A DNA stretch of 64,000 bases from Bradyrhizobium sp. CB82 (GTDB lineage Bacteria; Pseudomonadota; Alphaproteobacteria; Rhizobiales; Xanthobacteraceae), in assembly GCF_029714405.1 (NCBI RefSeq), contig NZ_CP121650.1:1555001-1619000 (forward strand), read 5' to 3'. A model generated the notes under the pieces. The model had not been told where the DNA came from. It was given only the letters and a program-made list of their open reading frames with translations, and searched no databases. Both the position numbers and the translations under genes were made by a program. Positions within the stretch are counted from its first letter, which is position 1, and each line of letters starts with the position of its first letter. This document shows positions 1-64,000 of this stretch, one piece after another.

Positions 1-78
1 GCTCGCCCGCACTTCTGCAAACGCTTCGTCCACAGCCCCGGTCGCCGGCCAACCAGCCGGTGTGATATCTCTCGTCAT
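1..78 (-). CDS. N-terminal fragment of an unidentified protein, cut by window start
   Basis: A reverse-strand reading frame opens with ATG at 78-76 and runs off the window after 26 codons (begins MTRDITPAGW). A good ribosome binding site, AAAGGAG, lies about 9 bases upstream of the ATG, which is the main reason for calling it. The visible residues are too few to identify a family. It would be transcribed divergently from the secreted protein at 317. Confidence 0.5.
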   Translation of the reverse strand, partial: MTRDITPAGWPATGAVDEAFAEVRAS

Positions 79-316
79 GGCGTTGCTCTCCTTTGTGGAA
101 TCAGCACCCCGAGCCTACCGGCTCAAGGTGGGCAACGCCGACCTCTTCAGAAATTCAACAGAACCCGGGACATCCCCGCTCGAGCGGTGCCAACCACTTT
201 GTGATCATTCAGCCATGATCATTGGCTAACAGAGCTCACTGGGGTTCATCCTTAGTTCATTTGCGGTTCCCTAGCGTCGAACCACCAACTCAAACTGTCC
301 CAACGAGGAGACTTCC

Positions 317-904
317 ATGCGTGCGTTGCTTCGTCCCGCTCTCACTGCGCTCGGCGTCGCGTGCCTTCTATCGGCAGCATCGGTTGCCTCCTCCGGCACG
401 GCGCTCGCCCAGGCCAAGCAGCAGGCCGCCCCCAGCCAGGCCGCGCCGGCACAGCCACCCGCGCTGAAGCAGATCGCGCTCACCGACAAGCAGATCGATG
501 GCGTGCTCGCCGCGCAGAAGGACATGGACGCGATCACCGAGAAGCTGCCGGAGAACACCGCGCCGGACCAGAAGGTCATCGCCCAGCTCGACGGCGTCGC
601 CAAGAAGCACGGCTTTGCGAGCTATGACGACTACAACAACGTCGTCGACAATATCAGCCTGGTGCTCGGCGGCTTCGATCCCGCGACCAAGAAGTATGTC
701 GGCAATGAAGCCGTGCTGAAGTCGCAGATCGCGCAGGTCGAGGCCGACAAGAAGATGCCGGCCAAGGACAAGAAGGAAGCGCTCGACGAGCTCAACGAGG
801 CCTTGAAGTCGCCCGCGCCCGCGGTCGAGAACAAGGGCAACATCGACCTCGTCGGCAAGTACTACGACAAGCTGATCGCAGCGCTCGGCGACGACCAGAA
901 CTGA
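317..904 (+). CDS. secreted helical hypothetical protein
   Basis: A 195-residue protein with a clear Sec signal peptide: basic start (MRALLR), hydrophobic core and an ALA-Q cleavage site near residue 32. An Ala/Pro/Gln-rich linker follows to about residue 50, then a charged, probably alpha-helical domain rich in Lys, Asp and Ala. It is presumably periplasmic. The start is supported by GAGGAG eight bases upstream of ATG. I recognise no catalytic motif and can assign no function. The gene stands alone and is followed by a dispersed repeat and a strong terminator hairpin at 1140. Confidence 0.85.
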   Translation: MRALLRPALTALGVACLLSAASVASSGTALAQAKQQAAPSQAAPAQPPALKQIALTDKQIDGVLAAQKDMDAITEKLPENTAPDQKVIAQLDGVAKKHGFASYDDYNNVVDNISLVLGGFDPATKKYVGNEAVLKSQIAQVEADKKMPAKDKKEALDELNEALKSPAPAVENKGNIDLVGKYYDKLIAALGDDQN

Positions 905-960
905 GCGCGCTGTCGAGGCCTCGCTGTCGAGAATCGGTCGTCGCGCGCCACGTGCTCTGC

Positions 961-1075
961 TGTCATTCCCCGCGAAAGCGGGAAATCCAGTAACCCGCGG
1001 CCGTCGTTGCAAGAGCGAGCTCTGCAGCGAATGCCTCTGGAATGCCGGATCACCAGCCTTCGCGGGCGATGACGA
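961..1075. repeat. dispersed inverted-repeat element (TCATTCC family)
   Basis: The ends are imperfectly complementary: TCATTCCCCGCGAA at the left and TTCGCGGGCGATGACGA at the right. Related copies lie at 3549-3678 and around 17124-17220. This matches the non-coding palindromic repeats scattered through Bradyrhizobium-type intergenic regions. Confidence 0.6.
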
Positions 1076-1139
1076 GAGTCGCGCGTGTGGCGGAGCAAGA
1101 CACGGCGCGTTCTGCACGCTCGCAACGACAAAGCAAAAA

Positions 1140-1173
1140 GCCCCGGAGACATCTCCGGGGCCTTCGTCGTTTC
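1140..1173. terminator. rho-independent terminator
   Basis: A perfect 10-bp stem, GCCCCGGAGA (1140-1149) with TCTCCGGGGC (1152-1161), has a two-base loop and is followed by a T-containing tail. It lies between the forward gene ending at 904 and the reverse gene ending at 1256, so it may serve both strands. Confidence 0.75.
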
Positions 1174-1255
1174 CGGCTTCGCCAAAGCGGTGCGTTTCAC
1201 GTTCTCGTCCGCATCCGCATCATAAGGCTGTCGAAGCCCAGCTCCGTGACCTGTA

Positions 1256-2566
1256 TCAGTGCTGCGCTACGAACGCAGCTTCCATGGCCTTGCGGGTCCT
1301 GACCGTCTCGTCATTGGCGTCGAATTCGACGTCGCTCCAGCGCACGATCTCGCCATGCGCGACGTCGTGCTTCAGCTTCACCCCATGCGCCAGCCCGATT
1401 GGCAGCGCGCCTGCCCTCAGGCTCGCAGCCGCCGGCATAAGCTTGCCCCACACCGTGTAGCCACCTTCGCCGTCCAGCATCTCGCCGGCGCGCAAATTGC
1501 GTTTCGCGACGGAAGCGACATCGCCGCGGAAACCTTTCGCCTGTCCGGTCGGTTCGCCCCGCAACGCCGCCGACAGGATCGAGATGTTCAGCTCCAGCCC
1601 GATCAGATGATAGGGCTTGTACATCGCAGCATACCGTCCGCTCGCGTCAGTCTTCAGGCCGTATTGCCTGAAGCAGTCGGCGGCGTAATCGTTCGGCGCT
1701 TCCAGCACGACATAGACGCCCCAGCGCAAGTCACGAAACACTGGCCGGCCGTCGCGCTCGAGCGAGGAGACGACTTCCACCACGCCCGAGCGCTCCAGCA
1801 CGCCGCCCTTGTCGCTGGGACGCATGATGTGCGGCAGATCGTCGACGCCGCAGGGCGGAAACAACAGCCCGTCCGTCGGCACGTCGAGGGTGCAGGCATT
1901 GGCGATCGCCGCCATCTCGATCGCCGACTTGGTGCCGTCGAGGAAGGAATTGAACATCTGCGGATTCATGCCGGCGGACTGCGCTTCGCCCGCGGTGAGG
2001 CCGTAATGCTGCCAGACGCCATCGGGCGTCACGTCGTGATAGGCCGGCAGATATTTCGTGCCCTTGCCGGCCGCGACCACGCGAAAACCGGTGGCGCGCG
2101 CCCAGTCGACCATCTCGGCCGTCAGCGCCGGCTGGTCGCCATAGGCAAGCGAATAGACGATTCCGGCCTTGCGTGCCTCCTGCGCGAGCAGGGGACCCGC
2201 CAGCACGTCGGCCTCGACATTGACCATCACGATGTGCTTGCCGGCCGCAATCGCCGCGCGCGCGTGGCGAATACCGACGGCGGGATTGCCGGTCGCCTCG
2301 ACCACGACGTCGATCGGGCCATTGATGGCGCGCACGCCGTCTTCGGTGAAGCTGGTCGCTGCGATGCGCTCCGCATCCCAGCCGATGGCGCGGCAGGCCG
2401 CGCGCGCGCGGTCGCGATCGAGATCGACGATGACGGGCACCTCCAGCCCCGGCACATGCGGCACTTGCGACAGGAACATCGAGCCGAACTTGCCGGCGCC
2501 GATCAGCGCCACGCGCACCGGCTTGCCGGCGGCGGCGCGGGCCTGCAGGAGGGAGAAAAGGTTCAT
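1256..2566 (-). CDS. NAD(P)-binding oxidoreductase with C-terminal SAF domain (homoserine dehydrogenase-like)
   Basis: A 436-residue protein. It has an N-terminal Rossmann fold with the dinucleotide motif GAGKFG near residue 25 and a following acidic strand end (VDLDRD), as in homoserine-dehydrogenase-like and Gfo/Idh-type enzymes. The C-terminal ~90 residues (from about RNLRAGEML) resemble an SAF domain. The reading frame continues open upstream, but the residues before the ATG at 2566 are antisense noise over the neighbouring gene, so the start MNLFSLL is chosen. It lies downstream of a phytanoyl-CoA dioxygenase-like gene and a GntR regulator on the same strand, suggesting a small catabolic unit. 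The substrate is unknown. Confidence 0.85.
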   Translation of the reverse strand: MNLFSLLQARAAAGKPVRVALIGAGKFGSMFLSQVPHVPGLEVPVIVDLDRDRARAACRAIGWDAERIAATSFTEDGVRAINGPIDVVVEATGNPAVGIRHARAAIAAGKHIVMVNVEADVLAGPLLAQEARKAGIVYSLAYGDQPALTAEMVDWARATGFRVVAAGKGTKYLPAYHDVTPDGVWQHYGLTAGEAQSAGMNPQMFNSFLDGTKSAIEMAAIANACTLDVPTDGLLFPPCGVDDLPHIMRPSDKGGVLERSGVVEVVSSLERDGRPVFRDLRWGVYVVLEAPNDYAADCFRQYGLKTDASGRYAAMYKPYHLIGLELNISILSAALRGEPTGQAKGFRGDVASVAKRNLRAGEMLDGEGGYTVWGKLMPAAASLRAGALPIGLAHGVKLKHDVAHGEIVRWSDVEFDANDETVRTRKAMEAAFVAQH

Positions 2567-2721
2567 GTTACATCCGATGGGTATCGTGTCCCGGACGCGG
2601 TGCGGCGTGTAACGCTGCACCGCAGAGCCGGGACCCAGGAGGAAGGATTCCGTGCGGCATGGGCCCCGGCTCTGCGACGCACCGTTTCGCGCTGCGTCGC
2701 GTCCCGGGGCACGAGAGCTGT

Positions 2722-3522
2722 TTACTCCGCCGCCTGCCGCGGCGCGCGTGCCAGCCGCAGCAGCGCGTCGTCGTCGACCGTCTTGATGGGCGTAAAGTCG
2801 CGGTGCGCGATGTACTCCGGACGCGTCGGGGTTCGGATGTAGTTCGAGACCGCGTTCAGCGTCAGGTACACGATCTTGCGCGGGTAGGGCGTGATGTTGC
2901 CGCTGGAGCCGTGCACGAGATTGCCGTGGAACATCAGCATGCCGCCCGCCTTGCCGATCGGCGCGACGATGCCGCCCTGCTTGACCAATCGCGTCACCGT
3001 CTCCTCGTCCAGCGTCCACAGCGGATAGGAGGTGGTCGCAAGATCGTGCGAGGCCTCCAAGTCGCCGGCATTCTGGCTGCGCGGCACCAGCATCAGGGGA
3101 CCGTTGATCGGCATCACCTCGTCGAGGAAGATCGCGATGTTCATCGCGCGCGGCTCGGGCATGCCGTCGTCGCGCTTCCAGGTGCCGTAGTCCTGGTGCC
3201 ATTGCCAGACATCGCCGGTGAAGGCCGATTTCGCGTTGATCTTGAACTGGTGCATGTACACCGGCTCGCCGAACACCTGCTCGACCGGCTCGATCATGCG
3301 CGGATGCCTGCCCAGCACACCGAAGCCTTCGTTGTAGAGATGCGCGGCAAAGGCGGTGCGCGGCGCGCCGCTCTTCTCGCGCCAGACCTCGGGTCGGTTG
3401 GCGTCGTAGATGCCGATCGCCTCGCGCGCAAGGAAATCGACCTCCTCCTGGCTGAAAAGCTCGGGGAGGAACAGCCAGCCCTCGCGATGGAAGAACTCCA
3501 ATTGTGCTTCGGACAGTTTCAT
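2722..3522 (-). CDS. phytanoyl-CoA dioxygenase (PhyH) family Fe(II)/2-oxoglutarate oxygenase
   Basis: A 266-residue protein with the features of non-haem Fe(II)/2-oxoglutarate dioxygenases of the PhyH family. The iron facial triad is H109-x-D111 (in WHQDYGTW) and H204 (in NLVHGS), with R215 placed to bind 2-oxoglutarate. The family hydroxylates diverse small molecules; this substrate cannot be read from sequence. The start MKLSEAQLEF has AGGAGGA just upstream. It lies between the GntR regulator (4360-3686) and the SAF-domain dehydrogenase (2566-1256), with a dispersed repeat on its upstream side. Confidence 0.88.
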   Translation of the reverse strand: MKLSEAQLEFFHREGWLFLPELFSQEEVDFLAREAIGIYDANRPEVWREKSGAPRTAFAAHLYNEGFGVLGRHPRMIEPVEQVFGEPVYMHQFKINAKSAFTGDVWQWHQDYGTWKRDDGMPEPRAMNIAIFLDEVMPINGPLMLVPRSQNAGDLEASHDLATTSYPLWTLDEETVTRLVKQGGIVAPIGKAGGMLMFHGNLVHGSSGNITPYPRKIVYLTLNAVSNYIRTPTRPEYIAHRDFTPIKTVDDDALLRLARAPRQAAE

Positions 3523-3548
3523 GGGTCGTCCTCCTGTTGTTTGTTTTT

Positions 3549-3678
3549 GTCATTCCGGGGCGCGACGAAGTCGCGAGCTATGATGCGCAATTGCGCATCT
3601 GAGAACCCATTTATCCGCAGTCGCTGTGGCTCGATGGATTCCGGGATCGATGCTTCGCATCGCCGCGGAATGACGGCG
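3549..3678. repeat. dispersed inverted-repeat element (TCATTCC family)
   Basis: It begins GTCATTCCGGGGCGCG and ends CGCGGAATGACGGCG, an imperfect inverted repeat. The internal stretch with GGATTCCGGG is shared with the copy near 17124-17220. No coding potential. Confidence 0.65.
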
Positions 3679-3685
3679 TATGTTG

Positions 3686-4360
3686 TTACGCTGCCTCTTC
3701 CATCGCCCTCAGTCTCTCCTCGGTCAGTCGCCCTGCCGTCTGCGCATGCGCCAGCGCGGCGCGTTCGGCCGCTTTGGCTTCACCCGCAAGAATGTGTCCG
3801 GCAATCGTCGCATGTTCGGCCCAGGCGCGGTCGCGATAGTCGAGCTCGGACAGCACGGTCGCCATCGAGCGGCGCATATGCGGCCATTGCGGCGCGATCG
3901 TCTCCTCGATCACGGGATTGCCGGCGAGGTGATAGACCGCGCGGTGAAACTCGACGTCGAGGGCGATCAGCTCGTTCAACGGCGTCTTGCGATTGATGGC
4001 GCGGCCGGCCCGCAGCGCGGCCGCAAGCCGCTCGCGTCCCGCGGCATCGCTCGCGATCCGTTCGGCGGCAAGCCGCGCCGCGAGCGCATCGATTGCGCTG
4101 CGCACCTCGTAGAGCTGGCGGATGCGTGCGGGGTCGAGCTGGGTCACTTCGAATCCGCGCCGGCCGCTCTCGGCAACCAGTCCCTGCCGATGCAACAGAT
4201 GCAGCGCATGCGACACCGGCTGGCGTGACACGCCGAGCCTGTCGGCGAGCTCGTTCTGCCGGATGCGCTGGCCCGGCTGCAGGGTGCGATCCGTGATCGC
4301 CTCAAGGAGGCGCGCATAGACCTGGTCGATCAGATTGGGCAGCGGGTCGAGCGGGATCAC
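3686..4360 (-). CDS. GntR family transcriptional regulator (FadR/FCD subfamily)
   Basis: A 224-residue regulator. A winged helix-turn-helix at about residues 10-75 (LADRLGVSRQPVSHALHLLHRQGLV) is followed by an all-helical FCD ligand-binding domain (about 80-220) with the usual Asp/His positions (EFHRAVYHLAGN). It probably represses the reverse-strand dioxygenase/dehydrogenase genes in response to their substrate. A near-perfect 16-bp palindrome (4377-4392) 17 bases upstream of the start is a good candidate operator, suggesting autoregulation. Confidence 0.9.
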   Translation of the reverse strand: MIPLDPLPNLIDQVYARLLEAITDRTLQPGQRIRQNELADRLGVSRQPVSHALHLLHRQGLVAESGRRGFEVTQLDPARIRQLYEVRSAIDALAARLAAERIASDAAGRERLAAALRAGRAINRKTPLNELIALDVEFHRAVYHLAGNPVIEETIAPQWPHMRRSMATVLSELDYRDRAWAEHATIAGHILAGEAKAAERAALAHAQTAGRLTEERLRAMEEAA

Positions 4361-4376
4361 GCCGGCTCCTTTCGGA

Positions 4377-4392
4377 ATACAGAATTCCGTAT
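4377..4392. promoter_or_regulatory. candidate GntR operator palindrome
   Basis: ATACAGAATTCCGTAT is a 16-bp palindrome with only one mismatched base pair. It has the size and symmetry of FCD-type GntR operators and lies immediately upstream of the GntR gene start at 4360. The 290 bases from 4393 to the next gene contain only one short repeat. Confidence 0.5.
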
Positions 4393-4646
4393 GCGAAAGC
4401 TACTGCGGGAGGGCGGGGGCGTCAAGCGAACGGCGATCGGGACCGGGATTCCTGGCGATCAATTTAAGTTATTGAAATTGCGCATATTTCCTTCCAGCCG
4501 GGCTATCGACCCGCTTCCGATCGCTGCCGCTTCCTCGAGACGAGTTTCGCTTGCGCTGAGACGGTGGGGTGAGGGAGTCTTCACGGGGACGGCGACAGTT
4601 GGGCTCGGAGAGTCCCCGACCCGAATTCGTTCCGCGATCGAATTCG

Positions 4647-4672
4647 ACCTCTCCCCGCAGGCGGGGCGAGGT
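4647..4672. repeat. short palindromic repeat (CCTCTCCCCGC family)
   Basis: A short hairpin of the form ACCTC-CCCCGC-GCGGGG-GAGGT between the GntR and peptidase genes. Copies of the same design lie at 6166-6196, 12154-12180 and 13879-13907, mostly just beyond gene ends, where they could act as terminators. Confidence 0.65.
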
Positions 4673-4685
4673 GAAGAACCGCCGC

Positions 4686-5942
4686 CTACTTCTTCCTGCC
4701 CTGCTCGATCAGCAGGCGTGTCATCAGATAGAGCCGAGGTACGATCGAGTTGGTGTCGATGAATTCGTCGCGTGCGTGATAGCCGAAGCCGGCGAGACCG
4801 AAGCTTTCGACCACGACGGCCTTGCCGCTGCGGTTGGCGTAGCCGGCGTCGGTGGCGCCGCCCGTCATCTCGGCAATTTCGAGCTTGCGATCGATCTCTG
4901 CATAGATCGCCTGCCCCTCCTGCGCGAGTGCGCGGCCGCGGTCGGTAGCGACGAAAGGCGGACGTCCCGGCGTGATCGTCACCGTGGTTTCAGTGTCGGG
5001 AATGAGCTTGTTCTTCACCTTCTCGTCGAGCGCCGCCTGCAATTTGACGATGGCGTCGGGGACGGTGAGGCGGATGTCGGCGCCCGCCTCGGTCTTTTCC
5101 GGAATCTGATTGCGCACGGTGCCGGCCTGCGCGGTGGTCCAGTTGAGCTGCGTGCCCGGAATCGATTTGGCGACGTCTTTCGTCTGTAGCAATTGATGTG
5201 CGAGCTCGATCAGCGCATTGCGGCCGAGCTCGGGGACAGCGCCTGCATGCGAGGCCCGCCCCTTCACTTCCAGCTTCCCGGTCGCGGTGCCGCTCGCGCC
5301 GAGCAGCAGCCCGTCATTCTTGGCATGCGGCGAGGCCACTGTCGGCTCGCAGGAGAGAACGACGTCGTGCTCGTCGGCGAGCGCCGCGATGATCTCGCCG
5401 GACCCGATCGAGCCGACCTCCTCATCCGGATTGAAGGAGACGGTGAGCTTTGCATAGTCCTGCCAGCCTGCATCTTTCAGGATCTTGAGCGCGTGCAGGA
5501 CCACGGCGACGCCGCCCTTGTCGTCGGCGATGCCGGGGCCATAGATGCGGTTACCTTCGACATGGTACGGCTCGGTCGTCAGGATGCCGCGCTGATAGAC
5601 CGTATCCATGTGCGCGATCAGCATCAGCTTGCGCGTGCCCGTACCCTGGAAGGTGGCGATCACCATGTCGGCGCCCGCGCCTGCGGTGGTCCTGCGCCGC
5701 TCCGTGGTGGCGCCAAGCGCCTTCAGGCGTGCCTCGGTGAAGTCGGCCATCTTCTTCAGGCCCGCGACATCGCTGCTGCCGCTCTCGATCATCACCATGT
5801 CGTGCAGAGTTTCGATAAGGGCTGCCTTCTCCTGCTCGGCTGCGGCCTTCAGCTTCTCGTCGGCGGCCGCATGCGCCGCGGCGGTGCCGCTGAAAAGTGC
5901 GAGCAGCAGCCAAGCAAGGAGGGGAATGAGGCGGCATTTCAT
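4686..5942 (-). CDS. M20 family metallopeptidase, secreted, glutamate carboxypeptidase-like
   Basis: A 418-residue protein of the M20/CPG2 type. A signal peptide covers residues 1-26 (hydrophobic LLAWLLLALF, Ala-rich cleavage region), so it should act in the periplasm. Metal and catalytic motifs are in order: HMD near residue 111, GPGIADDKGG near 137 and PDEEVGS further on. The dimerisation lid follows and a metal-binding region lies near the C terminus. ATG at 5942 is preceded by AAAGGA. The family removes C-terminal glutamate or hydrolyses related amides; the true substrate is unknown. Confidence 0.87.
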   Translation of the reverse strand: MKCRLIPLLAWLLLALFSGTAAAHAAADEKLKAAAEQEKAALIETLHDMVMIESGSSDVAGLKKMADFTEARLKALGATTERRRTTAGAGADMVIATFQGTGTRKLMLIAHMDTVYQRGILTTEPYHVEGNRIYGPGIADDKGGVAVVLHALKILKDAGWQDYAKLTVSFNPDEEVGSIGSGEIIAALADEHDVVLSCEPTVASPHAKNDGLLLGASGTATGKLEVKGRASHAGAVPELGRNALIELAHQLLQTKDVAKSIPGTQLNWTTAQAGTVRNQIPEKTEAGADIRLTVPDAIVKLQAALDEKVKNKLIPDTETTVTITPGRPPFVATDRGRALAQEGQAIYAEIDRKLEIAEMTGGATDAGYANRSGKAVVVESFGLAGFGYHARDEFIDTNSIVPRLYLMTRLLIEQGRKK

Positions 5943-5971
5943 CGATTGTCCTTTCGCGTCTTGGAAAGCCG

Positions 5972-6181
5972 TTATCGCGCGCTTGCGCACGAGCATAGCA
6001 CTGCCGCATTGTCGGCACCAAGACGCGCCCCACACGACTGTTCGAGCACCTCCACGTCCAATGCGTCGATCGCGTCCGGGTTGGCGATCGCCTCGTGGCC
6101 TGCGATCCTGTCGCCGTCGAAGGTGAGGCGGAGGCGATCCGCAACTGTCCGCCGAAGATCTTCTCTTCGCCTCCCCCGCAA
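5972..6181 (-). pseudogene. possible remnant of an ECF41-type sigma factor C-terminal (SnoaL-like) domain
   Basis: A short reverse-strand frame contains a segment (FDGDRIAGHEAIANPDAI followed by DALDVEVLEQ) that resembles the end of the SnoaL-like domain fused to ECF41/SigJ sigma factors. No sigma-2 or sigma-4 regions are present anywhere nearby, so at most this is a decayed C-terminal fragment. The assignment rests on memory of the family pattern and is tentative. The frame may equally be spurious. Confidence 0.3.
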
Positions 6182-6196
6182 GCGGGGCGAGGGAGG
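6166..6196. repeat. short palindromic repeat (CCTCTCCCCGC family)
   Basis: CTCCCCCGC...GCGGGGCGAGGGAGG forms a GC-rich hairpin just beyond the 3' end of the alpha/beta hydrolase gene. Same family as 4647-4672. Confidence 0.6.
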
Positions 6197-6214
6197 TCGC
6201 TGTCAGTGCCCGCC

Positions 6215-7027
6215 TTATCCCGCCAAAAACTCGCTCACCACCTTGCCATACTCCTGCGGCGCCTGTTCGAACATCCAATGGCCGGCATTCGCAATCACCG
6301 CGGTCTTCGCGCCGGCGATGTGCTGAGCCAGCACGCGCCAGATCACCGACAGGCTGCCCGCCGTCGCGTCGCCGCCGATCAGAAGCGTCGGCGTCTTGAT
6401 CGCCTGTGCATCGGCCAGCGTGTAGGGCTTGCGCTGCTCGTTGAGCTGGCCGAGGAAGGTGACGACGTTGTCGCGCAGTTGCTGTTTTGCCGCCGCCGGC
6501 ACGCGCCGCCAGGCGCCGTCGCCCTCGATGCCCTCATAGAAATGCCGGAGCGCGCCCTCGATGTCGCCGGCATGGATCAGCTCGACAGAGCGCGCCGTGC
6601 GCGCGGCGAGCGGCGGATGGGCGGGCGCGCCTGCCGGGACCGGCAGGCTGGCGTCGAGATCGCCGCCGGGTTCGGCCAACACCAGCTTGCGCAACAGGTC
6701 AGGCCGCGCCTGCGCCACGCGAAACGCGATGTGTCCGCCGCGCGAATGTCCCATCAGGTCGACCGGCGCGCACCCGATCTGCTCGATGAAGCCGATCACG
6801 TCCGCGACATGCTGCGCCATCTTGTAGTCCTCGCCGGCGCCGTTCCAGGCTTCCGGAAAGAAATGCCGCAAGCTCACCGCGATCACGCGATGCTTTTTCG
6901 ACAGCGGGCCGAGCACCGAATACCAGGTGCGGAAATCGCCGAGCGTGCCGTGCACGCAGACCAGCGGCGGGCCTTCTCCGACGTCGAGATAGGGCATGTC
7001 ATATCCGCTGACGCGAAGGCTCTGCAT
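6215..7027 (-). CDS. alpha/beta hydrolase
   Basis: A 270-residue single-domain alpha/beta hydrolase, cytosolic with no signal peptide. The oxyanion-hole motif CVHGT lies near residue 26, the nucleophile elbow MGHSRGG near residue 97, and the catalytic His in NAGHW near residue 245. The cap region is of moderate size. Such enzymes include esterases, lactonases and C-C bond hydrolases; the substrate cannot be stated. The gene is divergent from the alkyltransferase at 7153. Confidence 0.87.
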   Translation of the reverse strand: MQSLRVSGYDMPYLDVGEGPPLVCVHGTLGDFRTWYSVLGPLSKKHRVIAVSLRHFFPEAWNGAGEDYKMAQHVADVIGFIEQIGCAPVDLMGHSRGGHIAFRVAQARPDLLRKLVLAEPGGDLDASLPVPAGAPAHPPLAARTARSVELIHAGDIEGALRHFYEGIEGDGAWRRVPAAAKQQLRDNVVTFLGQLNEQRKPYTLADAQAIKTPTLLIGGDATAGSLSVIWRVLAQHIAGAKTAVIANAGHWMFEQAPQEYGKVVSEFLAG

Positions 7028-7152
7028 GGAGGCGCTCGAAAGGGCCGGAACTCCTGTGCAAGATTCCCGGAAACCGGGTGGATCGCAACTATTTCCAAGC
7101 CTAGATTTCGCAGGAAGATCACAAGCGGGGGCCTGCGACGAGGAAGCAAGCC

Positions 7153-7695
7153 ATGACGGACCAGCATTTCGCCCTGTTCGAAACCAAAATCGGCCTGTGT
7201 GCTATCGCCTGGGGCCCGCGCGGCATCAACGGCGTGCAACTGCCGATGGGCGGCGAGGACAAGCTTCGCACCCGCATCCACCAGCGTCATGCCGATGCCA
7301 GCGAGGTCGAGCCGACGACCGAAGTGAAGCAGGCGATCGACCGCATCGTGAAATTGCTGGCGGGCGAACCGGATGATCTCACCGACATCGAGCTCGATCT
7401 CGACGGCGTTCCCGACTTCAACCGCGGCGTCTACGAGATCGCCCGCACCATTCCGCCCGGCAAGACCATGACTTACGGGGATATCGCAAAACGCCTCGGC
7501 GGCGTGGAGCTGTCGCGCGATGTCGGCCAGGCGCTCGGCCGCAACCCATGCCCGATCGTCGTGCCCTGCCACCGCGTGCTGGCTGCCGGCAACAAGCCCG
7601 GCGGCTTCTCCGCCAATGGCGGTGTGGTGACGAAGCTGAAAATGCTCGAGATCGAAGGCGCGCTGGTCAACCACACGCCGAGCCTGTTTGATTGA
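7153..7695 (+). CDS. ogt: methylated-DNA-[protein]-cysteine S-methyltransferase (O6-alkylguanine repair)
   Basis: A 180-residue suicidal DNA repair protein that transfers the alkyl group from O6-alkylguanine to its own cysteine. The active-site motif VPCHRV is present with acceptor Cys139. The preceding helix-turn-helix region (TMTYGDIAKRLGG) and the following GGFSANGG loop fit the family. It is shorter than Ada and has no Ada-type zinc domain, so an Ogt-like name is suitable. ATG at 7153 follows GAGGAA. Confidence 0.92.
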   Translation: MTDQHFALFETKIGLCAIAWGPRGINGVQLPMGGEDKLRTRIHQRHADASEVEPTTEVKQAIDRIVKLLAGEPDDLTDIELDLDGVPDFNRGVYEIARTIPPGKTMTYGDIAKRLGGVELSRDVGQALGRNPCPIVVPCHRVLAAGNKPGGFSANGGVVTKLKMLEIEGALVNHTPSLFD

Positions 7696-7707
7696 GGCAC
7701 GGAAATC

Positions 7708-7945
7708 GCAGGGTGGGTTAGCCGAAGGCGTAACCCACCACTTTCGTTGCCGCGAGAGAAGAGGTGGGTTACGTTCCCTAACCTTACTGTGTCACTAACC
7801 CTCATGGTGAGGAGCGCGAAGTGCGTCTCGAACCATGAGGCCCCGCCTGTGGCCCACATCCTTCGAGACGCTTGCTTCGCAAGCTCCTCAGGATGAGGAG
7901 TGAGAGCGTTTATGACGCAGTAAGGCCAACCCACCCTACAGCATC
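7708..7945. repeat. composite dispersed repeat (GTGGGTTA and CTCATGGTGAGGAGC modules)
   Basis: Two repeat modules fill the space between the convergent genes. One is an inverted GTGGGTTA/TAACCCAC pair around a CGAAGGCG centre. The other is a module that begins CTCATGGTGAGGAGCGCG and ends CTCCTCAGGATGAGG, separated by TTCGAGACGCTTGC. Copies of the second module are seen at 11051-11215 and, split by an IS, around 15368-17012. No coding potential. Confidence 0.7.
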
Positions 7946-7950
7946 TCGCC

Positions 7951-8820
7951 TCACACCGCCGCGCAGACGAAGGCGTTGCCCTTGCGCCGGATCATGCCGC
8001 CGGACGGTGAGGGGAAATGCGCGGTGCAGCACAGCGTGTTGGTGTCGCAATAGCGCTCCAGGAAGCTGCGGCGGGTTTTCGCCGCCTGCGCCTGGTCGAC
8101 GTCGAACCTGATCGACAGCTCCGGATAAAGCGTCTGCAGCGGCGAGTGCATGAGATCGCCGGAGAACACGACGTCGTCCCTGCCACGGCCCATCGTGAAC
8201 GCGACGTGGCCGGGCGTGTGGCCCGGCGTCGGCAGGATGCGGACGTGATCGCCGATCTGGTGATCATTGCCGACGAGCTCGTGGCGCTTCGCTTCGACCA
8301 CCGGCAAGACACTGTCGGCGAAGGGCGGCACCTCTGCCTTCGCGTTCTGTTCGGACCAATAGTCGAACTCCTGCTTGGCGAACAGATAGCGCGCCTTGGG
8401 GAAGGTCGGCACCCAGCGGCCGTTCTCCAATCGCGTATTCCAGCCGACGTGATCGACGTGCAGATGCGTGCACATCACGAAGTCGATGTCGTCGACCGAG
8501 ACTCCGGCACCGTTGAGCGCGCGCAAGTATGTGTCGTCAGTCTTCATGTGCCATTTCGGCCGTAGCGGACGCTGCTTGTCGTTGCCGATGCAGCTATCGA
8601 TCAGGATGGTGTGATGCGGCGTCTTCACCACATAGGATTGGAAGCACAGCATCAGGACGTCCTGGTCATCCAGCGCCTTGGCCTCGCGCATCCAAGCCCG
8701 GTTCTCGGCCAGCACCTCCGGTGTCAGCCCGGGCATGAATTCCAGCGCCGGGAAGAAGGGGGCTTCCTGCTCGATGACGCGATGGATGGTGAGATCGCCG
8801 ACCGAGAATGTGAGGCTCAT
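7951..8820 (-). CDS. MBL-fold metallo-hydrolase
   Basis: A 289-residue metallo-beta-lactamase-fold protein. The zinc motif HxHxDH is present as THLHVDHVGW, with a second histidine in PTPGHTPGH and a metal-bridging Asp in FSGDLMH. The fold resembles quorum-quenching lactonases and related hydrolases, but function is not fixed by these motifs. ATG at 8820 is chosen because residues in the open frame further upstream lie antisense over another gene. The protein at 14505 is a paralogue with the same central block (VDHVGWNT...WVPTFP). Confidence 0.85.
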   Translation of the reverse strand: MSLTFSVGDLTIHRVIEQEAPFFPALEFMPGLTPEVLAENRAWMREAKALDDQDVLMLCFQSYVVKTPHHTILIDSCIGNDKQRPLRPKWHMKTDDTYLRALNGAGVSVDDIDFVMCTHLHVDHVGWNTRLENGRWVPTFPKARYLFAKQEFDYWSEQNAKAEVPPFADSVLPVVEAKRHELVGNDHQIGDHVRILPTPGHTPGHVAFTMGRGRDDVVFSGDLMHSPLQTLYPELSIRFDVDQAQAAKTRRSFLERYCDTNTLCCTAHFPSPSGGMIRRKGNAFVCAAV

Positions 8821-8837
8821 GCTCGTTTTCCCTAGAA

Positions 8838-9320
8838 TCAGTGCTTCACCGCTGTGTAGTCGGGGAAGAATTTCAGCACGGGCTCGTCGACGCCTGCGAT
8901 GAGCTTGCGATCGATCGCGATTCCAACCAGCATCGAGGTCATGCTCTTGGTTGCCGAGCGCATGTCGTGCTTGGTCGTTGCGGTGAATTCGTGCTGGCCT
9001 TCCGGCTGTCCCCAAGGCTGGTCGTAGCCGGGAAAATATTGCTCGAAGACGAGCTTGCCATGGCGCGCGACGACGACCGAATGGACTGCGGTCGCGCGCT
9101 GCTCGAGCCGCGCTGCGATGCCACAGAGCTGCGCGCCGTCCATGCCGACGCTGTCGGGCGACGCAGTCATCCAACCGTCGTCGATTGACGATGGCGATCC
9201 GCAGGCGCTGTTTTGTTGTCCGGGCGCCATGCCGTCGGCTTGCACGGAAGTGGCTGAGACGGTCAACGCGAGCACGAGGCTCGCGCCGAGAATGCTGAGG
9301 CGGGGGAATCTATCGCTCAT
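8838..9320 (-). pseudogene. truncated serine hydrolase (beta-lactamase class C / DD-peptidase-like)
   Basis: The 160 residues cover only the N-terminal part of a class C beta-lactamase-like serine hydrolase. They include a signal peptide (ALTVSATSVQA), the typical opening (VVVARHGKLVFEQYF) and the SxxK nucleophile motif in SATKSMTS. The frame stops shortly afterwards (FFPDYTAVKH), so the YxN and HxG motifs and about 200 or more residues are missing. Only 17 bases separate its stop from the next gene, which points to a deletion. It is presumably non-functional. Confidence 0.75.
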
Positions 9321-9345
9321 CGTTCTTCTCCCCGCCGTCCCGGTC

Positions 9346-9957
9346 CTAAGCCGCTGGCGGCACCGAGATCTTCACGGAAGGCCGTTCCAGCATCTTCTGA
9401 TGGAAGGCGTCGAGCTTCGGATAGGCCTTGCGCCAGCCGCAATCGGTGAAGCGGAAGTCGGCGTAGCCGAGCACGCAAACGAGGCCGATCTGCGAGATGT
9501 CGAACGGACCGTTGAGGACTTCGGGCCGGTTCTCGAACCGCGCCATGCCGCTCCAGGCCCGGTTCCAGTGGTCGTCCGACCAGGCCTGCCATTGCAGGCC
9601 CTGTGGCCGCACCATCCTCTCGTAGCGGCACAGCAGCATGGAATCGAGCATGCCGTTGATCAGCGAATGATCGGTCTTGGCCGACCAGCGGCGCGGACCA
9701 TAGTCCGGGATCAGATTGCCGCCGGCGAGCTCGTTGAGATATTCGACGATGACGTAGGAATCGAGGATCACGTCATTGTTGTCGGTGATCAGTACGGGCA
9801 GCTTCTTCAGCGGCGTGATGCGCGAATAGTCCTCGTTCGCCTGCCCGGGCGTGACGGTCGCGGGCACGAATTCGATTTTGTCGACAAGCCCAAGCTCGAT
9901 CGCGGCAATGCGCACCTTGCGCGCGAAAGGCGAGGCGGGGGAGAAGGTGAGTTTCAT
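9346..9957 (-). CDS. glutathione S-transferase family protein
   Basis: A 203-residue protein with an N-terminal thioredoxin-like domain (about 1-80: MKLTFSPASPFARKVRIAAI, then KKLPVLITDN and the glutathione gamma-Glu contact DSYVIVEYL). An all-helical C-terminal domain follows. Soluble and cytosolic. The class and substrate are not determined. It lies upstream of the broken serine hydrolase on the same strand, and its own upstream region is a dispersed repeat. Confidence 0.87.
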   Translation of the reverse strand: MKLTFSPASPFARKVRIAAIELGLVDKIEFVPATVTPGQANEDYSRITPLKKLPVLITDNNDVILDSYVIVEYLNELAGGNLIPDYGPRRWSAKTDHSLINGMLDSMLLCRYERMVRPQGLQWQAWSDDHWNRAWSGMARFENRPEVLNGPFDISQIGLVCVLGYADFRFTDCGWRKAYPKLDAFHQKMLERPSVKISVPPAA

Positions 9958-9991
9958 TGAGATGCCTTACGGAAAATCGGGCAGTTGATTT

Positions 9992-10079
9992 CCGTCATTG
10001 CGAGCGAAGCGAAGCAATCCAGACTGTCTCCGCAGAAAGAATCTGCATTGCTTCGTCGCTCCGCTCCTCGCAATGACGG
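9992..10079. repeat. long inverted repeat of the CGTCATTGCGAGCGAAGCGAAGC family
   Basis: The left arm CCGTCATTGCGAGC-GAAGCAATCC and right arm GCATTGCTTCG-CTCGCAATGACGG are complementary over about 30 bases and would fold into a long hairpin. This element is among the best known dispersed palindromes of Bradyrhizobium and Rhodopseudomonas genomes. Confidence 0.8.
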
Positions 10080-10103
10080 CGTGGCGGCAGTCGCGATTGA
10101 GCA

Positions 10104-10946
10104 TTACGCCGCGACGATCTCCTGACGCTGCTCGCCGAGGCCTTCGATGCCAAGTGTGACGACGTCGCCGACATTGAGGAAGGTCGGCGGCTTCATGCCC
10201 ATGCCGACGCCGGGCGGCGTACCCGTCGTGATGATGTCGCCGGGCAGCAGCGTCATGAACTGCGAGACGTAGGAGACACACTTGGCCATGGTGAAGATCA
10301 TGGTCGCGGTCGAACCGGTCTGGCGGCGCTGGCCGTTGACGTCGAGCCACATCGCCAGGTTTTGCACGTCCTTGACCTCGTCCTTGGTGGCGAGCCACGG
10401 TCCGAGCGGACCGAACGTGTCATGCGACTTGCCCTTGGTCCACTGACCAAGGCGCTCGGTCTGGAAGTTGCGCTCGGAGACGTCGTTGCAGACGCAGTAA
10501 CCGGCGACGTAATTCAGCGCATCGGCTTCAGAGACGTATTTGGCGCGGGTGCCGATGATCGCGGCAATCTCGACCTCCCAGTCGAGCTTGGTGGAGCCGC
10601 GCGGCTTCTCGACCGGATCGTTCGGACCGGAGAGGGCCGTGTTGGCCTTCATGAAGATGATCGGCTCGGTCGGGATCGCGGCGCCGGTCTCCTTGGCGTG
10701 ATCGGTGTAGTTGAGGCCGATCGCCACGAATTTCGAGATGTCGGTGACGGGGGCGCCGAACCGCGGCTTGCCAGAGACCGCCGGCAGCGAGGCCGGATCG
10801 AGGGCTGCGAGCTTCTTCAGGGACTCCGGCGAATAGGCCTCGCCGGCCAGGTCCTTCACATGGGCCGAGAGGTCGCGCAGCTGGCCTGATTTGTCGATCA
10901 GCCCTGGCTTTTCTGCGCCTTTTTCACCATAACGAACAAGCTTCAT
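10104..10946 (-). CDS. fumarylacetoacetate hydrolase family protein
   Basis: A 280-residue protein: N-terminal cap (about 1-60), then the FAH catalytic domain. Visible motifs are VAIGLNYTDHAKE, the acidic metal ligands in LDWEVEIAAIIG, GYCVCNDVSERN and the C-terminal LLPGDIITTGTPPGVG block. The family cleaves C-C bonds or isomerises/decarboxylates 2-oxo acids in aromatic and sugar-acid catabolism, using a divalent metal. Sequences of this type are often labelled 2-hydroxyhepta-2,4-diene-1,7-dioate isomerase or ureidoglycolate lyase-like. The specific role is open. Confidence 0.87.
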   Translation of the reverse strand: MKLVRYGEKGAEKPGLIDKSGQLRDLSAHVKDLAGEAYSPESLKKLAALDPASLPAVSGKPRFGAPVTDISKFVAIGLNYTDHAKETGAAIPTEPIIFMKANTALSGPNDPVEKPRGSTKLDWEVEIAAIIGTRAKYVSEADALNYVAGYCVCNDVSERNFQTERLGQWTKGKSHDTFGPLGPWLATKDEVKDVQNLAMWLDVNGQRRQTGSTATMIFTMAKCVSYVSQFMTLLPGDIITTGTPPGVGMGMKPPTFLNVGDVVTLGIEGLGEQRQEIVAA

Positions 10947-11050
10947 TCTCGTCTCTCCCTGGGATGGACTGGTCGGTTAACTAGCTTCATGGAACAGGGC
11001 GGCGGGAATTTCAACCGCCTATGGGCCGATGCATTGCAGCCCTTCGTTCG

Positions 11051-11215
11051 TAGAGTGGGTTAGCCTTACTGCGTCATAAGCGCCCTAACTCCTCATCCTG
11101 AGGAGCTTGCGAAGCAAGCGTCTCGAAGGATGTGGGCTACAGGCCGGGCCTCATGGTTCGAGACGCGCTTCGCGCTCCTCACCATGAGGGTTAAGTTCCG
11201 GGGCGCCCCGGAATG
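11051..11215. repeat. composite dispersed repeat (GTGGGTTAG and CTCATCCTGAGGAGC modules)
   Basis: It carries GAGTGGGTTAGCC followed by CTCATCCTGAGGAGCTTGCG and ends in CTCACCATGAGG. The order of the second module is inverted relative to 7708-7945. Apart from this element the 10947-11245 gap holds only the leader of the broken GMC gene. Confidence 0.7.
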
Positions 11216-11245
11216 ACGAGAGAAAAACGGCAGGGGGAAACAACG

Positions 11246-12070
11246 GTGACTGACACATTCGATTAAGTCGTCGTGGGCGCGGGCTCGGGCGGCTGTGCGG
11301 TGGCGGGACGGCTGTCGGAGGATATGCAGACCTCGGTCGCGCTGCTCGATGCCGGCGGGCCCTGCGACAACTGGGTCGTCACCACGCCCGGCGCGCTGGT
11401 GCTGATGGTGGCGGGCAACGTCAACAACTGGGCCTTCAACACCGTGCCAAAGGGGCTGAACGGCCGCATCGGCTATCAGCCGCGCGGCAAGGGGCTCGGA
11501 GGCTCCTCCGCGATCAACGCGATGGTCTATATCCGCGGCCATCGCTGGGATTACGACCACTGGGCCTCGCTCGGCAACGCCGGCCGGGCCTATGCCGATG
11601 TGCTGCCCTATTTCAAGCGCTCGGAGGACAACGCCGATTTCGGCGGCAAGTATCACGGCAAGGGCGGCCTGCTCGCGGTCAATCGCTTGCGCTCCGGCAC
11701 CCCGGTCCAGCAGACGTTTCTGCAAGCGGCGCAGGAAGCACAATTCCGCATCCGCGAGGATTTCAATGCCGAGGATCATGAAGGCCTCGGCATCTACCAG
11801 GTGACGCAGAAGAACGGCGAGCGCTGGAGCGCGGCGCGCGCCTACGTCCATCCTCACATGAACAGGCGCGCGAATTTCCGCGTCGGCACCTGCAAGATGG
11901 GCACCGATGCGCTGGCCGTCGTCGATCCGCAGCTCAGGGTACATGGCCTGGGCTCCTTGCGCGTCGTCGATGCCTCGATCATGCCGACCCTGATCGGCGG
12001 CAACACCAATGCCCCGAGCATCATGATCGGGGAGAAGGCCGCAGATATGATCCGGGCGGAGATGCGTTGA
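11246..12070 (+). pseudogene. GMC family oxidoreductase (choline dehydrogenase-like), disrupted by early stop and internal deletion
   Basis: A GTG start at 11246 with a GGGGGAA leader opens MTDTFD and hits TAA at codon 7 (11264-11266), where intact relatives have Tyr ([12 protein letters not shown]). Reading through, the frame continues with the FAD motif [13 protein letters not shown], the GMC signature ([15 protein letters not shown]) and the region to [12 protein letters not shown]. It then jumps without frame change to the C-terminal VGTCKMG and [16 protein letters not shown] motifs. The usual length is about 530 residues; about 270 remain. The junction is near 11865-11885. Both lesions make this a pseudogene. 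Confidence 0.85.
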
Positions 12071-12153
12071 TTGTTCTCCCTCTTGCATCCGCAATCACGG
12101 CACAGTTTGGACTCGCGGAGACTCCCCCCTCACCGGCCGCGCTAGGCGCATCT

Positions 12154-12180
12154 GGCCTCTCCCAGCAAGCGGGAAGAGGC
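12154..12180. repeat. short palindromic repeat (CCTCTCCC family)
   Basis: GGCCTCTCCC-AGCAAGC-GGGAAGAGGC forms a hairpin between convergent gene ends (12070 and 12191). Same design as 4647-4672. Confidence 0.55.
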
Positions 12181-12190
12181 GAAGCAAAGA

Positions 12191-12952
12191 TCAACTCAGC
12201 AAGAACCCGCCATCCACCGTCACCACGCTGCCCGTCATATACCGCGACGCCTTCGAGGCCAGCAGCAGGATCGCGCCATCGAGATCGGACTCGGCGCCGA
12301 CGCGGCGTTGCGGGATGCGCTTGGTCAGGCGTTCGCCTGATGGCGTCGACCAGAAATCGTGATTCATCTCGGTGTCGATATAACCGGGCGCCAGCGCGTT
12401 GACGCGGATGTTGTTGCCGGCCAGCTCCAGCGCCATCGCCTTCGTCGCCTGAATCATGCCGGCCTTGGAGATCGCGTAGGGCGAGACCGCCTTCAGCACG
12501 CCGGTGCCGAGCACCGAGGCGATGTTGATGATGTTGCCCGACTGCTTGCGTGCGATCATTCGCCGCGCCAGCTCGGTTGCGAGGAAATAGGCGCCCTTGA
12601 GATTGGCGCCGACCACGGCGTCCCAGTCTGCCTCGGTCTGCTCGGTCGCGAGCTTCTCGATCGCCATCCCCGCATTGTTGATCAGCACGGTGATGGGACC
12701 AAGCGCTGCCTCCGCGGCATCGACCGACTTCGCGATCGACGCCGTGTCGGCGACATCGAGCGCGATCGCCGCGGCGCGGCCTCCCTTGCCTCGAATCTCC
12801 TCCTCGAGAGCCCTCAGCTTGTTGGTCTGGCGCGCGGCGAGCACGACGGCAGCGCCGTGCGCGGCCAGCACGCGCGCGAACTGGCGCCCCAATCCCTGGC
12901 TGGCGCCGGTGATCAGGATCGTCTCGTGGGCGACGTCGAACGGATCGGACAT
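12191..12952 (-). CDS. SDR family oxidoreductase
   Basis: A 253-residue classical short-chain dehydrogenase/reductase. Cofactor motif TGASQGLG near residue 18, NNAG near 95, catalytic Ser in IASVLG and the YAISK catalytic pair near 160 are all present. The C-terminal VVTVDGG typical of the family is also there. ATG at 12952 is chosen because it gives the normal short N terminus before the first strand (ILITGAS). Probably an NAD(P)-dependent alcohol or beta-keto reductase; the substrate is unknown. The adjacent forward SDR at 13090 is a distant relative transcribed divergently. Confidence 0.88.
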   Translation of the reverse strand: MSDPFDVAHETILITGASQGLGRQFARVLAAHGAAVVLAARQTNKLRALEEEIRGKGGRAAAIALDVADTASIAKSVDAAEAALGPITVLINNAGMAIEKLATEQTEADWDAVVGANLKGAYFLATELARRMIARKQSGNIINIASVLGTGVLKAVSPYAISKAGMIQATKAMALELAGNNIRVNALAPGYIDTEMNHDFWSTPSGERLTKRIPQRRVGAESDLDGAILLLASKASRYMTGSVVTVDGGFLLS

Positions 12953-13089
12953 GTCACTTTTCCCCGGCGAGCTGATATGCGTGCATTGATACCTACGATT
13001 TCCGCTGACGCAAAGCGCGGGACTTACCACAGCGGACGCCGTTGGCTAGAGTATCGCATCGAAACCCCAGACATCACGGGAGTGAAACA

Positions 13090-13872
13090 GTGGATCTTGG
13101 GATCAAAGGTCGCCGCGCCATCGTCTGCGCATCCAGCAAGGGCCTGGGGCGCGCCTGCGCCATGGCGCTCGCCAATGAGGGCGTGCATGTCACGCTGACC
13201 GCGCGCGGCGCGGACGCGCTGAAGACAACGGCCGAGGAGATCCGGAAGGCCCACCCGGGCGTGACGGTCACCGAGATCGTCGGCGACATCACGACGCCTG
13301 CGGGCCGCGAGGCCGTGCTGAAGGCCTGCCCCGATCCGGACATCCTGGTCAATAATGCCGGCGGCCCGCCGCCCGGCGATTTCCGCAACTGGACCCGCGA
13401 CGACTGGATCAAGGCGATTGATGCCAACATGCTGACGCCGATCGAACTGATCAAGGCAACTGTGGACGGCATGATGGCGCGCAAGTTCGGCCGCATCGTC
13501 AACATCACCTCGGCCGCCGTGAAGGCGCCGATCGAGATTTTGGGCCTGTCCAACGGCGCGCGCGCCGGCCTCACGGGCTTCGTCGCCGGCCTCTCGCGCA
13601 AGACGGTGATCAACAACGTCACCATCAATGCCCTGCTGCCAGGTCCGTTCGAAACGGATCGTCTGCGCGGTACGGCGAAGGCCGAAGCCGACAAGCGCGG
13701 CATCACGCCGGAGCAGCTTCTGGCCGAGCGCGCAAAGCTCAATCCCGCCGGCCGCTTCGGCGATCCCGACGAGTTCGGCTACGCCTGCGCCTTCCTCTGC
13801 GGCGCCAAGGCCGGCTTCATCACCGGGCAGAACATTTTGCTCGACGGCGGCGCATTCCCGGGGACGCTGTGA
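13090..13872 (+). CDS. SDR family protein with altered active site
   Basis: A 260-residue SDR-fold protein. The start is GTG at 13090 (MDLGIKGRRA), 10 bases after GGGAG. The cofactor loop CASSKGLG and the NNAGG motif are present, as is the C-terminal ILLDGGAF. At the catalytic position where YxxxK is expected the sequence reads LSNGARAGL, so Tyr is replaced by Ser and Lys by Arg. The preceding Ser (NITSAAV) is kept. This pattern is shared by a subgroup annotated as FabG-like SDRs, so it may be a stable variant, but ordinary SDR catalysis is doubtful. Confidence 0.85.
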   Translation: MDLGIKGRRAIVCASSKGLGRACAMALANEGVHVTLTARGADALKTTAEEIRKAHPGVTVTEIVGDITTPAGREAVLKACPDPDILVNNAGGPPPGDFRNWTRDDWIKAIDANMLTPIELIKATVDGMMARKFGRIVNITSAAVKAPIEILGLSNGARAGLTGFVAGLSRKTVINNVTINALLPGPFETDRLRGTAKAEADKRGITPEQLLAERAKLNPAGRFGDPDEFGYACAFLCGAKAGFITGQNILLDGGAFPGTL

Positions 13873-13878
13873 TGTTCT

Positions 13879-13907
13879 CCCTCTCCCCGCCCTTGGCGGG
13901 GAGGGTT
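13879..13907. repeat. short palindromic repeat (CCTCTCCCCGC family)
   Basis: CCCTCTCCCCGCC-CTT-GGCGGGGAGGG is a strong hairpin just downstream of the stop of the forward SDR and of the convergent DUF3775 gene. It may act as a terminator for both. Confidence 0.65.
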
Positions 13908-13917
13908 AAGTGACAGC

Positions 13918-14394
13918 TCACCGCCGCTTCGTCGGCTCGTCCTCGTCGCGCTCGCTGAGGCCCGATGAATCCGCGCTCGGGCGCTCGTCGGTCCAGTCGA
14001 TGCCGAAGGCGTCGAGGCCATCGGCGAGCAGATCGCCAAGCATCGGCTCGCCCAGCAGATAGTGCGCGATTTCCCGTCGGGGATTTTGATACTCGGTGCG
14101 CGCCTCGACGGCGCGGGCGCGCAGATCGTCCCAATCGTCCGGCCCGCCGTCGCCTCGTCCGAGCCACATCAACGCGACGAGATCGATCTGCTCGTCCTCG
14201 TTCAGGGTGATGATGAAGCTCGTGAGCTCCCGGCCGACCGGATCGGAGCCGTTGTCCTGCAGCACGTCGATCGCATCGTCATCGGTCGGATTTGATCCGG
14301 AGTCCGGATCGGACTCCGTCTCCTTGACGTCGTACTCGCGCGCCTTCTCGATCAAGAAGGCGACTTTGTCGGCGGAAATCGCTAGCTCCGGCAT
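13918..14394 (-). CDS. DUF3775 domain-containing protein
   Basis: A 158-residue acidic, soluble protein (MPELAISADKVAFLIEKAREYD, then LTSFIITLNEDEQIDLVALMWLGRGD). The pattern matches the DUF3775 family of alphaproteobacteria, which has no known function. The last 25 residues are Asp/Glu/Arg-rich and probably disordered. ATG at 14394 is supported by GGAGGG just upstream. It is divergent from the metallo-hydrolase at 14505. Confidence 0.85.
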   Translation of the reverse strand: MPELAISADKVAFLIEKAREYDVKETESDPDSGSNPTDDDAIDVLQDNGSDPVGRELTSFIITLNEDEQIDLVALMWLGRGDGGPDDWDDLRARAVEARTEYQNPRREIAHYLLGEPMLGDLLADGLDAFGIDWTDERPSADSSGLSERDEDEPTKRR

Positions 14395-14504
14395 GGCTCC
14401 CTCCCGGGTTCCATCGATAACGCCGCATCGCACCGGATGATCCATTGCGGCACCTCGCGGAAACCCGCAATGTCGGCCTCAACCAGATCAAGAGGACGCG
14501 CCGG

Positions 14505-15356
14505 ATGCAGTGGACGGTGGGAGAGGTGAGGATCACCAAATTCGTGGAAATGGAGACGGTCGGCTCGACACGCTTCATCCTGCCGCTGGCGAGCCATGAG
14601 GAAATCCGGAAACTGCCCTGGCTGATCCCGCATTTCGCCAATGAGGAGGGCCGGCTGAAAATGTCGATCCATTCGCTGGTGGTGGAAACGCCGTCGCGCC
14701 GCATCGTCGTCGACACCGGCCTGGGCAACGACAAGCAGGGCCGCAACGTCCCAACCTGGAACAACCGCAATACGCCATTCCCTGAGATGATGACGGCGGC
14801 GGGCTTTGCGCCTGATAGCATCGACACGGTGCTGTGCACGCATCTCCATGTCGACCATGTCGGCTGGAATACGAAGCTCGTTGACGGCCAATGGGTGCCG
14901 ACCTTCCCGAACGCCCGCTACGTATTCGGCAAGACAGAGTACGAGTTTTGGCGCGACCACTCGACCGAACCGGACAAGGCGGCCGTGTTCAACGATTCCG
15001 TGAAACCCGTCGTGGACGCCGGCCTCACCGATCTGATCCCGAGCGATTACCGGCTGTGCGAGGAGATCAGCATGATCCCGACGCCCGGCCATAGCCCCGG
15101 CCATATGAGCGTCCTGATCCGCTCCGGCGGCGAGCAGGCGCTGCTCGCGGGCGATGCGGCCCATCACCCCTGCCAGATGGCGCATCTCGACTGGTGCTCG
15201 ACGGTGGATTCCGACCCGCAACAATCAACCAGGACGCGGCGCGAGTTGTTCTCGCGCTTCGCCGATACCCCGACACTGGTGATCGGCGGGCATTTTTCCG
15301 GCGGGCATATCAGGCGCGAAGGAAACGCGTTCAAGTTCGTGTCGCTACGGCAATGA
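14505..15356 (+). CDS. MBL-fold metallo-hydrolase
   Basis: A 283-residue protein with the metallo-beta-lactamase zinc motif THLHVDHVGW, a second His in PTPGHSPGH and Asp in LLAGDAAHH. It is a paralogue of the protein at 8820-7951, sharing the central GNDKQ, VDHVGWNT and WVPTFPNARY blocks. Start MQWTVGEVRI at 14505 is preceded by AGAGGA; an upstream in-frame ATG at 14445 would add a non-family N-terminal extension. The substrate is unknown; lactonase-like activity is one possibility. Confidence 0.85.
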   Translation: MQWTVGEVRITKFVEMETVGSTRFILPLASHEEIRKLPWLIPHFANEEGRLKMSIHSLVVETPSRRIVVDTGLGNDKQGRNVPTWNNRNTPFPEMMTAAGFAPDSIDTVLCTHLHVDHVGWNTKLVDGQWVPTFPNARYVFGKTEYEFWRDHSTEPDKAAVFNDSVKPVVDAGLTDLIPSDYRLCEEISMIPTPGHSPGHMSVLIRSGGEQALLAGDAAHHPCQMAHLDWCSTVDSDPQQSTRTRRELFSRFADTPTLVIGGHFSGGHIRREGNAFKFVSLRQ

Positions 15357-15468
15357 AGCTGCTCGATCCTCATGGTGAGGAGCGCGTCTTCGCGCGTCTC
15401 GAACCATGAAGGCCCGCATCTCGCCAGTGGCCATCCTTCGAGACGACCGCCTTCGGCGGTCTCCTCAG

Positions 15469-16997
15469 AGGCTGTGAATCTTTTTGACTGCTCGCAAGCG
15501 GTATAGCCGAAAGCTGGTGCTGTGTGATTCTCTTGCGGTGATGGATTCGCAGGAGGGATGATGGCCGCTGATGAATTGTTTGGGGATCTGCCGGAGCAGG
15601 CAAAGCCGCAAGCCGGTGCGGCGCCGCTCGCAGCGCCGCGACTTCGTGAGCCCCAACGCGATCAAATCGAGTTGCGAGCAGTGGATATCGAGAGCCTGAT
15701 CGGGGAAGACCATCCGGTGCGCCTGATCTGGTCCTATGTCGAGGAACTCGACCTGAGTGAGCTGAAGAACCGGATCAAAGCGCGGGGCGATCGGCCCGGT
15801 CACCCCGCGACATCGCCGCGGCTTTTGCTGGCGCTGTGGCTCTATGCCACCAGCGAGGGCGTCGGCAGCGCGCGCGCGTTGGAGCGGCTTTGCGAGAGCC
15901 ATGACGCCTATCGTTGGCTGTGTGGCGGGGTGTCGGTGAACCATCACACGCTGGCGGACTTCCGGGTCGGTTGCGCCGACCTGCTCGACCGGCTGCTTTG
16001 CGAGCATTTGGCGGTGCTGGCGAAGGTCGGCCTCGTCAATCTGGAAACGCTGGCGCAGGACGGTGTTCGGGTCCGGGCCAGCGCCGGGGCCGCTTCGTTC
16101 CGGCGGGAGGCGACGCTCGATCGGCACCTGGCCTTGGCTGAGGCGGTGGTGGAAGACCTCAAACGCGAGGTTGACGCTCGTTCGGATGCTAGCAATCAGC
16201 GCATGAAGGCCGCCAAGGAGCGCGCCGCGCGTGAGCGCAGAGTGCGCGTCAAAGCGGCGCAGACGGCGCTCGCCGAAATCAAGCAGCAGCGCAAGGAGCG
16301 CGAAGAAAAGCGCGGCAACGGCAAGAAGCCGAAAGAGCCGCGGGCCTCCACGACGGACGCCGACGCACGGGTCATGAAGATGGCCGACGGCGGCTTCCGC
16401 CCCGCCTACAACGTGCAGGTGACGAGTGCCGCCGGCCAGCCGATCGTCGTTGACATCAAGGTCTGCAACACCGGGTCCGACCGCGGCCTGATGCGGCCCA
16501 TGCTGGAGCGGCAGCGCGCGCGTCCTGGCGGGTTGCCCAAGGACCATCTCGTCGATGGCGGCTTTGGCAGTGCCGAGGACATCGAGTGGGCGCACGCCGA
16601 GGGCATCGATATCTTTTGCCCGCCCACTCAATCCAAGCACGGCACCGATCCCCATCTACCGCGACGCGGCGACGGCCCGGGGGTGTTGGCCTGGCGTGCG
16701 CGCATGGCGAGCGAAGAGGGCAAGGCCCGATACAAGCCCCGGTCGATTTGCGAGTGCATACATGCCCGCTGGCGCAACTGGGACCTGCGCCAATTGACCG
16801 TGCGCGGCTTCGAAAAGGTCCGCGCCGTCGTGCTCTGGTACGCCCTCGCCAACAACATCCTGCAAGGCAACCGCCTCGCTAGCGCATAGAGGAGCGTTCA
16901 TCGACATCCCCCAACCTCGCCACAGCCGCCCAGCCCACGCGTTGCCACGACGAGGAACTGCCACATGACCACGCAAAACGAGAAAGATTGGCAAGCT
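15469..16997 (+). mobile_element. IS1182-like insertion sequence, complete, with 5-bp target duplication
   Basis: A 1529-bp element flanked by the direct repeat CTCAG (15464-15468 and 16998-17002). Imperfect terminal inverted repeats read AGGCTGTGAATCTTTTT inward from the left and AGCTTGCCAATCTTTCT inward from the right, sharing AG..TG..AATCTTT.T. It carries one intact transposase gene. Both ends, the gene and the flanking repeat are intact, so insertion is probably recent. The family call comes from the transposase. Confidence 0.8.
15561..16889 (+). CDS. IS1182 family transposase
   Basis: A 442-residue DDE transposase. The N-terminal region (VRLIWSYVEELDLSEL) and helix-rich segment (PRLLLALWLYATSEG) are typical of the IS1182 group. 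A central, highly charged Lys/Arg/Glu segment (about 205-270) is followed by the catalytic core with YNVQVT, the LVDGGFGSAEDI motif and a C-terminal RGFEKVRAVVLWYALANN block. ATG at 15561 is preferred over 15558 because of its spacing to AGGAGGG. The gene is full length and presumably active. Confidence 0.88.
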   Translation: MAADELFGDLPEQAKPQAGAAPLAAPRLREPQRDQIELRAVDIESLIGEDHPVRLIWSYVEELDLSELKNRIKARGDRPGHPATSPRLLLALWLYATSEGVGSARALERLCESHDAYRWLCGGVSVNHHTLADFRVGCADLLDRLLCEHLAVLAKVGLVNLETLAQDGVRVRASAGAASFRREATLDRHLALAEAVVEDLKREVDARSDASNQRMKAAKERAARERRVRVKAAQTALAEIKQQRKEREEKRGNGKKPKEPRASTTDADARVMKMADGGFRPAYNVQVTSAAGQPIVVDIKVCNTGSDRGLMRPMLERQRARPGGLPKDHLVDGGFGSAEDIEWAHAEGIDIFCPPTQSKHGTDPHLPRRGDGPGVLAWRARMASEEGKARYKPRSICECIHARWRNWDLRQLTVRGFEKVRAVVLWYALANNILQGNRLASA

Positions 16998-17002
16998 CTC
17001 AG

Positions 17003-17508
17003 GGTGAGGGGTGCAATGCAGGAACGGTCAGCAGCCGCGGGCGAGCGAAGAGGTGGGTTACGCCTTCGGCTAATTAGTTTGACTCGAGTTCGGAATTTAA
17101 GACGCCAAATCGGCAACAGTCGACTTGGTTGGCGAGTCCGGAATCCATTCATCCGCGTGATTGGTGGTGAAATGGATTCCGGGGTCCGCCCTTCGAGGCC
17201 CCCCGGAAATGACGTGGCGTTTCTCCGTCATCTTGTTGCCGCAAGCTGGCCGTTTGCGGAACTTATGGCAAGTGCAGGCTTTTTCGCCCCCAATCGGGTG
17301 CATTTTGCCTGTCACAAACTCGAAAAAACGTAGCTCAAGGCCTTTCCAAAGCGGGCTCCGGTTGATACATAGCCCACGCACCCGACGGGCTTCGTGCCCC
17401 GGGTTGCCTTCCAAGGAAGCCTTTGGGACGCGAAAGCAAGCCACGCCACCCGCGCTGGTCCGAATTCACCGTCCCCGGGCGTCAATCGAAGGCCTTGCAA
17501 AGGTTTAA
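17003..17508. other. gene-free stretch with repeat remnants
   Basis: No convincing gene. It holds the tail of the split repeat, a GTGGGTTACGCCTTCGGCTAA fragment (GTGGGTTA family, about 17052-17073) and a TCCGGAATCCATTCAT...ATGGATTCCGG inverted element at about 17124-17220 related to 3549-3678. The tRNA promoter presumably lies at its right end. Confidence 0.55.
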
Positions 17509-17585
<77 letters not shown>

Positions 17586-17598
17586 AGTTAGCAAAAAA

Positions 17599-17635
17599 CC
17601 CCAGCAATCTGAATGGTTTGCTGGGGTTGCTATTT
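17599..17635 (+). terminator. rho-independent terminator after tRNA-fMet
   Basis: CCCCAGCAA (17599-17607) pairs with TTGCTGGGG (17618-17626) and is followed by TTGCTATTTT. It lies 14 bases after the tRNA CCA and is well placed to end its transcript. Confidence 0.8.
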
Positions 17636-17675
17636 TGGCCGATTTTGCCTCCAACGATCAATGGCTTAGCTCATG

Positions 17676-17697
17676 GGTTCAAATCGCCCTGCAACCA
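17676..17697 (+). other. degenerate duplicate of the tRNA-fMet 3' end
   Basis: GGTTCAAATC followed by GCCCTGCAACCA repeats the T-loop and 3' end of the tRNA with a three-base shortening and mismatches. It is preceded by GCTCATG, recalling the anticodon. Such displaced tRNA ends are left when integrative elements bring their own copy of the tRNA terminus. Confidence 0.5.
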
Positions 17698-17954
17698 CAC
17701 ACGTTGCCCACAAGAGCGAAGAGGTGTCGCGCACCCGGCTTAGTGCTGCCCGCGAGGGGCGATTGATTTTTCTCTGCGAGATAGCCGAGCCCGTGCGCTT
17801 TGGCTTGATTCAACTGCTCGCGTGCCATCTGGCGCCCGATGAGGCGAGCAAGCTTTCTGAGGACCTGATCTCCGCGGATTGGAATAGGGGGATCGGTGCC
17901 ATCGAAAGTAAGCGGAGCAGCTCGTCCCTCCCCGTGCCCCTTGCGTTCGCTCAT
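17679..17954 (-). CDS. small hypothetical protein, island-associated type
   Basis: A 91-residue reading frame starting MSERKGHGEGRAAP, with a core (PPIPIRGDQVLRKLARLIGRQMARE) that resembles small proteins often encoded next to site-specific recombinases on rhizobial islands. The C-terminal third looks unlike the rest and overlaps the tRNA-end duplicate, so it may be frameshifted or truncated. No recombinase remains beside it. The function is unknown; the reading-frame call itself is uncertain. From 17955 to 18268 I see nothing else. Confidence 0.4.
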   Translation of the reverse strand: MSERKGHGEGRAAPLTFDGTDPPIPIRGDQVLRKLARLIGRQMAREQLNQAKAHGLGYLAEKNQSPLAGSTKPGARHLFALVGNVCGCRAI

Positions 17955-18268
17955 GGGCTGGATTTCGTTCGGTGCCGAAGCCACGTTTCCGCGTCGCGTG
18001 CGGTTTGACCCTCGCCTCTCCTTCGTCATTGGCATCGAGGCCTCTTCCGCCAAGGACGAATCTTCGCACTCGGTTGCTCGTTCCGACCGCTAGGACAGAG
18101 CAGGGCTTCCAAATTGTTTTGGGCTGCCGCTGTTCCAACCCCATCAGCAGGGTTCGCGTTCCAGCGATTTCGGGCTGTCTGCCGCCCCCTCTTCGCAGCC
18201 TCGCTCGTCATGTTCTCGCGCCTGAGGCAGGAGTTCACGCCGACGCTCGATGAGAAGAACACCGTCAG

Positions 18269-18745
18269 GCTCAGGCCATTCAGTTCGAAATCGAGAAGGT
18301 GATCAGCAAGTTTCCGCAGGTCGCGTTAGTGTTCGCGCACCGGTACGCCGGACCTGGCAGTCGATCCGATGCCGCCGAGCGCGTCCGCTACCTACTTCAT
18401 CGCCGAGATCCTCGCGGACACCCGCGATGAGCTCGTTAAATCTCATCTCGATCGGCTGCGAACGATCCGGCCAATCGCTTTTCGGCTTGACCGCCGCGCT
18501 CGAAAACCCGCCGGTGCCGCTGCCGCATTCGAGCCGGAACGTGCGGGCCGCAACCGTACCGCTGACCGCAGTCGCAACATTCGAGCAGACCGAGGGGGCC
18601 AACCAGATCAGCCGGTGGCGACGACCCGCCGCTTGCCGTTTTCGCGGTTGCTACCGTCCTGATCGGAGGGCTGCTGACCGCGACGGTGCTGACGCTTGTG
18701 GTGTTGCCGGCGCTCTATTCGAGATTCGCGGGAGGAGTGGTGGTT
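18269..18745 (+). pseudogene. scrambled remnant of a CusA/CzcA-type heavy-metal RND efflux pump
   Basis: Pieces of an HME-RND transporter occur in native order but alternating orientation. Forward (from 18269): IEKVISKFPQVALVFA, then after a 2-base loss TGTPDLAVDPMPPSAS. Reverse (about 18404-18492): KSDWPD and QPIEMRFNELIAGVREDL. Forward (about 18540-18611): VPLTAVATFEQTEGANQISR. Reverse (18612-18647): RENGKRRVVATG. Forward (18648-18745): TVLIGGLLTATVLTL and VVLPALYSRF. All match well-conserved CusA/CzcA segments. Native proteins are about 1040 residues; most is lost. Non-functional. Confidence 0.75.
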
Positions 18746-19287
18746 GAGCGAGCTAAAGCAGGAAACGGCATGCACCAGGCGGCGGCGTGGAATCCCGATT
18801 CCGGCAAAAAACAACATGCTTCTAGGTGCGCCAACCTCCTTAAAGGAGCTTGGCATGCAACGCGCTGATCTTGGGGCTGCGGCCTCGCTCGTCATGAAGC
18901 TGCCGTACCACAATCCGAGGCCAGTGACTTACGAGGGTGTTCTGGCTTTGCTCGATGACGCGTTCACGGGACGTGTTTACTGTTCCTGACCGGGCGAAAC
19001 GTCGACCCTTCGAGAGACCAACGGCGTTCTTTGCCTAGCGGCGGAATCACCGGCTTGAAGCAAGACCGCGGCTGGCCGGAGGATATGTCGACGAATAGCG
19101 AAGCGATGCGGCAAACTGGCATGGCCGGCAAATACTGGATCTATCGCGAGCGCTTTCAGAATGCCAAGGGGCAGGCGCGACTCGTGTCCCACTTTGCGAG
19201 GGCCCTTCCCACCGATGCCCCTCGGACCGCTTTGGTCTCCAAGTTCGAGGTTGCTCTCACCCACAGCGGCTGCTTGCGCGTCTGCTG
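18746..19287. other. no recognised gene
   Basis: A degenerate stretch. One short frame at 18854-18988 (MQRADLGAAASLV..., 44 residues) has AAAGGAG in front and a leader resembling that of the VOC remnant at 36693, but no family match is recognised. I see no RNA or repeat here. Confidence 0.4.
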
Positions 19288-19884
19288 CTAATCCTGATAT
19301 CCGAGAGTTTGAAGATAGCCTTTGCCGTACGGATAGAAGAGCTCTCTGCGCCCCTGCTGCCACGCAGCTCTAAACTCGGGTGCTGTAATGTCCCAGTCCG
19401 GCCGGCATTTCCTGCACACAGCGCGCAGATCCTGGCGAAGTTCCTCCATAGTGGGACGCCCAAAAAACCAGTAGCCGTTGTAGATCTTGTGAATGATGAG
19501 ACTCGGCTCCAGCACGATCACGTGCGGAATCATTGGATCATGGGCTGGGTCGGTATATTCCGCGATATCGAGATCCTTCTGAACGATGCGCCGCGGATCG
19601 GAGAGAAAGGGCCAGTGCGCCCCTACACCGCTACGATATTCGTTTGTCTGGCTGATGTTATCGGTCGTGATCGTGACCAGCCGGCAATAGCCAACCTCCA
19701 TCTCCCGATGCAATTCCAGCAAGCCTTCAGCCTGGCGGCGATCCTTTGGACAGTAGCCGCCGCGACCAAGCACGACCACCATCGGGTCCTGACCCTGCAG
19801 TTCGGATAATTTTCGATGTTTCCCGGTGTGGTCGCTCAACTCGTAGTCCGGGAAAGCAGCTCCCTGCGTGACGTCGGATCGCAT
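19288..19884 (-). CDS. redoxin / peroxiredoxin-like (AhpC/TSA family) protein
   Basis: A 198-residue thioredoxin-fold protein. The N-terminal GAAFPDYELSDHTGKHRKLSEL is typical of AhpC/TSA redoxins. The expected PxxxTxxC active site is changed to GRGGYCPKDRRQ, keeping a Cys near residue 45. Cytosolic, with no signal peptide. It could reduce a peroxide or act as a thiol partner to the redox enzymes encoded upstream. It lies 39 bases downstream of the MOSC-reductase gene on the same strand, probably as the last gene of that operon. Confidence 0.82.
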   Translation of the reverse strand: MRSDVTQGAAFPDYELSDHTGKHRKLSELQGQDPMVVVLGRGGYCPKDRRQAEGLLELHREMEVGYCRLVTITTDNISQTNEYRSGVGAHWPFLSDPRRIVQKDLDIAEYTDPAHDPMIPHVIVLEPSLIIHKIYNGYWFFGRPTMEELRQDLRAVCRKCRPDWDITAPEFRAAWQQGRRELFYPYGKGYLQTLGYQD

Positions 19885-19923
19885 TTGAATTCTCCATCAT
19901 GGGATGCACTTAAGCCGCTGCCG

Positions 19924-21684
19924 TCACAAGTCGATCACGACGTTGCCCTCGGGCCGTGAGCAGCAAATCAGCAAGTTACCGTCAGCCGGTGCATCGATTG
20001 GTTCCGGGTGGTAGCTGACGGTTCCTGCCACCAGTCCGGTCTCGCAGTTGTGGCACACCCCCGTTCGACACGACCAGCGCACCGGAACGTCGCAAGCTTC
20101 GGCCAACTCGAGCAGGCTCTTGAACGATGATCCCCAGCGGACATTGAGACCGGAACGCGCGAAGGAAACCATAGGTCCCGAGCCCGGAAGTCCCGCCGGC
20201 ACATCGGGCGTTTGGCGGGGCGAAGCGGCGATACCTGGCGTCATGGACGGACCCGTGCCGAATATCTCGGTGCGGATGCGATCCTTGGCGACGCCGAAGG
20301 ACGCAAGGCCGGCGGACAGGTCGCTCATGAACCCGGTCGGTCCGCAGATGTAGAAATCACCATCTCGCGGCAAGTTGAGCTGTTCGATCACTCGCACATC
20401 CAGATGACCACGAACGTCGAAATCAATATGGAGTCGGTCCTCAGAGGCGGGCGCGCTGTAGCAAATCTGGCTGTGATGGCGGGGAAGGGCGCCCAGCAAC
20501 TCGCGCGTCTCGCTGGCAAACGGATGTTCGCTGCCATTGCGGGCCCCGTACAGCCACCAGACATCCCGCGTCGATGCTTCGGCCACCAACGCATGAAGCA
20601 TCGCGAGCACCGGCGTTACTCCGATGCCGGCACTCACCAACACAACAGGCCTGTTGCCCGGCCGCAGCGTGAAGCTGCCGCGCGCCGCGCTCGCCTGCAC
20701 GATGTCGCCAACTTTCAACTCGTCGTCAATATAGGCGCTGGCCGCGCCATGGGCTTCCCTTTTGACGCTCACGCGAAAGAACGAGGCACCGGGCTCGCCC
20801 GACAGCGAATAGCTTCGCATCAGGGCAGGTGCAGCTGTCGCCCCGAGCCGCAACACGACAAACTGTCCGGGAAGTGCCGCGGCGATCAGCTTCCCGTCTG
20901 TCGGTTCGAGCATAAGCGACGTTACGTTGCTGCTCTCGCGCACCTTGCCTGAGACACGAAACGGTCGGAATCCTTGCCATGCCGGTGCCGAGCCGGGCGC
21001 GGTGGTGAGCCCGGCATTCCCTGTCGCTGCACCATCCTTGCGCTCCTGTTTCAACAGCGCCTCGAAGGATTTGCGCCATCCGGCGCTCAGCGCCGGGATG
21101 CGCAGCGCGCGCTCAAGTTGATCGCGGCGGTGACCGGGCATGTATAGCAGGGCATCGATTTCGGACACGCTCATGCGCTCGGGTCCGGCGTCGACGAGCA
21201 TGATCGCGTCGCCGGCCTCAACTGCGCCTTCCTCCAGCACACGCAAATAGAAACCGGGTCTTCCGTGCTTGACCAGCAGCGCAGCCATGTCAGGCTCGTT
21301 CATCCGGATGCCCAGCCGGTAGCAGGTGACCCGCGGCTGCGTCACCTCGAACAAGGCTTTGCCGATCCGGTAACGGTCTCCGATACACACCTCCGCGTCC
21401 GACAGGCCATCAACGGTGAAGTTCTCGCCGAACTGGCCGTAAGCGAAGTCGGATCGGCTCAGTTGATTCTGCCAGTATCGATAGGAATCGTGCTGATAGA
21501 CCAATACAGCGCGGTGTTCGCCGCCGTGGCCCGCCAAATCTCCTTGTCCGTCGCCCTCGATGTTGAGGCGGCGCACCATCCGTGGACCTCTGACCGGCGT
21601 CTTCCAAATGCCGGTATGCACTGTTCTCCCCTGCCAAGTCGTATCGCGCGGCAGACCTACGTTGACTGAAAGCAAGCGTCCCAT
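19924..21684 (-). CDS. MOSC domain - FAD/NAD(P) ferredoxin reductase - 2Fe-2S ferredoxin fusion
   Basis: A 586-residue multidomain oxidoreductase. The MOSC domain (about 10-165) includes HGGEHRAVLVY and the conserved Cys in PRVTCYRLG. A YiiM-like helical segment (about 170-215) is next. A flavin reductase module with FAD motif RSYSLSG and NAD-binding VLVSAGIGVTP follows. The C-terminal plant-type 2Fe-2S domain has CRTGVCHNC and a final Cys in LLICCS. MOSC domains bind molybdenum cofactor-type sulfur carriers; the rest passes electrons from NAD(P)H. ATG at 21684 is chosen (GGAG upstream); its A overlaps the previous TGA, implying translational coupling. Confidence 0.88.
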   Translation of the reverse strand: MGRLLSVNVGLPRDTTWQGRTVHTGIWKTPVRGPRMVRRLNIEGDGQGDLAGHGGEHRAVLVYQHDSYRYWQNQLSRSDFAYGQFGENFTVDGLSDAEVCIGDRYRIGKALFEVTQPRVTCYRLGIRMNEPDMAALLVKHGRPGFYLRVLEEGAVEAGDAIMLVDAGPERMSVSEIDALLYMPGHRRDQLERALRIPALSAGWRKSFEALLKQERKDGAATGNAGLTTAPGSAPAWQGFRPFRVSGKVRESSNVTSLMLEPTDGKLIAAALPGQFVVLRLGATAAPALMRSYSLSGEPGASFFRVSVKREAHGAASAYIDDELKVGDIVQASAARGSFTLRPGNRPVVLVSAGIGVTPVLAMLHALVAEASTRDVWWLYGARNGSEHPFASETRELLGALPRHHSQICYSAPASEDRLHIDFDVRGHLDVRVIEQLNLPRDGDFYICGPTGFMSDLSAGLASFGVAKDRIRTEIFGTGPSMTPGIAASPRQTPDVPAGLPGSGPMVSFARSGLNVRWGSSFKSLLELAEACDVPVRWSCRTGVCHNCETGLVAGTVSYHPEPIDAPADGNLLICCSRPEGNVVIDL

Positions 21685-23162
21685 CACGTTTTTCTCCAAA
21701 GATGGTAGCCGGGTTCCTGAACAGGCGACTCGCCATCAACTCGGCGCAGTTTTCGTCTCCGGACGAGGAGAAGGGCGATACCCAAGAATGCAACGGCCGC
21801 TGCGATGGCCGTGCTCCCGCGAGCAAGCGCGAGTAGCGGCGAGGAGGCCCCGCCTTGGCGCTCTTCGGCGACCTGTTGTTCGGTGATGGCGGTGTCGGCC
21901 GATCCATAGTGCGCGAGCACGAAGTTGCTCAACGCCGCGATGTTGCGATCGCTGAGTGGATTGGCGTCGCTCGGATGGCCGCCGAAGCCCGGCATAAAGG
22001 CCTGTCCTTCCGATGTCGTGCGATTCACGCCGTACAAGATGGTCGCAACGAGGTTGGTCGCATTCCGGGCGCCAGTGGCCGAGTTCGAGAACAGACTTGG
22101 ATAGTAGCCGTCCTTGCTGCCTTGGGCTTCAGCCGAATGGCAAGAGGCGCAATTGCCTTGAAACAGCTCCGCCCCGCTGGGATCGGATTTGCTGTCGGAC
22201 TTCACGCCGTCGCGTCCACGCAGCCCGGCGAGCGCGGAGAACATCTTCCCGGCCGAGAAACGCGAAACCTGGTCGGCCGGATCGCGAACGGCCGGGACAG
22301 CCTGGATATACGTCGCTATAGCATCGAGGTCCGCGGCAGCAAGGTGCTGAAAGCTATACTCGACCGCTTCGCCCATGCTGCCGGCCGCCTGCGCCTTTCC
22401 GGACAAGTGTCCCGTGCGCAAATATGCGACCAGTTCTGTCCTGGTCCAGCGTCCAATGCCGCTGATCGGATCCGACGTGATGTTGGGCGCGTACCAAGGC
22501 CCGACCTGTGCGCCTGACAAGGCACGGCTCGCCTCCTCTTGCATGAGAAGGCCGCGCGGCGTGTGACATGTGCCGCAATGCGCCGCGCCCTGCACGAGGT
22601 ACGCGCCTCGGTTCCACTCTGGCGATTGATTTCGGTCGGGCACAAAAGCTGCCGAGTCCAGAAAAAACAGATTCCAGACGATCATTGAGGCGCGGATATT
22701 CATCGGGAACGGAAGCCTCGTCGATGGCGGGCGTCGTTCGACCGGCTCTACTGCCTGGCTAAAGTACAAATAGAGCGCGTGGATGTCCTCTTCGGTGAAC
22801 TTCGCATAAGATGTGTACGGCATCGCAGGATATAGGTTAGCGCCGTCGCGCCGAACGCCGCGCCGGAGCGCCTGCGAAAACTCCTCCTCTGTGTAGCGTC
22901 CAACTCCGAAATCTGCCGAGGGAGTGATGTTGGTCGAATAGATGGTCCCGAGCGGCGTGCCGATGGGCAGCCCTCCCGCAAAGGCTTTGCCACGAGGCGC
23001 CGTGTGGCAAGCGCTGCAGTCGCCGGCCGTCGCGAGATATTCACCACGCTGGATCGCTGCAGCCGTTTGATCCGGCTGATCAGCGGCCCGACAAATCCCG
23101 GCCGCCGCAGTTGCGGCGAGACAGATCAGAAGCGCACCAAGGTGGTGACGGGAGTTGCCCAT
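21684..23162 (-). CDS. tri-haem cytochrome c subunit of a membrane-bound dehydrogenase
   Basis: A 492-residue exported cytochrome c. A signal peptide (GALLICLAATAAAGICRA) is followed by three haem-binding motifs: CSACH near residue 50, CGTCH near 197 and CASCH near 340. A single C-terminal transmembrane helix (AIAAAVAFLGIALLLV) with Arg/Lys after it anchors it. This is the architecture of gluconate, fructose and alcohol dehydrogenase cytochrome subunits, which pass electrons from the periplasmic flavoprotein to ubiquinone. It is encoded two bases downstream of the flavoprotein gene. Confidence 0.9.
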   Translation of the reverse strand: MGNSRHHLGALLICLAATAAAGICRAADQPDQTAAAIQRGEYLATAGDCSACHTAPRGKAFAGGLPIGTPLGTIYSTNITPSADFGVGRYTEEEFSQALRRGVRRDGANLYPAMPYTSYAKFTEEDIHALYLYFSQAVEPVERRPPSTRLPFPMNIRASMIVWNLFFLDSAAFVPDRNQSPEWNRGAYLVQGAAHCGTCHTPRGLLMQEEASRALSGAQVGPWYAPNITSDPISGIGRWTRTELVAYLRTGHLSGKAQAAGSMGEAVEYSFQHLAAADLDAIATYIQAVPAVRDPADQVSRFSAGKMFSALAGLRGRDGVKSDSKSDPSGAELFQGNCASCHSAEAQGSKDGYYPSLFSNSATGARNATNLVATILYGVNRTTSEGQAFMPGFGGHPSDANPLSDRNIAALSNFVLAHYGSADTAITEQQVAEERQGGASSPLLALARGSTAIAAAVAFLGIALLLVRRRKLRRVDGESPVQEPGYHLWRKT

Positions 23163-23164
23163 GA

Positions 23165-24811
23165 TCAGCCGTGCCTCAGTTGGACGACGATTGCGTCCGC
23201 CGCTTTCAGCGCCAGCGCTGTCATGGTGAGCGTGCTGTTCGAAGCCGTCGCGCTGGGCATCGCGCCGCCACCAGGCAGGAATAGGTTGGCATGATCGTGT
23301 GCGCGGCAGTCAGGATCAACCACGGCCGTCGCCGGTTCGGTTCCCATGATGCAGCCGCCCATGATGTGGTCGCTGTTGAGAAACTCGGGGGACAGCTGGA
23401 ACTTGGTGGCGCCGAGTTCGGCTGCCAACCGCCGCAGTCGCGGCACCGTGTATTCCTTGGCGCTTTGGCGCACATAGTCGCCGACGTCGTAATAGATGTT
23501 CGGTTTGTTGATGCCGAGCCAATCCTTCTGAGTGGACAGCGTCAAACGATTATTTGCCGAGGGCAGGATCTCATGCTCCACGGTCAATCTTGCGGTACAG
23601 GCGGAAAGCCGCCGGATCTCCGCGTCCAGGGCCTTGCCCACCAAGCCTTTCTTCAGCGCCGCGGCTGCGCCGAGCGGACTACGAGCGAAATTCTCCATAC
23701 GGAACATCGCGCCGGCGTGGCGGCCGCGGAAGTCACCTTGTGTGGTGTTGAGGATGCTGCTGCTCTGGACCGGCCCGACGCCTGTCCAGAGGGGTTCCTC
23801 CAGCTCCAGCTCCGCCGTGAGCTTCGGCTGATCCATCATGTTGCGACCAACCTGATCGGAACTGTTCGCCACGCCGTTCGGGTTGCGTTCGTTCTTTGAC
23901 AGTAACAGCAGCTTTGGCGTTTCGATGCCATTGCAGGCAATCACGAAGAGGCGGCCGGTCACCCTGTGCGATTGCTTGTCCGGATCGAAGAAGTGAACCG
24001 CCTCGATCGCGTTCTTGTCGCCCGTCTCGATTCGATAGACGACGGCATTGGCTAAGATCTTACCGCCCTTTGCCTCGATCTTCGGCAAGGCCGTTGCCGC
24101 GTCATATTTGGCGGCGATCGGACATACCGGAAAACAGTTGTTGTTGCCGCAACAGGCCGGCCGGCCGTCATAGGAGACACCGCTGTTGCGGGCCTGAGGC
24201 GCCGGCAGGTTGATCATCCCGATTCTCGCGGCAGCTTCCGTGAACCGATGCTCACCAGGGCCGAAGGGAATCGGTCCCATGGGATAGGGTTTTGAGCGCT
24301 TCGCGTTCGTCGGCCATTGCAGCGCCGGGTCGGACGGACCGCTGACGCCGATCGCGTATTCCGCGCGTGTATAGTACGGCTCGATGATTTCGTGACCGAA
24401 GGGCCAGTCCCGGCCGACTCCATAAAGGCTCTTCAGCTCCATGTCTTCGGGCGTCAAGCGCCAACAAATTCCGGCCCAGTGCCAGGTCGCGCCGCCTGCG
24501 TAACGGACGTAGCCCTGGAGATAGGCGCGGGCATTTGGCCCTTCCAATTGGAGGTATTGCTCCTGCTCCCTGGGCGTGCGGGTTTCGAGATGCGGCGCCC
24601 ATGGCTTCGGTGGATAGGGTGCATTCCAGTGAAACAGCCGCAGGCTCGGCGGAAGATTCCGGAAGTTCTCGACGATCCGCCAGCGGTCAACGCGAGGCCC
24701 GGCTTCGAGCATCAGACCGGATAGCCCCGCGTCAAGAGCCTGTTGCGCGATCAGGCAACCGACTACGCCCGTTCCTACAACGACGACGTCTGCACTATGC
24801 TCGCTTGCCAT
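23165..24811 (-). CDS. GMC-family flavoprotein, large subunit of a membrane-bound sugar/alcohol dehydrogenase
   Basis: A 548-residue FAD enzyme resembling gluconate 2-dehydrogenase and fructose dehydrogenase large subunits. FAD motif VVVGTGVVGCLIA near residue 12, a GMC substrate domain with Cys-rich CCGNNNCFPVC, and C-terminal SDHIMGGCIMG with the active-site His region. ATG at 24811 is used because GAGGA precedes it; the frame is open to a TTG at 24847 with no better site. It should oxidise a polyol, sugar or alcohol in the periplasm with the small subunit and the tri-haem cytochrome. The substrate is unknown. Confidence 0.88.
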   Translation of the reverse strand: MASEHSADVVVVGTGVVGCLIAQQALDAGLSGLMLEAGPRVDRWRIVENFRNLPPSLRLFHWNAPYPPKPWAPHLETRTPREQEQYLQLEGPNARAYLQGYVRYAGGATWHWAGICWRLTPEDMELKSLYGVGRDWPFGHEIIEPYYTRAEYAIGVSGPSDPALQWPTNAKRSKPYPMGPIPFGPGEHRFTEAAARIGMINLPAPQARNSGVSYDGRPACCGNNNCFPVCPIAAKYDAATALPKIEAKGGKILANAVVYRIETGDKNAIEAVHFFDPDKQSHRVTGRLFVIACNGIETPKLLLLSKNERNPNGVANSSDQVGRNMMDQPKLTAELELEEPLWTGVGPVQSSSILNTTQGDFRGRHAGAMFRMENFARSPLGAAAALKKGLVGKALDAEIRRLSACTARLTVEHEILPSANNRLTLSTQKDWLGINKPNIYYDVGDYVRQSAKEYTVPRLRRLAAELGATKFQLSPEFLNSDHIMGGCIMGTEPATAVVDPDCRAHDHANLFLPGGGAMPSATASNSTLTMTALALKAADAIVVQLRHG

Positions 24812-24843
24812 CTGGACAATTCCTCTTTCGAGAGTACCCGCGT

Positions 24844-25434
24844 TCAAAATTCAGGCATGTTGCTCAGTGGCGGCGCCGTGGCCGTCCATCGGTTCGGCCC
24901 GGAAATGGCGTAGGAGGGAATGGTCATGACGTCACTCGTCGGCCCGTACATGAGCGCGTATTCGTAGGCGAACACCTCGGCGTTGGAAGCACTTGTGACG
25001 ACGCCGAGATACCAGGCAGAAATGATCGAAAGCGCGGTCTCCTTGAGCGGGCCATCCGGTATGTCGGCGAAGAAGTCCTCGACGATCCGTGCGTTTTTCC
25101 CTCGGGCGATAGAAAGGAGGCCACCAATTTGCTGCAACAGCGCCGGATTCAAAGCGACCATCGCAGCGCCCATGCGCCTACCTACCTCCGCATTCAGGCG
25201 ATGGGGAACCAGCAGCGACGAAATCTCCATGAACCGGGCCGCAGCTTCGTCCGACCACGAGGCCGGCGCTGCAACGGCCGGCAGCGTTGGCAGAGCGGCC
25301 AACGTACCGAATAGCAACCCGCCCACCAACACGTCGCGGCGAGCGAGATTGAAGGCCGTGGGACAGTCGTCGGGATAGGAGTCAAGCATATCCGTGCGTC
25401 TCGCTTTGGCGAGCGGGTCAATCTGGTCTGTCAT
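24844..25434 (-). CDS. small subunit (gluconate 2-dehydrogenase subunit 3 type) of the membrane-bound dehydrogenase
   Basis: A 196-residue protein with a twin-arginine-like leader (LARRDVLVGGLLFGTLAALP) and a helical domain (ARFMEISSLLVPHRL...) as in gluconate dehydrogenase subunit 3 and fructose dehydrogenase small subunit. The small subunit carries the Tat signal for the folded flavoprotein, which itself lacks a leader. ATG at 25434 follows GGGAG. Gene order small-large-cytochrome is the usual one for these complexes. Confidence 0.85.
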   Translation of the reverse strand: MTDQIDPLAKARRTDMLDSYPDDCPTAFNLARRDVLVGGLLFGTLAALPTLPAVAAPASWSDEAAARFMEISSLLVPHRLNAEVGRRMGAAMVALNPALLQQIGGLLSIARGKNARIVEDFFADIPDGPLKETALSIISAWYLGVVTSASNAEVFAYEYALMYGPTSDVMTIPSYAISGPNRWTATAPPLSNMPEF

Positions 25435-25535
25435 GTGATCTCTCCCAGGCAAGTCAAAATCGCAACGACATGGCCACAGCCGACGCGCCGCTTTCAGCGA
25501 GCGCGCAGGCCAGTTTCTACGGAATGAACGCTGGT

Positions 25536-26258
25536 CTAAGCGGTCTTCCGCGAGGCGGTGCTCACATGGGCGTTGCCCATCTCACCCAGCTTCGCCAGCA
25601 GAGTGTTCGCGGCTGGGCCCGACGAATGTGGATTTTGTCCTGTAATCAATTGGCCGTCGCTGACGACGTGAGGTGTCCAGTTCGCCTTCTTGGAGAAGAT
25701 GGCGCCCAGCTTCAGCATCTCGTCCTCGACGAGAAAGGGCACGATCTTGGTCAGCCCGACCTCCTCTTCCTCGCCGTTGGTGAAGCCCGTCACTTCCTTG
25801 CCGTGAACCAGAAGGCTGCCATCGGGGATCTTGACGTGACGCAGCGCGCCCGTCGAATGGCACACAATGCCGATCGGCTTGCCAGCCGCAAGAAACGACT
25901 CGATCAGCTTGATGGAATCCTGGTCTTCGGCGAGATCCCACATCGGGCCGTGCCCGCCGGGATAGAAAACGGTGTCGAAATCTTCCTGCTTGACGCTGTC
26001 CAGGCGAACGGTGTTGTCGAGCTGCGCTTCTGCATCCTCGTCGTTCTCGAACCGGAGCGTCAGCTCGGTCCGGAATTCAGGCTCGTTGCTCTTGGGGTCA
26101 AGCGGCGGACGGCCGCCCTTCGGGGATGCGAGCGTGACCTCGGCGCCGGAATCCTTGAAGACATAGTAGGGGGCCGCGAGCTCTTCGAGCCAGAAACCCG
26201 TTTTGCGCCCGGTGTTGCCCAACTGGTCGTGGGATGTGATGACCATCAAGACCTTCAT
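25536..26258 (-). CDS. DJ-1/PfpI family protein, type 1 glutamine amidotransferase domain (Hsp31-like)
   Basis: A 240-residue protein of the DJ-1/PfpI superfamily. The nucleophile Cys lies in GIVCHSTGAL near residue 136 with His next to it, and the acidic partner region YPGGHGPMWDL is present. Members act as glyoxalases/deglycases, chaperones or stress proteins. It is first in a likely operon with the membrane dehydrogenase genes (101-base gap to 25434) and has a phased TAAC box upstream at 26381-26405. A role in handling reactive carbonyls produced by the dehydrogenase is plausible but inferred. Confidence 0.87.
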   Translation of the reverse strand: MKVLMVITSHDQLGNTGRKTGFWLEELAAPYYVFKDSGAEVTLASPKGGRPPLDPKSNEPEFRTELTLRFENDEDAEAQLDNTVRLDSVKQEDFDTVFYPGGHGPMWDLAEDQDSIKLIESFLAAGKPIGIVCHSTGALRHVKIPDGSLLVHGKEVTGFTNGEEEEVGLTKIVPFLVEDEMLKLGAIFSKKANWTPHVVSDGQLITGQNPHSSGPAANTLLAKLGEMGNAHVSTASRKTA

Positions 26259-26380
26259 GACCGTCTCCCTTTGTCGCGCTTCTGTGAAGTCCCTCCGAGC
26301 ACGGCGATGCAGATCGCACGACCTCGCTGAGCCCGTGACCCTCTTCGTTGCTCGTCACGACACTCTGCGCGGAAGGCCGG

Positions 26381-26405
26381 CTGTTAGCACGTTATGCGTT
26401 GTTAG
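26381..26405 (-). promoter_or_regulatory. TAAC box 1 (candidate winged-helix regulator site)
   Basis: On the reverse strand three TAAC tetramers occur: first to second spaced 10 bases, second to third 8 bases. The form CTAACAACGCATAACGTGC matches the other boxes (CTAACAAnnCATAACnnGC). It lies 123 bases upstream of the DJ-1 gene start, in the promoter region of the redox operon. Confidence 0.5.
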
Positions 26406-26438
26406 ACGTTGCGAGCGGGGACGTGGCCGCGCGATCGC

Positions 26439-27146
26439 TTAGTCGAAGGCAGCGTCGAAGATCTCGACGTCAATGAGCGCCGGTTTGGCGATAACGGTTC
26501 CGTCGGGCCGCAGCATCTGTGAGCGCCGGAGTGTCGGAACCATGATGTCGGAAAACGTTTGGTGCGCCCACGAATAATCCGCAACTCTCGTTCCAAGCAG
26601 GTCGTGGTCCACACGCCGTTGCAAGGCGTTTTCGTCGAAGTAGAATATCTGCTCGGAGTTGTGGGTCACGATGTCCGACGGAAATCGCGCGCGGAGGCGA
26701 TGCCAGAGTGCTCCGTTCTCATGCCACGGCGGAAGTTCTTCGACCTGGACGTCAGGACGGGCAAGGAGAAATGGCGTGGTCAGGTAGCTCCAAATCGCGA
26801 AGCCGCAGAAGAAGACCAAATGCAATTCATCCGCGAGCGGGTGTATCGCGTGATTGGGGAATCGTAATTGTGGGTGACGCCAAGTCCGGAGGATTTCGCC
26901 GTCGATGCTTTCGATCGTGACGGAATCCGGTTGAAATGAAGCGCACCCCTGGCCGCCGGTCATGCCGGTAAATCGAACGGATTGGATTCGTGTCGATCCT
27001 TCCGCAATGACGTCCGTGAAATGACCGGCATGTCCGGCCTCGGTGAACAACATTCCGCCAAAGGAAAGATGAAGCGTAAACCGGCTCAACCTCATCCAGC
27101 GGGCCAAGCCCCCACTGGCATCAAGCGCGTCATCTAGAAGTGCCAT
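26439..27146 (-). CDS. uncharacterised protein, 235 residues
   Basis: A soluble 235-residue protein with no signal peptide, starting MALLDDALDASGGLARWMRL. Composition and codon use are normal for the region. Many aromatic residues in beta-like stretches (FTLHLSFGG, LRFPNHAIHP, YSWAHQTFSD) suggest a lipocalin- or LolA-like beta fold, but this is only an impression. I recognise no catalytic motif. Its own TAAC box lies 57 bases upstream (27203-27220), so it is probably controlled with the neighbouring redox genes. Confidence 0.75.
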   Translation of the reverse strand: MALLDDALDASGGLARWMRLSRFTLHLSFGGMLFTEAGHAGHFTDVIAEGSTRIQSVRFTGMTGGQGCASFQPDSVTIESIDGEILRTWRHPQLRFPNHAIHPLADELHLVFFCGFAIWSYLTTPFLLARPDVQVEELPPWHENGALWHRLRARFPSDIVTHNSEQIFYFDENALQRRVDHDLLGTRVADYSWAHQTFSDIMVPTLRRSQMLRPDGTVIAKPALIDVEIFDAAFD

Positions 27147-27202
27147 GTTTCGCCGGATCCGCCATAAGGTCTCTGCACCATGGCGAGGTATTGGCGGCTT
27201 GG

Positions 27203-27220
27203 CGTGTTAGAAGTTGTTAG
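27203..27220 (-). promoter_or_regulatory. TAAC box 2 (candidate winged-helix regulator site)
   Basis: Reverse-strand CTAACAACTTCTAACACG holds two TAAC tetramers exactly 10 bases apart. It is 57 bases upstream of the start of the 235-residue protein and downstream of the regulator gene that ends at 27266. Confidence 0.5.
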
Positions 27221-27265
27221 GATTTGCGAGAGGATGAGACCCGCGGTATCCCGCTGAAATTGCTT

Positions 27266-30106
27266 TCAATTCAGAGCAGCCAGAAAGTCCGTGGCAGAGA
27301 CGAGATCGCGTGTCGCCAGACCTTCGTGATAGCGCGCAACGATTGGTTCGATCAGGGCTCGAGTCTGGCCGGCGCGGCCGCTGACGCGCCAGAGCCGGCC
27401 AAGGCTGATCGCACCGCGCAGCTCCCAGCCGAGGGCGCACTGCTGCCGTGACAGGTCAAGCGATTTCTGAAGGAAGCGTTCTGCCTCGGCAGGGGACCCG
27501 GAACGTGCCAGAATGTCGCCCTTGATCCTGAGCATTTCCGGCATGTCGAAGGACTCGCCATGATCGCCGACATCGGCGATGGCATCGTCAATCAGGCGCA
27601 ACGCCTCCTCGAATTGATTTTGCAGCGCCATGCCCTCTGCCTGGGCAGTTGCAAACACGCTCGTCATGATCCGATGCCTGGTCGCGTGTAGCGTGGCCTG
27701 ACTGCGGCGGAGAAATTCCATGCCGCCAGCGACGTCGCCGCGGCGCAACAGCAGCTCTCCTTTTTGCCCGATGCCGACCGCGTAATAGGGGCCGAGAAAG
27801 TGCTTCCCCGCATGATCGATAAGTCTCTCGATCATGCTTTCCGCGCTGGTCCAATCGCCAACCCAGAGAAAGACATAGATCGTCCAGATCAAGGCAATGC
27901 CGAGCGTCAGCGGCTGCTCGAGCTGCTCGGCCTCACGTACCGTAAATCTCGCGGCCTCGATCGCCCGCTCCGGCTTGCCCGTGAGCCATAGCCCGCGGGC
28001 AAAGGCGACCAATGCGACGATGCGGTCGTCATAGCCGAGGTGACCAATATTCAGACGCTGCGAGCTTGGATTGTGCACCATCGCGCTTTCGCAGAGCGGG
28101 ACAGCCTTGTCCTGATGGCCAATCAGGTGATGCGCCACCCCCAGCATCCACTCGACGTTGAGCGTGCTGGTCGGGTCGTTCAGCTTGCGTGCAATCGGTT
28201 CACCTTTTTCGCCGGTTCCAAGCGCGCCGTGGAAGTCTCCGATGCGGGTCAGGTAGATGTGCAGCCCGCGCAGCAGCCACAATTGCCAGTGGAGATCTTC
28301 GAGCTCCTCCGCAAGGTGAAGACTTCGCGTAAAGGCCGCGCGCACGGCTTCGGTGTTACCCTGCGTAAACATCACGGAAATGCCAAGCGCCGTCTGCAAC
28401 TGCATTTCCTGACGGCGATCTATCGGCGTATTCTCAAGAGACGCGAGAGCCTGACTTGTCCAACGATAGCATTCCATCAGCAGCGAAAGCTCGAGAAAAA
28501 GCTGCCCAGCCGAGGCAGCCAGATCGATGCCGATCCTGCGGTCACCACGATCGGAGAAACTCCACTCCAGAGCGGCGCGCACGTTGGGTAGATGGTCTGC
28601 ATAGAGTAGGAAACCGCCGGCACTTTGAGGGCCCGCGGATTTGAGAGAAATGTCCTGCAGGAAGTCGCGAAAATAATCGGCGTGGGCGCGAGCGACCTGA
28701 TCTGCTTCTCCGCTTTCGGCCAGCTTCTCCGCAACGAAGGCCCGGGTCGTGTCGAGCAGACGATATCGCAGCCGGCGCTCTCCCGGCGCGGTCGCGATCA
28801 GCGACTTTGATAGCAGGTTGGAGATCGCCTCGACGGCTTCGGCTTCGCTAACGCCCTGAAATGATGCGACGGCAAGAGCAGCTTCCAGGGTGAATGGCCC
28901 GACGAACACCGACAATCTGCGAAGCGTCGTGCTTTCAGCTGAAGGCAGCAGGTCGTAGCTCCAGCCGAGCGCGGCGCTGAGCGTTTGATGCCGCGGGATC
29001 GCGGTACGCCGTCCTCGCCACAACAGGGAGAAGCGGCTGTCAAGGAGCGAAGCGGTCCCGGCAATGCCGTACGCATTGACCCGGCCCGCGGCAAGCTCGA
29101 TCGCAAGTGCGATACCATCCAGGCGCCGGCAGATTTCGGCGACCAGAGGCGCCTCTTCCTCGCCAAGCTGGAATTCGCTCAGGCTTTCCGCGATCCGTTC
29201 GACAAAAAGCTGGGCCGCTGGATAGGCAAGGATTTCGGAGGCGCTCAGTCCATCGCGTTGTGGTGGGCAATCTAGCGGGAACAGACGGAAGACCCGCTCG
29301 CCTTCGGTGCGAAAGGACTCGCGGCTGGTTGCAAGGATATGAAGGTCCGGCGCGTCCCGAGCAAGGCGTTCCGCCAGCGGCGCCAGCGTATCGAGCACAT
29401 GCTCGCAGCTGTCAAAGATCAGAAGCCTTTTGCAGCCCTGCAGGTATTTTAATAGGCCCGGTACGGGGTCATCGGAGCTGACGGGTAGTTCAAGCGCGGA
29501 AGCAATGGCGGCTGGGACAAGCTTCTCGTCCCTGAGAGCACCGAAATCGACGAAAGAAACCTGCTCCTCAAAGTCGGTCAGTTGGTGGTGCGCGACCGCA
29601 ATAGCGACCGAGGTCTTGCCAATGCCCCCAGGGCCGACAACGGTCACGAAGCGGTGCAGAGAGAGCTCGGCGCAAATCTTGTCGACGGCTTCTCCGCGAC
29701 CGATCATTCTCGCGAGCGGGGCGGGAAGAGCTCGAGCGGATGAGACCTTGCCGGGAGGCTGCGTCGCCGACGAGTCATGCGCGAGAGATGCGGCGAAGCA
29801 ATAGCCGCGCCCGGGAACATTGACGATGTAGCGGGCACCCGCAGCACCATCGCCGAGCGCCTTTCTCAAAGCGGTGATGTGGAAGCGAAGGCTGCCCTCG
29901 TCCACATTCACGTCGGCCCAGACGCGCCTAACCAATTCTCTCTTGTCGACGACTTCGCCGGGGTGCTCGGCGAGGGCGATGAGGATATCGAGCGCGCGGC
30001 CCCCGATGTGAAGCGGTGTGCCGTCCTTCTCCAACAACCGCGAGCTGGGAAGCAGCCGGAACGGTCCAAAGGAAATGGCCGAACCTTGATTGGTCTTGTC
30101 TGGCAC
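27266..30106 (-). CDS. winged-helix DNA-binding, STAND ATPase and TPR regulator (first paralogue)
   Basis: A 946-residue one-component regulator. An OmpR/CadC-type winged helix spans about residues 12-106 (FGPFRLLPSSRLLEKDG, RELVRRVWADVNVDEGSLRFHI). A STAND/AfsR-like ATPase follows: Walker A GPGGIGKTS at 158-166 and Walker B RLLIFDSCEH near 228. The C-terminal half is helical with TPR-like pairs. Such proteins hold the ATPase closed until a ligand or partner binds. The start is GTG at 30106 with a poor ribosome site, so it is uncertain. The protein at 36439-33587 is a full-length paralogue; 30543-31176 is a remnant of a third. Confidence 0.88.
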   Translation of the reverse strand: MPDKTNQGSAISFGPFRLLPSSRLLEKDGTPLHIGGRALDILIALAEHPGEVVDKRELVRRVWADVNVDEGSLRFHITALRKALGDGAAGARYIVNVPGRGYCFAASLAHDSSATQPPGKVSSARALPAPLARMIGRGEAVDKICAELSLHRFVTVVGPGGIGKTSVAIAVAHHQLTDFEEQVSFVDFGALRDEKLVPAAIASALELPVSSDDPVPGLLKYLQGCKRLLIFDSCEHVLDTLAPLAERLARDAPDLHILATSRESFRTEGERVFRLFPLDCPPQRDGLSASEILAYPAAQLFVERIAESLSEFQLGEEEAPLVAEICRRLDGIALAIELAAGRVNAYGIAGTASLLDSRFSLLWRGRRTAIPRHQTLSAALGWSYDLLPSAESTTLRRLSVFVGPFTLEAALAVASFQGVSEAEAVEAISNLLSKSLIATAPGERRLRYRLLDTTRAFVAEKLAESGEADQVARAHADYFRDFLQDISLKSAGPQSAGGFLLYADHLPNVRAALEWSFSDRGDRRIGIDLAASAGQLFLELSLLMECYRWTSQALASLENTPIDRRQEMQLQTALGISVMFTQGNTEAVRAAFTRSLHLAEELEDLHWQLWLLRGLHIYLTRIGDFHGALGTGEKGEPIARKLNDPTSTLNVEWMLGVAHHLIGHQDKAVPLCESAMVHNPSSQRLNIGHLGYDDRIVALVAFARGLWLTGKPERAIEAARFTVREAEQLEQPLTLGIALIWTIYVFLWVGDWTSAESMIERLIDHAGKHFLGPYYAVGIGQKGELLLRRGDVAGGMEFLRRSQATLHATRHRIMTSVFATAQAEGMALQNQFEEALRLIDDAIADVGDHGESFDMPEMLRIKGDILARSGSPAEAERFLQKSLDLSRQQCALGWELRGAISLGRLWRVSGRAGQTRALIEPIVARYHEGLATRDLVSATDFLAALN

Positions 30107-30542
30107 GCGCCATTGCCCCGCTGAGGGAAGTCCAGAGACGACTTGGTTTATCAGAACGAGGGTTTGAGTAAACTGGCCCGGCTGGCGAATATCTGTGCTA
30201 CGTCTCGAAACGAGCCGAAAAGCTGGCCTGAGTCGTCAGATTTGGCTTAAAAGATAAGATCTTGGACGAAATTTGGGACGGTTCGGACGCGATGCGATCC
30301 GTCAGGCGCAAGACCGTCAATCGCTTCGCGGACAACTATGACAATTGTGACGCCGGCGGCCGCTGCCGGGTAGGCCGGATAACGAAGTCTGGCTGTCGGG
30401 CATCGAGCATTGGGTCTGCACCTGCTTTGGTGGGATTCTCGGGGCTTTTGATCGAGGGGTGACCCGCCCTCAAAGGGTCTTGGGTGATCTGTGGCGAGCT
30501 TCGATAAGACCAACCCGTTTTCACGATCGGTTACCTCCCCCG
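30107..30542. other. no gene recognised between divergent regulator genes
   Basis: About 430 bases between the regulator start (30106) and the remnant paralogue. No TAAC box, no repeat and no convincing frame are visible. It should contain the promoter of the reverse-strand regulator. Confidence 0.4.
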
Positions 30543-31176
30543 GATGCATTAGTTTTCGGGCCATTCCGCGTTGTTCCGAATGAACGCCTGCTAGAGCGCG
30601 ATGGTCAGTCCGTTCCCGTTGGCAGCCGCGCGTTCGATCTTCTCTGTCTGTTGATCCATCGGGCTGGCGAAGTTGTCGGCAAAGCCGACCTCCGTGGATC
30701 AGGGAGTCGAATTGCTGCGGCCTGCATTACCCCGCATGCTCGCCGACCGCTTGGAGCTCTACAGTGGGGCAGCGACCATCGCGCTGGTCGAGGGGATGGC
30801 TGCGCAGGGTTTGCCTGCGGAGGCGCTCTCCACGATCGAGGCGCGCATCGACGCTGTGGCCGCCCAGGGCGACAGCTGGGAGATGCCGGAGCTCTTGCGC
30901 GTGCGCAGTGAGCTCCGCGCCGGCTGCGGTGCCAGCTTAGGCGCAGAGCAGGATATTGGCGCAGCAATGGAGCTGGCCGAGCGGCAGTCGGCGCTTTCCT
31001 GGAGATTGCGCGCGGCCATCAGCTATGTTCGCCTCGCCGGCTCTGGTCCTACCTCGGCCCAGGCTCTCTTTGAGTTGAGCCATACGTTGGCTCGCTTTAC
31101 GGAGGGCTCCGACACGGCAGATCTCCGCGCCGCGCGCCGACTTCTTGAGATCTCTCCTGAGGCCATGCCTCGGTGA
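30543..31176 (+). pseudogene. remnant of a third winged-helix/ATPase/TPR regulator
   Basis: The 5' part (30543 to about 30695) encodes the start of the winged helix: DALVFGPFRVVPNERLLERDG, SRAFDLLCLLIHRAGEVVGKADL. At about 30695 it joins, in a different frame, a C-terminal TPR segment (DSWEMPELLRVRSELRAG ... FTEGSDTADLRAARRLLEIS) that aligns with the end of the 950-residue paralogue (FTEGFDTADLKAAERLLEQLS). The second half of the winged helix, the whole ATPase and most TPRs, some 700 residues, are deleted. It faces opposite to the two intact paralogues. Confidence 0.82.
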
Positions 31177-32241
31177 TCTCGTCACTACGGAGTGGTCGAA
31201 TTTCGCACATGTTAAAGCGGTGAGAGGGGGTTCCGCTGATGGGATCACGCATTGCAGCGTCGACCGTCAGGTTGAAGTTGCTTCCATTTGGATCCGTTGG
31301 ATCTGAACCCGCGATCCCAAGTTCAGCGCAAGCTTGCCACCAGCCATGTTGGCCAACGACGACACGGTCGTCCAACGTATCGTTAAAGCGCGCCTTGGCG
31401 CGCATTGCGCCGCTCGAGGTTCTGACCTCGACCCAATCTCCGTGCCGAATCTTCCTGGCAGCTGCCGTGGTCGGGTGCAGTTCGATTTCGGGGTAGGGTA
31501 AGCGCTTGCGCAGCAGTGGTAACGCGCGATGCTGGCTTTGGCAGAACAAGCTCGGCTTTGCGCATGTCAGAACCAGCGGGAACACATCTGCAGGATGTGG
31601 CGTTCCAAAGACGGGAGTTTCGATATCAGGCAGCGCCGGATAGCCCTTGTCAGCGAACGTTTCCGACCAGAACTCGACTTTTCGCGTCGGGGTCGGAAAA
31701 CCGCGCGCGATGCCGCGCTCGTCCGGTATCTTGTATTTATAGTGAGTCGTTGACAGCGATTTTCGCTGTCCGGCCGGTTCGGCTCTGAGTTGCTCAAGAG
31801 AGATGCCACTTAAGGCAAGCTGTTCTCGATAGGCCGCATCGACGTCACCATCCCAGAACTTCATCTCGAGCCCCAGCCGTTTGGCCAAGCTGAAGACAAT
31901 GTCGGTATCGGGCAAGGCCTCTCCGGGCGGCGGCACGATTTTTGATCGGAGTTGGACGTAAGACTGTGCGTCTTCACTGATTTCAAATCCGATCTTGAGA
32001 GCTTCGCGTTCAAAGCAAGACGCGACGGGAATCACGATATCGGCAAGCGCGGCTGTCGGATTCATGAACAGGTCCGCATGTGCATAAAAATCCAGCGACG
32101 AAAGTGCCGCGCGGCCGCGAACAGGATCAGCCTGGGCAAGCAGTAGATTCGCGCCGAATCCAATCAGCGTGCGCACCGGATAGGGATCACCTTCGAGAAC
32201 CGCCCGATAGAAGTCATGGGTGGGTCGACACGTTGTCCCAG
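31097..32241 (-). pseudogene. C-terminal part of a frameshifted molybdopterin oxidoreductase
   Basis: This frame continues the enzyme begun at 33590, from THDFYRAVLEGD onward. It includes the remaining catalytic region (IGFGANLLLAQADP, DLFMNPTAALADIVIPVASCFE) and the C-terminal molybdopterin dinucleotide-binding domain (ELHPTTAAARKIRHGDWVEVRT, GQHGWWQACAELG, HRFNMCEIRP). After the natural-looking end at about 31200 the frame runs on antisense over the regulator remnant, so the original stop may have been lost at a rearrangement. Open-frame sequence upstream of the frameshift point is not part of the enzyme. Confidence 0.75.
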
Positions 32242-33590
32242 CGTGCTGGTCCGAGCGGACGTTCGGCGACGCCGATGGCCGGCGCAAGCTGCTGAGCGAG
32301 ATCCTCTCCGGCGATCGGCGCTGTCGGGATCGACGGAAGAAGACCGTTGCCGCCGGGCGCATCGAAACTGCCGGTCAGGGCATAGAGCATGGCAATCGCC
32401 CGCGCGGTTTCCGTCGTGTTCGCGTGATGCTCGTGTCCGCTCCAGGCATAATATGAGACCGGCCGCGATTCCCAGATCGTGCGTGCCGCCTCTGTCAATT
32501 GCGCCGCAGGAATCCAGCACGTCCTTGCGATCGTCTCAGGTGAGTAGTGTCTGCACAGATTGGCGTAGTGGTCGAAGACCGGCCGGCAACTGACGGTCCC
32601 GTCGACCGTTTCAACGGTGTATTCGCCTCTTAAGGACAGATGACCAGGCGAGGCATCGTACTGCCCCGTGGTCGGATCGTAGCGGACAATGGATTTCGAC
32701 AACATATCCAAGGCAACAAGCGACCCACGACCGGCGTCGGGAAATACGTCTTCGGCTTTCAGCAGCCTGTTGGTGTCGGAGCGCACCAGCAGCGGCCCGT
32801 TGGTCCATGTGCGCACGAACTCCTGATCATACCATCCGCGCTCGATCATGATGTTGGCGAGACCCAATGCAAGCGCGCCGTCAGCTCCTGGTCGCACCCG
32901 CAGCCAGACATCTGCCTTGTTGGCGAGGCCGACATTGCGGGGATCGATCACGACAAGCTTCATGCCCTGCTTGAGACCATCCACCGCAGCCGTCGCGTGC
33001 GTGATACGTGAGAACGAAGGATTGTAGCCCCACAGGATCAGACATCCGGTTTTGGCGATCTCCGGCATCGCGCCGCCCGCGCTTCCTGTCGCAACGCTGC
33101 CGACCCCGAAGACATATCGCGTGGCGAAGCCGCGGCGCCAGCCGCACAAGTCGAGTGCCCAGACCAGATTCGGGGTGCCAAAGGCGTTCATCAGCCTGCG
33201 AACGAAAGGCGCAGAATCCGCGATGGCCGTTGTCGACGGCGACGATAGGCTGAAAGCGACTGCTTCAGGGCCATATTGTGCAGCAGTGCGCCGCATTGCG
33301 GACGCGATCTGATCGAGCGCGATGTCCCAGGACGTCTCTTCCCACCCGGGATCAGGATCGCCTTTCGGCCGGGTACGGCGAAGCGGCCGTGTCAGCCGAT
33401 CCCTGTGATAGACCAGTTCGGGGGCCGCCCGACCCTTGGCGCAAATGGCCGCCCCCGTCGGATGCGAGGGATCGGGATCCAGGCGAATGAACCGCCCGTC
33501 GGCCACGGTCGCTATCGTACCGCAACGCGCGATGCACAATCCGCAGTATCCTTTGATATGGTCGACCCTTGGCGCGCAGGAGGCCGTCAT
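32214..33590 (-). pseudogene. N-terminal part of a frameshifted molybdopterin oxidoreductase
   Basis: The 458 residues hold the 4Fe-4S motif (CGLCIARC, fourth Cys in GAAICAKG) and molybdopterin domains (CLILWGYNPSFSR, VVIDPRN, WIPAAQLTEAARTI, WSGHEHHANTTETARAIAMLYALTG) of the formate dehydrogenase/nitrate reductase/thiosulfate reductase family. There is no signal peptide, so it is cytosolic. The frame ends early at DNVSTHP because GGGT is duplicated in tandem (32218-32225, forward strand); removing one copy restores VSTHDFYRAV. Together with the downstream part the enzyme would be about 790 residues. Its ATG overlaps the stop of the regulator gene (ATGA at 33590-33587). Confidence 0.8.
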
Positions 33591-36439
33591 GACAGTTGCT
33601 CCAGCAGTCGTTCAGCTGCTTTGAGGTCGGCAGTGTCAAACCCCTCTGTAAACTGACCATACGTCCGCCCGACAACGTCCTTCGCAGGTTGGCGAAGGCC
33701 CTTTGCAGCCAGGAGCGCTGCAAGGTCGATCGCCGTGCGCAATTCCCAGCCGAGCGCGCCTTGACTGCGACTGAGCTCCAGCGATTGCATGAGACACGCT
33801 TCGGCTTCCTCAAGGTGAGAAGGGACCATCGCGCGGAGCAGTCCCCCCTTCATACGTAGCAACTCCGGCATGTAACAGGTATCGCCCTTTGTGCTGACTT
33901 GCAGGATCGTGTCGGTCAGGAGTGCCATCGCGTCATCGCGCTGTCCGTTGGCGATCAGGCCTTGCGTGAGGCAGATGTTGAACTCGGTCGTGATCAGCTC
34001 GTAGCGGACGGCATGAATCTCTGCCAGGGACGCGCGAAGGTCCGCGATGGCGTTCTGGCCCTGGCGAATGGCCAGCTGCGCCTTTCTTGCGCGCCCGACC
34101 GCAGTCAGCGAGCCAAGGGAATAGGATTCGGAGATCGCGATCGAGGCGTCGATATACTCTTGGGCACTCCGAAAATCCCCGGTCCACAGGAAGATCGACG
34201 CGGCCCAGGCAAGCAGAACGGTGACCGACGCCGGATGATCCATTCGCTTCGCGCCATCGATGAATTCCCGGGCGCGCTCAACAGCCTGGGTCGGATGTCC
34301 CTGCATCCAAAGCGTCCTCGCGAGCGCAATGCCGGCCCGGAAATGGCGATCATGGACCAGATAGATCGTGTCGCTCTGCTGTGACGGCGACCAATCTGCG
34401 AACAGCGCCTCGAGCTCGCCGCGCGCGCCGCGGAGGTCTCCCATCATGAGAAGGGAGCGTCCGAGGATGGAATGGGCCAACGCAAGGGCTGCGGGGTCGT
34501 CGACATTGGCGGCGAGCGCTCGGCAGCGTTTTGCATACGACAACGCGACATTGAAGTCGCCACTGCGGAAGTGGAACATGTGGAGCATGCCGAGCAGGCC
34601 GGCTTCGTTGGCCACATCACGCTCCGCTTCGGCCAATGCCAGACTGCGGTCCAATGCCCCTCGCGCCTGCGCGTTTTCTCCATAAAGCAGCATCGACGAG
34701 ATCCCAAGGCCTGCCTGCAGGTGCATCTGCTCGGATTTGCTGCAGACTTGATCGTCGAGAACAGCCAGAGCGCGTTGCGACCAATGATGACATTCAGGAA
34801 GCAGCGACATCGCCAGGAGGACGGGTGCCGCGGCCGCGGCAAGGCCGATACCGGTCGGCAGATCACCGTTCGCTCCAAAGCACCATTCCAGGGCAGTGCG
34901 GACGTTGCTGACGCCGGCGAAATAGGGCGCGCGCTCCGTGCCGGACATCAGGGTGGACCATTCGGAGGCAGCTTGCGCGAGCCATTGCCGGTGGTAACGC
35001 GCATGACGGATGGCCAGGGAGGCTGTTTCGATGTCGTCGGCCTCGAGTTCAAGCGCGTAGGCCCGCGTCGTATCAAGCAGACGATAACGCATGACGGCAT
35101 CGAGGGAACGCGTGGCGACCATGGACTTGGCAACCAGGCTGTCGATGGCCTCAAAAACTTCCGCCTGGTCGAGACCGTTGCCGGTGGCGACCGCAAGCGC
35201 AGCGTCGAGGGTGAAATTTCCGACAAAAATGGCCAATCTGCGCAGCACGATGCGCTCTGTTTCGCGCAGCAGGCTATAGCTCCAGTCGAGCGTCGCCTGG
35301 AGCGTTTTTTGCCGGGGCGGAGCGGTGCGTGGACCTGCCCATAATTGGGCGAGTCGCTGGTCGAGCAGGGCGGCTATCTCGCTCAAACCATAGACCTCGA
35401 CGCGGCGCGCCGCCAATTCGATGGCGAGCGCGACCCCATCGAGCTTCCGGCAGATGTCGGCTACAATTGCGGCTTCAGCGTCGTTCAGTTTCAAGTTGGC
35501 GCCGCTTGCCACGGCGCGTTCGACGAACAATTGCGTAGCGGGGAATGTTCGTGCGACCTCGGCGGAAAGTTTGCTGCCCTCGGGGGCATAGGCGAGCGGC
35601 TCCAGCCGATAGACATGTTCTCCGTCCGCCTGCAGCGTTTCTCGGCTCGTCGCTAGAATGTGAACTTGAGGAGCGGTCCTGAAGATCGCCACGGCCAGGG
35701 TTGCAACGGCGTCGACCAGATGTTCGCATGTATCGAGCACAAGCAGAAGGCGCTTGTTTCTGAGAAAGGCGATCAGGCCGGAGATTGCGTCCGCGCTCTG
35801 GACGGAGAGGCCCAGCATCGACGCGACGCCAGTTGTCACGAGGCGAGGATCGCTCACCATGCTCAGGTCGACGAAGAGAACTGCGCCGTCGAAGGTCGTG
35901 TGCAGTTGGTGCGCGATCGCCACGGCAACGGTGGTCTTACCGACGCCGCCTGATCCGACGATCGTGACAAACCGGTAGGCATTGAGCCGCAGCGACAGCT
36001 TCTCAAGATCTTCCTCGCGGTCGATCATAGCGCCGAGCCGGCTCGGCAGATTGTAGTGATGAAAACCTGGGGAGGGGGCAACGAGAGACTGGGCTGTAAT
36101 GCCCGAGCGTGAAGTCGCGGCAACAAAACTATAGCCCCGTCCTGATAATGTGGAGATATACCTGGCGCCATCCTTTCCGTCCCCGAGCGCCTTGCGCAGA
36201 CCGGCGACGTGGAAGCGCAAGGCGCCTTCCTCGACATTGAGCCCGGGCCACACCTCGGCGATCAGGTCGTTCTTGCTGACCACTTCGTTCGGACGGGACA
36301 GCAGCGTCACAAGAATGTCGTAGGCTCGGGCGCTGAGCTCGACGCGGGCGCCTTCCTTGGTCAGCATTCTCTCGCCGGGAACCAGGAGGAAGGGGCCAAA
36401 CGAGACCGTTTCATTGCTTTGCGCAGGCGGCGCTGCCAT
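33587..36439 (-). CDS. winged-helix DNA-binding, STAND ATPase and TPR regulator (second paralogue)
   Basis: A 950-residue regulator. The OmpR/CadC-type winged helix lies at about 12-108 (FGPFLLVPGERMLTKEG, NDLIAEVWPGLNVEEGALRFHV), Walker A GSGGVGKTT at 162-170, and Walker B RLLLVLDTCEH near 233. A DxxLDWSYSLL-type helical domain and a long TPR region follow. It is closely similar throughout to the protein at 30106-27266. Its stop overlaps the molybdopterin oxidoreductase start by ATGA, so regulator and enzyme were co-translated. An ordered array of four TAAC-type repeats lies 145 bases upstream (36584-36617), consistent with autoregulation. Confidence 0.9.
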   Translation of the reverse strand: MAAPPAQSNETVSFGPFLLVPGERMLTKEGARVELSARAYDILVTLLSRPNEVVSKNDLIAEVWPGLNVEEGALRFHVAGLRKALGDGKDGARYISTLSGRGYSFVAATSRSGITAQSLVAPSPGFHHYNLPSRLGAMIDREEDLEKLSLRLNAYRFVTIVGSGGVGKTTVAVAIAHQLHTTFDGAVLFVDLSMVSDPRLVTTGVASMLGLSVQSADAISGLIAFLRNKRLLLVLDTCEHLVDAVATLAVAIFRTAPQVHILATSRETLQADGEHVYRLEPLAYAPEGSKLSAEVARTFPATQLFVERAVASGANLKLNDAEAAIVADICRKLDGVALAIELAARRVEVYGLSEIAALLDQRLAQLWAGPRTAPPRQKTLQATLDWSYSLLRETERIVLRRLAIFVGNFTLDAALAVATGNGLDQAEVFEAIDSLVAKSMVATRSLDAVMRYRLLDTTRAYALELEADDIETASLAIRHARYHRQWLAQAASEWSTLMSGTERAPYFAGVSNVRTALEWCFGANGDLPTGIGLAAAAAPVLLAMSLLPECHHWSQRALAVLDDQVCSKSEQMHLQAGLGISSMLLYGENAQARGALDRSLALAEAERDVANEAGLLGMLHMFHFRSGDFNVALSYAKRCRALAANVDDPAALALAHSILGRSLLMMGDLRGARGELEALFADWSPSQQSDTIYLVHDRHFRAGIALARTLWMQGHPTQAVERAREFIDGAKRMDHPASVTVLLAWAASIFLWTGDFRSAQEYIDASIAISESYSLGSLTAVGRARKAQLAIRQGQNAIADLRASLAEIHAVRYELITTEFNICLTQGLIANGQRDDAMALLTDTILQVSTKGDTCYMPELLRMKGGLLRAMVPSHLEEAEACLMQSLELSRSQGALGWELRTAIDLAALLAAKGLRQPAKDVVGRTYGQFTEGFDTADLKAAERLLEQLS

Positions 36440-36583
36440 GGCGTGCTTCTTCTTTAGCGCTTTGAATTAGCTTCAATATTTGCGCCGGTGCCGGCGCTGG
36501 CATCAGAGTAGATCGTAACGATGCAGGTCAGTAGTTCGTAGGCTTTGTCCGGCTGAGTGAGACGGTTGCCCTGCTCGCATTGC

Positions 36584-36617
36584 TAACGGGCTCTAACAAG
36601 CCATAACAAGCACTAAT
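36584..36617. promoter_or_regulatory. TAAC box 3: four tetramers at exact 10-bp spacing
   Basis: TAAC at 36584, 36594 and 36604 and TAAT at 36614, each exactly one helical turn apart, with CTAACAAGCCATAACAAGC in the centre. It lies between the regulator (start 36439) and the forward operon (start 37250). Tandem direct repeats with 10-bp phasing are the expected target of OmpR/CadC-like winged-helix proteins. Confidence 0.55.
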
Positions 36618-36692
36618 CCTTCGTTTGAGCGAAGCTAATCACGCGATTTTGCTCGGGATCCTGGGATTATCCCTCAAACCAAGGAGCTTGCC

Positions 36693-36882
36693 ATGACGGT
36701 CGCAGAGATGCGTAACCAAGCGCACGGCGAGTTGTCGAAACCTCATACTATTGACCTCAAGCTTGAGGTCGTTGTCATTCCCGTGTCAGACACTGACCGC
36801 GCAAGCGGCTGACGACAATTGGCCGGACTGGTACGCCGATTTCATGGTTCGCGAGCAAGCCGGCGAACCATTGCCATCTTGA
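36693..36882 (+). pseudogene. VOC/glyoxalase family protein, internally deleted
   Basis: ATG at 36693 follows AAGGAG and encodes MTVAEMRNQAHGELS, then LKLEVVVIPVSDTDRA, the standard start of a VOC (glyoxalase/dioxygenase superfamily) protein. At about 36808 it jumps in another frame to NWPDWYADFMVREQAGEP, the typical end of the same family, stopping at 36882. About 80-100 central residues with the metal ligands are missing. From 36883 to 37126 I see no gene. Confidence 0.7.
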
Positions 36883-37126
36883 TCTGCGAGCCCGCATCGC
36901 TTCCTGACATGCACGCTGATGCGGCGCCGCTTGCGAAGTGACGTCGACACGAAAGCTCATCTCGCAGATCGTGAGACCGCTCAGGCGGGATGCGTCGTCG
37001 CGCATGATACGCATTGCACTTGCGATGGCATCGAGCCTGCACCTTTCGCGATCGTTGCCGAGATGCCGTCGCGATGAATGCTCGCCCGCCTAACGCCGCA
37101 ATGTCCCACACGCGACTCGCAACGGC

Positions 37127-37150
37127 TAACGACGCCTAACAATCCATAAC
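37127..37150. promoter_or_regulatory. TAAC box 4 (candidate winged-helix regulator site)
   Basis: TAAC at 37127, 37137 and 37147, exactly 10 bases apart, with CTAACAATCCATAACGAGC matching box 3 at 16 of 19 positions. It lies 100 bases upstream of the epoxide hydrolase start and is the obvious candidate operator of the nine-gene forward cluster. Confidence 0.55.
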
Positions 37151-37249
37151 GAGCAAACGCGCGGCGCCTCCGTCACAGTGTGCGTACAAACACGGGCCTG
37201 TTGAGTCCGAACGCGGCCCTCCGATCGAACGAAGCAAGGGAGAACGGCA

Positions 37250-38563
37250 ATGAACGCACGATCGAGCGTCGACCTCATCAACCCGGACCGACGTCAAGTC
37301 CTGAACGCAGCCGCGATGGGCGTTGTTGCCGCAGGTATGGCCAGTCTTTTGCCCATTCATCGAGCGGCTGGAAGCCCGAGCCACGCAATTCGGCCATTCC
37401 ATGTCAACATTCCCGACGAAGACCTTATCGACTTGCGCCAGCGGCTTGCGGCGACCCGTTGGCCAGACAGCGAGATCGTCCCCGACCAGTCCCAGGGCGT
37501 GAAGCTCGCGACGATGCAGCAGCTCGTACGCTACTGGCAGACTGACTACGACTGGCGAGGGGTGGAGACGCGGTTGAACGCACTACAGCAGTTCGTCACA
37601 GAGATCGACGGTGTCGACATCCATTTCATCCACGCTCCATCCAAACACGATAATGCACTGCCCATGATCGTAACGCACGGCTGGCCCGGCTCGATCATCG
37701 AACAGCTCAAGATCGTCGATCGCCTGACGAACCCAACGGCTTACGGCGCGAGCGCGTCTGACGCGTTCGATCTCGTCATCCCATCGATCCCCGGCTATGG
37801 CTTCTCGGGCAAGCCGACGACGATTGGCTGGGACCCGGTGCGGATCGCGCGCGCCTGGATCGTGCTGATGAAGCGCCTCGGTTACAGCCGCTTCGTGGCG
37901 CAGGGCGGTGACTGGGGCAATGCGGTCACAGAGCAGATGGCGCTGCAAGCGCCACCGGAGCTGATCGGCATCCACACCAACATGCCTGCCGCCGTGCCCG
38001 CCGACATTGCTAAGGCATTGCAGCCGGACGGCGCGGTGCCCGCCGGTCTCTCCGTCGAGGAGCAGAACGCCTACAACCAGCTCGATGATTTCTACAAGCA
38101 TGGTCTCGGCTATGCCCTCGAGATGGCGAACCGGCCGCAGACGCTCTATGGCATTGTGGATTCGCCGGCTGGCCTTGCGTCCTGGATCCTCGATCACGAC
38201 GCGCGCAGCAGCGGACTGATCGCGCGGGTATTCGACGGCAAGAGCGAAGGCCTGACCCGCGACGACATCCTCGACAACATCACGCTTTACTGGCTGACCA
38301 ATACGGCGATTTCGTCGGCACGGCTGTACTGGGAAAACAAGCTCGCTTTCTTTGAACCGAAGCACGTTTCCATCCCGGTGGCCGTCAGCGTCTTCCCCGA
38401 CGAGATCTATGCCGCCCCGCGCAGCTGGACCGAGCGGGCCTATCCCAAGCTGATCCACTACAACCGGCTCGAGAAGGGCGGCCATTTTGCGGCCTGGGAA
38501 CAGCCCGAGCTGTTCTGTGCGGAAATGCGCACCGCGTTCCGTACTTTGCGACGATCGACCTGA
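37250..38563 (+). CDS. epoxide hydrolase (EHN domain + alpha/beta hydrolase), exported
   Basis: A 437-residue microsomal-type epoxide hydrolase. A twin-arginine-like leader (DRRQVLNAAAMGVVAAGMASLL) suggests export. The EHN N-terminal domain (about 47-155: FHVNIPDEDLIDLRQRLAATRWPD) precedes the alpha/beta hydrolase core with oxyanion HGWPGS, nucleophile Asp in QGGDWGN and catalytic His in GGHFAAWEQP. It adds water to epoxides to give diols. It heads the forward cluster behind TAAC box 4. ATG at 37250 follows AAGGGAG. Confidence 0.9.
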   Translation: MNARSSVDLINPDRRQVLNAAAMGVVAAGMASLLPIHRAAGSPSHAIRPFHVNIPDEDLIDLRQRLAATRWPDSEIVPDQSQGVKLATMQQLVRYWQTDYDWRGVETRLNALQQFVTEIDGVDIHFIHAPSKHDNALPMIVTHGWPGSIIEQLKIVDRLTNPTAYGASASDAFDLVIPSIPGYGFSGKPTTIGWDPVRIARAWIVLMKRLGYSRFVAQGGDWGNAVTEQMALQAPPELIGIHTNMPAAVPADIAKALQPDGAVPAGLSVEEQNAYNQLDDFYKHGLGYALEMANRPQTLYGIVDSPAGLASWILDHDARSSGLIARVFDGKSEGLTRDDILDNITLYWLTNTAISSARLYWENKLAFFEPKHVSIPVAVSVFPDEIYAAPRSWTERAYPKLIHYNRLEKGGHFAAWEQPELFCAEMRTAFRTLRRST

Positions 38564-38612
38564 GGGATCGCGCGGCCTTCCTCTCCAACCCCACCAACCA
38601 GGAGTGCATATC

Positions 38613-39461
38613 ATGAATCGTCCCGAACGCAGCTTTGCGAGTGATCAGATCCGGCTCGAGCGTCGCCTGCCGACATATTGGCGCGTCACTTTCGACATGC
38701 CGCCGGTGAACATCTTCGGTCCGAAGCAGCTTCCGTTACTCAATGACGTGATCACCGCGATCGAGAACGATCCGGAGCTCAAGGTCGTGGTGTTCGATAG
38801 TGCCGTCGAGGGGTTTTTCATCACGCACTACGACTTCCTCGCGCCGCTCGAAGATTCCCTGAGCATCCCGCCGGGACCGACTGGACTTCAGGCACTTCCC
38901 GACATGCTCGTGCGTCTCAGCCGCGCGTCAGCGGTCTCCATTGCTTCGATTCGCGGCCGCGCGACCGGGGTCGGCAGTGAACTAGCGCTCGCGAGCGACA
39001 TGCGCTTCGCGAGCCGCGAAAAGGCCATCCTGTCGCAATGGGAGGTGGGCGCCGGCCTGGTACCCGGTGGCGGCCCGATGGCGCGATTGCCGCGTCTGAT
39101 GGGCCGGGGACGCGCGCTCGAAGTGCTGCTCGGCGCCGACGATGTCCGCGGCGATCTCGCCGAGCGCTACGGCTACGTCAATCGGTCGCTGCCAGACGCC
39201 GAGCTCGATGGTTTCGTCGAGGCGCTCGCGATGCGCATCGCATCGTTCGACAAAGAAGCTATTGCGGAGACCAAGCGTCTCGTCGACGTCGCAAGTCTGC
39301 CTGCCGACCTGGAGATTCGGCCCGAATGGGACGCCTTTCTGGCTTCCCTCGGCCGTCCCGCCAGTCAGAACAGGATCAAGGCGCTGATGGCGCGGGGTTT
39401 CCATCGGGCCGGCGACGTCGAAAACCGGCTCGGCTTCCACGTCGGCCAACTCGGCGACTGA
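38613..39461 (+). CDS. enoyl-CoA hydratase/isomerase family protein
   Basis: A 282-residue crotonase-fold protein. The oxyanion-hole segment IRGRATGVGSELALASDMRFAS replaces the usual HxxxxGGGxxLA loop, and QWEVGAGLVPGGG carries the Glu region. An N-terminal arm (NRPERSFASDQIRLER) precedes the fold. It probably acts on an acyl-CoA or a related carbonyl compound, but the variant loop makes the reaction uncertain. ATG at 38613 follows AGGAG. It lies 49 bases after the epoxide hydrolase gene. Confidence 0.85.
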   Translation: MNRPERSFASDQIRLERRLPTYWRVTFDMPPVNIFGPKQLPLLNDVITAIENDPELKVVVFDSAVEGFFITHYDFLAPLEDSLSIPPGPTGLQALPDMLVRLSRASAVSIASIRGRATGVGSELALASDMRFASREKAILSQWEVGAGLVPGGGPMARLPRLMGRGRALEVLLGADDVRGDLAERYGYVNRSLPDAELDGFVEALAMRIASFDKEAIAETKRLVDVASLPADLEIRPEWDAFLASLGRPASQNRIKALMARGFHRAGDVENRLGFHVGQLGD

Positions 39462-39533
39462 GGAGGATCCGGCAACAACAGCGACGGCGCGACCGTGAGC
39501 CGCGCCGGTTGCGGAAAACCGAGGAGAGGTAGC

Positions 39534-40004
39534 ATGGCCTACAATATCACGATCAACGGAACTCTGCGCAGCGTCGATGTCGATGGCGATACGCCGCTGC
39601 TTTGGGTGTTGCGCGACGTGCTCGGCATGACCGGCACCAAGTTCGGCTGCGGCATGGCGCTGTGCGGTGCCTGCACCGTGCATCTCGACGGCTCTGCCGT
39701 CCGCTCCTGCATTACTACGATCGATAGCGTTGGTGATTCGAAGATCACTACGATCGAGGCGGTCGGCTCGACGGCCGCGGGCGCCAAGATACAAAAGGCA
39801 TGGCTGCAACATGAGGTCGCGCAGTGCGGCTACTGCCAGTCCGGGCAAATCATGTCGGCCTCCGCCCTACTCGCCGGTAACGCTCATCCCACAGATGCAG
39901 ACATCGACGATGCCATGAGCGGCAACATCTGCCGCTGCGGAACTTACGTCCGCATTCGCGAGGCAATCAAGCTTGCCGCGCAATCGTCGGCGAGGGAGGG
40001 CTGA
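39534..40004 (+). CDS. 2Fe-2S subunit of a molybdenum hydroxylase (isoquinoline 1-oxidoreductase alpha-like)
   Basis: A 156-residue two-cluster iron-sulfur protein of the xanthine oxidase family. The plant-type 2Fe-2S cluster is bound by [13 protein letters not shown] with a further Cys (RSC) near 62. The second, helical cluster is bound by CGYCQSGQ and CRCGTY. It passes electrons from the molybdenum subunit encoded immediately downstream. There is no separate FAD subunit gene, as in isoquinoline oxidoreductase and related two-subunit aldehyde dehydrogenases, so a cytochrome or other carrier is the likely acceptor. ATG at 39534 follows GAGGAGAGG. Confidence 0.92.
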
Positions 40005-40006
40005 CC

Positions 40007-42178
40007 ATGATTCACCATCGTGTCGCGCCGACCGCATCATATGCCGACCTGTCGCGCCGCAATTTCCTCGTCAACAGTGCCGTGGCCGGCGGCGGGCTGA
40101 TCCTGAGCCTTAGCCTACCGTTCGGCCAAGGCAAAGCTCTTGGTGCCGAGAGCTTCACGCCGAACGCTTTCATTCGTATCGGCACCGACGGACAGGTTGT
40201 GCTGACGATGCCCTATGTCGAGATGGGGCAGGGCACCTACACCTCGATCCCGATGCTGATCGCGGAGGAGTTGGAGGTCGCGCTGAAGCAGGTTCGTCTC
40301 GAGCACGCGCCGCCGAACGAAAAGCTCTATGCCAATCCGCTGCTGGGGGTACAGGCGACGGGCAATTCGAATGCCATCCGTGGTGCCTGGAAGCCGCTTC
40401 GCGAAGCCGGCGCGACTGCGCGGATCATGCTGATCACGGCTGCTGCCAAGCGCTGGAGCGTCGATGTTGCGTCCTGCCGAGCGGAGGACGGCGAGGTAAT
40501 TCACACGCCCAGCGGTCGGCACCTCCGTTATGGCGAGCTTGCCGCCGAGGCCGCGCAGATGCCGGTTCCGAAGGACGTCGCGCTGAAGCGGCCGCAAGAA
40601 TTCAAGCTGATCGGGACCCCGGCGAAACGGCTCGATGCTGCCGGCAAGGTGAACGGCACCGTGGTCTATGGCATCGATGCTCGGCCGCCTGGTGTGAAGA
40701 TTGCAACGCTGGCCCAGTCGCCCGTGTTCGGTGGCCGGCTGAAGAGCCTGGACGACAGTGCAGCCAGGGCAACTAGAGGCGTGCGTCAGATCGTCAGGCT
40801 CGACGACGTCGTTGCCGTCGTCGCCGATCACATGGGCGCCGCGAAAAAGGGCCTCGAGGCACTCAAGATCGAGTGGGACGAAGGTCTCCACGCTGGCCTG
40901 AGCACACAGGACGTCGCACGCCAGCTGGAACAAGCAACGCTGAGGGCGGGAGCAGTCGCCCAGAACATTGGTGACGCCGAGGAGGCGATGACGAACGCCG
41001 CGACGAGGATCGAGGCGAGCTATCATTTGCCGTTCCTGGCGCATGCCACCATGGAGCCGATGAATTGCACGGTGCATTTCAGAGGCGGCGAATGCGAGAT
41101 CTGGGTCGGCACCCAGGCGATCGCGCGTGTACAGGCCATGGCGGCGAAAGCCGCCGGGCTGCCAGTCGAAAAAGTGATCATTCACAATCACCTCATCGGC
41201 GGCGGCTTTGGCCGACGTCTCGAGGCCGATGGCGCGGTGCGGGCAGTCGAGATCGCCAAGCAAGTCGATGGTCCTGTGAAGGTGGTGTGGACGCGTGAGG
41301 AGGATATCCAGCACGACATGTATCGTCCGTCCTGGGTCGATCGCATCGCAGCCGGCCTCGACAAGGACGGCAAGCCGGTGGCCTGGGTCAATCGCTTCGC
41401 CGGTTCTTCGGTGATCGCCCGCTGGCTTCCGTCCGCCTTCAGGGACGGCCTCGATCCCGACACGACCGAAGGCGCGATCGACCTGGTCTATGCGCTGCCG
41501 AACTTCCACGTCGAATATGTTCGCGTCGAGCCGCCCGGCATCCCGACGGCGTTCTGGCGCAGCGTTGGTCCCTCGCACAACGTCTTCGTCACGGAGAGCT
41601 TCATCGATGAACTGGCGGCGGCGGCGAAGCAGGATGCTGTAGCCTATCGCCGTGGGCTGCTCGATCACAATCCGCGGGCGAAGGCGGTCCTCGATCTGGC
41701 GGCGGAAAAAGCCGAGTGGGGCGCTCCGCTGCAAAAAGGGCGCGGCCGCGGCATAGCCCTGCAACACGCATTCGGGAGCTATCTGGCCCAGATCGCCGAG
41801 GTTGAGGTCGCCAAGGACGGATCCGTTCGTGTCCACCGTGTGGTCTGCGCGATGGATTGCGGCACCGTGATCAATCCCGACACCGTGCAGGCGCAGATCC
41901 AGAGCGGCGTGATGTTTGGTGTGACCGCCGCACTGTATGGCAAAATCACGCTCAAGAATGGCCGCGTCGAGCAGGCCAATTTCGACACCTATCAGATGCT
42001 GCGCATCAACGAGGCGCCGGCGGTCGAGGTGCACGTGGTCAGCAGCGCCGAACCACCCGGTGGAATGGGAGAGGCCGGCACGTCGGGCATTGTCCCAGCG
42101 ATCGCCAACGCCGTCTTTGCCGCGACGGGAAGGCGGCTCCGCCGGATGCCGATCGATCCCGCCGCACTCAAGGCGTGA
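40007..42178 (+). CDS. molybdopterin-binding subunit of a xanthine dehydrogenase-family hydroxylase (isoquinoline 1-oxidoreductase beta-like)
   Basis: A 723-residue catalytic subunit. A twin-arginine leader (LSRRNFLVNSAVAGGGLILSLSLP) sends the folded enzyme to the periplasm, carrying the leaderless 2Fe-2S partner. Cofactor-binding segments visible are MGQGTYTSIPMLIAEEL, GGGFGRRLEADG and the C-terminal GMGEAGTSGIVPAIANA with the catalytic Glu. It hydroxylates an N-heteroaromatic or oxidises an aldehyde; the substrate is undetermined. It starts two bases after the 2Fe-2S gene. Confidence 0.92.
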   Translation: MIHHRVAPTASYADLSRRNFLVNSAVAGGGLILSLSLPFGQGKALGAESFTPNAFIRIGTDGQVVLTMPYVEMGQGTYTSIPMLIAEELEVALKQVRLEHAPPNEKLYANPLLGVQATGNSNAIRGAWKPLREAGATARIMLITAAAKRWSVDVASCRAEDGEVIHTPSGRHLRYGELAAEAAQMPVPKDVALKRPQEFKLIGTPAKRLDAAGKVNGTVVYGIDARPPGVKIATLAQSPVFGGRLKSLDDSAARATRGVRQIVRLDDVVAVVADHMGAAKKGLEALKIEWDEGLHAGLSTQDVARQLEQATLRAGAVAQNIGDAEEAMTNAATRIEASYHLPFLAHATMEPMNCTVHFRGGECEIWVGTQAIARVQAMAAKAAGLPVEKVIIHNHLIGGGFGRRLEADGAVRAVEIAKQVDGPVKVVWTREEDIQHDMYRPSWVDRIAAGLDKDGKPVAWVNRFAGSSVIARWLPSAFRDGLDPDTTEGAIDLVYALPNFHVEYVRVEPPGIPTAFWRSVGPSHNVFVTESFIDELAAAAKQDAVAYRRGLLDHNPRAKAVLDLAAEKAEWGAPLQKGRGRGIALQHAFGSYLAQIAEVEVAKDGSVRVHRVVCAMDCGTVINPDTVQAQIQSGVMFGVTAALYGKITLKNGRVEQANFDTYQMLRINEAPAVEVHVVSSAEPPGGMGEAGTSGIVPAIANAVFAATGRRLRRMPIDPAALKA

Positions 42179-42217
42179 GCGAAAGCGAGCGCGCTCGAAC
42201 CAACGAGGAGAAGTGAC

Positions 42218-42640
42218 ATGATCCGGAAGGCACAAGCAGTTTGGCGCGGCACTGGTCGCGATGGGAGCGGCCAGCTCTCCAGCGAGTCCGGCGTGCTCGC
42301 GGAGACGCCCTATTCGTTCAAGACCCGCTTCGAGAACGAGAAGGGCACCAATCCGGAAGAGCTGATCGCTGCCGCCCACGCCGGCTGCTTCACCATGGTG
42401 CTTGCCTTCGGCCTGCAACTTGCGGGCTTCAAGCCGACCGAGCTCTCCACGGAAGCTGCCGTCACGCTCGAGCCCGAAGGCAAGGGATTCAAGATCAGCA
42501 AGTCGGCGCTTACCTTACACGGCAAGGTGCCAAACCTTAACGAGGCGGGGTTTGCTCGCATTGCCGGCGATGCCGAGAAGAATTGTCCGGTGTCGAGGGT
42601 TCTCAACGCGACAATCACGCTGGATTCGAAACTCGTCTGA
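42218..42640 (+). CDS. OsmC family peroxiredoxin
   Basis: A 140-residue OsmC/Ohr-fold protein with both redox cysteines: AAHAGCFTM near residue 52 and NCPVSRVL near 123. It reduces organic hydroperoxides using dithiol donors. ATG at 42218 follows GAGGAG. It lies 39 bases after the molybdenum subunit, so it is co-transcribed with oxidative enzymes that may generate peroxides. Confidence 0.92.
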   Translation: MIRKAQAVWRGTGRDGSGQLSSESGVLAETPYSFKTRFENEKGTNPEELIAAAHAGCFTMVLAFGLQLAGFKPTELSTEAAVTLEPEGKGFKISKSALTLHGKVPNLNEAGFARIAGDAEKNCPVSRVLNATITLDSKLV

Positions 42641-42662
42641 TTGACCTCAGGAGAATGACGTC

Positions 42663-43139
42663 ATGACCATCAAACATCAGCCCGACCAGGCCGATTTCAG
42701 GGCGATCCTGCCCGAGCAGATCGACTGGAAGCCGTTCCCCGCGTTTCCGCCCGGCGCTCGCCTCGCGGTGATGGTCGGCTGTCCCGCCGAGCCCGGCCCC
42801 TATGTGGTCAGGGTGAAAGTGCCGGGCGACACGAAATTGATGCCGCACAAGCATCCCGAGGATCGCATCTACACCGTGATGTCCGGCGTCTTCTACATCG
42901 GGCTCGGCGAGGTCTTCGACGGTGACAAGGTGCAAGCCTATCCGCCGGGTAGCGTCGTCGTTCTGCCTGGCGAGACCTGGCACTACCACTGGGCCAAGTC
43001 CGGCGAATACGTCACGCAGGTCTCGGCGATCGGCCCGCTCGGTCTCGAATATCACGACGCGCACGACGATCCGCGTCGGATCCCGACGTCATCGGCAGAT
43101 TTCGGTTGCCACTATGAGAGGGCGCTCTCGACGCAGTAG
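42663..43139 (+). CDS. cupin domain-containing protein
   Basis: A 158-residue single-domain cupin. The first motif contains metal-ligand histidines (MPHKHPEDRIYTVMSG) and the second has LPGETWHYHW. Cytosolic, with no leader. Proteins of this kind are metal-dependent oxygenases, isomerases or binding proteins; the specific role is unknown. It lies 22 bases after the OsmC gene and 27 bases before the HlyD gene. Confidence 0.87.
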   Translation: MTIKHQPDQADFRAILPEQIDWKPFPAFPPGARLAVMVGCPAEPGPYVVRVKVPGDTKLMPHKHPEDRIYTVMSGVFYIGLGEVFDGDKVQAYPPGSVVVLPGETWHYHWAKSGEYVTQVSAIGPLGLEYHDAHDDPRRIPTSSADFGCHYERALSTQ

Positions 43140-43166
43140 CGCTCGGAAATCACGAGGAAGCTAACC

Positions 43167-44321
43167 ATGTCCGACGTTTCTGCTTCTTATGTCTCTGGAC
43201 CTCGCGCGAAGACTGGCCTTCATCCGTCCCGCCAGGCACTCCGGCGTACGGCGATGGCATTCGCCGGAGCACTTGCGGTCGCCGCGACCGCCGCTTCCGG
43301 CGATTACTATCTCACCACCGGGCGCTATCTGGAAACGACCGATGACGCCTATGTCAAGGCCGATTCCACGATCGTCGCGCCGAAGGTTTCCGGCTACATC
43401 GGCGAGGTGCTGGTATCCGACAACGAGCCGGTCAAAGCGGGCCAGCTCCTGGCGCGGATCGACGACCGCGATTTCAGGACCGCGCTGCATCAGGCCCGCG
43501 CTGACGTCGCGGCCTCGGAAGCTGCGGTAAATAATCTGAACGCACAGATCGAATTGCAGTCGCCCTTGATCGAGCAGCAGGCCGCCGAGGTGGACGCCAC
43601 CGAAGCCAATCTGAAGTTCGCGCGGGAAGAGCGAGCCCGCTATGACGATCTGATGAAGTCGGGCTCCGGCACGGTACAACGCGCCCAGCAGACCGACGCG
43701 GCCTTGCGTGCACAAAGCGCGCAACTCCAGCAAGGTAAGGCCGGGCTGATTGCCGCCAACAAGAAGGTCGAGGTGCTCTCGACCCAACGCGCCCAGGCGC
43801 TCGCCCAGCTCGACCATGCCCGTGCCGTGGAGCAGCAGGCGGCGCTGAACCTGTCCTACACGGAGATCACTGCGCCCGTTGAAGGCTCCGTCGGTGCCCG
43901 TTCGCTGCGGGTCGGCCAGTATGTCCAGGCGGGCACGCAATTGATGGCCGTGGTTCCGCTGGATGCGGTGTATGTGGTCGCGAATTTCAAGGAGACCCAG
44001 CTCACCCACGTGCGCAACGGCCAGCCGGTCGAGCTCAGGATCGACAGCTTCCATTCGACCAGGCTGAAAGGCCATGTCGACAGCCTGTCGCCGGCGAGCG
44101 GTCTGGAGTTCGCCCTGCTGCCGCCCGACAACGCCACCGGCAACTTCACCAAGATCGTGCAGCGCGTTCCCGTGAAGATCGTGTTCGACGGCGGGAACCT
44201 CAAAGGTTTGTTGCGCCCCGGAATGTCGGCGGTGCCGACCATCGATACCAAATCGACCGTTATCGCCGAGCGGGACGAAACACGGCGGCTCGCATCGGGC
44301 GGACCCAAGCCCCGCAGTTGA
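43167..44321 (+). CDS. HlyD/EmrA family membrane fusion protein (first pump)
   Basis: A 384-residue periplasmic adaptor. One N-terminal transmembrane helix (AFAGALAVAATAASGDYY) is followed by a biotinyl-lipoyl-like half (VSGYIGEVLVSDNEPVKAGQLLARID), a long alpha-helical hairpin rich in Ala/Gln/Glu (about 105-215) and the beta-barrel (ITAPVEGSVGARSLRVGQYVQAG). EmrA-type proteins pair with DHA2 MFS pumps; the next gene is one. ATG at 43167 follows GAGGAA. Confidence 0.92.
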   Translation: MSDVSASYVSGPRAKTGLHPSRQALRRTAMAFAGALAVAATAASGDYYLTTGRYLETTDDAYVKADSTIVAPKVSGYIGEVLVSDNEPVKAGQLLARIDDRDFRTALHQARADVAASEAAVNNLNAQIELQSPLIEQQAAEVDATEANLKFAREERARYDDLMKSGSGTVQRAQQTDAALRAQSAQLQQGKAGLIAANKKVEVLSTQRAQALAQLDHARAVEQQAALNLSYTEITAPVEGSVGARSLRVGQYVQAGTQLMAVVPLDAVYVVANFKETQLTHVRNGQPVELRIDSFHSTRLKGHVDSLSPASGLEFALLPPDNATGNFTKIVQRVPVKIVFDGGNLKGLLRPGMSAVPTIDTKSTVIAERDETRRLASGGPKPRS

Positions 44322-44371
44322 GCGAATGCGCGTCGTGAAGGGCATGCTCCCTCGCGCCCAAGGAGAGGACG

Positions 44372-45991
44372 ATGACCGCACGGCAGGCCACCATCGATGC
44401 CATTCCGGCGGGCGAAAGCCGGCCGGCCGTGGCGGCGCCGTGCACTCCCGCCGTTCCTCTGAAGACGTGGATCGCGGTGATTGGCGCCACGCTGGGCGCA
44501 TTCATGGCAGTGCTCAACATCCAGATCGTGAACGCCTCGCTTGCCGACATCCAGGGCGGGATCGGCGCCGGGATCGATGACGGCGGCTGGATTTCGACGT
44601 CGTATCTGATCGCAGAGATCGTGGTGATCCCCCTGAGCGGCTGGCTTGCCCAGGTGTTCTCGATCCGCATCTACCTCCTGACCAACGCCTTCCTTTTCCT
44701 CGTGTTCTCGGCGGCCTGCGCGTTCGCGCAAGATTTGCCGCAGATGATCGCGTTGCGCGCCGTGCAGGGCTTTAGCGGCGGTGTGTTGATTCCCCTGGCA
44801 TTCACGCTGATCATCACCTTGTTGCCGAAAGCCAAGCAGCCCATCGGTCAGGCGCTGTTCGCGATCTCCGCGACGTTTGCGCCGGCGATCGGGCCGACCA
44901 TCGGCGGCTATCTCACCGAGAACTGGGGCTGGCAATACATCTTCTACGTCAACGTCGTGCCAGGCACGATCATGATCGGGATGCTCTACTTCTCCTTGGA
45001 AGCAACGCCGATGAAGCTGTCGTTGCTGCGCGACGGCGACTGGCCTGGAATCGTCACTATGGCGATCGGGCTCTCGGCGCTGCAGACCGTGCTGGAGGAG
45101 GGCAACAAGGATGATTGGTTCGGCTCGCCATTCATCGTCCGTTTCGCGGTCATTGCCGCGATCGCGCTGCCGCTGTTTGTCGCGATCGAACTGACTAGCG
45201 AGAAGCCGCTGTTGAATCTGCGCCTGCTGTCCCGTCGCAGTTTCGGCTTCGGCGTCCTCGCGAATTTTCTGCTTGGCGTCGCCTTATACGGTTCGGTCTA
45301 CATTCTGCCCGTCTATTTATCTCGCATTCAGGGCTACAATTCCGAGCAGATCGGCGCGGTGCTGGCGTGGACCGGGTTACCGCAGCTTGTGCTGATCCCT
45401 CTGGTGCCGCGGCTGATGAAGCGGACCGATCCGCGCATCATGATCAGCTTTGGCTTTGCGCTCTTCGCCGCCTCAAACTTCATGAACATCTACATGACCG
45501 GCGACTATGCGGCTGATCAGTTGTTTTGGCCCAATGTCGTCCGTGCTGTGGGTCAGGCCCTCATGTTTGCGCCGCTTTCGGCGGTCGCAACTGCCGGAAT
45601 CGAGCCGGAGAATGCCGGGTCCGCATCTGCGTTGTTCAATATGATGCGCCAACTCGGCGGCGCGATCGGGATTGCTGCACTGCAGACGTTGCTGACCAAG
45701 CGCGAGCAGTATCATTCCAATGTGCTCTCGCCGTCGGTCTCGTTACTGGAGCAGGCGACCCGGACCCGGCTGGATCAGCTCACGGAATATTTCATCAGCC
45801 ATGGCGTGATCGACCGCGTTGACGCCGCGCACCGCGCCTACGTCGCGATCGGAAAGATCATCCAGAAGCAGGCCTTCATCCTTGCCTTTAGCGACACCTT
45901 TTACGCGCTGGGCGTGGCACTGATCGTCGCGCTGGTGGCTGGCCTGATGCTCAAGAGGCCCGATCACCTCGAAGCAGGCGGGGCGCATTAG
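44372..45991 (+). CDS. DHA2 (EmrB/QacA) family MFS drug transporter (first pump)
   Basis: A 539-residue inner-membrane transporter with about 14 hydrophobic segments. DHA2 features are the first helix pattern (TLGAFMAVLNIQIVNASLADIQGG), IDDGGWISTSYLIAEIVVIPLSGWL and the motif C-like GPTIGGYLTENWGWQYIFYVN. It works by proton antiport and, with the HlyD partner 50 bases upstream, would export a hydrophobic toxic compound across both membranes through an outer-membrane channel encoded elsewhere. ATG at 44372 follows AAGGAGAGG. Confidence 0.93.
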   Translation: MTARQATIDAIPAGESRPAVAAPCTPAVPLKTWIAVIGATLGAFMAVLNIQIVNASLADIQGGIGAGIDDGGWISTSYLIAEIVVIPLSGWLAQVFSIRIYLLTNAFLFLVFSAACAFAQDLPQMIALRAVQGFSGGVLIPLAFTLIITLLPKAKQPIGQALFAISATFAPAIGPTIGGYLTENWGWQYIFYVNVVPGTIMIGMLYFSLEATPMKLSLLRDGDWPGIVTMAIGLSALQTVLEEGNKDDWFGSPFIVRFAVIAAIALPLFVAIELTSEKPLLNLRLLSRRSFGFGVLANFLLGVALYGSVYILPVYLSRIQGYNSEQIGAVLAWTGLPQLVLIPLVPRLMKRTDPRIMISFGFALFAASNFMNIYMTGDYAADQLFWPNVVRAVGQALMFAPLSAVATAGIEPENAGSASALFNMMRQLGGAIGIAALQTLLTKREQYHSNVLSPSVSLLEQATRTRLDQLTEYFISHGVIDRVDAAHRAYVAIGKIIQKQAFILAFSDTFYALGVALIVALVAGLMLKRPDHLEAGGAH

Positions 45992-46026
45992 CCGGTTTGC
46001 AAAGAACTTCGCAAGGGAGAATGACC

Positions 46027-46407
46027 ATGAAGCCCGACATGAGCCTCCACGGATCTTCAGCCGAGACTATCAAAGCGCTGCGCGTACCTACGAAGCCGCC
46101 CGCGACGATTGATTCGATCGCCATCTCGATGCGGTCGATGGGAATAGGCGCCTGGTTAATCGTCGTCGTTCTGATCACATTATTAGTCGGTACTGTCTTC
46201 GTTTCCTATCTGGGTTGGACGAGCGCAGCCGGAACTGACGTTCCTGCCTCGGGATATATTGCACTCGTAATCGGCGTGATTTGTTCTCTTGCTGTCGGCT
46301 TCGGCCTGATGGCGCTGGTCTTTTACAGCAGCCGCGCCGGGTACGATGAGCCCGCACGGCTCGTGCCGAAGGACGACGCTCCCTCCGACGAGAGGATACC
46401 GCGATGA
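46027..46407 (+). CDS. small inner-membrane hypothetical protein
   Basis: About 126 residues. A cytoplasmic N terminus of roughly 35 residues is followed by two transmembrane helices (GAWLIVVVLITLLVGTVFV and GYIALVIGVICSLAVGFGL) and a short charged tail. ATG at 46027 has the better spacing to GGGAG; an ATG at 46021 is also in frame. It closes the forward cluster, 35 bases after the MFS gene, and may be an accessory to the pump. A frame overlapping its stop (ATGA, 46404) has no family features and is not called. Confidence 0.75.
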   Translation: MKPDMSLHGSSAETIKALRVPTKPPATIDSIAISMRSMGIGAWLIVVVLITLLVGTVFVSYLGWTSAAGTDVPASGYIALVIGVICSLAVGFGLMALVFYSSRAGYDEPARLVPKDDAPSDERIPR

Positions 46408-46509
46408 CGTCAGCTCAACCGAAGGAGCGTACGGCGAAATCCATCGAGGGCGATGGCTTCGACATTTTTCTCCTTCGCATTCGTTCGATGCCTGAGGATG
46501 CGTTGCGGC

Positions 46510-47151
46510 TCAATCCGCTTCGACCGGACATCCGCAGATCACACTCGTCGCTTTCCGCGCGATCTCCCTCAGCTCGGACAGGCGAGCGCCGGCACGGGCG
46601 CGGATGGCGATGGTGTGCATCGTGGCTGACGCGAGAACCGCAAGTGCCGCTGGATCGGCATCATGCTTCAGCTCGCCCCTCTCGCGTGCTGTCCGAAGGC
46701 GAGCTTCAAAATCGGCGTCGAGCATGCGGAGCCCGGCGGCAACACTCTTCCGGATCTCTGCATCTTCGACCGCCTCGGCTACCGCTGTCCCGATCACAAA
46801 GCAGCCGCGCGCGGAGCCTTTGCGCGAAAAATAGAAGGACAACGCCGCCTCATAGGCAAGCATCAGCGCTTCGGCCAAGGGACGGTCCCCCGCGAGGGCC
46901 TCGCGCGTCGCAGCCAGGGTCATCTCCCAATAGCGTGCGAGAGCCTCGAGATAGAGTGCGTGCTTGTTGCCGAATGCCGCATAGAGGCTCGGCGGGTTCA
47001 TTCCAGTTGCAGCCGCGATCTTGTCCAGCGGGGTGCCCGAATACCCGGTCCTCCAGAAGGTCTCGGTCGCCTGCTTCAGGGCTGCCTCCGCGTCGTAGGC
47101 GCGCGGCCGCCCACGAGGTGCCGCTGCCGTTTCGTTCTTTCTTCGGGGCAT
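46510..47151 (-). CDS. TetR family transcriptional regulator
   Basis: A 213-residue repressor. The N-terminal helix-turn-helix (ALKQATETFWRTGYSGTPLDKIAAATGMNPPSLYAAFGNK) is classic TetR, and the helical C-terminal domain should bind an effector. ATG at 47151 (MPRRKNETA) is chosen; the longer frame upstream opens at a TTG in AT-rich promoter DNA. It is divergent from the second HlyD/MFS pump, with two palindrome-like sites in the shared 140-bp promoter region, so it very probably represses that pump. Confidence 0.92.
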   Translation of the reverse strand: MPRRKNETAAAPRGRPRAYDAEAALKQATETFWRTGYSGTPLDKIAAATGMNPPSLYAAFGNKHALYLEALARYWEMTLAATREALAGDRPLAEALMLAYEAALSFYFSRKGSARGCFVIGTAVAEAVEDAEIRKSVAAGLRMLDADFEARLRTARERGELKHDADPAALAVLASATMHTIAIRARAGARLSELREIARKATSVICGCPVEAD

Positions 47152-47186
47152 GTCGAAATCTCGGTCGTTGGATGTTGAGGCATATT

Positions 47187-47263
47187 TATAGCAATCGTTA
47201 TAAAAAAACAACTGGGAGCCCCTTGATTGTCGTGCAGGGGTAAACTAATTGTAACGAACGTTA
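47187..47263. promoter_or_regulatory. divergent promoter with two candidate TetR operators
   Basis: The AT-rich gap between TetR and HlyD holds TATAGCAATCGTTATA (47187-47202) and TAACGAACGTTA (47252-47263). Both are imperfect palindromes sharing a CGTTA half-site, with centres about 63 bases apart (about six helical turns). This is a common layout for a TetR protein controlling both itself and a divergent efflux operon. Confidence 0.5.
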
Positions 47264-47291
47264 TGAAATAGAATTGACGTGAGGGGTTTCC

Positions 47292-48482
47292 ATGCGGTTA
47301 GATCTTTTGCCAGTCGCCGGCTCGAAGGGAGAACGCGAAGAGTTTCGCGAGAGCTCTGCGGAAGCGCGATTTGATCGAACTGTCGACGACTCGCCGCCCG
47401 ATCGCGCGGTCGCGCTACCCCGAAGGAGCGTGATGGAGCGGCTGCGCCGACCGCTCATGCTCGCTCTGCCTCTCATGGTGGCGGCACTCGGAGCCGCCGT
47501 GTATCTCGTGCAAGAACCTTACGTCTCGACCGACAATGCGTTCGTTCGGGCCGCGAAAGTGACCGTCAACGCCCGAGTTTCCGGCCAAGCGGTTGAGATC
47601 GCCGTGCACGATAACGAGAGTGTCCGGCAGGGCCAGGTCCTGTTCCGGATCGACCCGGAGCCCTACCAGATCGCAGTCGATCAGGCGGAGGCGCGGCTCG
47701 GTAGCGCGCGCCTCCAGATCGAGGGGCTCAAGGCGACCTACCGCCAACAACAGGCCGAGCTGCAGTCAGCGAGGGATTCAGCCGACTTCGACGCGCGCGA
47801 GTACGACCGCAAGAAGATGCTGGTCGCCTCCGATTTTACCCCGCGTGCGGTCTTCGAGCGAGCCGAGACAAATCTCAAGGTCTCGCGCCAGCGCATTTCG
47901 TCGATTGAGCAGCAGATCGCCAGCACAATCGTGGCTCTGGACGGCGATCCGGACATTGACGTCAATCGCCATCCGACGGTTCGTGCGGCCAAGGCCCAGC
48001 TCGACCGTGCCCGGCTCGACCTTTCCTATGCGACGGTGACGGCGCCCGACGACGGTGTCGTCACCAGGGTCGACGATCTACAGATCGGCGGCTTCGTCAA
48101 TGCCGGAGCGCCGGTGTTTTCGCTGCTGTCGAGCCGTCACGTCTGGATCGAAGCGAATTTTCGCGAGACAGGGCTGACCCATATGCGTCCGGGTCAGGAG
48201 GCAACGATCGACGTCGACGCGTATCCCGATCGCAAATTCAGGGCGCACATCGTCAGCATGAGTCCCGGCACCGGATCGGATTTCTCGGTCCTGCCGCCCG
48301 AGAATGCGACCGGAAATTGGGTCAAGGTGGTCCAGCGCCTGCCGGTGCGTCTCGAGCTCGATGACGTTGATGCGAGCAGGCCATTGTTTTCCGGCATCAG
48401 TGTCACCGCGCGGGTCGATACCGGCTATCGCGGCAGCTTGCGCCACCTGCTGCAGCCAACCTACGCGGCGGGGTTCAGATGA
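47292..48482 (+). CDS. HlyD/EmrA family membrane fusion protein (second pump)
   Basis: A 396-residue periplasmic adaptor with an unusually long, charged cytoplasmic N terminus (about 52 residues), one transmembrane helix (LMLALPLMVAALGAAVYLV), lipoyl half (VSGQAVEIAVHDNESVRQGQVLFRID), coiled-coil hairpin (about 130-215) and beta-barrel (TAPDDGVVTRVDDLQIGGFVNAG). It is related to but clearly distinct from the adaptor at 43167. ATG at 47292 follows GAGGGG. Its end overlaps the MFS start by ATGA (48479-48482). Confidence 0.9.
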   Translation: MRLDLLPVAGSKGEREEFRESSAEARFDRTVDDSPPDRAVALPRRSVMERLRRPLMLALPLMVAALGAAVYLVQEPYVSTDNAFVRAAKVTVNARVSGQAVEIAVHDNESVRQGQVLFRIDPEPYQIAVDQAEARLGSARLQIEGLKATYRQQQAELQSARDSADFDAREYDRKKMLVASDFTPRAVFERAETNLKVSRQRISSIEQQIASTIVALDGDPDIDVNRHPTVRAAKAQLDRARLDLSYATVTAPDDGVVTRVDDLQIGGFVNAGAPVFSLLSSRHVWIEANFRETGLTHMRPGQEATIDVDAYPDRKFRAHIVSMSPGTGSDFSVLPPENATGNWVKVVQRLPVRLELDDVDASRPLFSGISVTARVDTGYRGSLRHLLQPTYAAGFR

Positions 48483-49975
48483 GTGCCGTCGTCCCATCGA
48501 CCGTTGCAGCGGATGGCCATGGCGCCATCTCGCTCGCGGCTCTCATGGCAACCTACATGCAGGCCGTCAATATCTCACTGCCCAATGCGGCGTTACCGCA
48601 TATCCAGGGAACCCTCTCGATGGCCAATGACGAGGTCGGGTGGGTGTTTTCCTCCTATATCGCGGCAAGCGCCGTAGCCATGTCGGTCACGAGCTGGCTT
48701 GCGGGACGCTATGGACGGAAGTCGGTTTACCAATTCTCCCTCATCATCTTCGCGCTAGGTCTTGTGCTGGATACGCTGGCGACGACGTCCGTCCAGTTCG
48801 TGCTCGCCCGGATCGTCCAGGGAGTTGCAAGCGGCCCGCTTGCGCCGCTTTCGCTGGCGATCCTGCTCGATGTGCAGCCACCCGCCCGGCATGCCCGCCT
48901 GAGCCTGGCGTGGACGGTGTGCTCTCTTCTCGGCATCAGCAGCGGAGCGAGTATCGGCGGCTGGTTCAGTGAATATCTCGGCTGGCGTTCGATCTTCTAT
49001 GTCAGCCTGCCGATGACGGCATTCATCTTTCTCGCGATGGCGATCTGGCTTCGCGAGAAGAGGGCGGAGCGGAGGCAACCCTTCGACTTTTTCGGTTTGG
49101 CGACCTTTTCGCTCGGCATGATCGGCCTGCAAGTGCTGCTTGACCGTGGCGAGCGCCTGGAATGGTTCGACTCGATGGAAATCTGGATCGAGGCGGTCGT
49201 CTCCATTCTGGGGTTCTATCTGTTCGTCGTGCACGTCATGACGACGAAGGAGCATTTTCTCCGCACGGCACTGTTTAGGGATCGCAATCTCGTCCTCTCG
49301 ACGATGATCTCCTTTGCCGTCGGCCTCGTCCTGCTGCCGACCCTGGCGTTGACCTCACCGATGCTGGAGGAGCTGCTCAACTACCCTGTCGACACCACGG
49401 GCTACATGACGATCCCGCGGGGCGTTGCGCTCGTGGGAGGGGTGCTGTTGACGAGCCTGGTCCCGGCGCAAGTCGACTACCGCCCGTTCCTGGTTGGCGG
49501 AATGGCACTGGTGGTCTACGCAAATTGGCTGATGCTCGGATATTCACCGGCGATGGATTGGCGCGCGGTGGCCGAGGCCGGCTTCCTCCAAGGTGCGGGG
49601 CTCGGCATGGTGATTCCGGCGCTCGCCAAGGCCGCGTTCAGTACGCTCGATCCGAAGCTCCGCCCGGAAGGTAGTGCGCTCATCAACCTGTCGCGGCTCT
49701 ATGGCAGCACGATCGGCATCGCCGTGGTGCAGATCTTCTTCTACGGCAACACCCAGGCCATGCATGTCGCGCTCGCTAAGGACCTCATGCCCTACCGGAC
49801 CGCCGCGCATGTCGCCGGATCAATGGCCAAGCCCGGCCTTGCGGCGCTCAACGGCATGGTCACCCACCAGGCGGCCGTCGTCGCGGTCATCGGTCAGTTC
49901 AAGATTCTGATGTTCGCCATGCTCGTCGTGAGCCCGCTCGTGCTTTTTCTTCGTAAACCGCGGCCGGCAGGTTGA
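48479..49975 (+). CDS. DHA2 family MFS transporter (second pump)
   Basis: A 498-residue inner-membrane transporter with about 14 hydrophobic segments. Family features are ALMATYMQAVNISLPNAALPHIQG, DEVGWVFSSYIAASAVAMSVTSWLAGRYGRKSV and the motif C-like region SGASIGGWFSEYLGWRSIFYVS. It overlaps the HlyD gene by four bases and is presumably translationally coupled to it, forming a tripartite exporter under TetR control. The substrate is unknown. Confidence 0.92.
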   Translation: MSAVVPSTVAADGHGAISLAALMATYMQAVNISLPNAALPHIQGTLSMANDEVGWVFSSYIAASAVAMSVTSWLAGRYGRKSVYQFSLIIFALGLVLDTLATTSVQFVLARIVQGVASGPLAPLSLAILLDVQPPARHARLSLAWTVCSLLGISSGASIGGWFSEYLGWRSIFYVSLPMTAFIFLAMAIWLREKRAERRQPFDFFGLATFSLGMIGLQVLLDRGERLEWFDSMEIWIEAVVSILGFYLFVVHVMTTKEHFLRTALFRDRNLVLSTMISFAVGLVLLPTLALTSPMLEELLNYPVDTTGYMTIPRGVALVGGVLLTSLVPAQVDYRPFLVGGMALVVYANWLMLGYSPAMDWRAVAEAGFLQGAGLGMVIPALAKAAFSTLDPKLRPEGSALINLSRLYGSTIGIAVVQIFFYGNTQAMHVALAKDLMPYRTAAHVAGSMAKPGLAALNGMVTHQAAVVAVIGQFKILMFAMLVVSPLVLFLRKPRPAG

Positions 49976-50079
49976 GGACCGTGGAATGGTGAGATGACAC
50001 CGCATCGAACAGTCTCAGTCTGTCGCACTCGACGGACGCCGCATCTGCGGCGGCCGAGCCTCAACAAGGAAGCAGGAAT

Positions 50080-51018
50080 ATGACACCATCGAATGCGCTC
50101 CGCTACACGAGGATTTCCACCCACGAATCCGGGACAATTCCCGCTGTGGGATTTGGCACACTCATTCCGGATCAGAACGCAACGAAACAGGCCACCAGGG
50201 CTGCACTGGAAGCGGGATTTCGACATCTGGATTGCGCGGAACGCTACCGCAATGAGGCAGCGGTAGGCGAAGCTATCCAGGACGCCTTCAAGGCAGGAAC
50301 GCTTCGGCGCGAGGATCTGTTCGTAACCACGAAGCTCTGGAACACCAATCATCGTCCAGAGCGGGTCAAACCTGCCTTCGACGCGAGTCGCCGGCGGCTC
50401 CAACTCGACACCATCGATTGCTACATCATCCATACGCCTTTTGCATTCCAACCCGGTGACGAGCAGGATCCGAGGGACGACCGCGGTCAGGTGATCTATG
50501 ATCCCGGCGTTACATTAGCTGAAACCTGGCAGGCGCTGGAGCGCCTGGTCGAGGATGGTCGTTGCAAGTCGATCGGTCTATCGGACGTCACTTTGGAGAA
50601 GCTGCGCGAGATCGTCGCGGTCGCGCGGATCAGGCCCGCGATGGTGCAGGTCGAATCGCATCCTTATCTGCCCGAATGGGATCTGCTCGACTTCTGTCGA
50701 GAACATGGAATCGTGTTGCAAGCGTTTGCAGCTTTGGGCCATGCGATGGAGCCTAATGTCCTGGCCGACCCCGTCATAACAGCCATCGCACAACGCCTGG
50801 GCAGGACACCTGCTCAAGTGGCCCTGGCCTGGGCCGTGCAGCGCGGGACCGCTTTCCTGACCACCTCTACCAAACCTCAGCGAATCCGGGACAGCTTCGA
50901 CATTTCCGCTCTCCCTGACGACGCCATGGAGGAGATTCGGGACCGCATCACCACAAAGATCAGGTTCAATGCAGTGGTGCAGACCGGCGTGCCGGGATTC
51001 ATTTCTCGGGCGCGATGA
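50080..51018 (+). CDS. aldo/keto reductase
   Basis: A 312-residue (beta/alpha)8-barrel NAD(P)H-dependent reductase. The catalytic tetrad is visible: Asp in RHLDCAERY, Tyr in the same segment, Lys in VTTKLWN and His in CYIIHTP. The substrate-loop and cofactor-binding C-terminal half (AWAVQRGTAFLTTSTKPQRI) fit the family. It reduces aldehydes or ketones. ATG at 50080 follows AAGGAAGCAGG. It lies 105 bases after the MFS gene and may be transcribed with it. Confidence 0.9.
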   Translation: MTPSNALRYTRISTHESGTIPAVGFGTLIPDQNATKQATRAALEAGFRHLDCAERYRNEAAVGEAIQDAFKAGTLRREDLFVTTKLWNTNHRPERVKPAFDASRRRLQLDTIDCYIIHTPFAFQPGDEQDPRDDRGQVIYDPGVTLAETWQALERLVEDGRCKSIGLSDVTLEKLREIVAVARIRPAMVQVESHPYLPEWDLLDFCREHGIVLQAFAALGHAMEPNVLADPVITAIAQRLGRTPAQVALAWAVQRGTAFLTTSTKPQRIRDSFDISALPDDAMEEIRDRITTKIRFNAVVQTGVPGFISRAR

Positions 51019-51475
51019 ACTGGTGAATTGGAAGTATTCGAACGCGAGGGCAATCCGCGCAGGACGACGAGACGCTGGGTCTTGCGCGTACCGTTGCGGG
51101 CAACGGCGGACACGGTAGAGGTTGTCGGCGGTGAAATCCCTTTTGGGGCCGTGGCTCAAACAGTGGGTTTGGGCCTGGAAATGGCGAAAATGCTTTATCT
51201 TTCAACGAGGATTGACCGACGCTCTCTCCGCCGCACTGCCTCTCCACTGTATCTGGCTGTTCGCTATGGCAATGAACCAATGAATCGCCCGACAGCGGCT
51301 GTTGCGGCCAGTTCCGTGATGTTTCACCTGGTCGCCAGGCAACGCGTGTTATTTAGTCTAGAACGTGGGTTCGTGCGGATTTCGCACCAAAGAGGTCGCG
51401 CGCGAAGCTCAAGCCACTCGACCTCGGACGCGAAGGGGACGAAAAGCCCTCGGTTAGATCGCGACCTGAACTGAA
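51019..51475. other. no recognised gene at the right edge of the island
   Basis: Frames are open in several directions, but none shows family features, a good ribosome site or consistent codon use. No recombinase fragment could be recognised. It probably holds decayed DNA next to the attachment-like repeat. Confidence 0.4.
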
Positions 51476-51512
51476 TGTCGGTATCGGTGGTTGCGCCTCC
51501 CCGCAACCAAAT
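51476..51512. repeat. 37-bp direct repeat, copy A, containing tRNA-fMet 3'-end sequence (candidate attR)
   Basis: Copy A matches copy B (57565-57601) at 35 of 37 positions. Its core TGGTTGCG...CCCGCAACCA is a hairpin whose right half, TCCCCGCAACCAA, equals the tRNA-fMet 3' end. The two copies bracket the 6-kb ABC/FAH module; copy A also marks the right end of the island that starts at the tRNA. Confidence 0.6.
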
Positions 51513-51540
51513 TCGGATTGACCGGACCCGAGACGAAAAC

Positions 51541-51565
51541 GGCCCGCGCCAAGCGGGCCATTTTT
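51541..51565. terminator. rho-independent terminator, possibly bidirectional
   Basis: GGCCCGC (51541-51547) pairs with GCGGGCC (51553-51559) over a five-base loop and is followed by ATTTTT on the forward strand. On the reverse strand the stem is followed by GTTTTCG, so it can also end the ABC transporter operon that stops at 51588. Confidence 0.8.
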
Positions 51566-51587
51566 GTTGGGCGGTGTGATCGCCGCG

Positions 51588-52355
51588 CTACCTCGCCGCG
51601 GTCTGCCAGGCGAGTAGCCGGTGCTCGACCAGTGACATCGCAATCGACGTCAAATATCCGGTCGCACCGAGCAGGATGACGCCGGCGAAGAGGTCGGCGG
51701 ATCGGAACGCGCGTGCCGAGAGCAGGACCCAGTGACCAAGGCCGTCGAGGCCGGCCAGGATCTCGCAGACCACCGAGAGGATCAGCGCGACGGTCAGGCT
51801 GAGCCGCATGCCCGCGAGGATGTCCGGCAATGCCGAAGGCAGGGCGATCTTGCCTATGACGGCGGTGCGCGACATCTGCAGCGAGCGGGCGACCTCATAG
51901 AGCCGCGGTTCGACTGCGGCAAAGCCGTGAATGGTTGCGAGCATGATCGGCCAGACCGCGCCGAAGGCGATCACGAACAGCGCCATGCCCTGCGTCAGCC
52001 CGAGCATCGCGATCGCGACCGGGATGATCGCCGAGACCGGCAGGGGCCGCAGAAATTCCAGCGACGGCGCGACATAGGCGCGCATCATCTTGGACGAACC
52101 GATCAGCGCGCCAAGCGCAATGCCGGCGATCGAGGCGGCGAACCAGCCATAGGCCATGTGCTCGAGCGTGCCGATCAGCTTGCCCGCGAGATCGCCGCTC
52201 GAAAAGCCGCGCACCAAAGCGGCCCAGGCGCGGTCCGGACCGGGCAGGAACACCGCCGACACCAGCTTCAGATTGGCGACGAGCTGCCACGCCGCGATGA
52301 AGCCGGCCGCGACGAGGACGCTTGCGACACGCCAGAGGATCGCCGCGCGTTTCAT
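51588..52355 (-). CDS. ABC transporter permease (SsuC/TauC type)
   Basis: A 255-residue integral membrane protein with about six transmembrane helices. The cytoplasmic loop EPRLYEVARSLQMSRTAVIGKIALPSALPDILAGMRLS is the EAA-like motif of nitrate/sulfonate/taurine/thiamine-precursor importers. ATG at 52355 overlaps the stop of the upstream permease (ATGA). It forms a heterodimeric channel with that permease. Confidence 0.9.
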   Translation of the reverse strand: MKRAAILWRVASVLVAAGFIAAWQLVANLKLVSAVFLPGPDRAWAALVRGFSSGDLAGKLIGTLEHMAYGWFAASIAGIALGALIGSSKMMRAYVAPSLEFLRPLPVSAIIPVAIAMLGLTQGMALFVIAFGAVWPIMLATIHGFAAVEPRLYEVARSLQMSRTAVIGKIALPSALPDILAGMRLSLTVALILSVVCEILAGLDGLGHWVLLSARAFRSADLFAGVILLGATGYLTSIAMSLVEHRLLAWQTAAR

Positions 52356-53116
52356 GGATTGTCTCCGGCGAGCGCGGCGCGGCCGAACAGGCGGCGCTGC
52401 GCCACGATCAACAGAATGTTCAGCGCGTAGCCGATCGCGCCGATCCAAAAGAGATAGGCGAGCATCAGGTCGGCGCGCAGGGCCTGCTGCGCCAGCATGA
52501 TGCCGGCACCCAGGCCGATCGGATTGATGGCGATCTCGACGGTGACGGCGACGATCAGGGCGATCCCGGCCGACAGGCGGAAGGCGACAAAGATCCGCGG
52601 CAGCGCAGCCGGGATCACGATCTTCGCGATCCGTTGCGGCGCGCTCAGCCGCAAGGCCCGCGACACTTCCATCAATCGCGGCTCGATGCTGCGCACCGCG
52701 CTGCGCGTCATGATCAGCATAGGCCAGACGCAGGCGAACGCCACGATCGCGATCTCCATGCGGTAGCCGAAGCCGAGCGCGATCAACGCAATCGGCAGCA
52801 GCGCGATCGAGGGAATCGGGCGGATCGCCTCGACCGTCACCTCCATCAGCCGGTCGAGGGGACGCGAAATGCCGAAGGCGATGCCGAGCGCAAGCCCGAT
52901 GGCGCCGCCGATGGCAAGGCCTGCAAAGGCGGCGAACAGCGTGTCGCGGGTCGCGATCGGAATCGACAGATCGGCGAGCGCTGTGGCCAACGCCGCGAGG
53001 ATCGCGCTCGGCGGTGCCAGGCTGTCGCTTTGCAGATGGGTGAGGCGCGCCCAGAGCTCGAACGCCAGCATCAGCGCCAGCGGCAGCAGCAAGGGTTTTG
53101 TGCGGTCGAGGCTCAA
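52352..53116 (-). CDS. ABC transporter permease (SsuC/TauC type)
   Basis: A 254-residue permease with about six helices and the EAA-like loop EPRLMEVSRALRLSAPQRIAKIVIPAALPRIFVAFRLS. The start is TTG at 53116, overlapping the ATPase stop as TTGA; residues in the open frame further upstream are antisense-like noise over the ATPase gene. It is a paralogue of the permease at 52355, and the pair would form the translocation pore. Confidence 0.88.
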   Translation of the reverse strand: MSLDRTKPLLLPLALMLAFELWARLTHLQSDSLAPPSAILAALATALADLSIPIATRDTLFAAFAGLAIGGAIGLALGIAFGISRPLDRLMEVTVEAIRPIPSIALLPIALIALGFGYRMEIAIVAFACVWPMLIMTRSAVRSIEPRLMEVSRALRLSAPQRIAKIVIPAALPRIFVAFRLSAGIALIVAVTVEIAINPIGLGAGIMLAQQALRADLMLAYLFWIGAIGYALNILLIVAQRRLFGRAALAGDNP

Positions 53117-53919
53117 TGCTCGGTCGCCTTGATGAAGTCGAACAATTGCCGGCGCAGCCGCAGGAATTCCGGATGCTCGCGGGTGGCGAGCTGGTCGCGC
53201 GGGCGCGGCAGGTCGACCTCGAGCTCGATCCCGATCCGGCCGGGATGCGGCAAGAGGCCGATGACGCGGTCGCCGAGGTAGATCGCCTCGTCGAGATCGT
53301 GGGTCACGAAGATCACGGTGGTCTGGCTCGCCTGCGTCAGCGACAGCACCTCGTCCTGCAAGCCCTGACGCGTCATCGCATCCAGCGCGCCGAACGGCTC
53401 GTCCATCAGCAGCGTCGTCGGCTCCTGCGCGAGGCAGCGCGCGATCTGCAGGCGCTGCTGCATGCCCCCCGACATTTCCGTCGGATATTTGTCGGCATGG
53501 CCGGGCAATCCGACCTTGCGCAGCAGCGCCTCGATGCGCGCGCCGCGTTCGCGCGCCGGCACACGCGAGGCTTCCAGCGCCAGCGAGATGTTTCCGGCCG
53601 CGGTCCGCCACGGCAACAGCGCCTTGCCGTAATCCTGGAACACGATCGCGACCTCGCGCCGCGGCTCGGTGATCGGCTCGCCGTCGAACGTCACCGCGCC
53701 GCTCGTGGGGCGATAGAGGCCTGCGGCGAGCCGCAGCGCAGTGGTCTTGCCGCAGCCGGAGGCGCCGACGATGCAGAGGAATTCGCCCGGCCGCACCTGA
53801 AGATCGAGATTCTCGATAATGGTCTTGCCGCCGAGCCGCAGCGTCGCGGCATTGAACGCGATCAGCGTTTTCTGCCGCCGCGCGGCGCGCGCCTCAATGA
53901 GCCTTGCAACAACGCTCAT
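53113..53919 (-). CDS. ABC transporter ATP-binding protein (SsuB/TauB type)
   Basis: A 268-residue ATPase. Walker A GASGCGKTT near residue 58, Q-loop in VFQDYGKALLPWRT, signature MSGGMQQRLQIARCL and Walker B LLMDEPFGALD, with switch His in VTHDLDEA, are all present. It powers the two permeases. ATG at 53919 overlaps the GntR stop by ATGA. Confidence 0.94.
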   Translation of the reverse strand: MSVVARLIEARAARRQKTLIAFNAATLRLGGKTIIENLDLQVRPGEFLCIVGASGCGKTTALRLAAGLYRPTSGAVTFDGEPITEPRREVAIVFQDYGKALLPWRTAAGNISLALEASRVPARERGARIEALLRKVGLPGHADKYPTEMSGGMQQRLQIARCLAQEPTTLLMDEPFGALDAMTRQGLQDEVLSLTQASQTTVIFVTHDLDEAIYLGDRVIGLLPHPGRIGIELEVDLPRPRDQLATREHPEFLRLRRQLFDFIKATEH

Positions 53920-54620
53920 GATTGCTCCCCGCCCACCTGCGGATAGACGAAATCGATGGTCGAGTGCAGATGCGCCGCCAGCATCTTCTGCGCGGCGGCC
54001 ACATCGCGGGCGAGCACATGGTCGGCGAGCATCTGGTGACTGCGGATGAAGCCCTCGCCGCTGTCGATGGCGCTCATCATCACACGGCGGTAGCGGTAGG
54101 CCTGGTCGTAGAGATCGGAATGGGCGGCCAGCATCCGCCGTGAGCCGCAGGCGGCGAGCAGCGCGGTGTGAAAACCCTTGTGCAGCCGATCGAAATCGGC
54201 CGCGCCTTCGCGGAATTCGTTGCCGGTGCGCTCGATATGCCGGCGCATCTGATGCAGCGCGCTGACAATGCCGGCCTCCCAGGCGACATCGCCATGGAGG
54301 ATGGCGAGCCTGACCGCCTCGATCTCGACCGCCGTGCGCATGCAGGTGATGTCGGCGAGATCCTCGCGGCTGACCTCGGCGACGCGAAATCCGCGCTGGC
54401 CGATGCCGACGATCAGGCCGCGCGACATCAGCCGCGACAGGCCTTCGCGCAAGGGGGTAGCGCCGATGTCGTAGCGCTGCACGAGGTCGACGATGCCGAG
54501 CCGCGATCCCGGCGCGAGATCTCCGGCCAGGATGTCCTGCTCGATGAGGTTTGCGGCACGCTCGCTCAAGGTGCCGGCTTCCGTCGGCGGGCGTTCAAGA
54601 GTGCGCTCGGGAGCAGGCAT
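53916..54620 (-). CDS. GntR family transcriptional regulator (FCD type)
   Basis: A 234-residue regulator: winged helix at about 20-85 (VDLVQRYDIGATPLREGLSRLMSRGLI) and a helical FCD ligand domain (DRLHKGFHTALLAACGSRRML) with metal/ligand histidines. It is unusually embedded within the transporter operon, between the binding protein (14 bases upstream) and the ATPase (4-base overlap). It probably senses the imported compound or a product of the divergent FAH/cyclase enzymes. Confidence 0.92.
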   Translation of the reverse strand: MPAPERTLERPPTEAGTLSERAANLIEQDILAGDLAPGSRLGIVDLVQRYDIGATPLREGLSRLMSRGLIVGIGQRGFRVAEVSREDLADITCMRTAVEIEAVRLAILHGDVAWEAGIVSALHQMRRHIERTGNEFREGAADFDRLHKGFHTALLAACGSRRMLAAHSDLYDQAYRYRRVMMSAIDSGEGFIRSHQMLADHVLARDVAAAQKMLAAHLHSTIDFVYPQVGGEQS

Positions 54621-54633
54621 CGTCGATATCCCT

Positions 54634-55584
54634 TTAGTTCAGCACGAGTTTCGCGGTGTCGAGCTTCGATTGCAGCATCTTCTGCGACGACATCACGTCG
54701 ATCCACCAGGTGAGATTTTCCGGCTTGAGGTTCGGCTCGGACTGGTTCGGCGGCGTCGCCTTGACGAGCTCGAGCGGCTGCTTGGTGAATTTGGCGATCG
54801 AGGCGGAGGCCTTCTCGCGGTCGCTGTTGACGATCGCGGCAGCCTCCGCGATGGCTTCGCGGAACTTCTTCACCGTCGCCCCATTTTTCTCCGCCCAATC
54901 GCGCGAGGCGGCATAGAAGATGATCGGATCGGTACGGCCGAGCTCGGCGCCGTACCGCGCGCCCACCGAGCCGAGCCCCGCATTGGTCATGCGCGTGACG
55001 AACGGCTCGGCGGTGAGCACGGCATCGACGCCGCCTGACTTGATGATGTCGGCCATGGTCGGGAAGGTGACCTCGACGAAATTGACGCTTTTGGGATCGA
55101 CGCCTTTCTCCACCAGCCATTTCACGAACAGCACGTGCAGAAAGGCGTTCAGGCCTGGCGCGCCGACCTTCTTGCCGATGAAATCCTTCGGCTCCTTGAT
55201 GGTGATGCCGTTACGGACGAAGGCGGCGATCGCGGTGTTGGAGGTCGGATTCATGACCGAGGCGCCGGCGATCGCGACGAGGTCGAGGCCGCCGTCGACG
55301 GCCTGGAGGAAGACGGTGGAGGTGGGGCCGCCGACTTGAATCGAGTTCGAAAGGATCGCCGCCGGGATGTTGGAGTTGATCGCGATCGGCGTCATCTCGA
55401 CGTCCAGCCCGTGCTTTTTGAAAATGCCTTCGTCGACCGCGACCATGGCCGAGGCGCAGTCCGAGGTCGCGGTGCAGCCGATCTGGATTTTGGCTTGCGC
55501 CAGCGCTGTTGCCGTCAGGGCAACCGACACCCCGATGCCGAGCGTGAGACCTGCCAGCATGCTCCTCATCTGCGTTCGCCTCAC
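54634..55584 (-). CDS. ABC transporter substrate-binding protein (NMT1/SsuA type)
   Basis: A 316-residue periplasmic binding protein. Signal peptide residues 1-31 (LAGLTLGIGVSVALTATALA) have no lipobox. The mature protein has the NMT1/THI5-like pattern VDEGIFKKHGLDVEMTPI, GGPTSTVFLQAVDGGLDLVAIAG and KKVGAPGLNAFLHVLFVKWL. The start is GTG at 55584 (GGGAG upstream); ATG at 55569 is an alternative. It captures the substrate for the SsuBC-type importer. Neighbouring FAH and cyclase enzymes suggest an organic acid or aromatic-derived ligand, which is an inference. Confidence 0.9.
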   Translation of the reverse strand: MRRTQMRSMLAGLTLGIGVSVALTATALAQAKIQIGCTATSDCASAMVAVDEGIFKKHGLDVEMTPIAINSNIPAAILSNSIQVGGPTSTVFLQAVDGGLDLVAIAGASVMNPTSNTAIAAFVRNGITIKEPKDFIGKKVGAPGLNAFLHVLFVKWLVEKGVDPKSVNFVEVTFPTMADIIKSGGVDAVLTAEPFVTRMTNAGLGSVGARYGAELGRTDPIIFYAASRDWAEKNGATVKKFREAIAEAAAIVNSDREKASASIAKFTKQPLELVKATPPNQSEPNLKPENLTWWIDVMSSQKMLQSKLDTAKLVLN

Positions 55585-55617
55585 CGCCCTCTCCCTAGTT
55601 TGTATTTTTCAGGCTTG

Positions 55618-55660
55618 TTTATCGATATTTTATCTGATCATATATTATAAACGATAGCAA
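55618..55660. promoter_or_regulatory. AT-rich divergent promoter and probable GntR operator
   Basis: This 43-base stretch is strikingly AT-rich for the region. It contains ATCGATATTTTATC and TATAATATATGATC-like arms around TGATCA, giving imperfect dyad symmetry. It separates the reverse transporter operon from the forward FAH/cyclase pair, so one regulator could govern both. Confidence 0.45.
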
Positions 55661-55672
55661 GGGGTGCCCAAG

Positions 55673-56662
55673 GTGAAGCTCGCAACATTCAGAACGGCCG
55701 GTCAGGAGAAGATCGGCGCCGTCCACAGCAATGACAGCCAATTGTTTGACCTCGCCGCCGCCGCGGCGCGGGATGGTCAAGCTGACCCGGCCTTCGGCTC
55801 GATGCTGGCGCTGATCGACGCCGGGCCCCGTGCGCTCGATCGGGCACGGGCTCTGCTGGACAAGCACGGCCAGGACGCGACGCTGTCGGCGGCGGTCAGC
55901 ACCGTCGACATCCTCGCACCGGTGCCGGAGCCCAGGCAAATGCGCGACGGCATGTCGTTTCCCCTGCACATCCTGCAGGCGCCGCGCGGGCAGCGGAAGC
56001 TCGCCGCCCGCGCCAAGGGGGACATGGCGGAACTGGCGCGCATCGACGCCGAGCCGCTCGGCGAGCTGCCCGAGGTTTATCGCAAGCAGCCGATCTTCTA
56101 CATCACCAATCGCTTCAGCGTCCGCGGCACCAACACCACGGTGAAATGGCCGCGCTACAGCAAGGTGATGGACTATGAGCTCGAATTCGGGATCATCACC
56201 AAGAACAAGGGCGCGAACATTTCCGCCGCGAAGGCCAGGGATCACATCTTCGGCTATACCATCTTCAACGATTTCTCCGCGCGCGACGCCCAGCGCATCG
56301 AGATGGAGGGACGGCTCGGCCCTGCCAAGGGCAAGAGTTTTGACGGCGGCAACGTGTTGGGGCCCTGGATCGTGACGCCGGATGAGATCGGCGATCCTTA
56401 CAAGCTGAAGATGGAAGCGCGCGTCAACGGCGAGACCCGCTCGAAAGGCGTGAGCGAGGGCATGCTGTTTTCTTTTGAGGAAATCATCGCCCACGTCACC
56501 CAGGACGAGACGCTGATGCCCGGCGAGTTCATCGGCTCCGGCACGGTCGGCAATGGCTGCGGTCTCGAGCTCGGCTGGTTTCTCGAGCATGGCGATACGA
56601 TCGAGCTCGAGGTCGAGAAGATCGGTATTTTGAAGAACCGCGTCGAGCGGCAAGAAACCTGA
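55673..56662 (+). CDS. fumarylacetoacetate hydrolase family protein
   Basis: About 329 residues. An N-terminal domain (about 1-120) is followed by the FAH catalytic domain: acidic metal-ligand segment MDYELEFGIIT, FGYTIFNDFSARDAQ, GNVLGPWIVTPDE and the C-terminal GEFIGSGTVGNGCGLELG. It would catalyse a metal-dependent hydrolysis, decarboxylation or isomerisation of a 2-oxo acid. GTG at 55673 (MKLATFR) has ideal spacing to AAGGGG; GTG at 55664 is possible. It is longer than, and only distantly related to, the protein at 10946-10104. Confidence 0.87.
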   Translation: MKLATFRTAGQEKIGAVHSNDSQLFDLAAAAARDGQADPAFGSMLALIDAGPRALDRARALLDKHGQDATLSAAVSTVDILAPVPEPRQMRDGMSFPLHILQAPRGQRKLAARAKGDMAELARIDAEPLGELPEVYRKQPIFYITNRFSVRGTNTTVKWPRYSKVMDYELEFGIITKNKGANISAAKARDHIFGYTIFNDFSARDAQRIEMEGRLGPAKGKSFDGGNVLGPWIVTPDEIGDPYKLKMEARVNGETRSKGVSEGMLFSFEEIIAHVTQDETLMPGEFIGSGTVGNGCGLELGWFLEHGDTIELEVEKIGILKNRVERQET

Positions 56663-56733
56663 AGGGGTCGTCTGAAGGCGCGTCTGGAGCGACGCCTGAC
56701 GCCGCCAACGAGAACAATCAACGAGGAAGCGCC

Positions 56734-57510
56734 ATGACAACCAAGCTGATCGATATCTCTGTCCCGCTGCAAAATGACGTGCCGGCCGACCCGCCTGGCA
56801 ATCATCCGACGATTCAGTACATCAATCACCAGCAGGGCCTGCCGCGCATGCTGCAGTTCTTCGATGGACTGAAGGCCGAGGATCTGCCGGACGGTCAGGG
56901 CTGGGCGGTGGAGCAGGTCAGTCTCTCCACCCACAACGGCACGCATCTCGACGCGCCCTGGCATTTTCACCCGACCATGAATCGCGGCGAGCGGTCCTGG
57001 ACCATCGACGAGGTGCCGCTGGAATGGTGCTTCCAGCCCGGCGTGAAGCTCGACTTCCGGCACCTGCCGGACGGCTACGTCGCAACGGCCAAAGACGTCG
57101 AGGCCGAGCTCAAGCGCATCGGCCACGAGCTGAAGCCGCTCGAGATCGTCGTGGTCAACACCAGCGCCGGCGCCAAATATGGCCGGCAGGACTACGTCAC
57201 CTCCGGCTGCGGCATGGGCTATGACGCAACCATGTACCTGCTCGAGCGCGGCGTGCGCCTGACCGGCACCGATGGCTGGAGCTGGGATGCGCCGTTCGTT
57301 CATACCGCGAAGAAATATGCCGAGACGAAAGACGCCAGCCTGATCTGGGAAGGCCACAAGGCCGGACGCCATATCGGCTATTGCCATCTCGAGAAGCTGC
57401 ACAATCTCGAACTGCTGCCGGCAGCCGGCTTCAAGGTGTCATGCTTCCCCGTGAAGATCGAGCGAGCCTCGGCAGGCTGGACGCGAGCGGTCGCGATTTT
57501 GGAAAGCTAG
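56734..57510 (+). CDS. cyclase family protein (kynurenine formamidase-like metal hydrolase)
   Basis: A 258-residue protein with the family hallmark HNGTHLDAPWHF (HxGTHxDxPxH metal site) near residue 70 and the later GHKAGRHIGYCHLEKL block. These enzymes are manganese- or zinc-dependent amide or lactone hydrolases, such as kynurenine formamidase and isatin hydrolase. ATG at 56734 follows AACGAGGAAGCGCC. It is co-transcribed with the FAH gene 71 bases upstream and shares a promoter region with the ABC importer, pointing to uptake and ring or amide cleavage of one compound. Confidence 0.87.
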   Translation: MTTKLIDISVPLQNDVPADPPGNHPTIQYINHQQGLPRMLQFFDGLKAEDLPDGQGWAVEQVSLSTHNGTHLDAPWHFHPTMNRGERSWTIDEVPLEWCFQPGVKLDFRHLPDGYVATAKDVEAELKRIGHELKPLEIVVVNTSAGAKYGRQDYVTSGCGMGYDATMYLLERGVRLTGTDGWSWDAPFVHTAKKYAETKDASLIWEGHKAGRHIGYCHLEKLHNLELLPAAGFKVSCFPVKIERASAGWTRAVAILES

Positions 57511-57564
57511 CTTCTTGAGGCCCGCGTTGGGCGCCAATCGCGTCAAATGGCCGTCATCAGCAAT

Positions 57565-57601
57565 TGTCGGTCTCGGTGGTTGCGCTTCCCCGCAACCAAA
57601 T
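57565..57601. repeat. 37-bp direct repeat, copy B, containing tRNA-fMet 3'-end sequence
   Basis: It matches copy A (51476-51512) at 35 of 37 positions, including the hairpin TGGTTGCG...CCCGCAACCA. It marks the right border of the ABC/FAH/cyclase module. Confidence 0.6.
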
Positions 57602-57630
57602 AAACCTCTGATTTTATGGGGTTTTAGAAC

Positions 57631-57659
57631 GCCGCGCTCCGGGCGGCTTTCTTATTTTT
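57631..57659 (+). terminator. rho-independent terminator
   Basis: GCCGC (57631-57635) pairs with GCGGC (57643-57647), followed by TTTCTTATTTTT. It would end transcripts from the FAH/cyclase pair. Confidence 0.6.
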
Positions 57660-58084
57660 GGCTCTAGCTCCGCAGACCAAAACCGGCCTGCGCTGGCGCC
57701 ATCCCTGGACTTCGGATGACGGACATCTTCGGTACGATGATTTCGATCGCTTGATCGTACAGATACCGGAGACGACGGATTGGCGATGTTGAAGCTGTTT
57801 GGTCATGAGATTTGGTTGCGGATGGCTCCAACGTCGTAGCCATGCTGGGATTTCACTATCCAACCCCGCATCCAATGGCTGGAAGGCATCGATGACGAGA
57901 ACGATCAGCGAAGTCATCGCGCACGACAACCCCTGCAATGAGATTGACGATGCGTCCGCATCTGCAAACTGCGCGAGGATAGCCTTCTACCCCTGATTTA
58001 CCCGACGCGTCAAACGATTTCGTAAAATCCGTAAGCCGTCGCGCCGGCCGCCATTCTCCTTTGCATGGGGTTGTTTTCGAGATT
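57660..58084. other. no recognised gene
   Basis: About 425 bases with slightly lower GC and several short open frames, none with recognisable features or a ribosome site. A CATCTTCGGTACGATGATTT / GATCGTACAGATACCGGAGA pair around 57722-57773 is loosely complementary and may be a decayed repeat. Confidence 0.35.
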
Positions 58085-59359
58085 TTAGTCGGAAGCCGGT
58101 CTCGCGCCCGCAAGCAGGTCTTGCGACGGCCAGCAATCGACGCTCCCGCCCACGCGCTGCTGGTATTGTCCGATCGCCCGCCGCGTGACCGTGCCGAGCC
58201 GGCCGTCGATCGCATCGGAATAATAGCCGCTCCTGCTAAGCTGCGTCTGGATCGCGGCGACCTCGCTGTTGCGCAGCGGCTTGAGCCTGGCCCAGGGCTT
58301 TTCGAACGGGGCGCCGCCCGCGATGAGGTCGGCGAGATGGCCGACGAACAGCGCATAGACGTCGGACTGGTTGTAACTGCGGATCGCCTGGAAGTTGGCG
58401 AAGACGAGGAAGGCCGGGCCATAAGTGCCGGCAGGCATGACCAGCTGGGCCTGGTCCTGCAGCATGCCGCTGGGAACAGGGGCATCGCCAGCCGGCGTGA
58501 CGCCGAGCTTCAGCCAGGCGGTGAGCGGCCGCTTGATGTCGGGCGAGCTCTCCACGCAGCTCACGGTCGGCGGCAGACGAACCTCGAATCCCCATCGTTT
58601 GCCGCGCTGCCAGCCATAGTCGCGAAGCTGCTTGGCGCCAGAGGCGAGCGCATCGGGGATGGAGCGCTCGAGATCGATCTTGCCGTCGCCGTCGCCATCG
58701 GCCGCGAATTTGAGGAAATCCGAGGGCTCGAACTGGGTGTGGCCCATTGCCCCCGTATAGGAGCCCTTCGCATCCATGCTGATGGTGCCCTCTTGGACCA
58801 GATCGAGGGCGATCAGAAGTTCGCTCCGGAACAGGTCCTTGCGGCGGCCGAGATAGGCCTGCGTCACCAGCGCCTGGAACACGGGATGGCGCTGCACCTC
58901 GGCGCCGTAATCGGTCTCGCGGCCCCAGATCGCGATGACGACGTTGCCGGGGACGCCGTAGTCGGTCTCGATGCGCGCGAGCAGGCCGCGGTAGGTCTGG
59001 AAATGCCGTGCGCCCGTCCTTGCAAGCCCTGTGAGCTGTTGCCGGGGCAGGTAGTCGGCCGGCAGCTTCACGAACTCGGCCTGCTCCTTCACGGGGCGGC
59101 CCGGGATGACGAGATCCGGCAGGCCAAGGTCGAGCTGGACATTGGTCGCTCGGTCGAACACTGCCTGCCTCACGCCGCGCGCCTGAGCCTCCAGCCAGAG
59201 CTGCGCGCGCCAGGCATTGAAAGCAGGGTCGGCGCGAGCCTCCAGCGCCTGCGTCAGCACGACGAGCGCGATTGTCCCAGAGATCCATGTGCGCCGCAAA
59301 ATCCAGAGCAGCGCCCGTGCCGCGCCCGGGCAGCCCTTGTCCATGAGGCGTTTGACCAT
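58085..59359 (-). CDS. lytic murein transglycosylase (MltB-like) with C-terminal peptidoglycan-binding domain
   Basis: About 424 residues. An N-terminal signal/anchor (TWISGTIALVVLTQALEARA) is followed by the SLT_2/MltB catalytic domain (about 45-335): GVPGNVVIAIWGRETDYG with the catalytic Glu, then SMDAKGSYTGAMGHTQFEPSDFL. A PG_binding_1 repeat (LRNSEVAAIQTQLSRSGYY...DGRLGTVTRRAIGQYQ) completes it. It cleaves peptidoglycan glycan strands in the periplasm, making 1,6-anhydro ends. ATG at 59359 is chosen before the leader; ATG at 59344 and an upstream GTG at 59425 are alternatives. Confidence 0.88.
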   Translation of the reverse strand: MVKRLMDKGCPGAARALLWILRRTWISGTIALVVLTQALEARADPAFNAWRAQLWLEAQARGVRQAVFDRATNVQLDLGLPDLVIPGRPVKEQAEFVKLPADYLPRQQLTGLARTGARHFQTYRGLLARIETDYGVPGNVVIAIWGRETDYGAEVQRHPVFQALVTQAYLGRRKDLFRSELLIALDLVQEGTISMDAKGSYTGAMGHTQFEPSDFLKFAADGDGDGKIDLERSIPDALASGAKQLRDYGWQRGKRWGFEVRLPPTVSCVESSPDIKRPLTAWLKLGVTPAGDAPVPSGMLQDQAQLVMPAGTYGPAFLVFANFQAIRSYNQSDVYALFVGHLADLIAGGAPFEKPWARLKPLRNSEVAAIQTQLSRSGYYSDAIDGRLGTVTRRAIGQYQQRVGGSVDCWPSQDLLAGARPASD

Positions 59360-59461
59360 GTCGCCACCGAGCTCACGCACGATCCGTCCTTCAGCGGGAA
59401 TCACGAGGAGGGGGTAGGTTAGCACCTAAACCCGCCGATGCGTCGGCCAACGAGGGTTGCG

Positions 59462-59848
59462 TCAGGCGACCACCAGTCCGACCGCCAGCACCAGTCCGCT
59501 CAGATAGGTGAACAATGCGCCGGCAAAGCGCGCCGGGTTGGGCCGGTTGAGCGACTTGCCCCACAACAGCCCGGCGGCGAGGGAAAAGCGCGCGATCGTC
59601 GCCACCACAATCGTCGCGATGATCCAGCCAGGGGCCGGCCGCGTCGCGAACCAGAGAAACATCGCCGCGAAGAACGGCGCGTATTCGGCCGTGTTGGCAT
59701 GCGCCCGCACCGCGCGGTGAATGGGATCGGTGGGGCCGAGGTCATGGCCGATGCCCCGCCTGAACCTGCCGCGAAGGATCGAGACATAAAACCCCAGGCC
59801 GAACAGCAGCAGGCCGAGCAGGGCGGTACAGATGATGGCGACGTTCAT
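59462..59848 (-). CDS. MAPEG family membrane protein
   Basis: A 128-residue protein with four hydrophobic helices and the MAPEG pattern RAVRAHANTAEYAPFFAAMFLW between helices 1 and 2. The family includes membrane-bound glutathione transferases and related proteins, but most bacterial members are uncharacterised. ATG at 59848 opens directly into helix 1 (MNVAIICTALLGLLLFGLGF). It is a single gene between the transglycosylase and the OpgC-like gene. Confidence 0.87.
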   Translation of the reverse strand: MNVAIICTALLGLLLFGLGFYVSILRGRFRRGIGHDLGPTDPIHRAVRAHANTAEYAPFFAAMFLWFATRPAPGWIIATIVVATIARFSLAAGLLWGKSLNRPNPARFAGALFTYLSGLVLAVGLVVA

Positions 59849-60085
59849 CGCGTGGCTTCTCCCCCAGGACGAGACGATAGGAGATCAGATCAGAGCGCCG
59901 TGGGAAAGCCCGATGAGGCGATCCCATCGGCCTTCACCCCGACAAACCTTCTTTTCCGCGGAGCCGATGTCAGCTACCTTCGCTGCTAGCCACCGGGTTA
60001 GGTGGCGTAGCCGCGTCAATTTCAGCATTGATTGATTGGGCGGCGCTTCAGCCGCAAGACTGTCCTTGGAAAACGGGGCGGAGCC

Positions 60086-61303
60086 ATGATCAACCGGCAT
60101 TCGGCAGCTCTCTTGTCTCCGGTCGAGCGCGACCTGCGGCTCGATCTCTTCCGCGGCATCGGCTTGTGGATGATCTTCCTCGATCACATCCCTCACGACG
60201 TGGTGTCGTGGCTGACCTTGCGCAATTACGGCTTCAGCGACGCCGCCGAGTTCTTCGTCTTCATCTCGGGCTATCTCGTCGGCTGGATCTACGCGCCGAT
60301 CGTGCGGGGCGGCTTCTTCCTCGCGGCGCTCAAGCGGCTTTGGAAACGCACGGCCGAGCTGTATGTCGCCCACATCATGCTGTTCCTGCTGTTCACGGCC
60401 CAGATCGCGCGCACCGCGCGGCGGTTCGATAATCCGATGTATGAGCACGAGTTCAACGTCTTCAATTTCCTCGCGCATCCGGACGAGCTGATCGGACAGG
60501 CGATCCTGCTGAAATACAAGCCGGTCAATCTCGACGTGCTGCCGCTCTACATCACGCTGGTGTTCGTTTCGCCCTTCATCGTGTGGTGCCTCGTGCGGCG
60601 TCCGAACCTCATGCTGCTGGTATCCGCGGTGCTCTACGTGCTGTCGCGCTGGTTCGACTGGAATGTCGCCTCGTATCCGCCCGGTGCGACCTGGTACTTC
60701 AATCCGTTCTGCTGGCAGCTGATGTTCGTGTTCGCGGCCTGGTGCGGTTCCGGCCAGGTGGACAAGATCGCGAACTGGGTCTGGTCGAAGCCCGTGATGG
60801 GTATCGCGGCCGCCTGGATCGCGTTCGCGTTGCTGATCGTTATGACCTGGCACGTTCACGCGCTTGAGGCGATGATCCCGAAGTGGATGATCAAGGCGAT
60901 CTACCCGATCGACAAGACCGATCTCGACATGCTGCGCTTCACGCATTTTCTCGCGCTGGCGGTTTGGGTCACGCAGCTCGTGCCGCGCCACTGGAAGGCA
61001 CTTCACACGAAATGGTTGCGCCCCGTCATCCTGTGCGGCCAGCACTCGCTGCCGATCTTCTGTCTCGGCGTATTCCTGTCGTTCTCGGCGCACTGGATCC
61101 TCACGCAATACACCAAGGGCGCCTGGGAGCAGCTCGCCGTCAGCTTTGCCGGCATCGCCGTCATGATCGCCGCCGCATGGCTGCTCGACCGGGCGAAAAG
61201 GGTTCCGGATCTCTTCGTGGACGTGCTCGAGGTCGAGGTGCCCGAACCGGCACTCGATGGCGACAAGACTGCCGCTGCTGCGGCGGTCCGCGCCAGCGGT
61301 TGA
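60086..61303 (+). CDS. OpgC-domain integral membrane protein (probable glucan/acyl transferase)
   Basis: A 405-residue polytopic protein with about ten transmembrane helices. The start ERDLRLDLFRGIGLWMIFLDHIPHD and FSDAAEFFVFISGYLVG match OpgC, which substitutes osmoregulated periplasmic glucans with succinyl or similar groups. ATG at 60086 follows GGGGCGGAG. Rhizobia make cyclic glucans with anionic or phosphocholine decorations, so a role in decorating them is likely but not proven for this copy. Confidence 0.87.
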   Translation: MINRHSAALLSPVERDLRLDLFRGIGLWMIFLDHIPHDVVSWLTLRNYGFSDAAEFFVFISGYLVGWIYAPIVRGGFFLAALKRLWKRTAELYVAHIMLFLLFTAQIARTARRFDNPMYEHEFNVFNFLAHPDELIGQAILLKYKPVNLDVLPLYITLVFVSPFIVWCLVRRPNLMLLVSAVLYVLSRWFDWNVASYPPGATWYFNPFCWQLMFVFAAWCGSGQVDKIANWVWSKPVMGIAAAWIAFALLIVMTWHVHALEAMIPKWMIKAIYPIDKTDLDMLRFTHFLALAVWVTQLVPRHWKALHTKWLRPVILCGQHSLPIFCLGVFLSFSAHWILTQYTKGAWEQLAVSFAGIAVMIAAAWLLDRAKRVPDLFVDVLEVEVPEPALDGDKTAAAAAVRASG

Positions 61304-61360
61304 GGTGACGGCGCGCCTTGGCGAATTCGCATGGATTGGCGAAATCTCATGGAGAGGCTC

Positions 61361-61849
61361 ATGTCGAGAGGCTGGTTGACGATTGCAGGGGCGCTGCTGT
61401 TCCTCACGTGCAGTGCCGCTGCACAAGCGCCGTCGCCCGAGGCGATGAGCGCGGCGCGCAAGCTCGTGGCCACCATGAAGACGACGGAGCAATATCGCGC
61501 GCTCCTGCCGCAGCTCCTGCTCAAGCTGCGCCCCGTCCTGGCCCAGGACAGGCCCGAGATCGAGCGCGACTTCGACGCCATGACGGCGGCAAGCTCGGAC
61601 ATTTACGCGCCGTTCGTCGACCAGATGATCGAGCAGATCGCCACTGTCTATGCCGGCACCTTCAACGTGGACGAGCTGCGTCAGATCGAGGCCTTCTACG
61701 CCCAGCCTGCGGGGCGCAAGCTCTTGGAGAAATCGGACGCGCTTGCGCAGGCGAGCGCTCAGATCACCCAGGATGTCAGCCGCAAGGCCGCCGATGAATT
61801 GAAGCAGCGCCTGACCGAGGCGCTGCGCCAGAAGGGGCACAAGCTCTGA
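61361..61849 (+). CDS. DUF2059 domain-containing periplasmic protein
   Basis: A 162-residue protein. Signal peptide 1-21 (WLTIAGALLFLTCSAAAQA) precedes a helical DUF2059 domain: ARKLVATMKTTEQYRALLPQLL and VDELRQIEAFYAQPAGRKLLEK are diagnostic. The function of the family is unknown. ATG at 61361 follows GGAGAGGCTC; an in-frame ATG at 61331 lacks this. It lies 58 bases after the OpgC-like gene and may be co-transcribed. Confidence 0.88.
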   Translation: MSRGWLTIAGALLFLTCSAAAQAPSPEAMSAARKLVATMKTTEQYRALLPQLLLKLRPVLAQDRPEIERDFDAMTAASSDIYAPFVDQMIEQIATVYAGTFNVDELRQIEAFYAQPAGRKLLEKSDALAQASAQITQDVSRKAADELKQRLTEALRQKGHKL

Positions 61850-62238
61850 GCCTGCGGCAAAATCGACCGCACTTGCCGTTGAAATTATAGCTTCCCCCCA
61901 AGGTCAAACGAACAACAGAATGACGGGGGAAGCCAACAGAACGGCGCTTCCAGGGTGCCTCGTTCACGAGCACGGGAAAGCCGAACACCTGGCGCACGTC
62001 CAACGGCGGCTACTACCATGGCGGCGAAGAGACGCAGGCGGTCGCGAAGTGGGTGCATCTGGCGGTTGGAGTCGGCTGTATCATCGTGTTGCCGGCGCAC
62101 GCGTTCATGAAGACGAGCCTGCGCGTGTCCGATGCCGGACCGGCGATCAGTGAAGAGAGCCCGCGTGATGGACGAGCGCGCTGAGTACTGCACGAAAGGG
62201 CCGAACAGAAGTGCGCGGTCGGTCAAAATCGCTTTTAC
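61850..62238. other. gene-free stretch with possible gene remnant
   Basis: A forward frame ending at about 62183 reads GGYYHGGEETQAVAKWVHLAVGVGCIIVLPAHAFMK, which looks like the end of a small membrane protein. It has no start codon in frame and runs back into a stop at 61921. I treat it as a remnant or chance frame and assign no family. Confidence 0.3.
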
Positions 62239-63441
62239 TCAATACTTCTTCATCGCCGCGCCGAACGCCAGCCATAGCGCCATCGACGCCAGTCCAAAGC
62301 TGCCCAGCAGCAGGAAGGTCGGCCCGTAACCGATCCATTCAGCGATCCAGCCGCCGAGCGCGGGACTGAGGCTTGCGCCGACGCCCTGCACGGTGATGAC
62401 GGCGCCCTGGCCGAGATTGATGCGGCCGGTGCCATTCAGCGAGCGCGCGACCACGCCGGGCACGGCGACCGTCTGCAATCCCGTGCCGATGCCGTCGAGC
62501 ACCTGCACCGGCACTACGCCCCACCATCCCGTGAGGAAAAAGGCGAGCACGCCCCGGATGGGCAGGAACATGAAGGAAACCAGGATCACCGGCCAGTAGT
62601 TGCGCTTGCTCGCGACCTTCATGGCGATCAGCGACGTCACGATCATCACGCCCTGCGCGATCACGACGGTCGTGGCGACGAAGCTCGGCCCATTGGCCTG
62701 GCCTTCGGCGACCGCCGCGAGACCATACAGCGGAACGATCGCGGCATTGCCGAGATGGAAGATGGCGAGCGCCAGCGCCAGGACGAGCAGCGGCTTATGC
62801 CTGAGCAGCATCCTCATCGCATCCGGCGGAGCCTTGGAGTCGTCCTCCTTGCAGCCACGTGCGGCGCGGTTATCGATCGACTTCGCCGGGATCATCAGCA
62901 CGCAGGCGATCGCGATGGCGCCGAACGCCGCCGCCAGCAGGAACACGGCGACATAGCCATACATATAGCCGAGCCAGCCCGACAGCGCCGCGCCGGCCAT
63001 GTTGCCGGCGTGGTTGAACGCCTGGTTGCGGCCGTTCAGCGCATTGAAACCGTTCTGCTTGGCGATGCCGAGCGTGATGCCGGTCACCGCCGGCACGATC
63101 GCGGCGCTCGCCAGCGACTGCGCCACTTGCGAGAACGTCACCGCCCAGAAGTTCTGCGAGATCAGGATGATTGCGGAGGCGAGGACGACGCAGACGCCGG
63201 GGATCACCACCCAAAGGCGCTTGTTGCGGCTGGCATCGATGAAGCCGCCGATCGGCGTCGTAATCAGCATGCCCGCGACGTTGCCGACGGTCATGGCGGT
63301 GCCGATCAGCCCGCTCGCCCATCCGCGCTCCTGGAGGAACACGCCGACGAACGGCCCGATGCCCGACTGCATGTCGGCCATGAAGAAATTGAGCGCGAAG
63401 AGGGGCCAGAGACGAGGCGAGGATGGGGACCGCGATGTCAT
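62239..63441 (-). CDS. MFS transporter
   Basis: A 400-residue protein with twelve hydrophobic segments. The start LWPLFALNFFMADMQSGIGPFVGVFLQERGW and MITTPIGGFIDASRNKR (motif A-like loop) are typical of an MFS subgroup related to multidrug and unknown-substrate carriers. A charged cytoplasmic loop (about 195-215) links the two six-helix halves. ATG at 63441. It is a single gene, divergent from the metallo-hydrolase at 63613. Confidence 0.88.
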   Translation of the reverse strand: MTSRSPSSPRLWPLFALNFFMADMQSGIGPFVGVFLQERGWASGLIGTAMTVGNVAGMLITTPIGGFIDASRNKRLWVVIPGVCVVLASAIILISQNFWAVTFSQVAQSLASAAIVPAVTGITLGIAKQNGFNALNGRNQAFNHAGNMAGAALSGWLGYMYGYVAVFLLAAAFGAIAIACVLMIPAKSIDNRAARGCKEDDSKAPPDAMRMLLRHKPLLVLALALAIFHLGNAAIVPLYGLAAVAEGQANGPSFVATTVVIAQGVMIVTSLIAMKVASKRNYWPVILVSFMFLPIRGVLAFFLTGWWGVVPVQVLDGIGTGLQTVAVPGVVARSLNGTGRINLGQGAVITVQGVGASLSPALGGWIAEWIGYGPTFLLLGSFGLASMALWLAFGAAMKKY

Positions 63442-63612
63442 CGATAGGTCGTGGTCTCAACCGAAATCCGGTGCTGACAGGGTTGCCTTGATCTTGTGTG
63501 GACCAAAGCGTAACGGATGGTGATCCCGTTGGTTCCAGCCGCTCTTGCGGAGAAGCGATCTGCACGTCACATCTTCGATCGTTGTTGACGGATGTCTTTC
63601 CTGGAGTACGCC

Positions 63613-64000
63613 ATGCCACTCTGGACCTGCGAAACCTGCGGCGCGCAATTTCCCTCGAGCGAACGGCCGCCGTCATCCTGTCCGATCTGCGAGGACGAAC
63701 GGCAATTCGTGAACTGGAACGGGCAGGCCTTTCTGTCCCGCGAGGCTCTGGCGCAACGCTGCCGCGTGGTGTGGCGCGACGATCTCGACCTGACTGGTCT
63801 TGCGCTCGAGCCGAGCTTTGCCATCGGCCAGCGGGCGCTGCTCGTTCCCGACGGCAGCGGTTGCGTGATGTGGGACTGCGTTCCGCTGGCGACGACCCAA
63901 GCGATTGCGCATGTCAGATCGCTCGGCGGGCTGAAGGCGATCGCGATCTCGCATCCGCATTATTACGGCGCTCTCGCCGATTGGAGCGAGGCTTTTGGCG
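63613..64000 (+). CDS. MBL-fold hydrolase with N-terminal zinc ribbon, cut by window end
   Basis: The first 129 residues are visible. A rubredoxin/zinc-ribbon-like start (LWTCETCGAQF ... SSCPICEDE) has four cysteines in two CxxC pairs. An MBL-like region follows, whose last visible part ISHPHYYGALADW corresponds to the HxHxDH metal loop, here altered to HPHYYG. ATG at 63613 follows GGAGTACGCC. The full family function is unknown; the altered loop suggests variant metal binding. Confidence 0.75.
   Translation, partial: MPLWTCETCGAQFPSSERPPSSCPICEDERQFVNWNGQAFLSREALAQRCRVVWRDDLDLTGLALEPSFAIGQRALLVPDGSGCVMWDCVPLATTQAIAHVRSLGGLKAIAISHPHYYGALADWSEAFG

Follow-up and report, generated by a model that had tools for sequence, protein, structure and literature searches.

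Tandem TAAC repeats one helical turn apart mark putative operators of winged helix-STAND NTPase-TPR regulators in Proteobacteria

STAND regulators of large size that carry TPR sensors are common among bacteria, and most of them have no known targets. In the described case of AfsR, a large SARP of Streptomyces coelicolor, an OmpR-type winged helix, a STAND/NOD NTPase and a TPR part are joined in one chain; in the available excerpts of the source, a BTA domain is also part of the protein, which binds two direct repeats of 11 bp at −40 to −19 that overlap a poor −35 (PMC10936776). PSPPH_2539 of Pseudomonas syringae has been described as having a winged helix, a COG3903 ATPase and a TPR part by fold recognition (PMC3574062, 2012), and the excerpts of that article give no operator for it. 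PhoB and OmpR bind head-to-tail, and a direct-repeat element of ToxR is cited in the same article, also available as excerpts (PMC6733452).

We analysed a window of 64 kb (the whole stretch of DNA under study) in which two regulators, reg1 and reg2, are found together with four boxes of TAAC repeats (Table 1). An initial annotation had located these four boxes, and all of them are present at the places it gave. We consider it very likely, from comparisons at the sequence level, that the boxes are activator operators, the binders most likely being the nearby winged helix-STAND NTPase-TPR regulators.

Table 1. Positions of the boxes, their predicted −10 hexamers, the genes behind them and the two regulators in the window.
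Feature	Position	Strand	Remark
Box A, three TAAC units, 10-bp phase	36584..36607	+	TAAC at 36584/36594/36604
Box A predicted −10, GAAGCT	36631..36636	+	from box-to-10 geometry
VOC/glyoxalase gene remnant	36693..36893	+	3' of box A
Box B, three TAAC units, 10-bp phase	37127..37150	+	TAAC at 37127/37137/37147
Box B predicted −10, CACAGT	37174..37179	+	from box-to-10 geometry
Epoxide hydrolase (EHN, alpha/beta hydrolase)	37250..38563	+	behind box B
Enoyl-CoA hydratase ORF	38487..39461	+	after epoxide hydrolase
Box C, two TAAC units, 10-bp phase	27206..27219	−	
Box C predicted −10, CATGGT	27177..27182	−	from box-to-10 geometry
235-aa protein	26439..27146	−	behind box C
Box D, two TAAC units, 10-bp phase	26391..26404	−	
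Box D predicted −10, CAGAGT	26362..26367	−	from box-to-10 geometry
DJ-1/PfpI protein	25536..26258	−	gene nearest box D
FAD-SLDH subunit	24844..25452	−	box D row
GMC oxidoreductase	23165..24847	−	box D row
Cytochrome c	21684..23162	−	box D row
MOSC/YiiM-ferredoxin reductase fusion	19924..21699	−	end of box D row
reg1: OmpR-type winged helix, STAND-type NTPase, TPR	27266..30106	−	
reg2: OmpR-type winged helix, NB-ARC NTPase, TPR	33587..36439	−	

In Pfam scans, reg1 had PF00486 and TPR matches above the cut-off and a STAND NTPase match below it, and reg2 had PF00486 and NB-ARC matches above the cut-off and a TPR match below it; a P-loop was present in both. The winged helix ends at 104-105 in these proteins and the NTPase matches start at about 134-146. 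The two regulators are approximately 42% identical, and two more full-length paralogues are encoded on the 0.9-Mb contig of the same genome; no box was found near these two plasmid-borne paralogues. An alignment of the four paralogues led to 79 named loci; these belong to Alpha-, Beta- and Gammaproteobacteria, apart from a few in other genomes or in genomes that were not placed. In many genomes (e.g. G669:C12:143033-147304) a second, shorter regulator-like protein, an open frame of about 490-560 aa whose match to the long regulator is confined to its first half, stands tail-to-tail with the full-length regulator. Between reg1 and reg2 the window also contains the remnant of a third regulator (30525-31146, plus strand), of which only N- and C-terminal pieces are left, and a Mo-oxidoreductase split over two frames (31181-33590; pieces 94% and 95% identical), which is intact in relative G018 (811 aa).

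Some details of the boxes differ from what had been annotated. The TAAT at 36614 keeps the phase, but we rejected it as a fourth unit of box A: it is the TAAC at 36604 with which the −10 is in register, and the TAAT is missing from the box of a relative with a 95% identical regulator. For the box annotated at 26381-26405 (box D), the pair of TAAC units at 10 bp was confirmed, but the third TAAC lies 8 bases from the second instead of 10. Box A had been assigned to a regulator/Mo-oxidoreductase pair, which we do not find supported, in view of strand, −10 geometry and the VOC gene of a relative: the box is oriented away from reg2 and towards the VOC remnant, and in G018, whose reg2 is 95% identical to that of the window, this box is followed by an intact VOC gene (229 aa, L168:8053-8742) of which only pieces remain in the window. 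Box A may also have an effect on the divergent regulator reg2. The 235-aa protein has no Pfam or NCBIfam match, and its homologues in relatives stand behind the same box. Behind box D, a row of genes on a single strand runs from the DJ-1/PfpI protein through FAD-SLDH, GMC oxidoreductase and cytochrome c to the MOSC/YiiM-ferredoxin reductase.

We found TAAC-N6-TAAC 6 times in the window, compared to a shuffle mean of 0.06. In the 10.14-Mb genome it occurred 28 times, with 6 of these within this 11-kb cluster, and 151 times in a reversed-letter control, while TAAC-N6-TAAC-N6-TAA occurred 4 times (3 in the cluster, two of which overlap in one box) and 2 times in the reversed control. When the −10 was included, as TAACAA-N4-TAAC-N24-A-N3-T, there were 4 perfect matches genome-wide and these were exactly boxes A-D. 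Allowing one mismatch gave 8 sites versus 8 in the reversed control, and as this is the control frequency only the perfect sites stand out. A random density of the motif across the genome, which the initial annotation had named as a finding that would speak against it, was tested for and not found. A fifth box, with one mismatch and the −10 geometry, lies before a 271-aa ORF without a Pfam match (L217:5753; genome C1:6633752). A further genomic triple at C1:9113960 was taken as unrelated: it is without the −10 geometry, and two other genomes also carry its 24-mer, at a distance from the regulators listed.

The same repeat emerged when all 4-mers were scanned de novo, in threefold repetition and with periods from 6 to 24, near the 79 regulator loci: TAAC at period 10 ranked first, narrowly above TCGA at period 21. 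At spacing 10 we counted 82 TAAC pairs, which were distributed over 40 of the 79 loci (shuffle mean 3.35, maximum 8), compared to 0-7 at each other spacing from 6 to 18. The full geometry was found 58 times in 36 of the 79 loci (shuffle mean 0.25). It should be noted that 39 of the 79 named loci had no TAAC pair at 10 bp.

Exact triple boxes numbered 93 in 64 of 146 same-genus genomes, with reversed controls totalling approximately 40. At least 52 of the 93 were within 5 kb, and at least 57 within 20 kb, of one of the 152 regulators listed (two of them from this genome), where the area expectation is 0.16% and 0.55%, respectively. The remaining 36 boxes lie beyond 20 kb of any listed regulator and some of these are other conserved sequences. 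One conserved triple, TAACCTTCCATAACGCTGATTAAC, recurs in the genus (G022, G025, G031, G102, G138 and others) away from listed regulators, and in G138 a near-identical site is found beside regulators (L198:803).

The strict box TAACAANNNNTAACNNGC had 212 matches in the same genus versus 50 reversed. Among the matches listed, 75 of the 103 same-genus genomes that have a regulator (a match at E ≤ 1e−150) contained it and the other 28 did not, versus 2 of the 43 genomes without a regulator. In a second genus, Pseudomonas as judged from tree placement, TTAACAANNNTTAACTC occurred 92 times in 64 of 149 genomes (5 in the reversed control), and 81 of the 92 sites were within 5 kb of the orthologue. 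All 63 genomes of this set with a close full-length orthologue (E = 0) contained it versus 1 of 86 others, and it was found in none of the 9 genomes among these 86 which had only weaker regulator matches (E ≤ 1e−100); as the genomes of each genus are related, such counts are not independent trials. The possibility that the boxes are chance repeats is practically nil: it is excluded by the genome-wide and cross-genus counts, in which we found no support for it.

To describe the promoters, we took the last TAAC as the common reference point for 118 boxes, of which 103 have a gene and 15 were chosen from 25 that have none, and reduced the set to 71 boxes with < 60% identity downstream. The pattern nAnnnT started at +27 after the last TAAC in 40 of the 71 and at +28 in 14, the mean per offset being 3.1. 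The consensus was (C/T)TAACAA-N4-TAAC-NNGC, with NNGC mostly GRGC. If the −10 hexamer is set at −12, the last TAAC falls at −39 and NNGC coincides with the −35, where no TTGACA-like hexamer was found in the four window promoters. The fixed offset to the −10 means that the box covers the −35 region, which is class-II activator geometry. An ORF start within −60 to 300 nt was found on the same strand for 86 of 107 merged boxes and on the opposite strand for 47 of 107, and 8 of the 107 were inside a called ORF. Among boxes A-D and homologues, many are situated inside an imperfect inverted flank GCTCG ... CGAGC, with GCTCGCAAC 5' of the first TAAC.

Two other readings bear on this geometry. Many ECF sigma factors have an AAC core at −35, and the boxes could belong to promoters read by an alternative sigma factor whose −35 contains AAC, rather than being regulator sites; however, the 27-28 nt from TAAC to the −10 are about 4 nt too long for the usual spacing of such promoters, the −10 resembles that of sigma-70 promoters and this reading does not account for the repetition at 10 bp, which makes it highly improbable. 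A protein over the −35 could also block RNA polymerase, and the STAND-regulator operators might serve repression or a dual role instead of class-II activation. We give this only a small probability, considering that the four window promoters are without a TTGACA-like hexamer at the −35 place and that contact with RNA polymerase would impose just such a fixed offset between box and −10.

Of the 128 merged boxes in 100 loci, 103 had a same-strand gene start within −60 to 400 nt. When these 103 first genes were clustered and the representatives named by Pfam or NCBIfam, the most common were epoxide hydrolases (n = 22), a group with AraC-type regulators (n = 22) and homologues of the 235-aa protein (n = 19), followed by VOC proteins (n = 7), alpha/beta hydrolases (n = 7), WrbA-like flavoproteins (n = 6) and DJ-1 proteins (n = 3). 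Unlinked boxes with the same geometry were also found: in the Pseudomonas set before OprD-type porins (five loci, one of them Pfam-scanned) and AraC-like genes, and in Bradyrhizobium before MOSC-reductases and second epoxide hydrolases. The one full-length MOSC-reductase of this genome is in the row behind box D, while in 10 fetched relatives homologues which are 69-73% identical each stand behind a box away from listed regulators; these loci were fetched for having a box and the 10 are not a frequency. The same applies to loci L167-L186 and L256-L275, which were fetched since most of them hold a box, loci such as L167 and L175 being chosen by position, and shares among them are not frequencies. 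The boxed enzymes suggest the handling of reactive small molecules as a theme, and our guess is that epoxides, dicarbonyls and quinones are the context.

The prominence of AraC-type genes among the commonest first genes raises the question of whether AraC/XylS-type regulators bind the boxes and the STAND regulators are mere neighbours. AraC proteins can bind direct repeats near −35, and 26 of 40 box-bearing loci had an AraC-like match. However, none of the six AraC queries matched in the other 14 of the 40, which include the window, and 12 loci had an AraC match but no box. We regard AraC-type binders as improbable, also because the half-site itself was found to change along with a clade of STAND regulators.

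This change was found among 41 loci fetched around regulators, of which seven overlap others, leaving 34 distinct. No TAAC box was present in the scanned flanks of 36 of the 41, and in 23 of these 36 the top 5-mer/period combinations were CTCAC, TCACA and CACAA at period 10. TCACA-N5-TCACA was found in 27 of the 41 loci (22 of the 34 distinct). In a quick tree of 161 regulators, whose box labels also admit TAAT-containing pairs, the 22 TCACA carriers formed one clade (SH-aLRT 100) beside the clade holding reg2, and being close relatives they were counted as one event. The TAAC association was spread across this tree with 24 changes versus a shuffled mean of 51.7. The half-site change, which tracks a clade of STAND regulators, links the operator more closely with the regulator than with a neighbouring gene. 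The −10 count at TCACA boxes was left with 3 rows.

Beside the sister-clade regulators at L066-L087 (e.g. L066:1373), 10-bp-phased CTCACAA repeats are accompanied by an AAACGGG unit one turn further. A possible recognition-helix code was considered, as the TCACA-associated regulators depart from TAAC-associated ones at positions 34, 53, 64 and 68; other TAAC-associated rows vary at these positions and we therefore claim no such code.

The initial annotation was partly supported by these results. That tandem direct repeats mark a regulon, and that the neighbouring regulators with an OmpR-type winged helix are its likely binders, is supported by genome-wide uniqueness, co-occurrence in two genera, linkage, promoter geometry and the clade-specific half-site change, but the regulon is not "private": boxes and regulators are present in Alpha-, Beta- and Gammaproteobacteria, boxes are also found at unlinked genes, and the reading is wider than had been stated, of a family-wide operator. 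The motif, its uniqueness, geometry and co-occurrence, and the recurrence of its targets come directly from computation, and from them we infer binding, activation, an inducer, transcription starts and the assignment of regulators to boxes.

In the activator reading, the operator would consist of two units of 10 bp each, CTAACAAnnn and nTAACNNGC (NNGC being mostly GRGC), to which some boxes add a third TAAC unit on the upstream side; the last TAAC would start at about −39 and NNGC would replace the −35 hexamer, 27-28 nt ahead of the −10. The TPR/STAND part may bind an inducer and nucleotide, upon which the regulator would oligomerise as an inducer-gated module, with its winged helices arranged head-to-tail beside sigma region 4, each on a repeat one helical turn from the next. 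It would thereby recruit RNA polymerase, in a class-II manner, to promoters without a good −35. Putative targets in the window are the epoxide hydrolase, the formerly intact VOC glyoxalase, the 235-aa protein and the DJ-1/membrane dehydrogenase/MOSC-reductase row, and elsewhere WrbA-like flavoproteins, alpha/beta hydrolases, AraC regulators and OprD porins. It is also likely, if with less confidence than for the operators themselves, that the uncharacterised proteobacterial winged helix-STAND-TPR family has one ancestral operator, in which paralogous clades swap TAACA for TCACA and keep phase and geometry. If true, regulons, including unlinked targets, would be readable from genome sequence; with spacing and promoter offset fixed, sequence could be used to predict the targets, and hence likely inducers, for Bradyrhizobium, Pseudomonas and their relatives.

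We found no published account of a phased-TAAC operator, in a search which covered few subscription papers and is weak evidence of novelty. Among known systems, OmpR/PhoB response regulators have a winged helix of the same fold family as reg1 and reg2 but, unlike them, a receiver domain, for which neither reg1 nor reg2 has a Pfam match; in its place these have the STAND NTPase and TPR. No Pfam match was found in either to the C-terminal LuxR-type helix-turn-helix of MalT/LuxR-type STAND activators. ToxR/CadC and HilA share the N-terminal OmpR-type winged helix, and the CadC and HilA/EilA models of NCBIfam gave matches here that stayed below the cut-off, whereas reg1 and reg2 differ from them in the large NTPase-TPR part and in the half-site. 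PSPPH_2539 has, as far as the excerpts describe it, a predicted domain order like that of reg1 and reg2, the likeness being one of description. With AfsR, in its excerpted description, the two regulators have the order of winged helix (PF00486) and STAND NTPase/TPR in common, although neither has a Pfam match to the BTA domain and the AfsR NCBIfam model matched reg2 only, at 18.3 bits against a cut-off of 1430. The AfsR repeats described there are of 11 bp and those of the window of 10 bp, with units from about −49 and −39 as placed from the predicted −10, which puts the window repeats about one helical turn further upstream. The family would then be a proteobacterial counterpart of AfsR, with natural half-site switching between paralogues.
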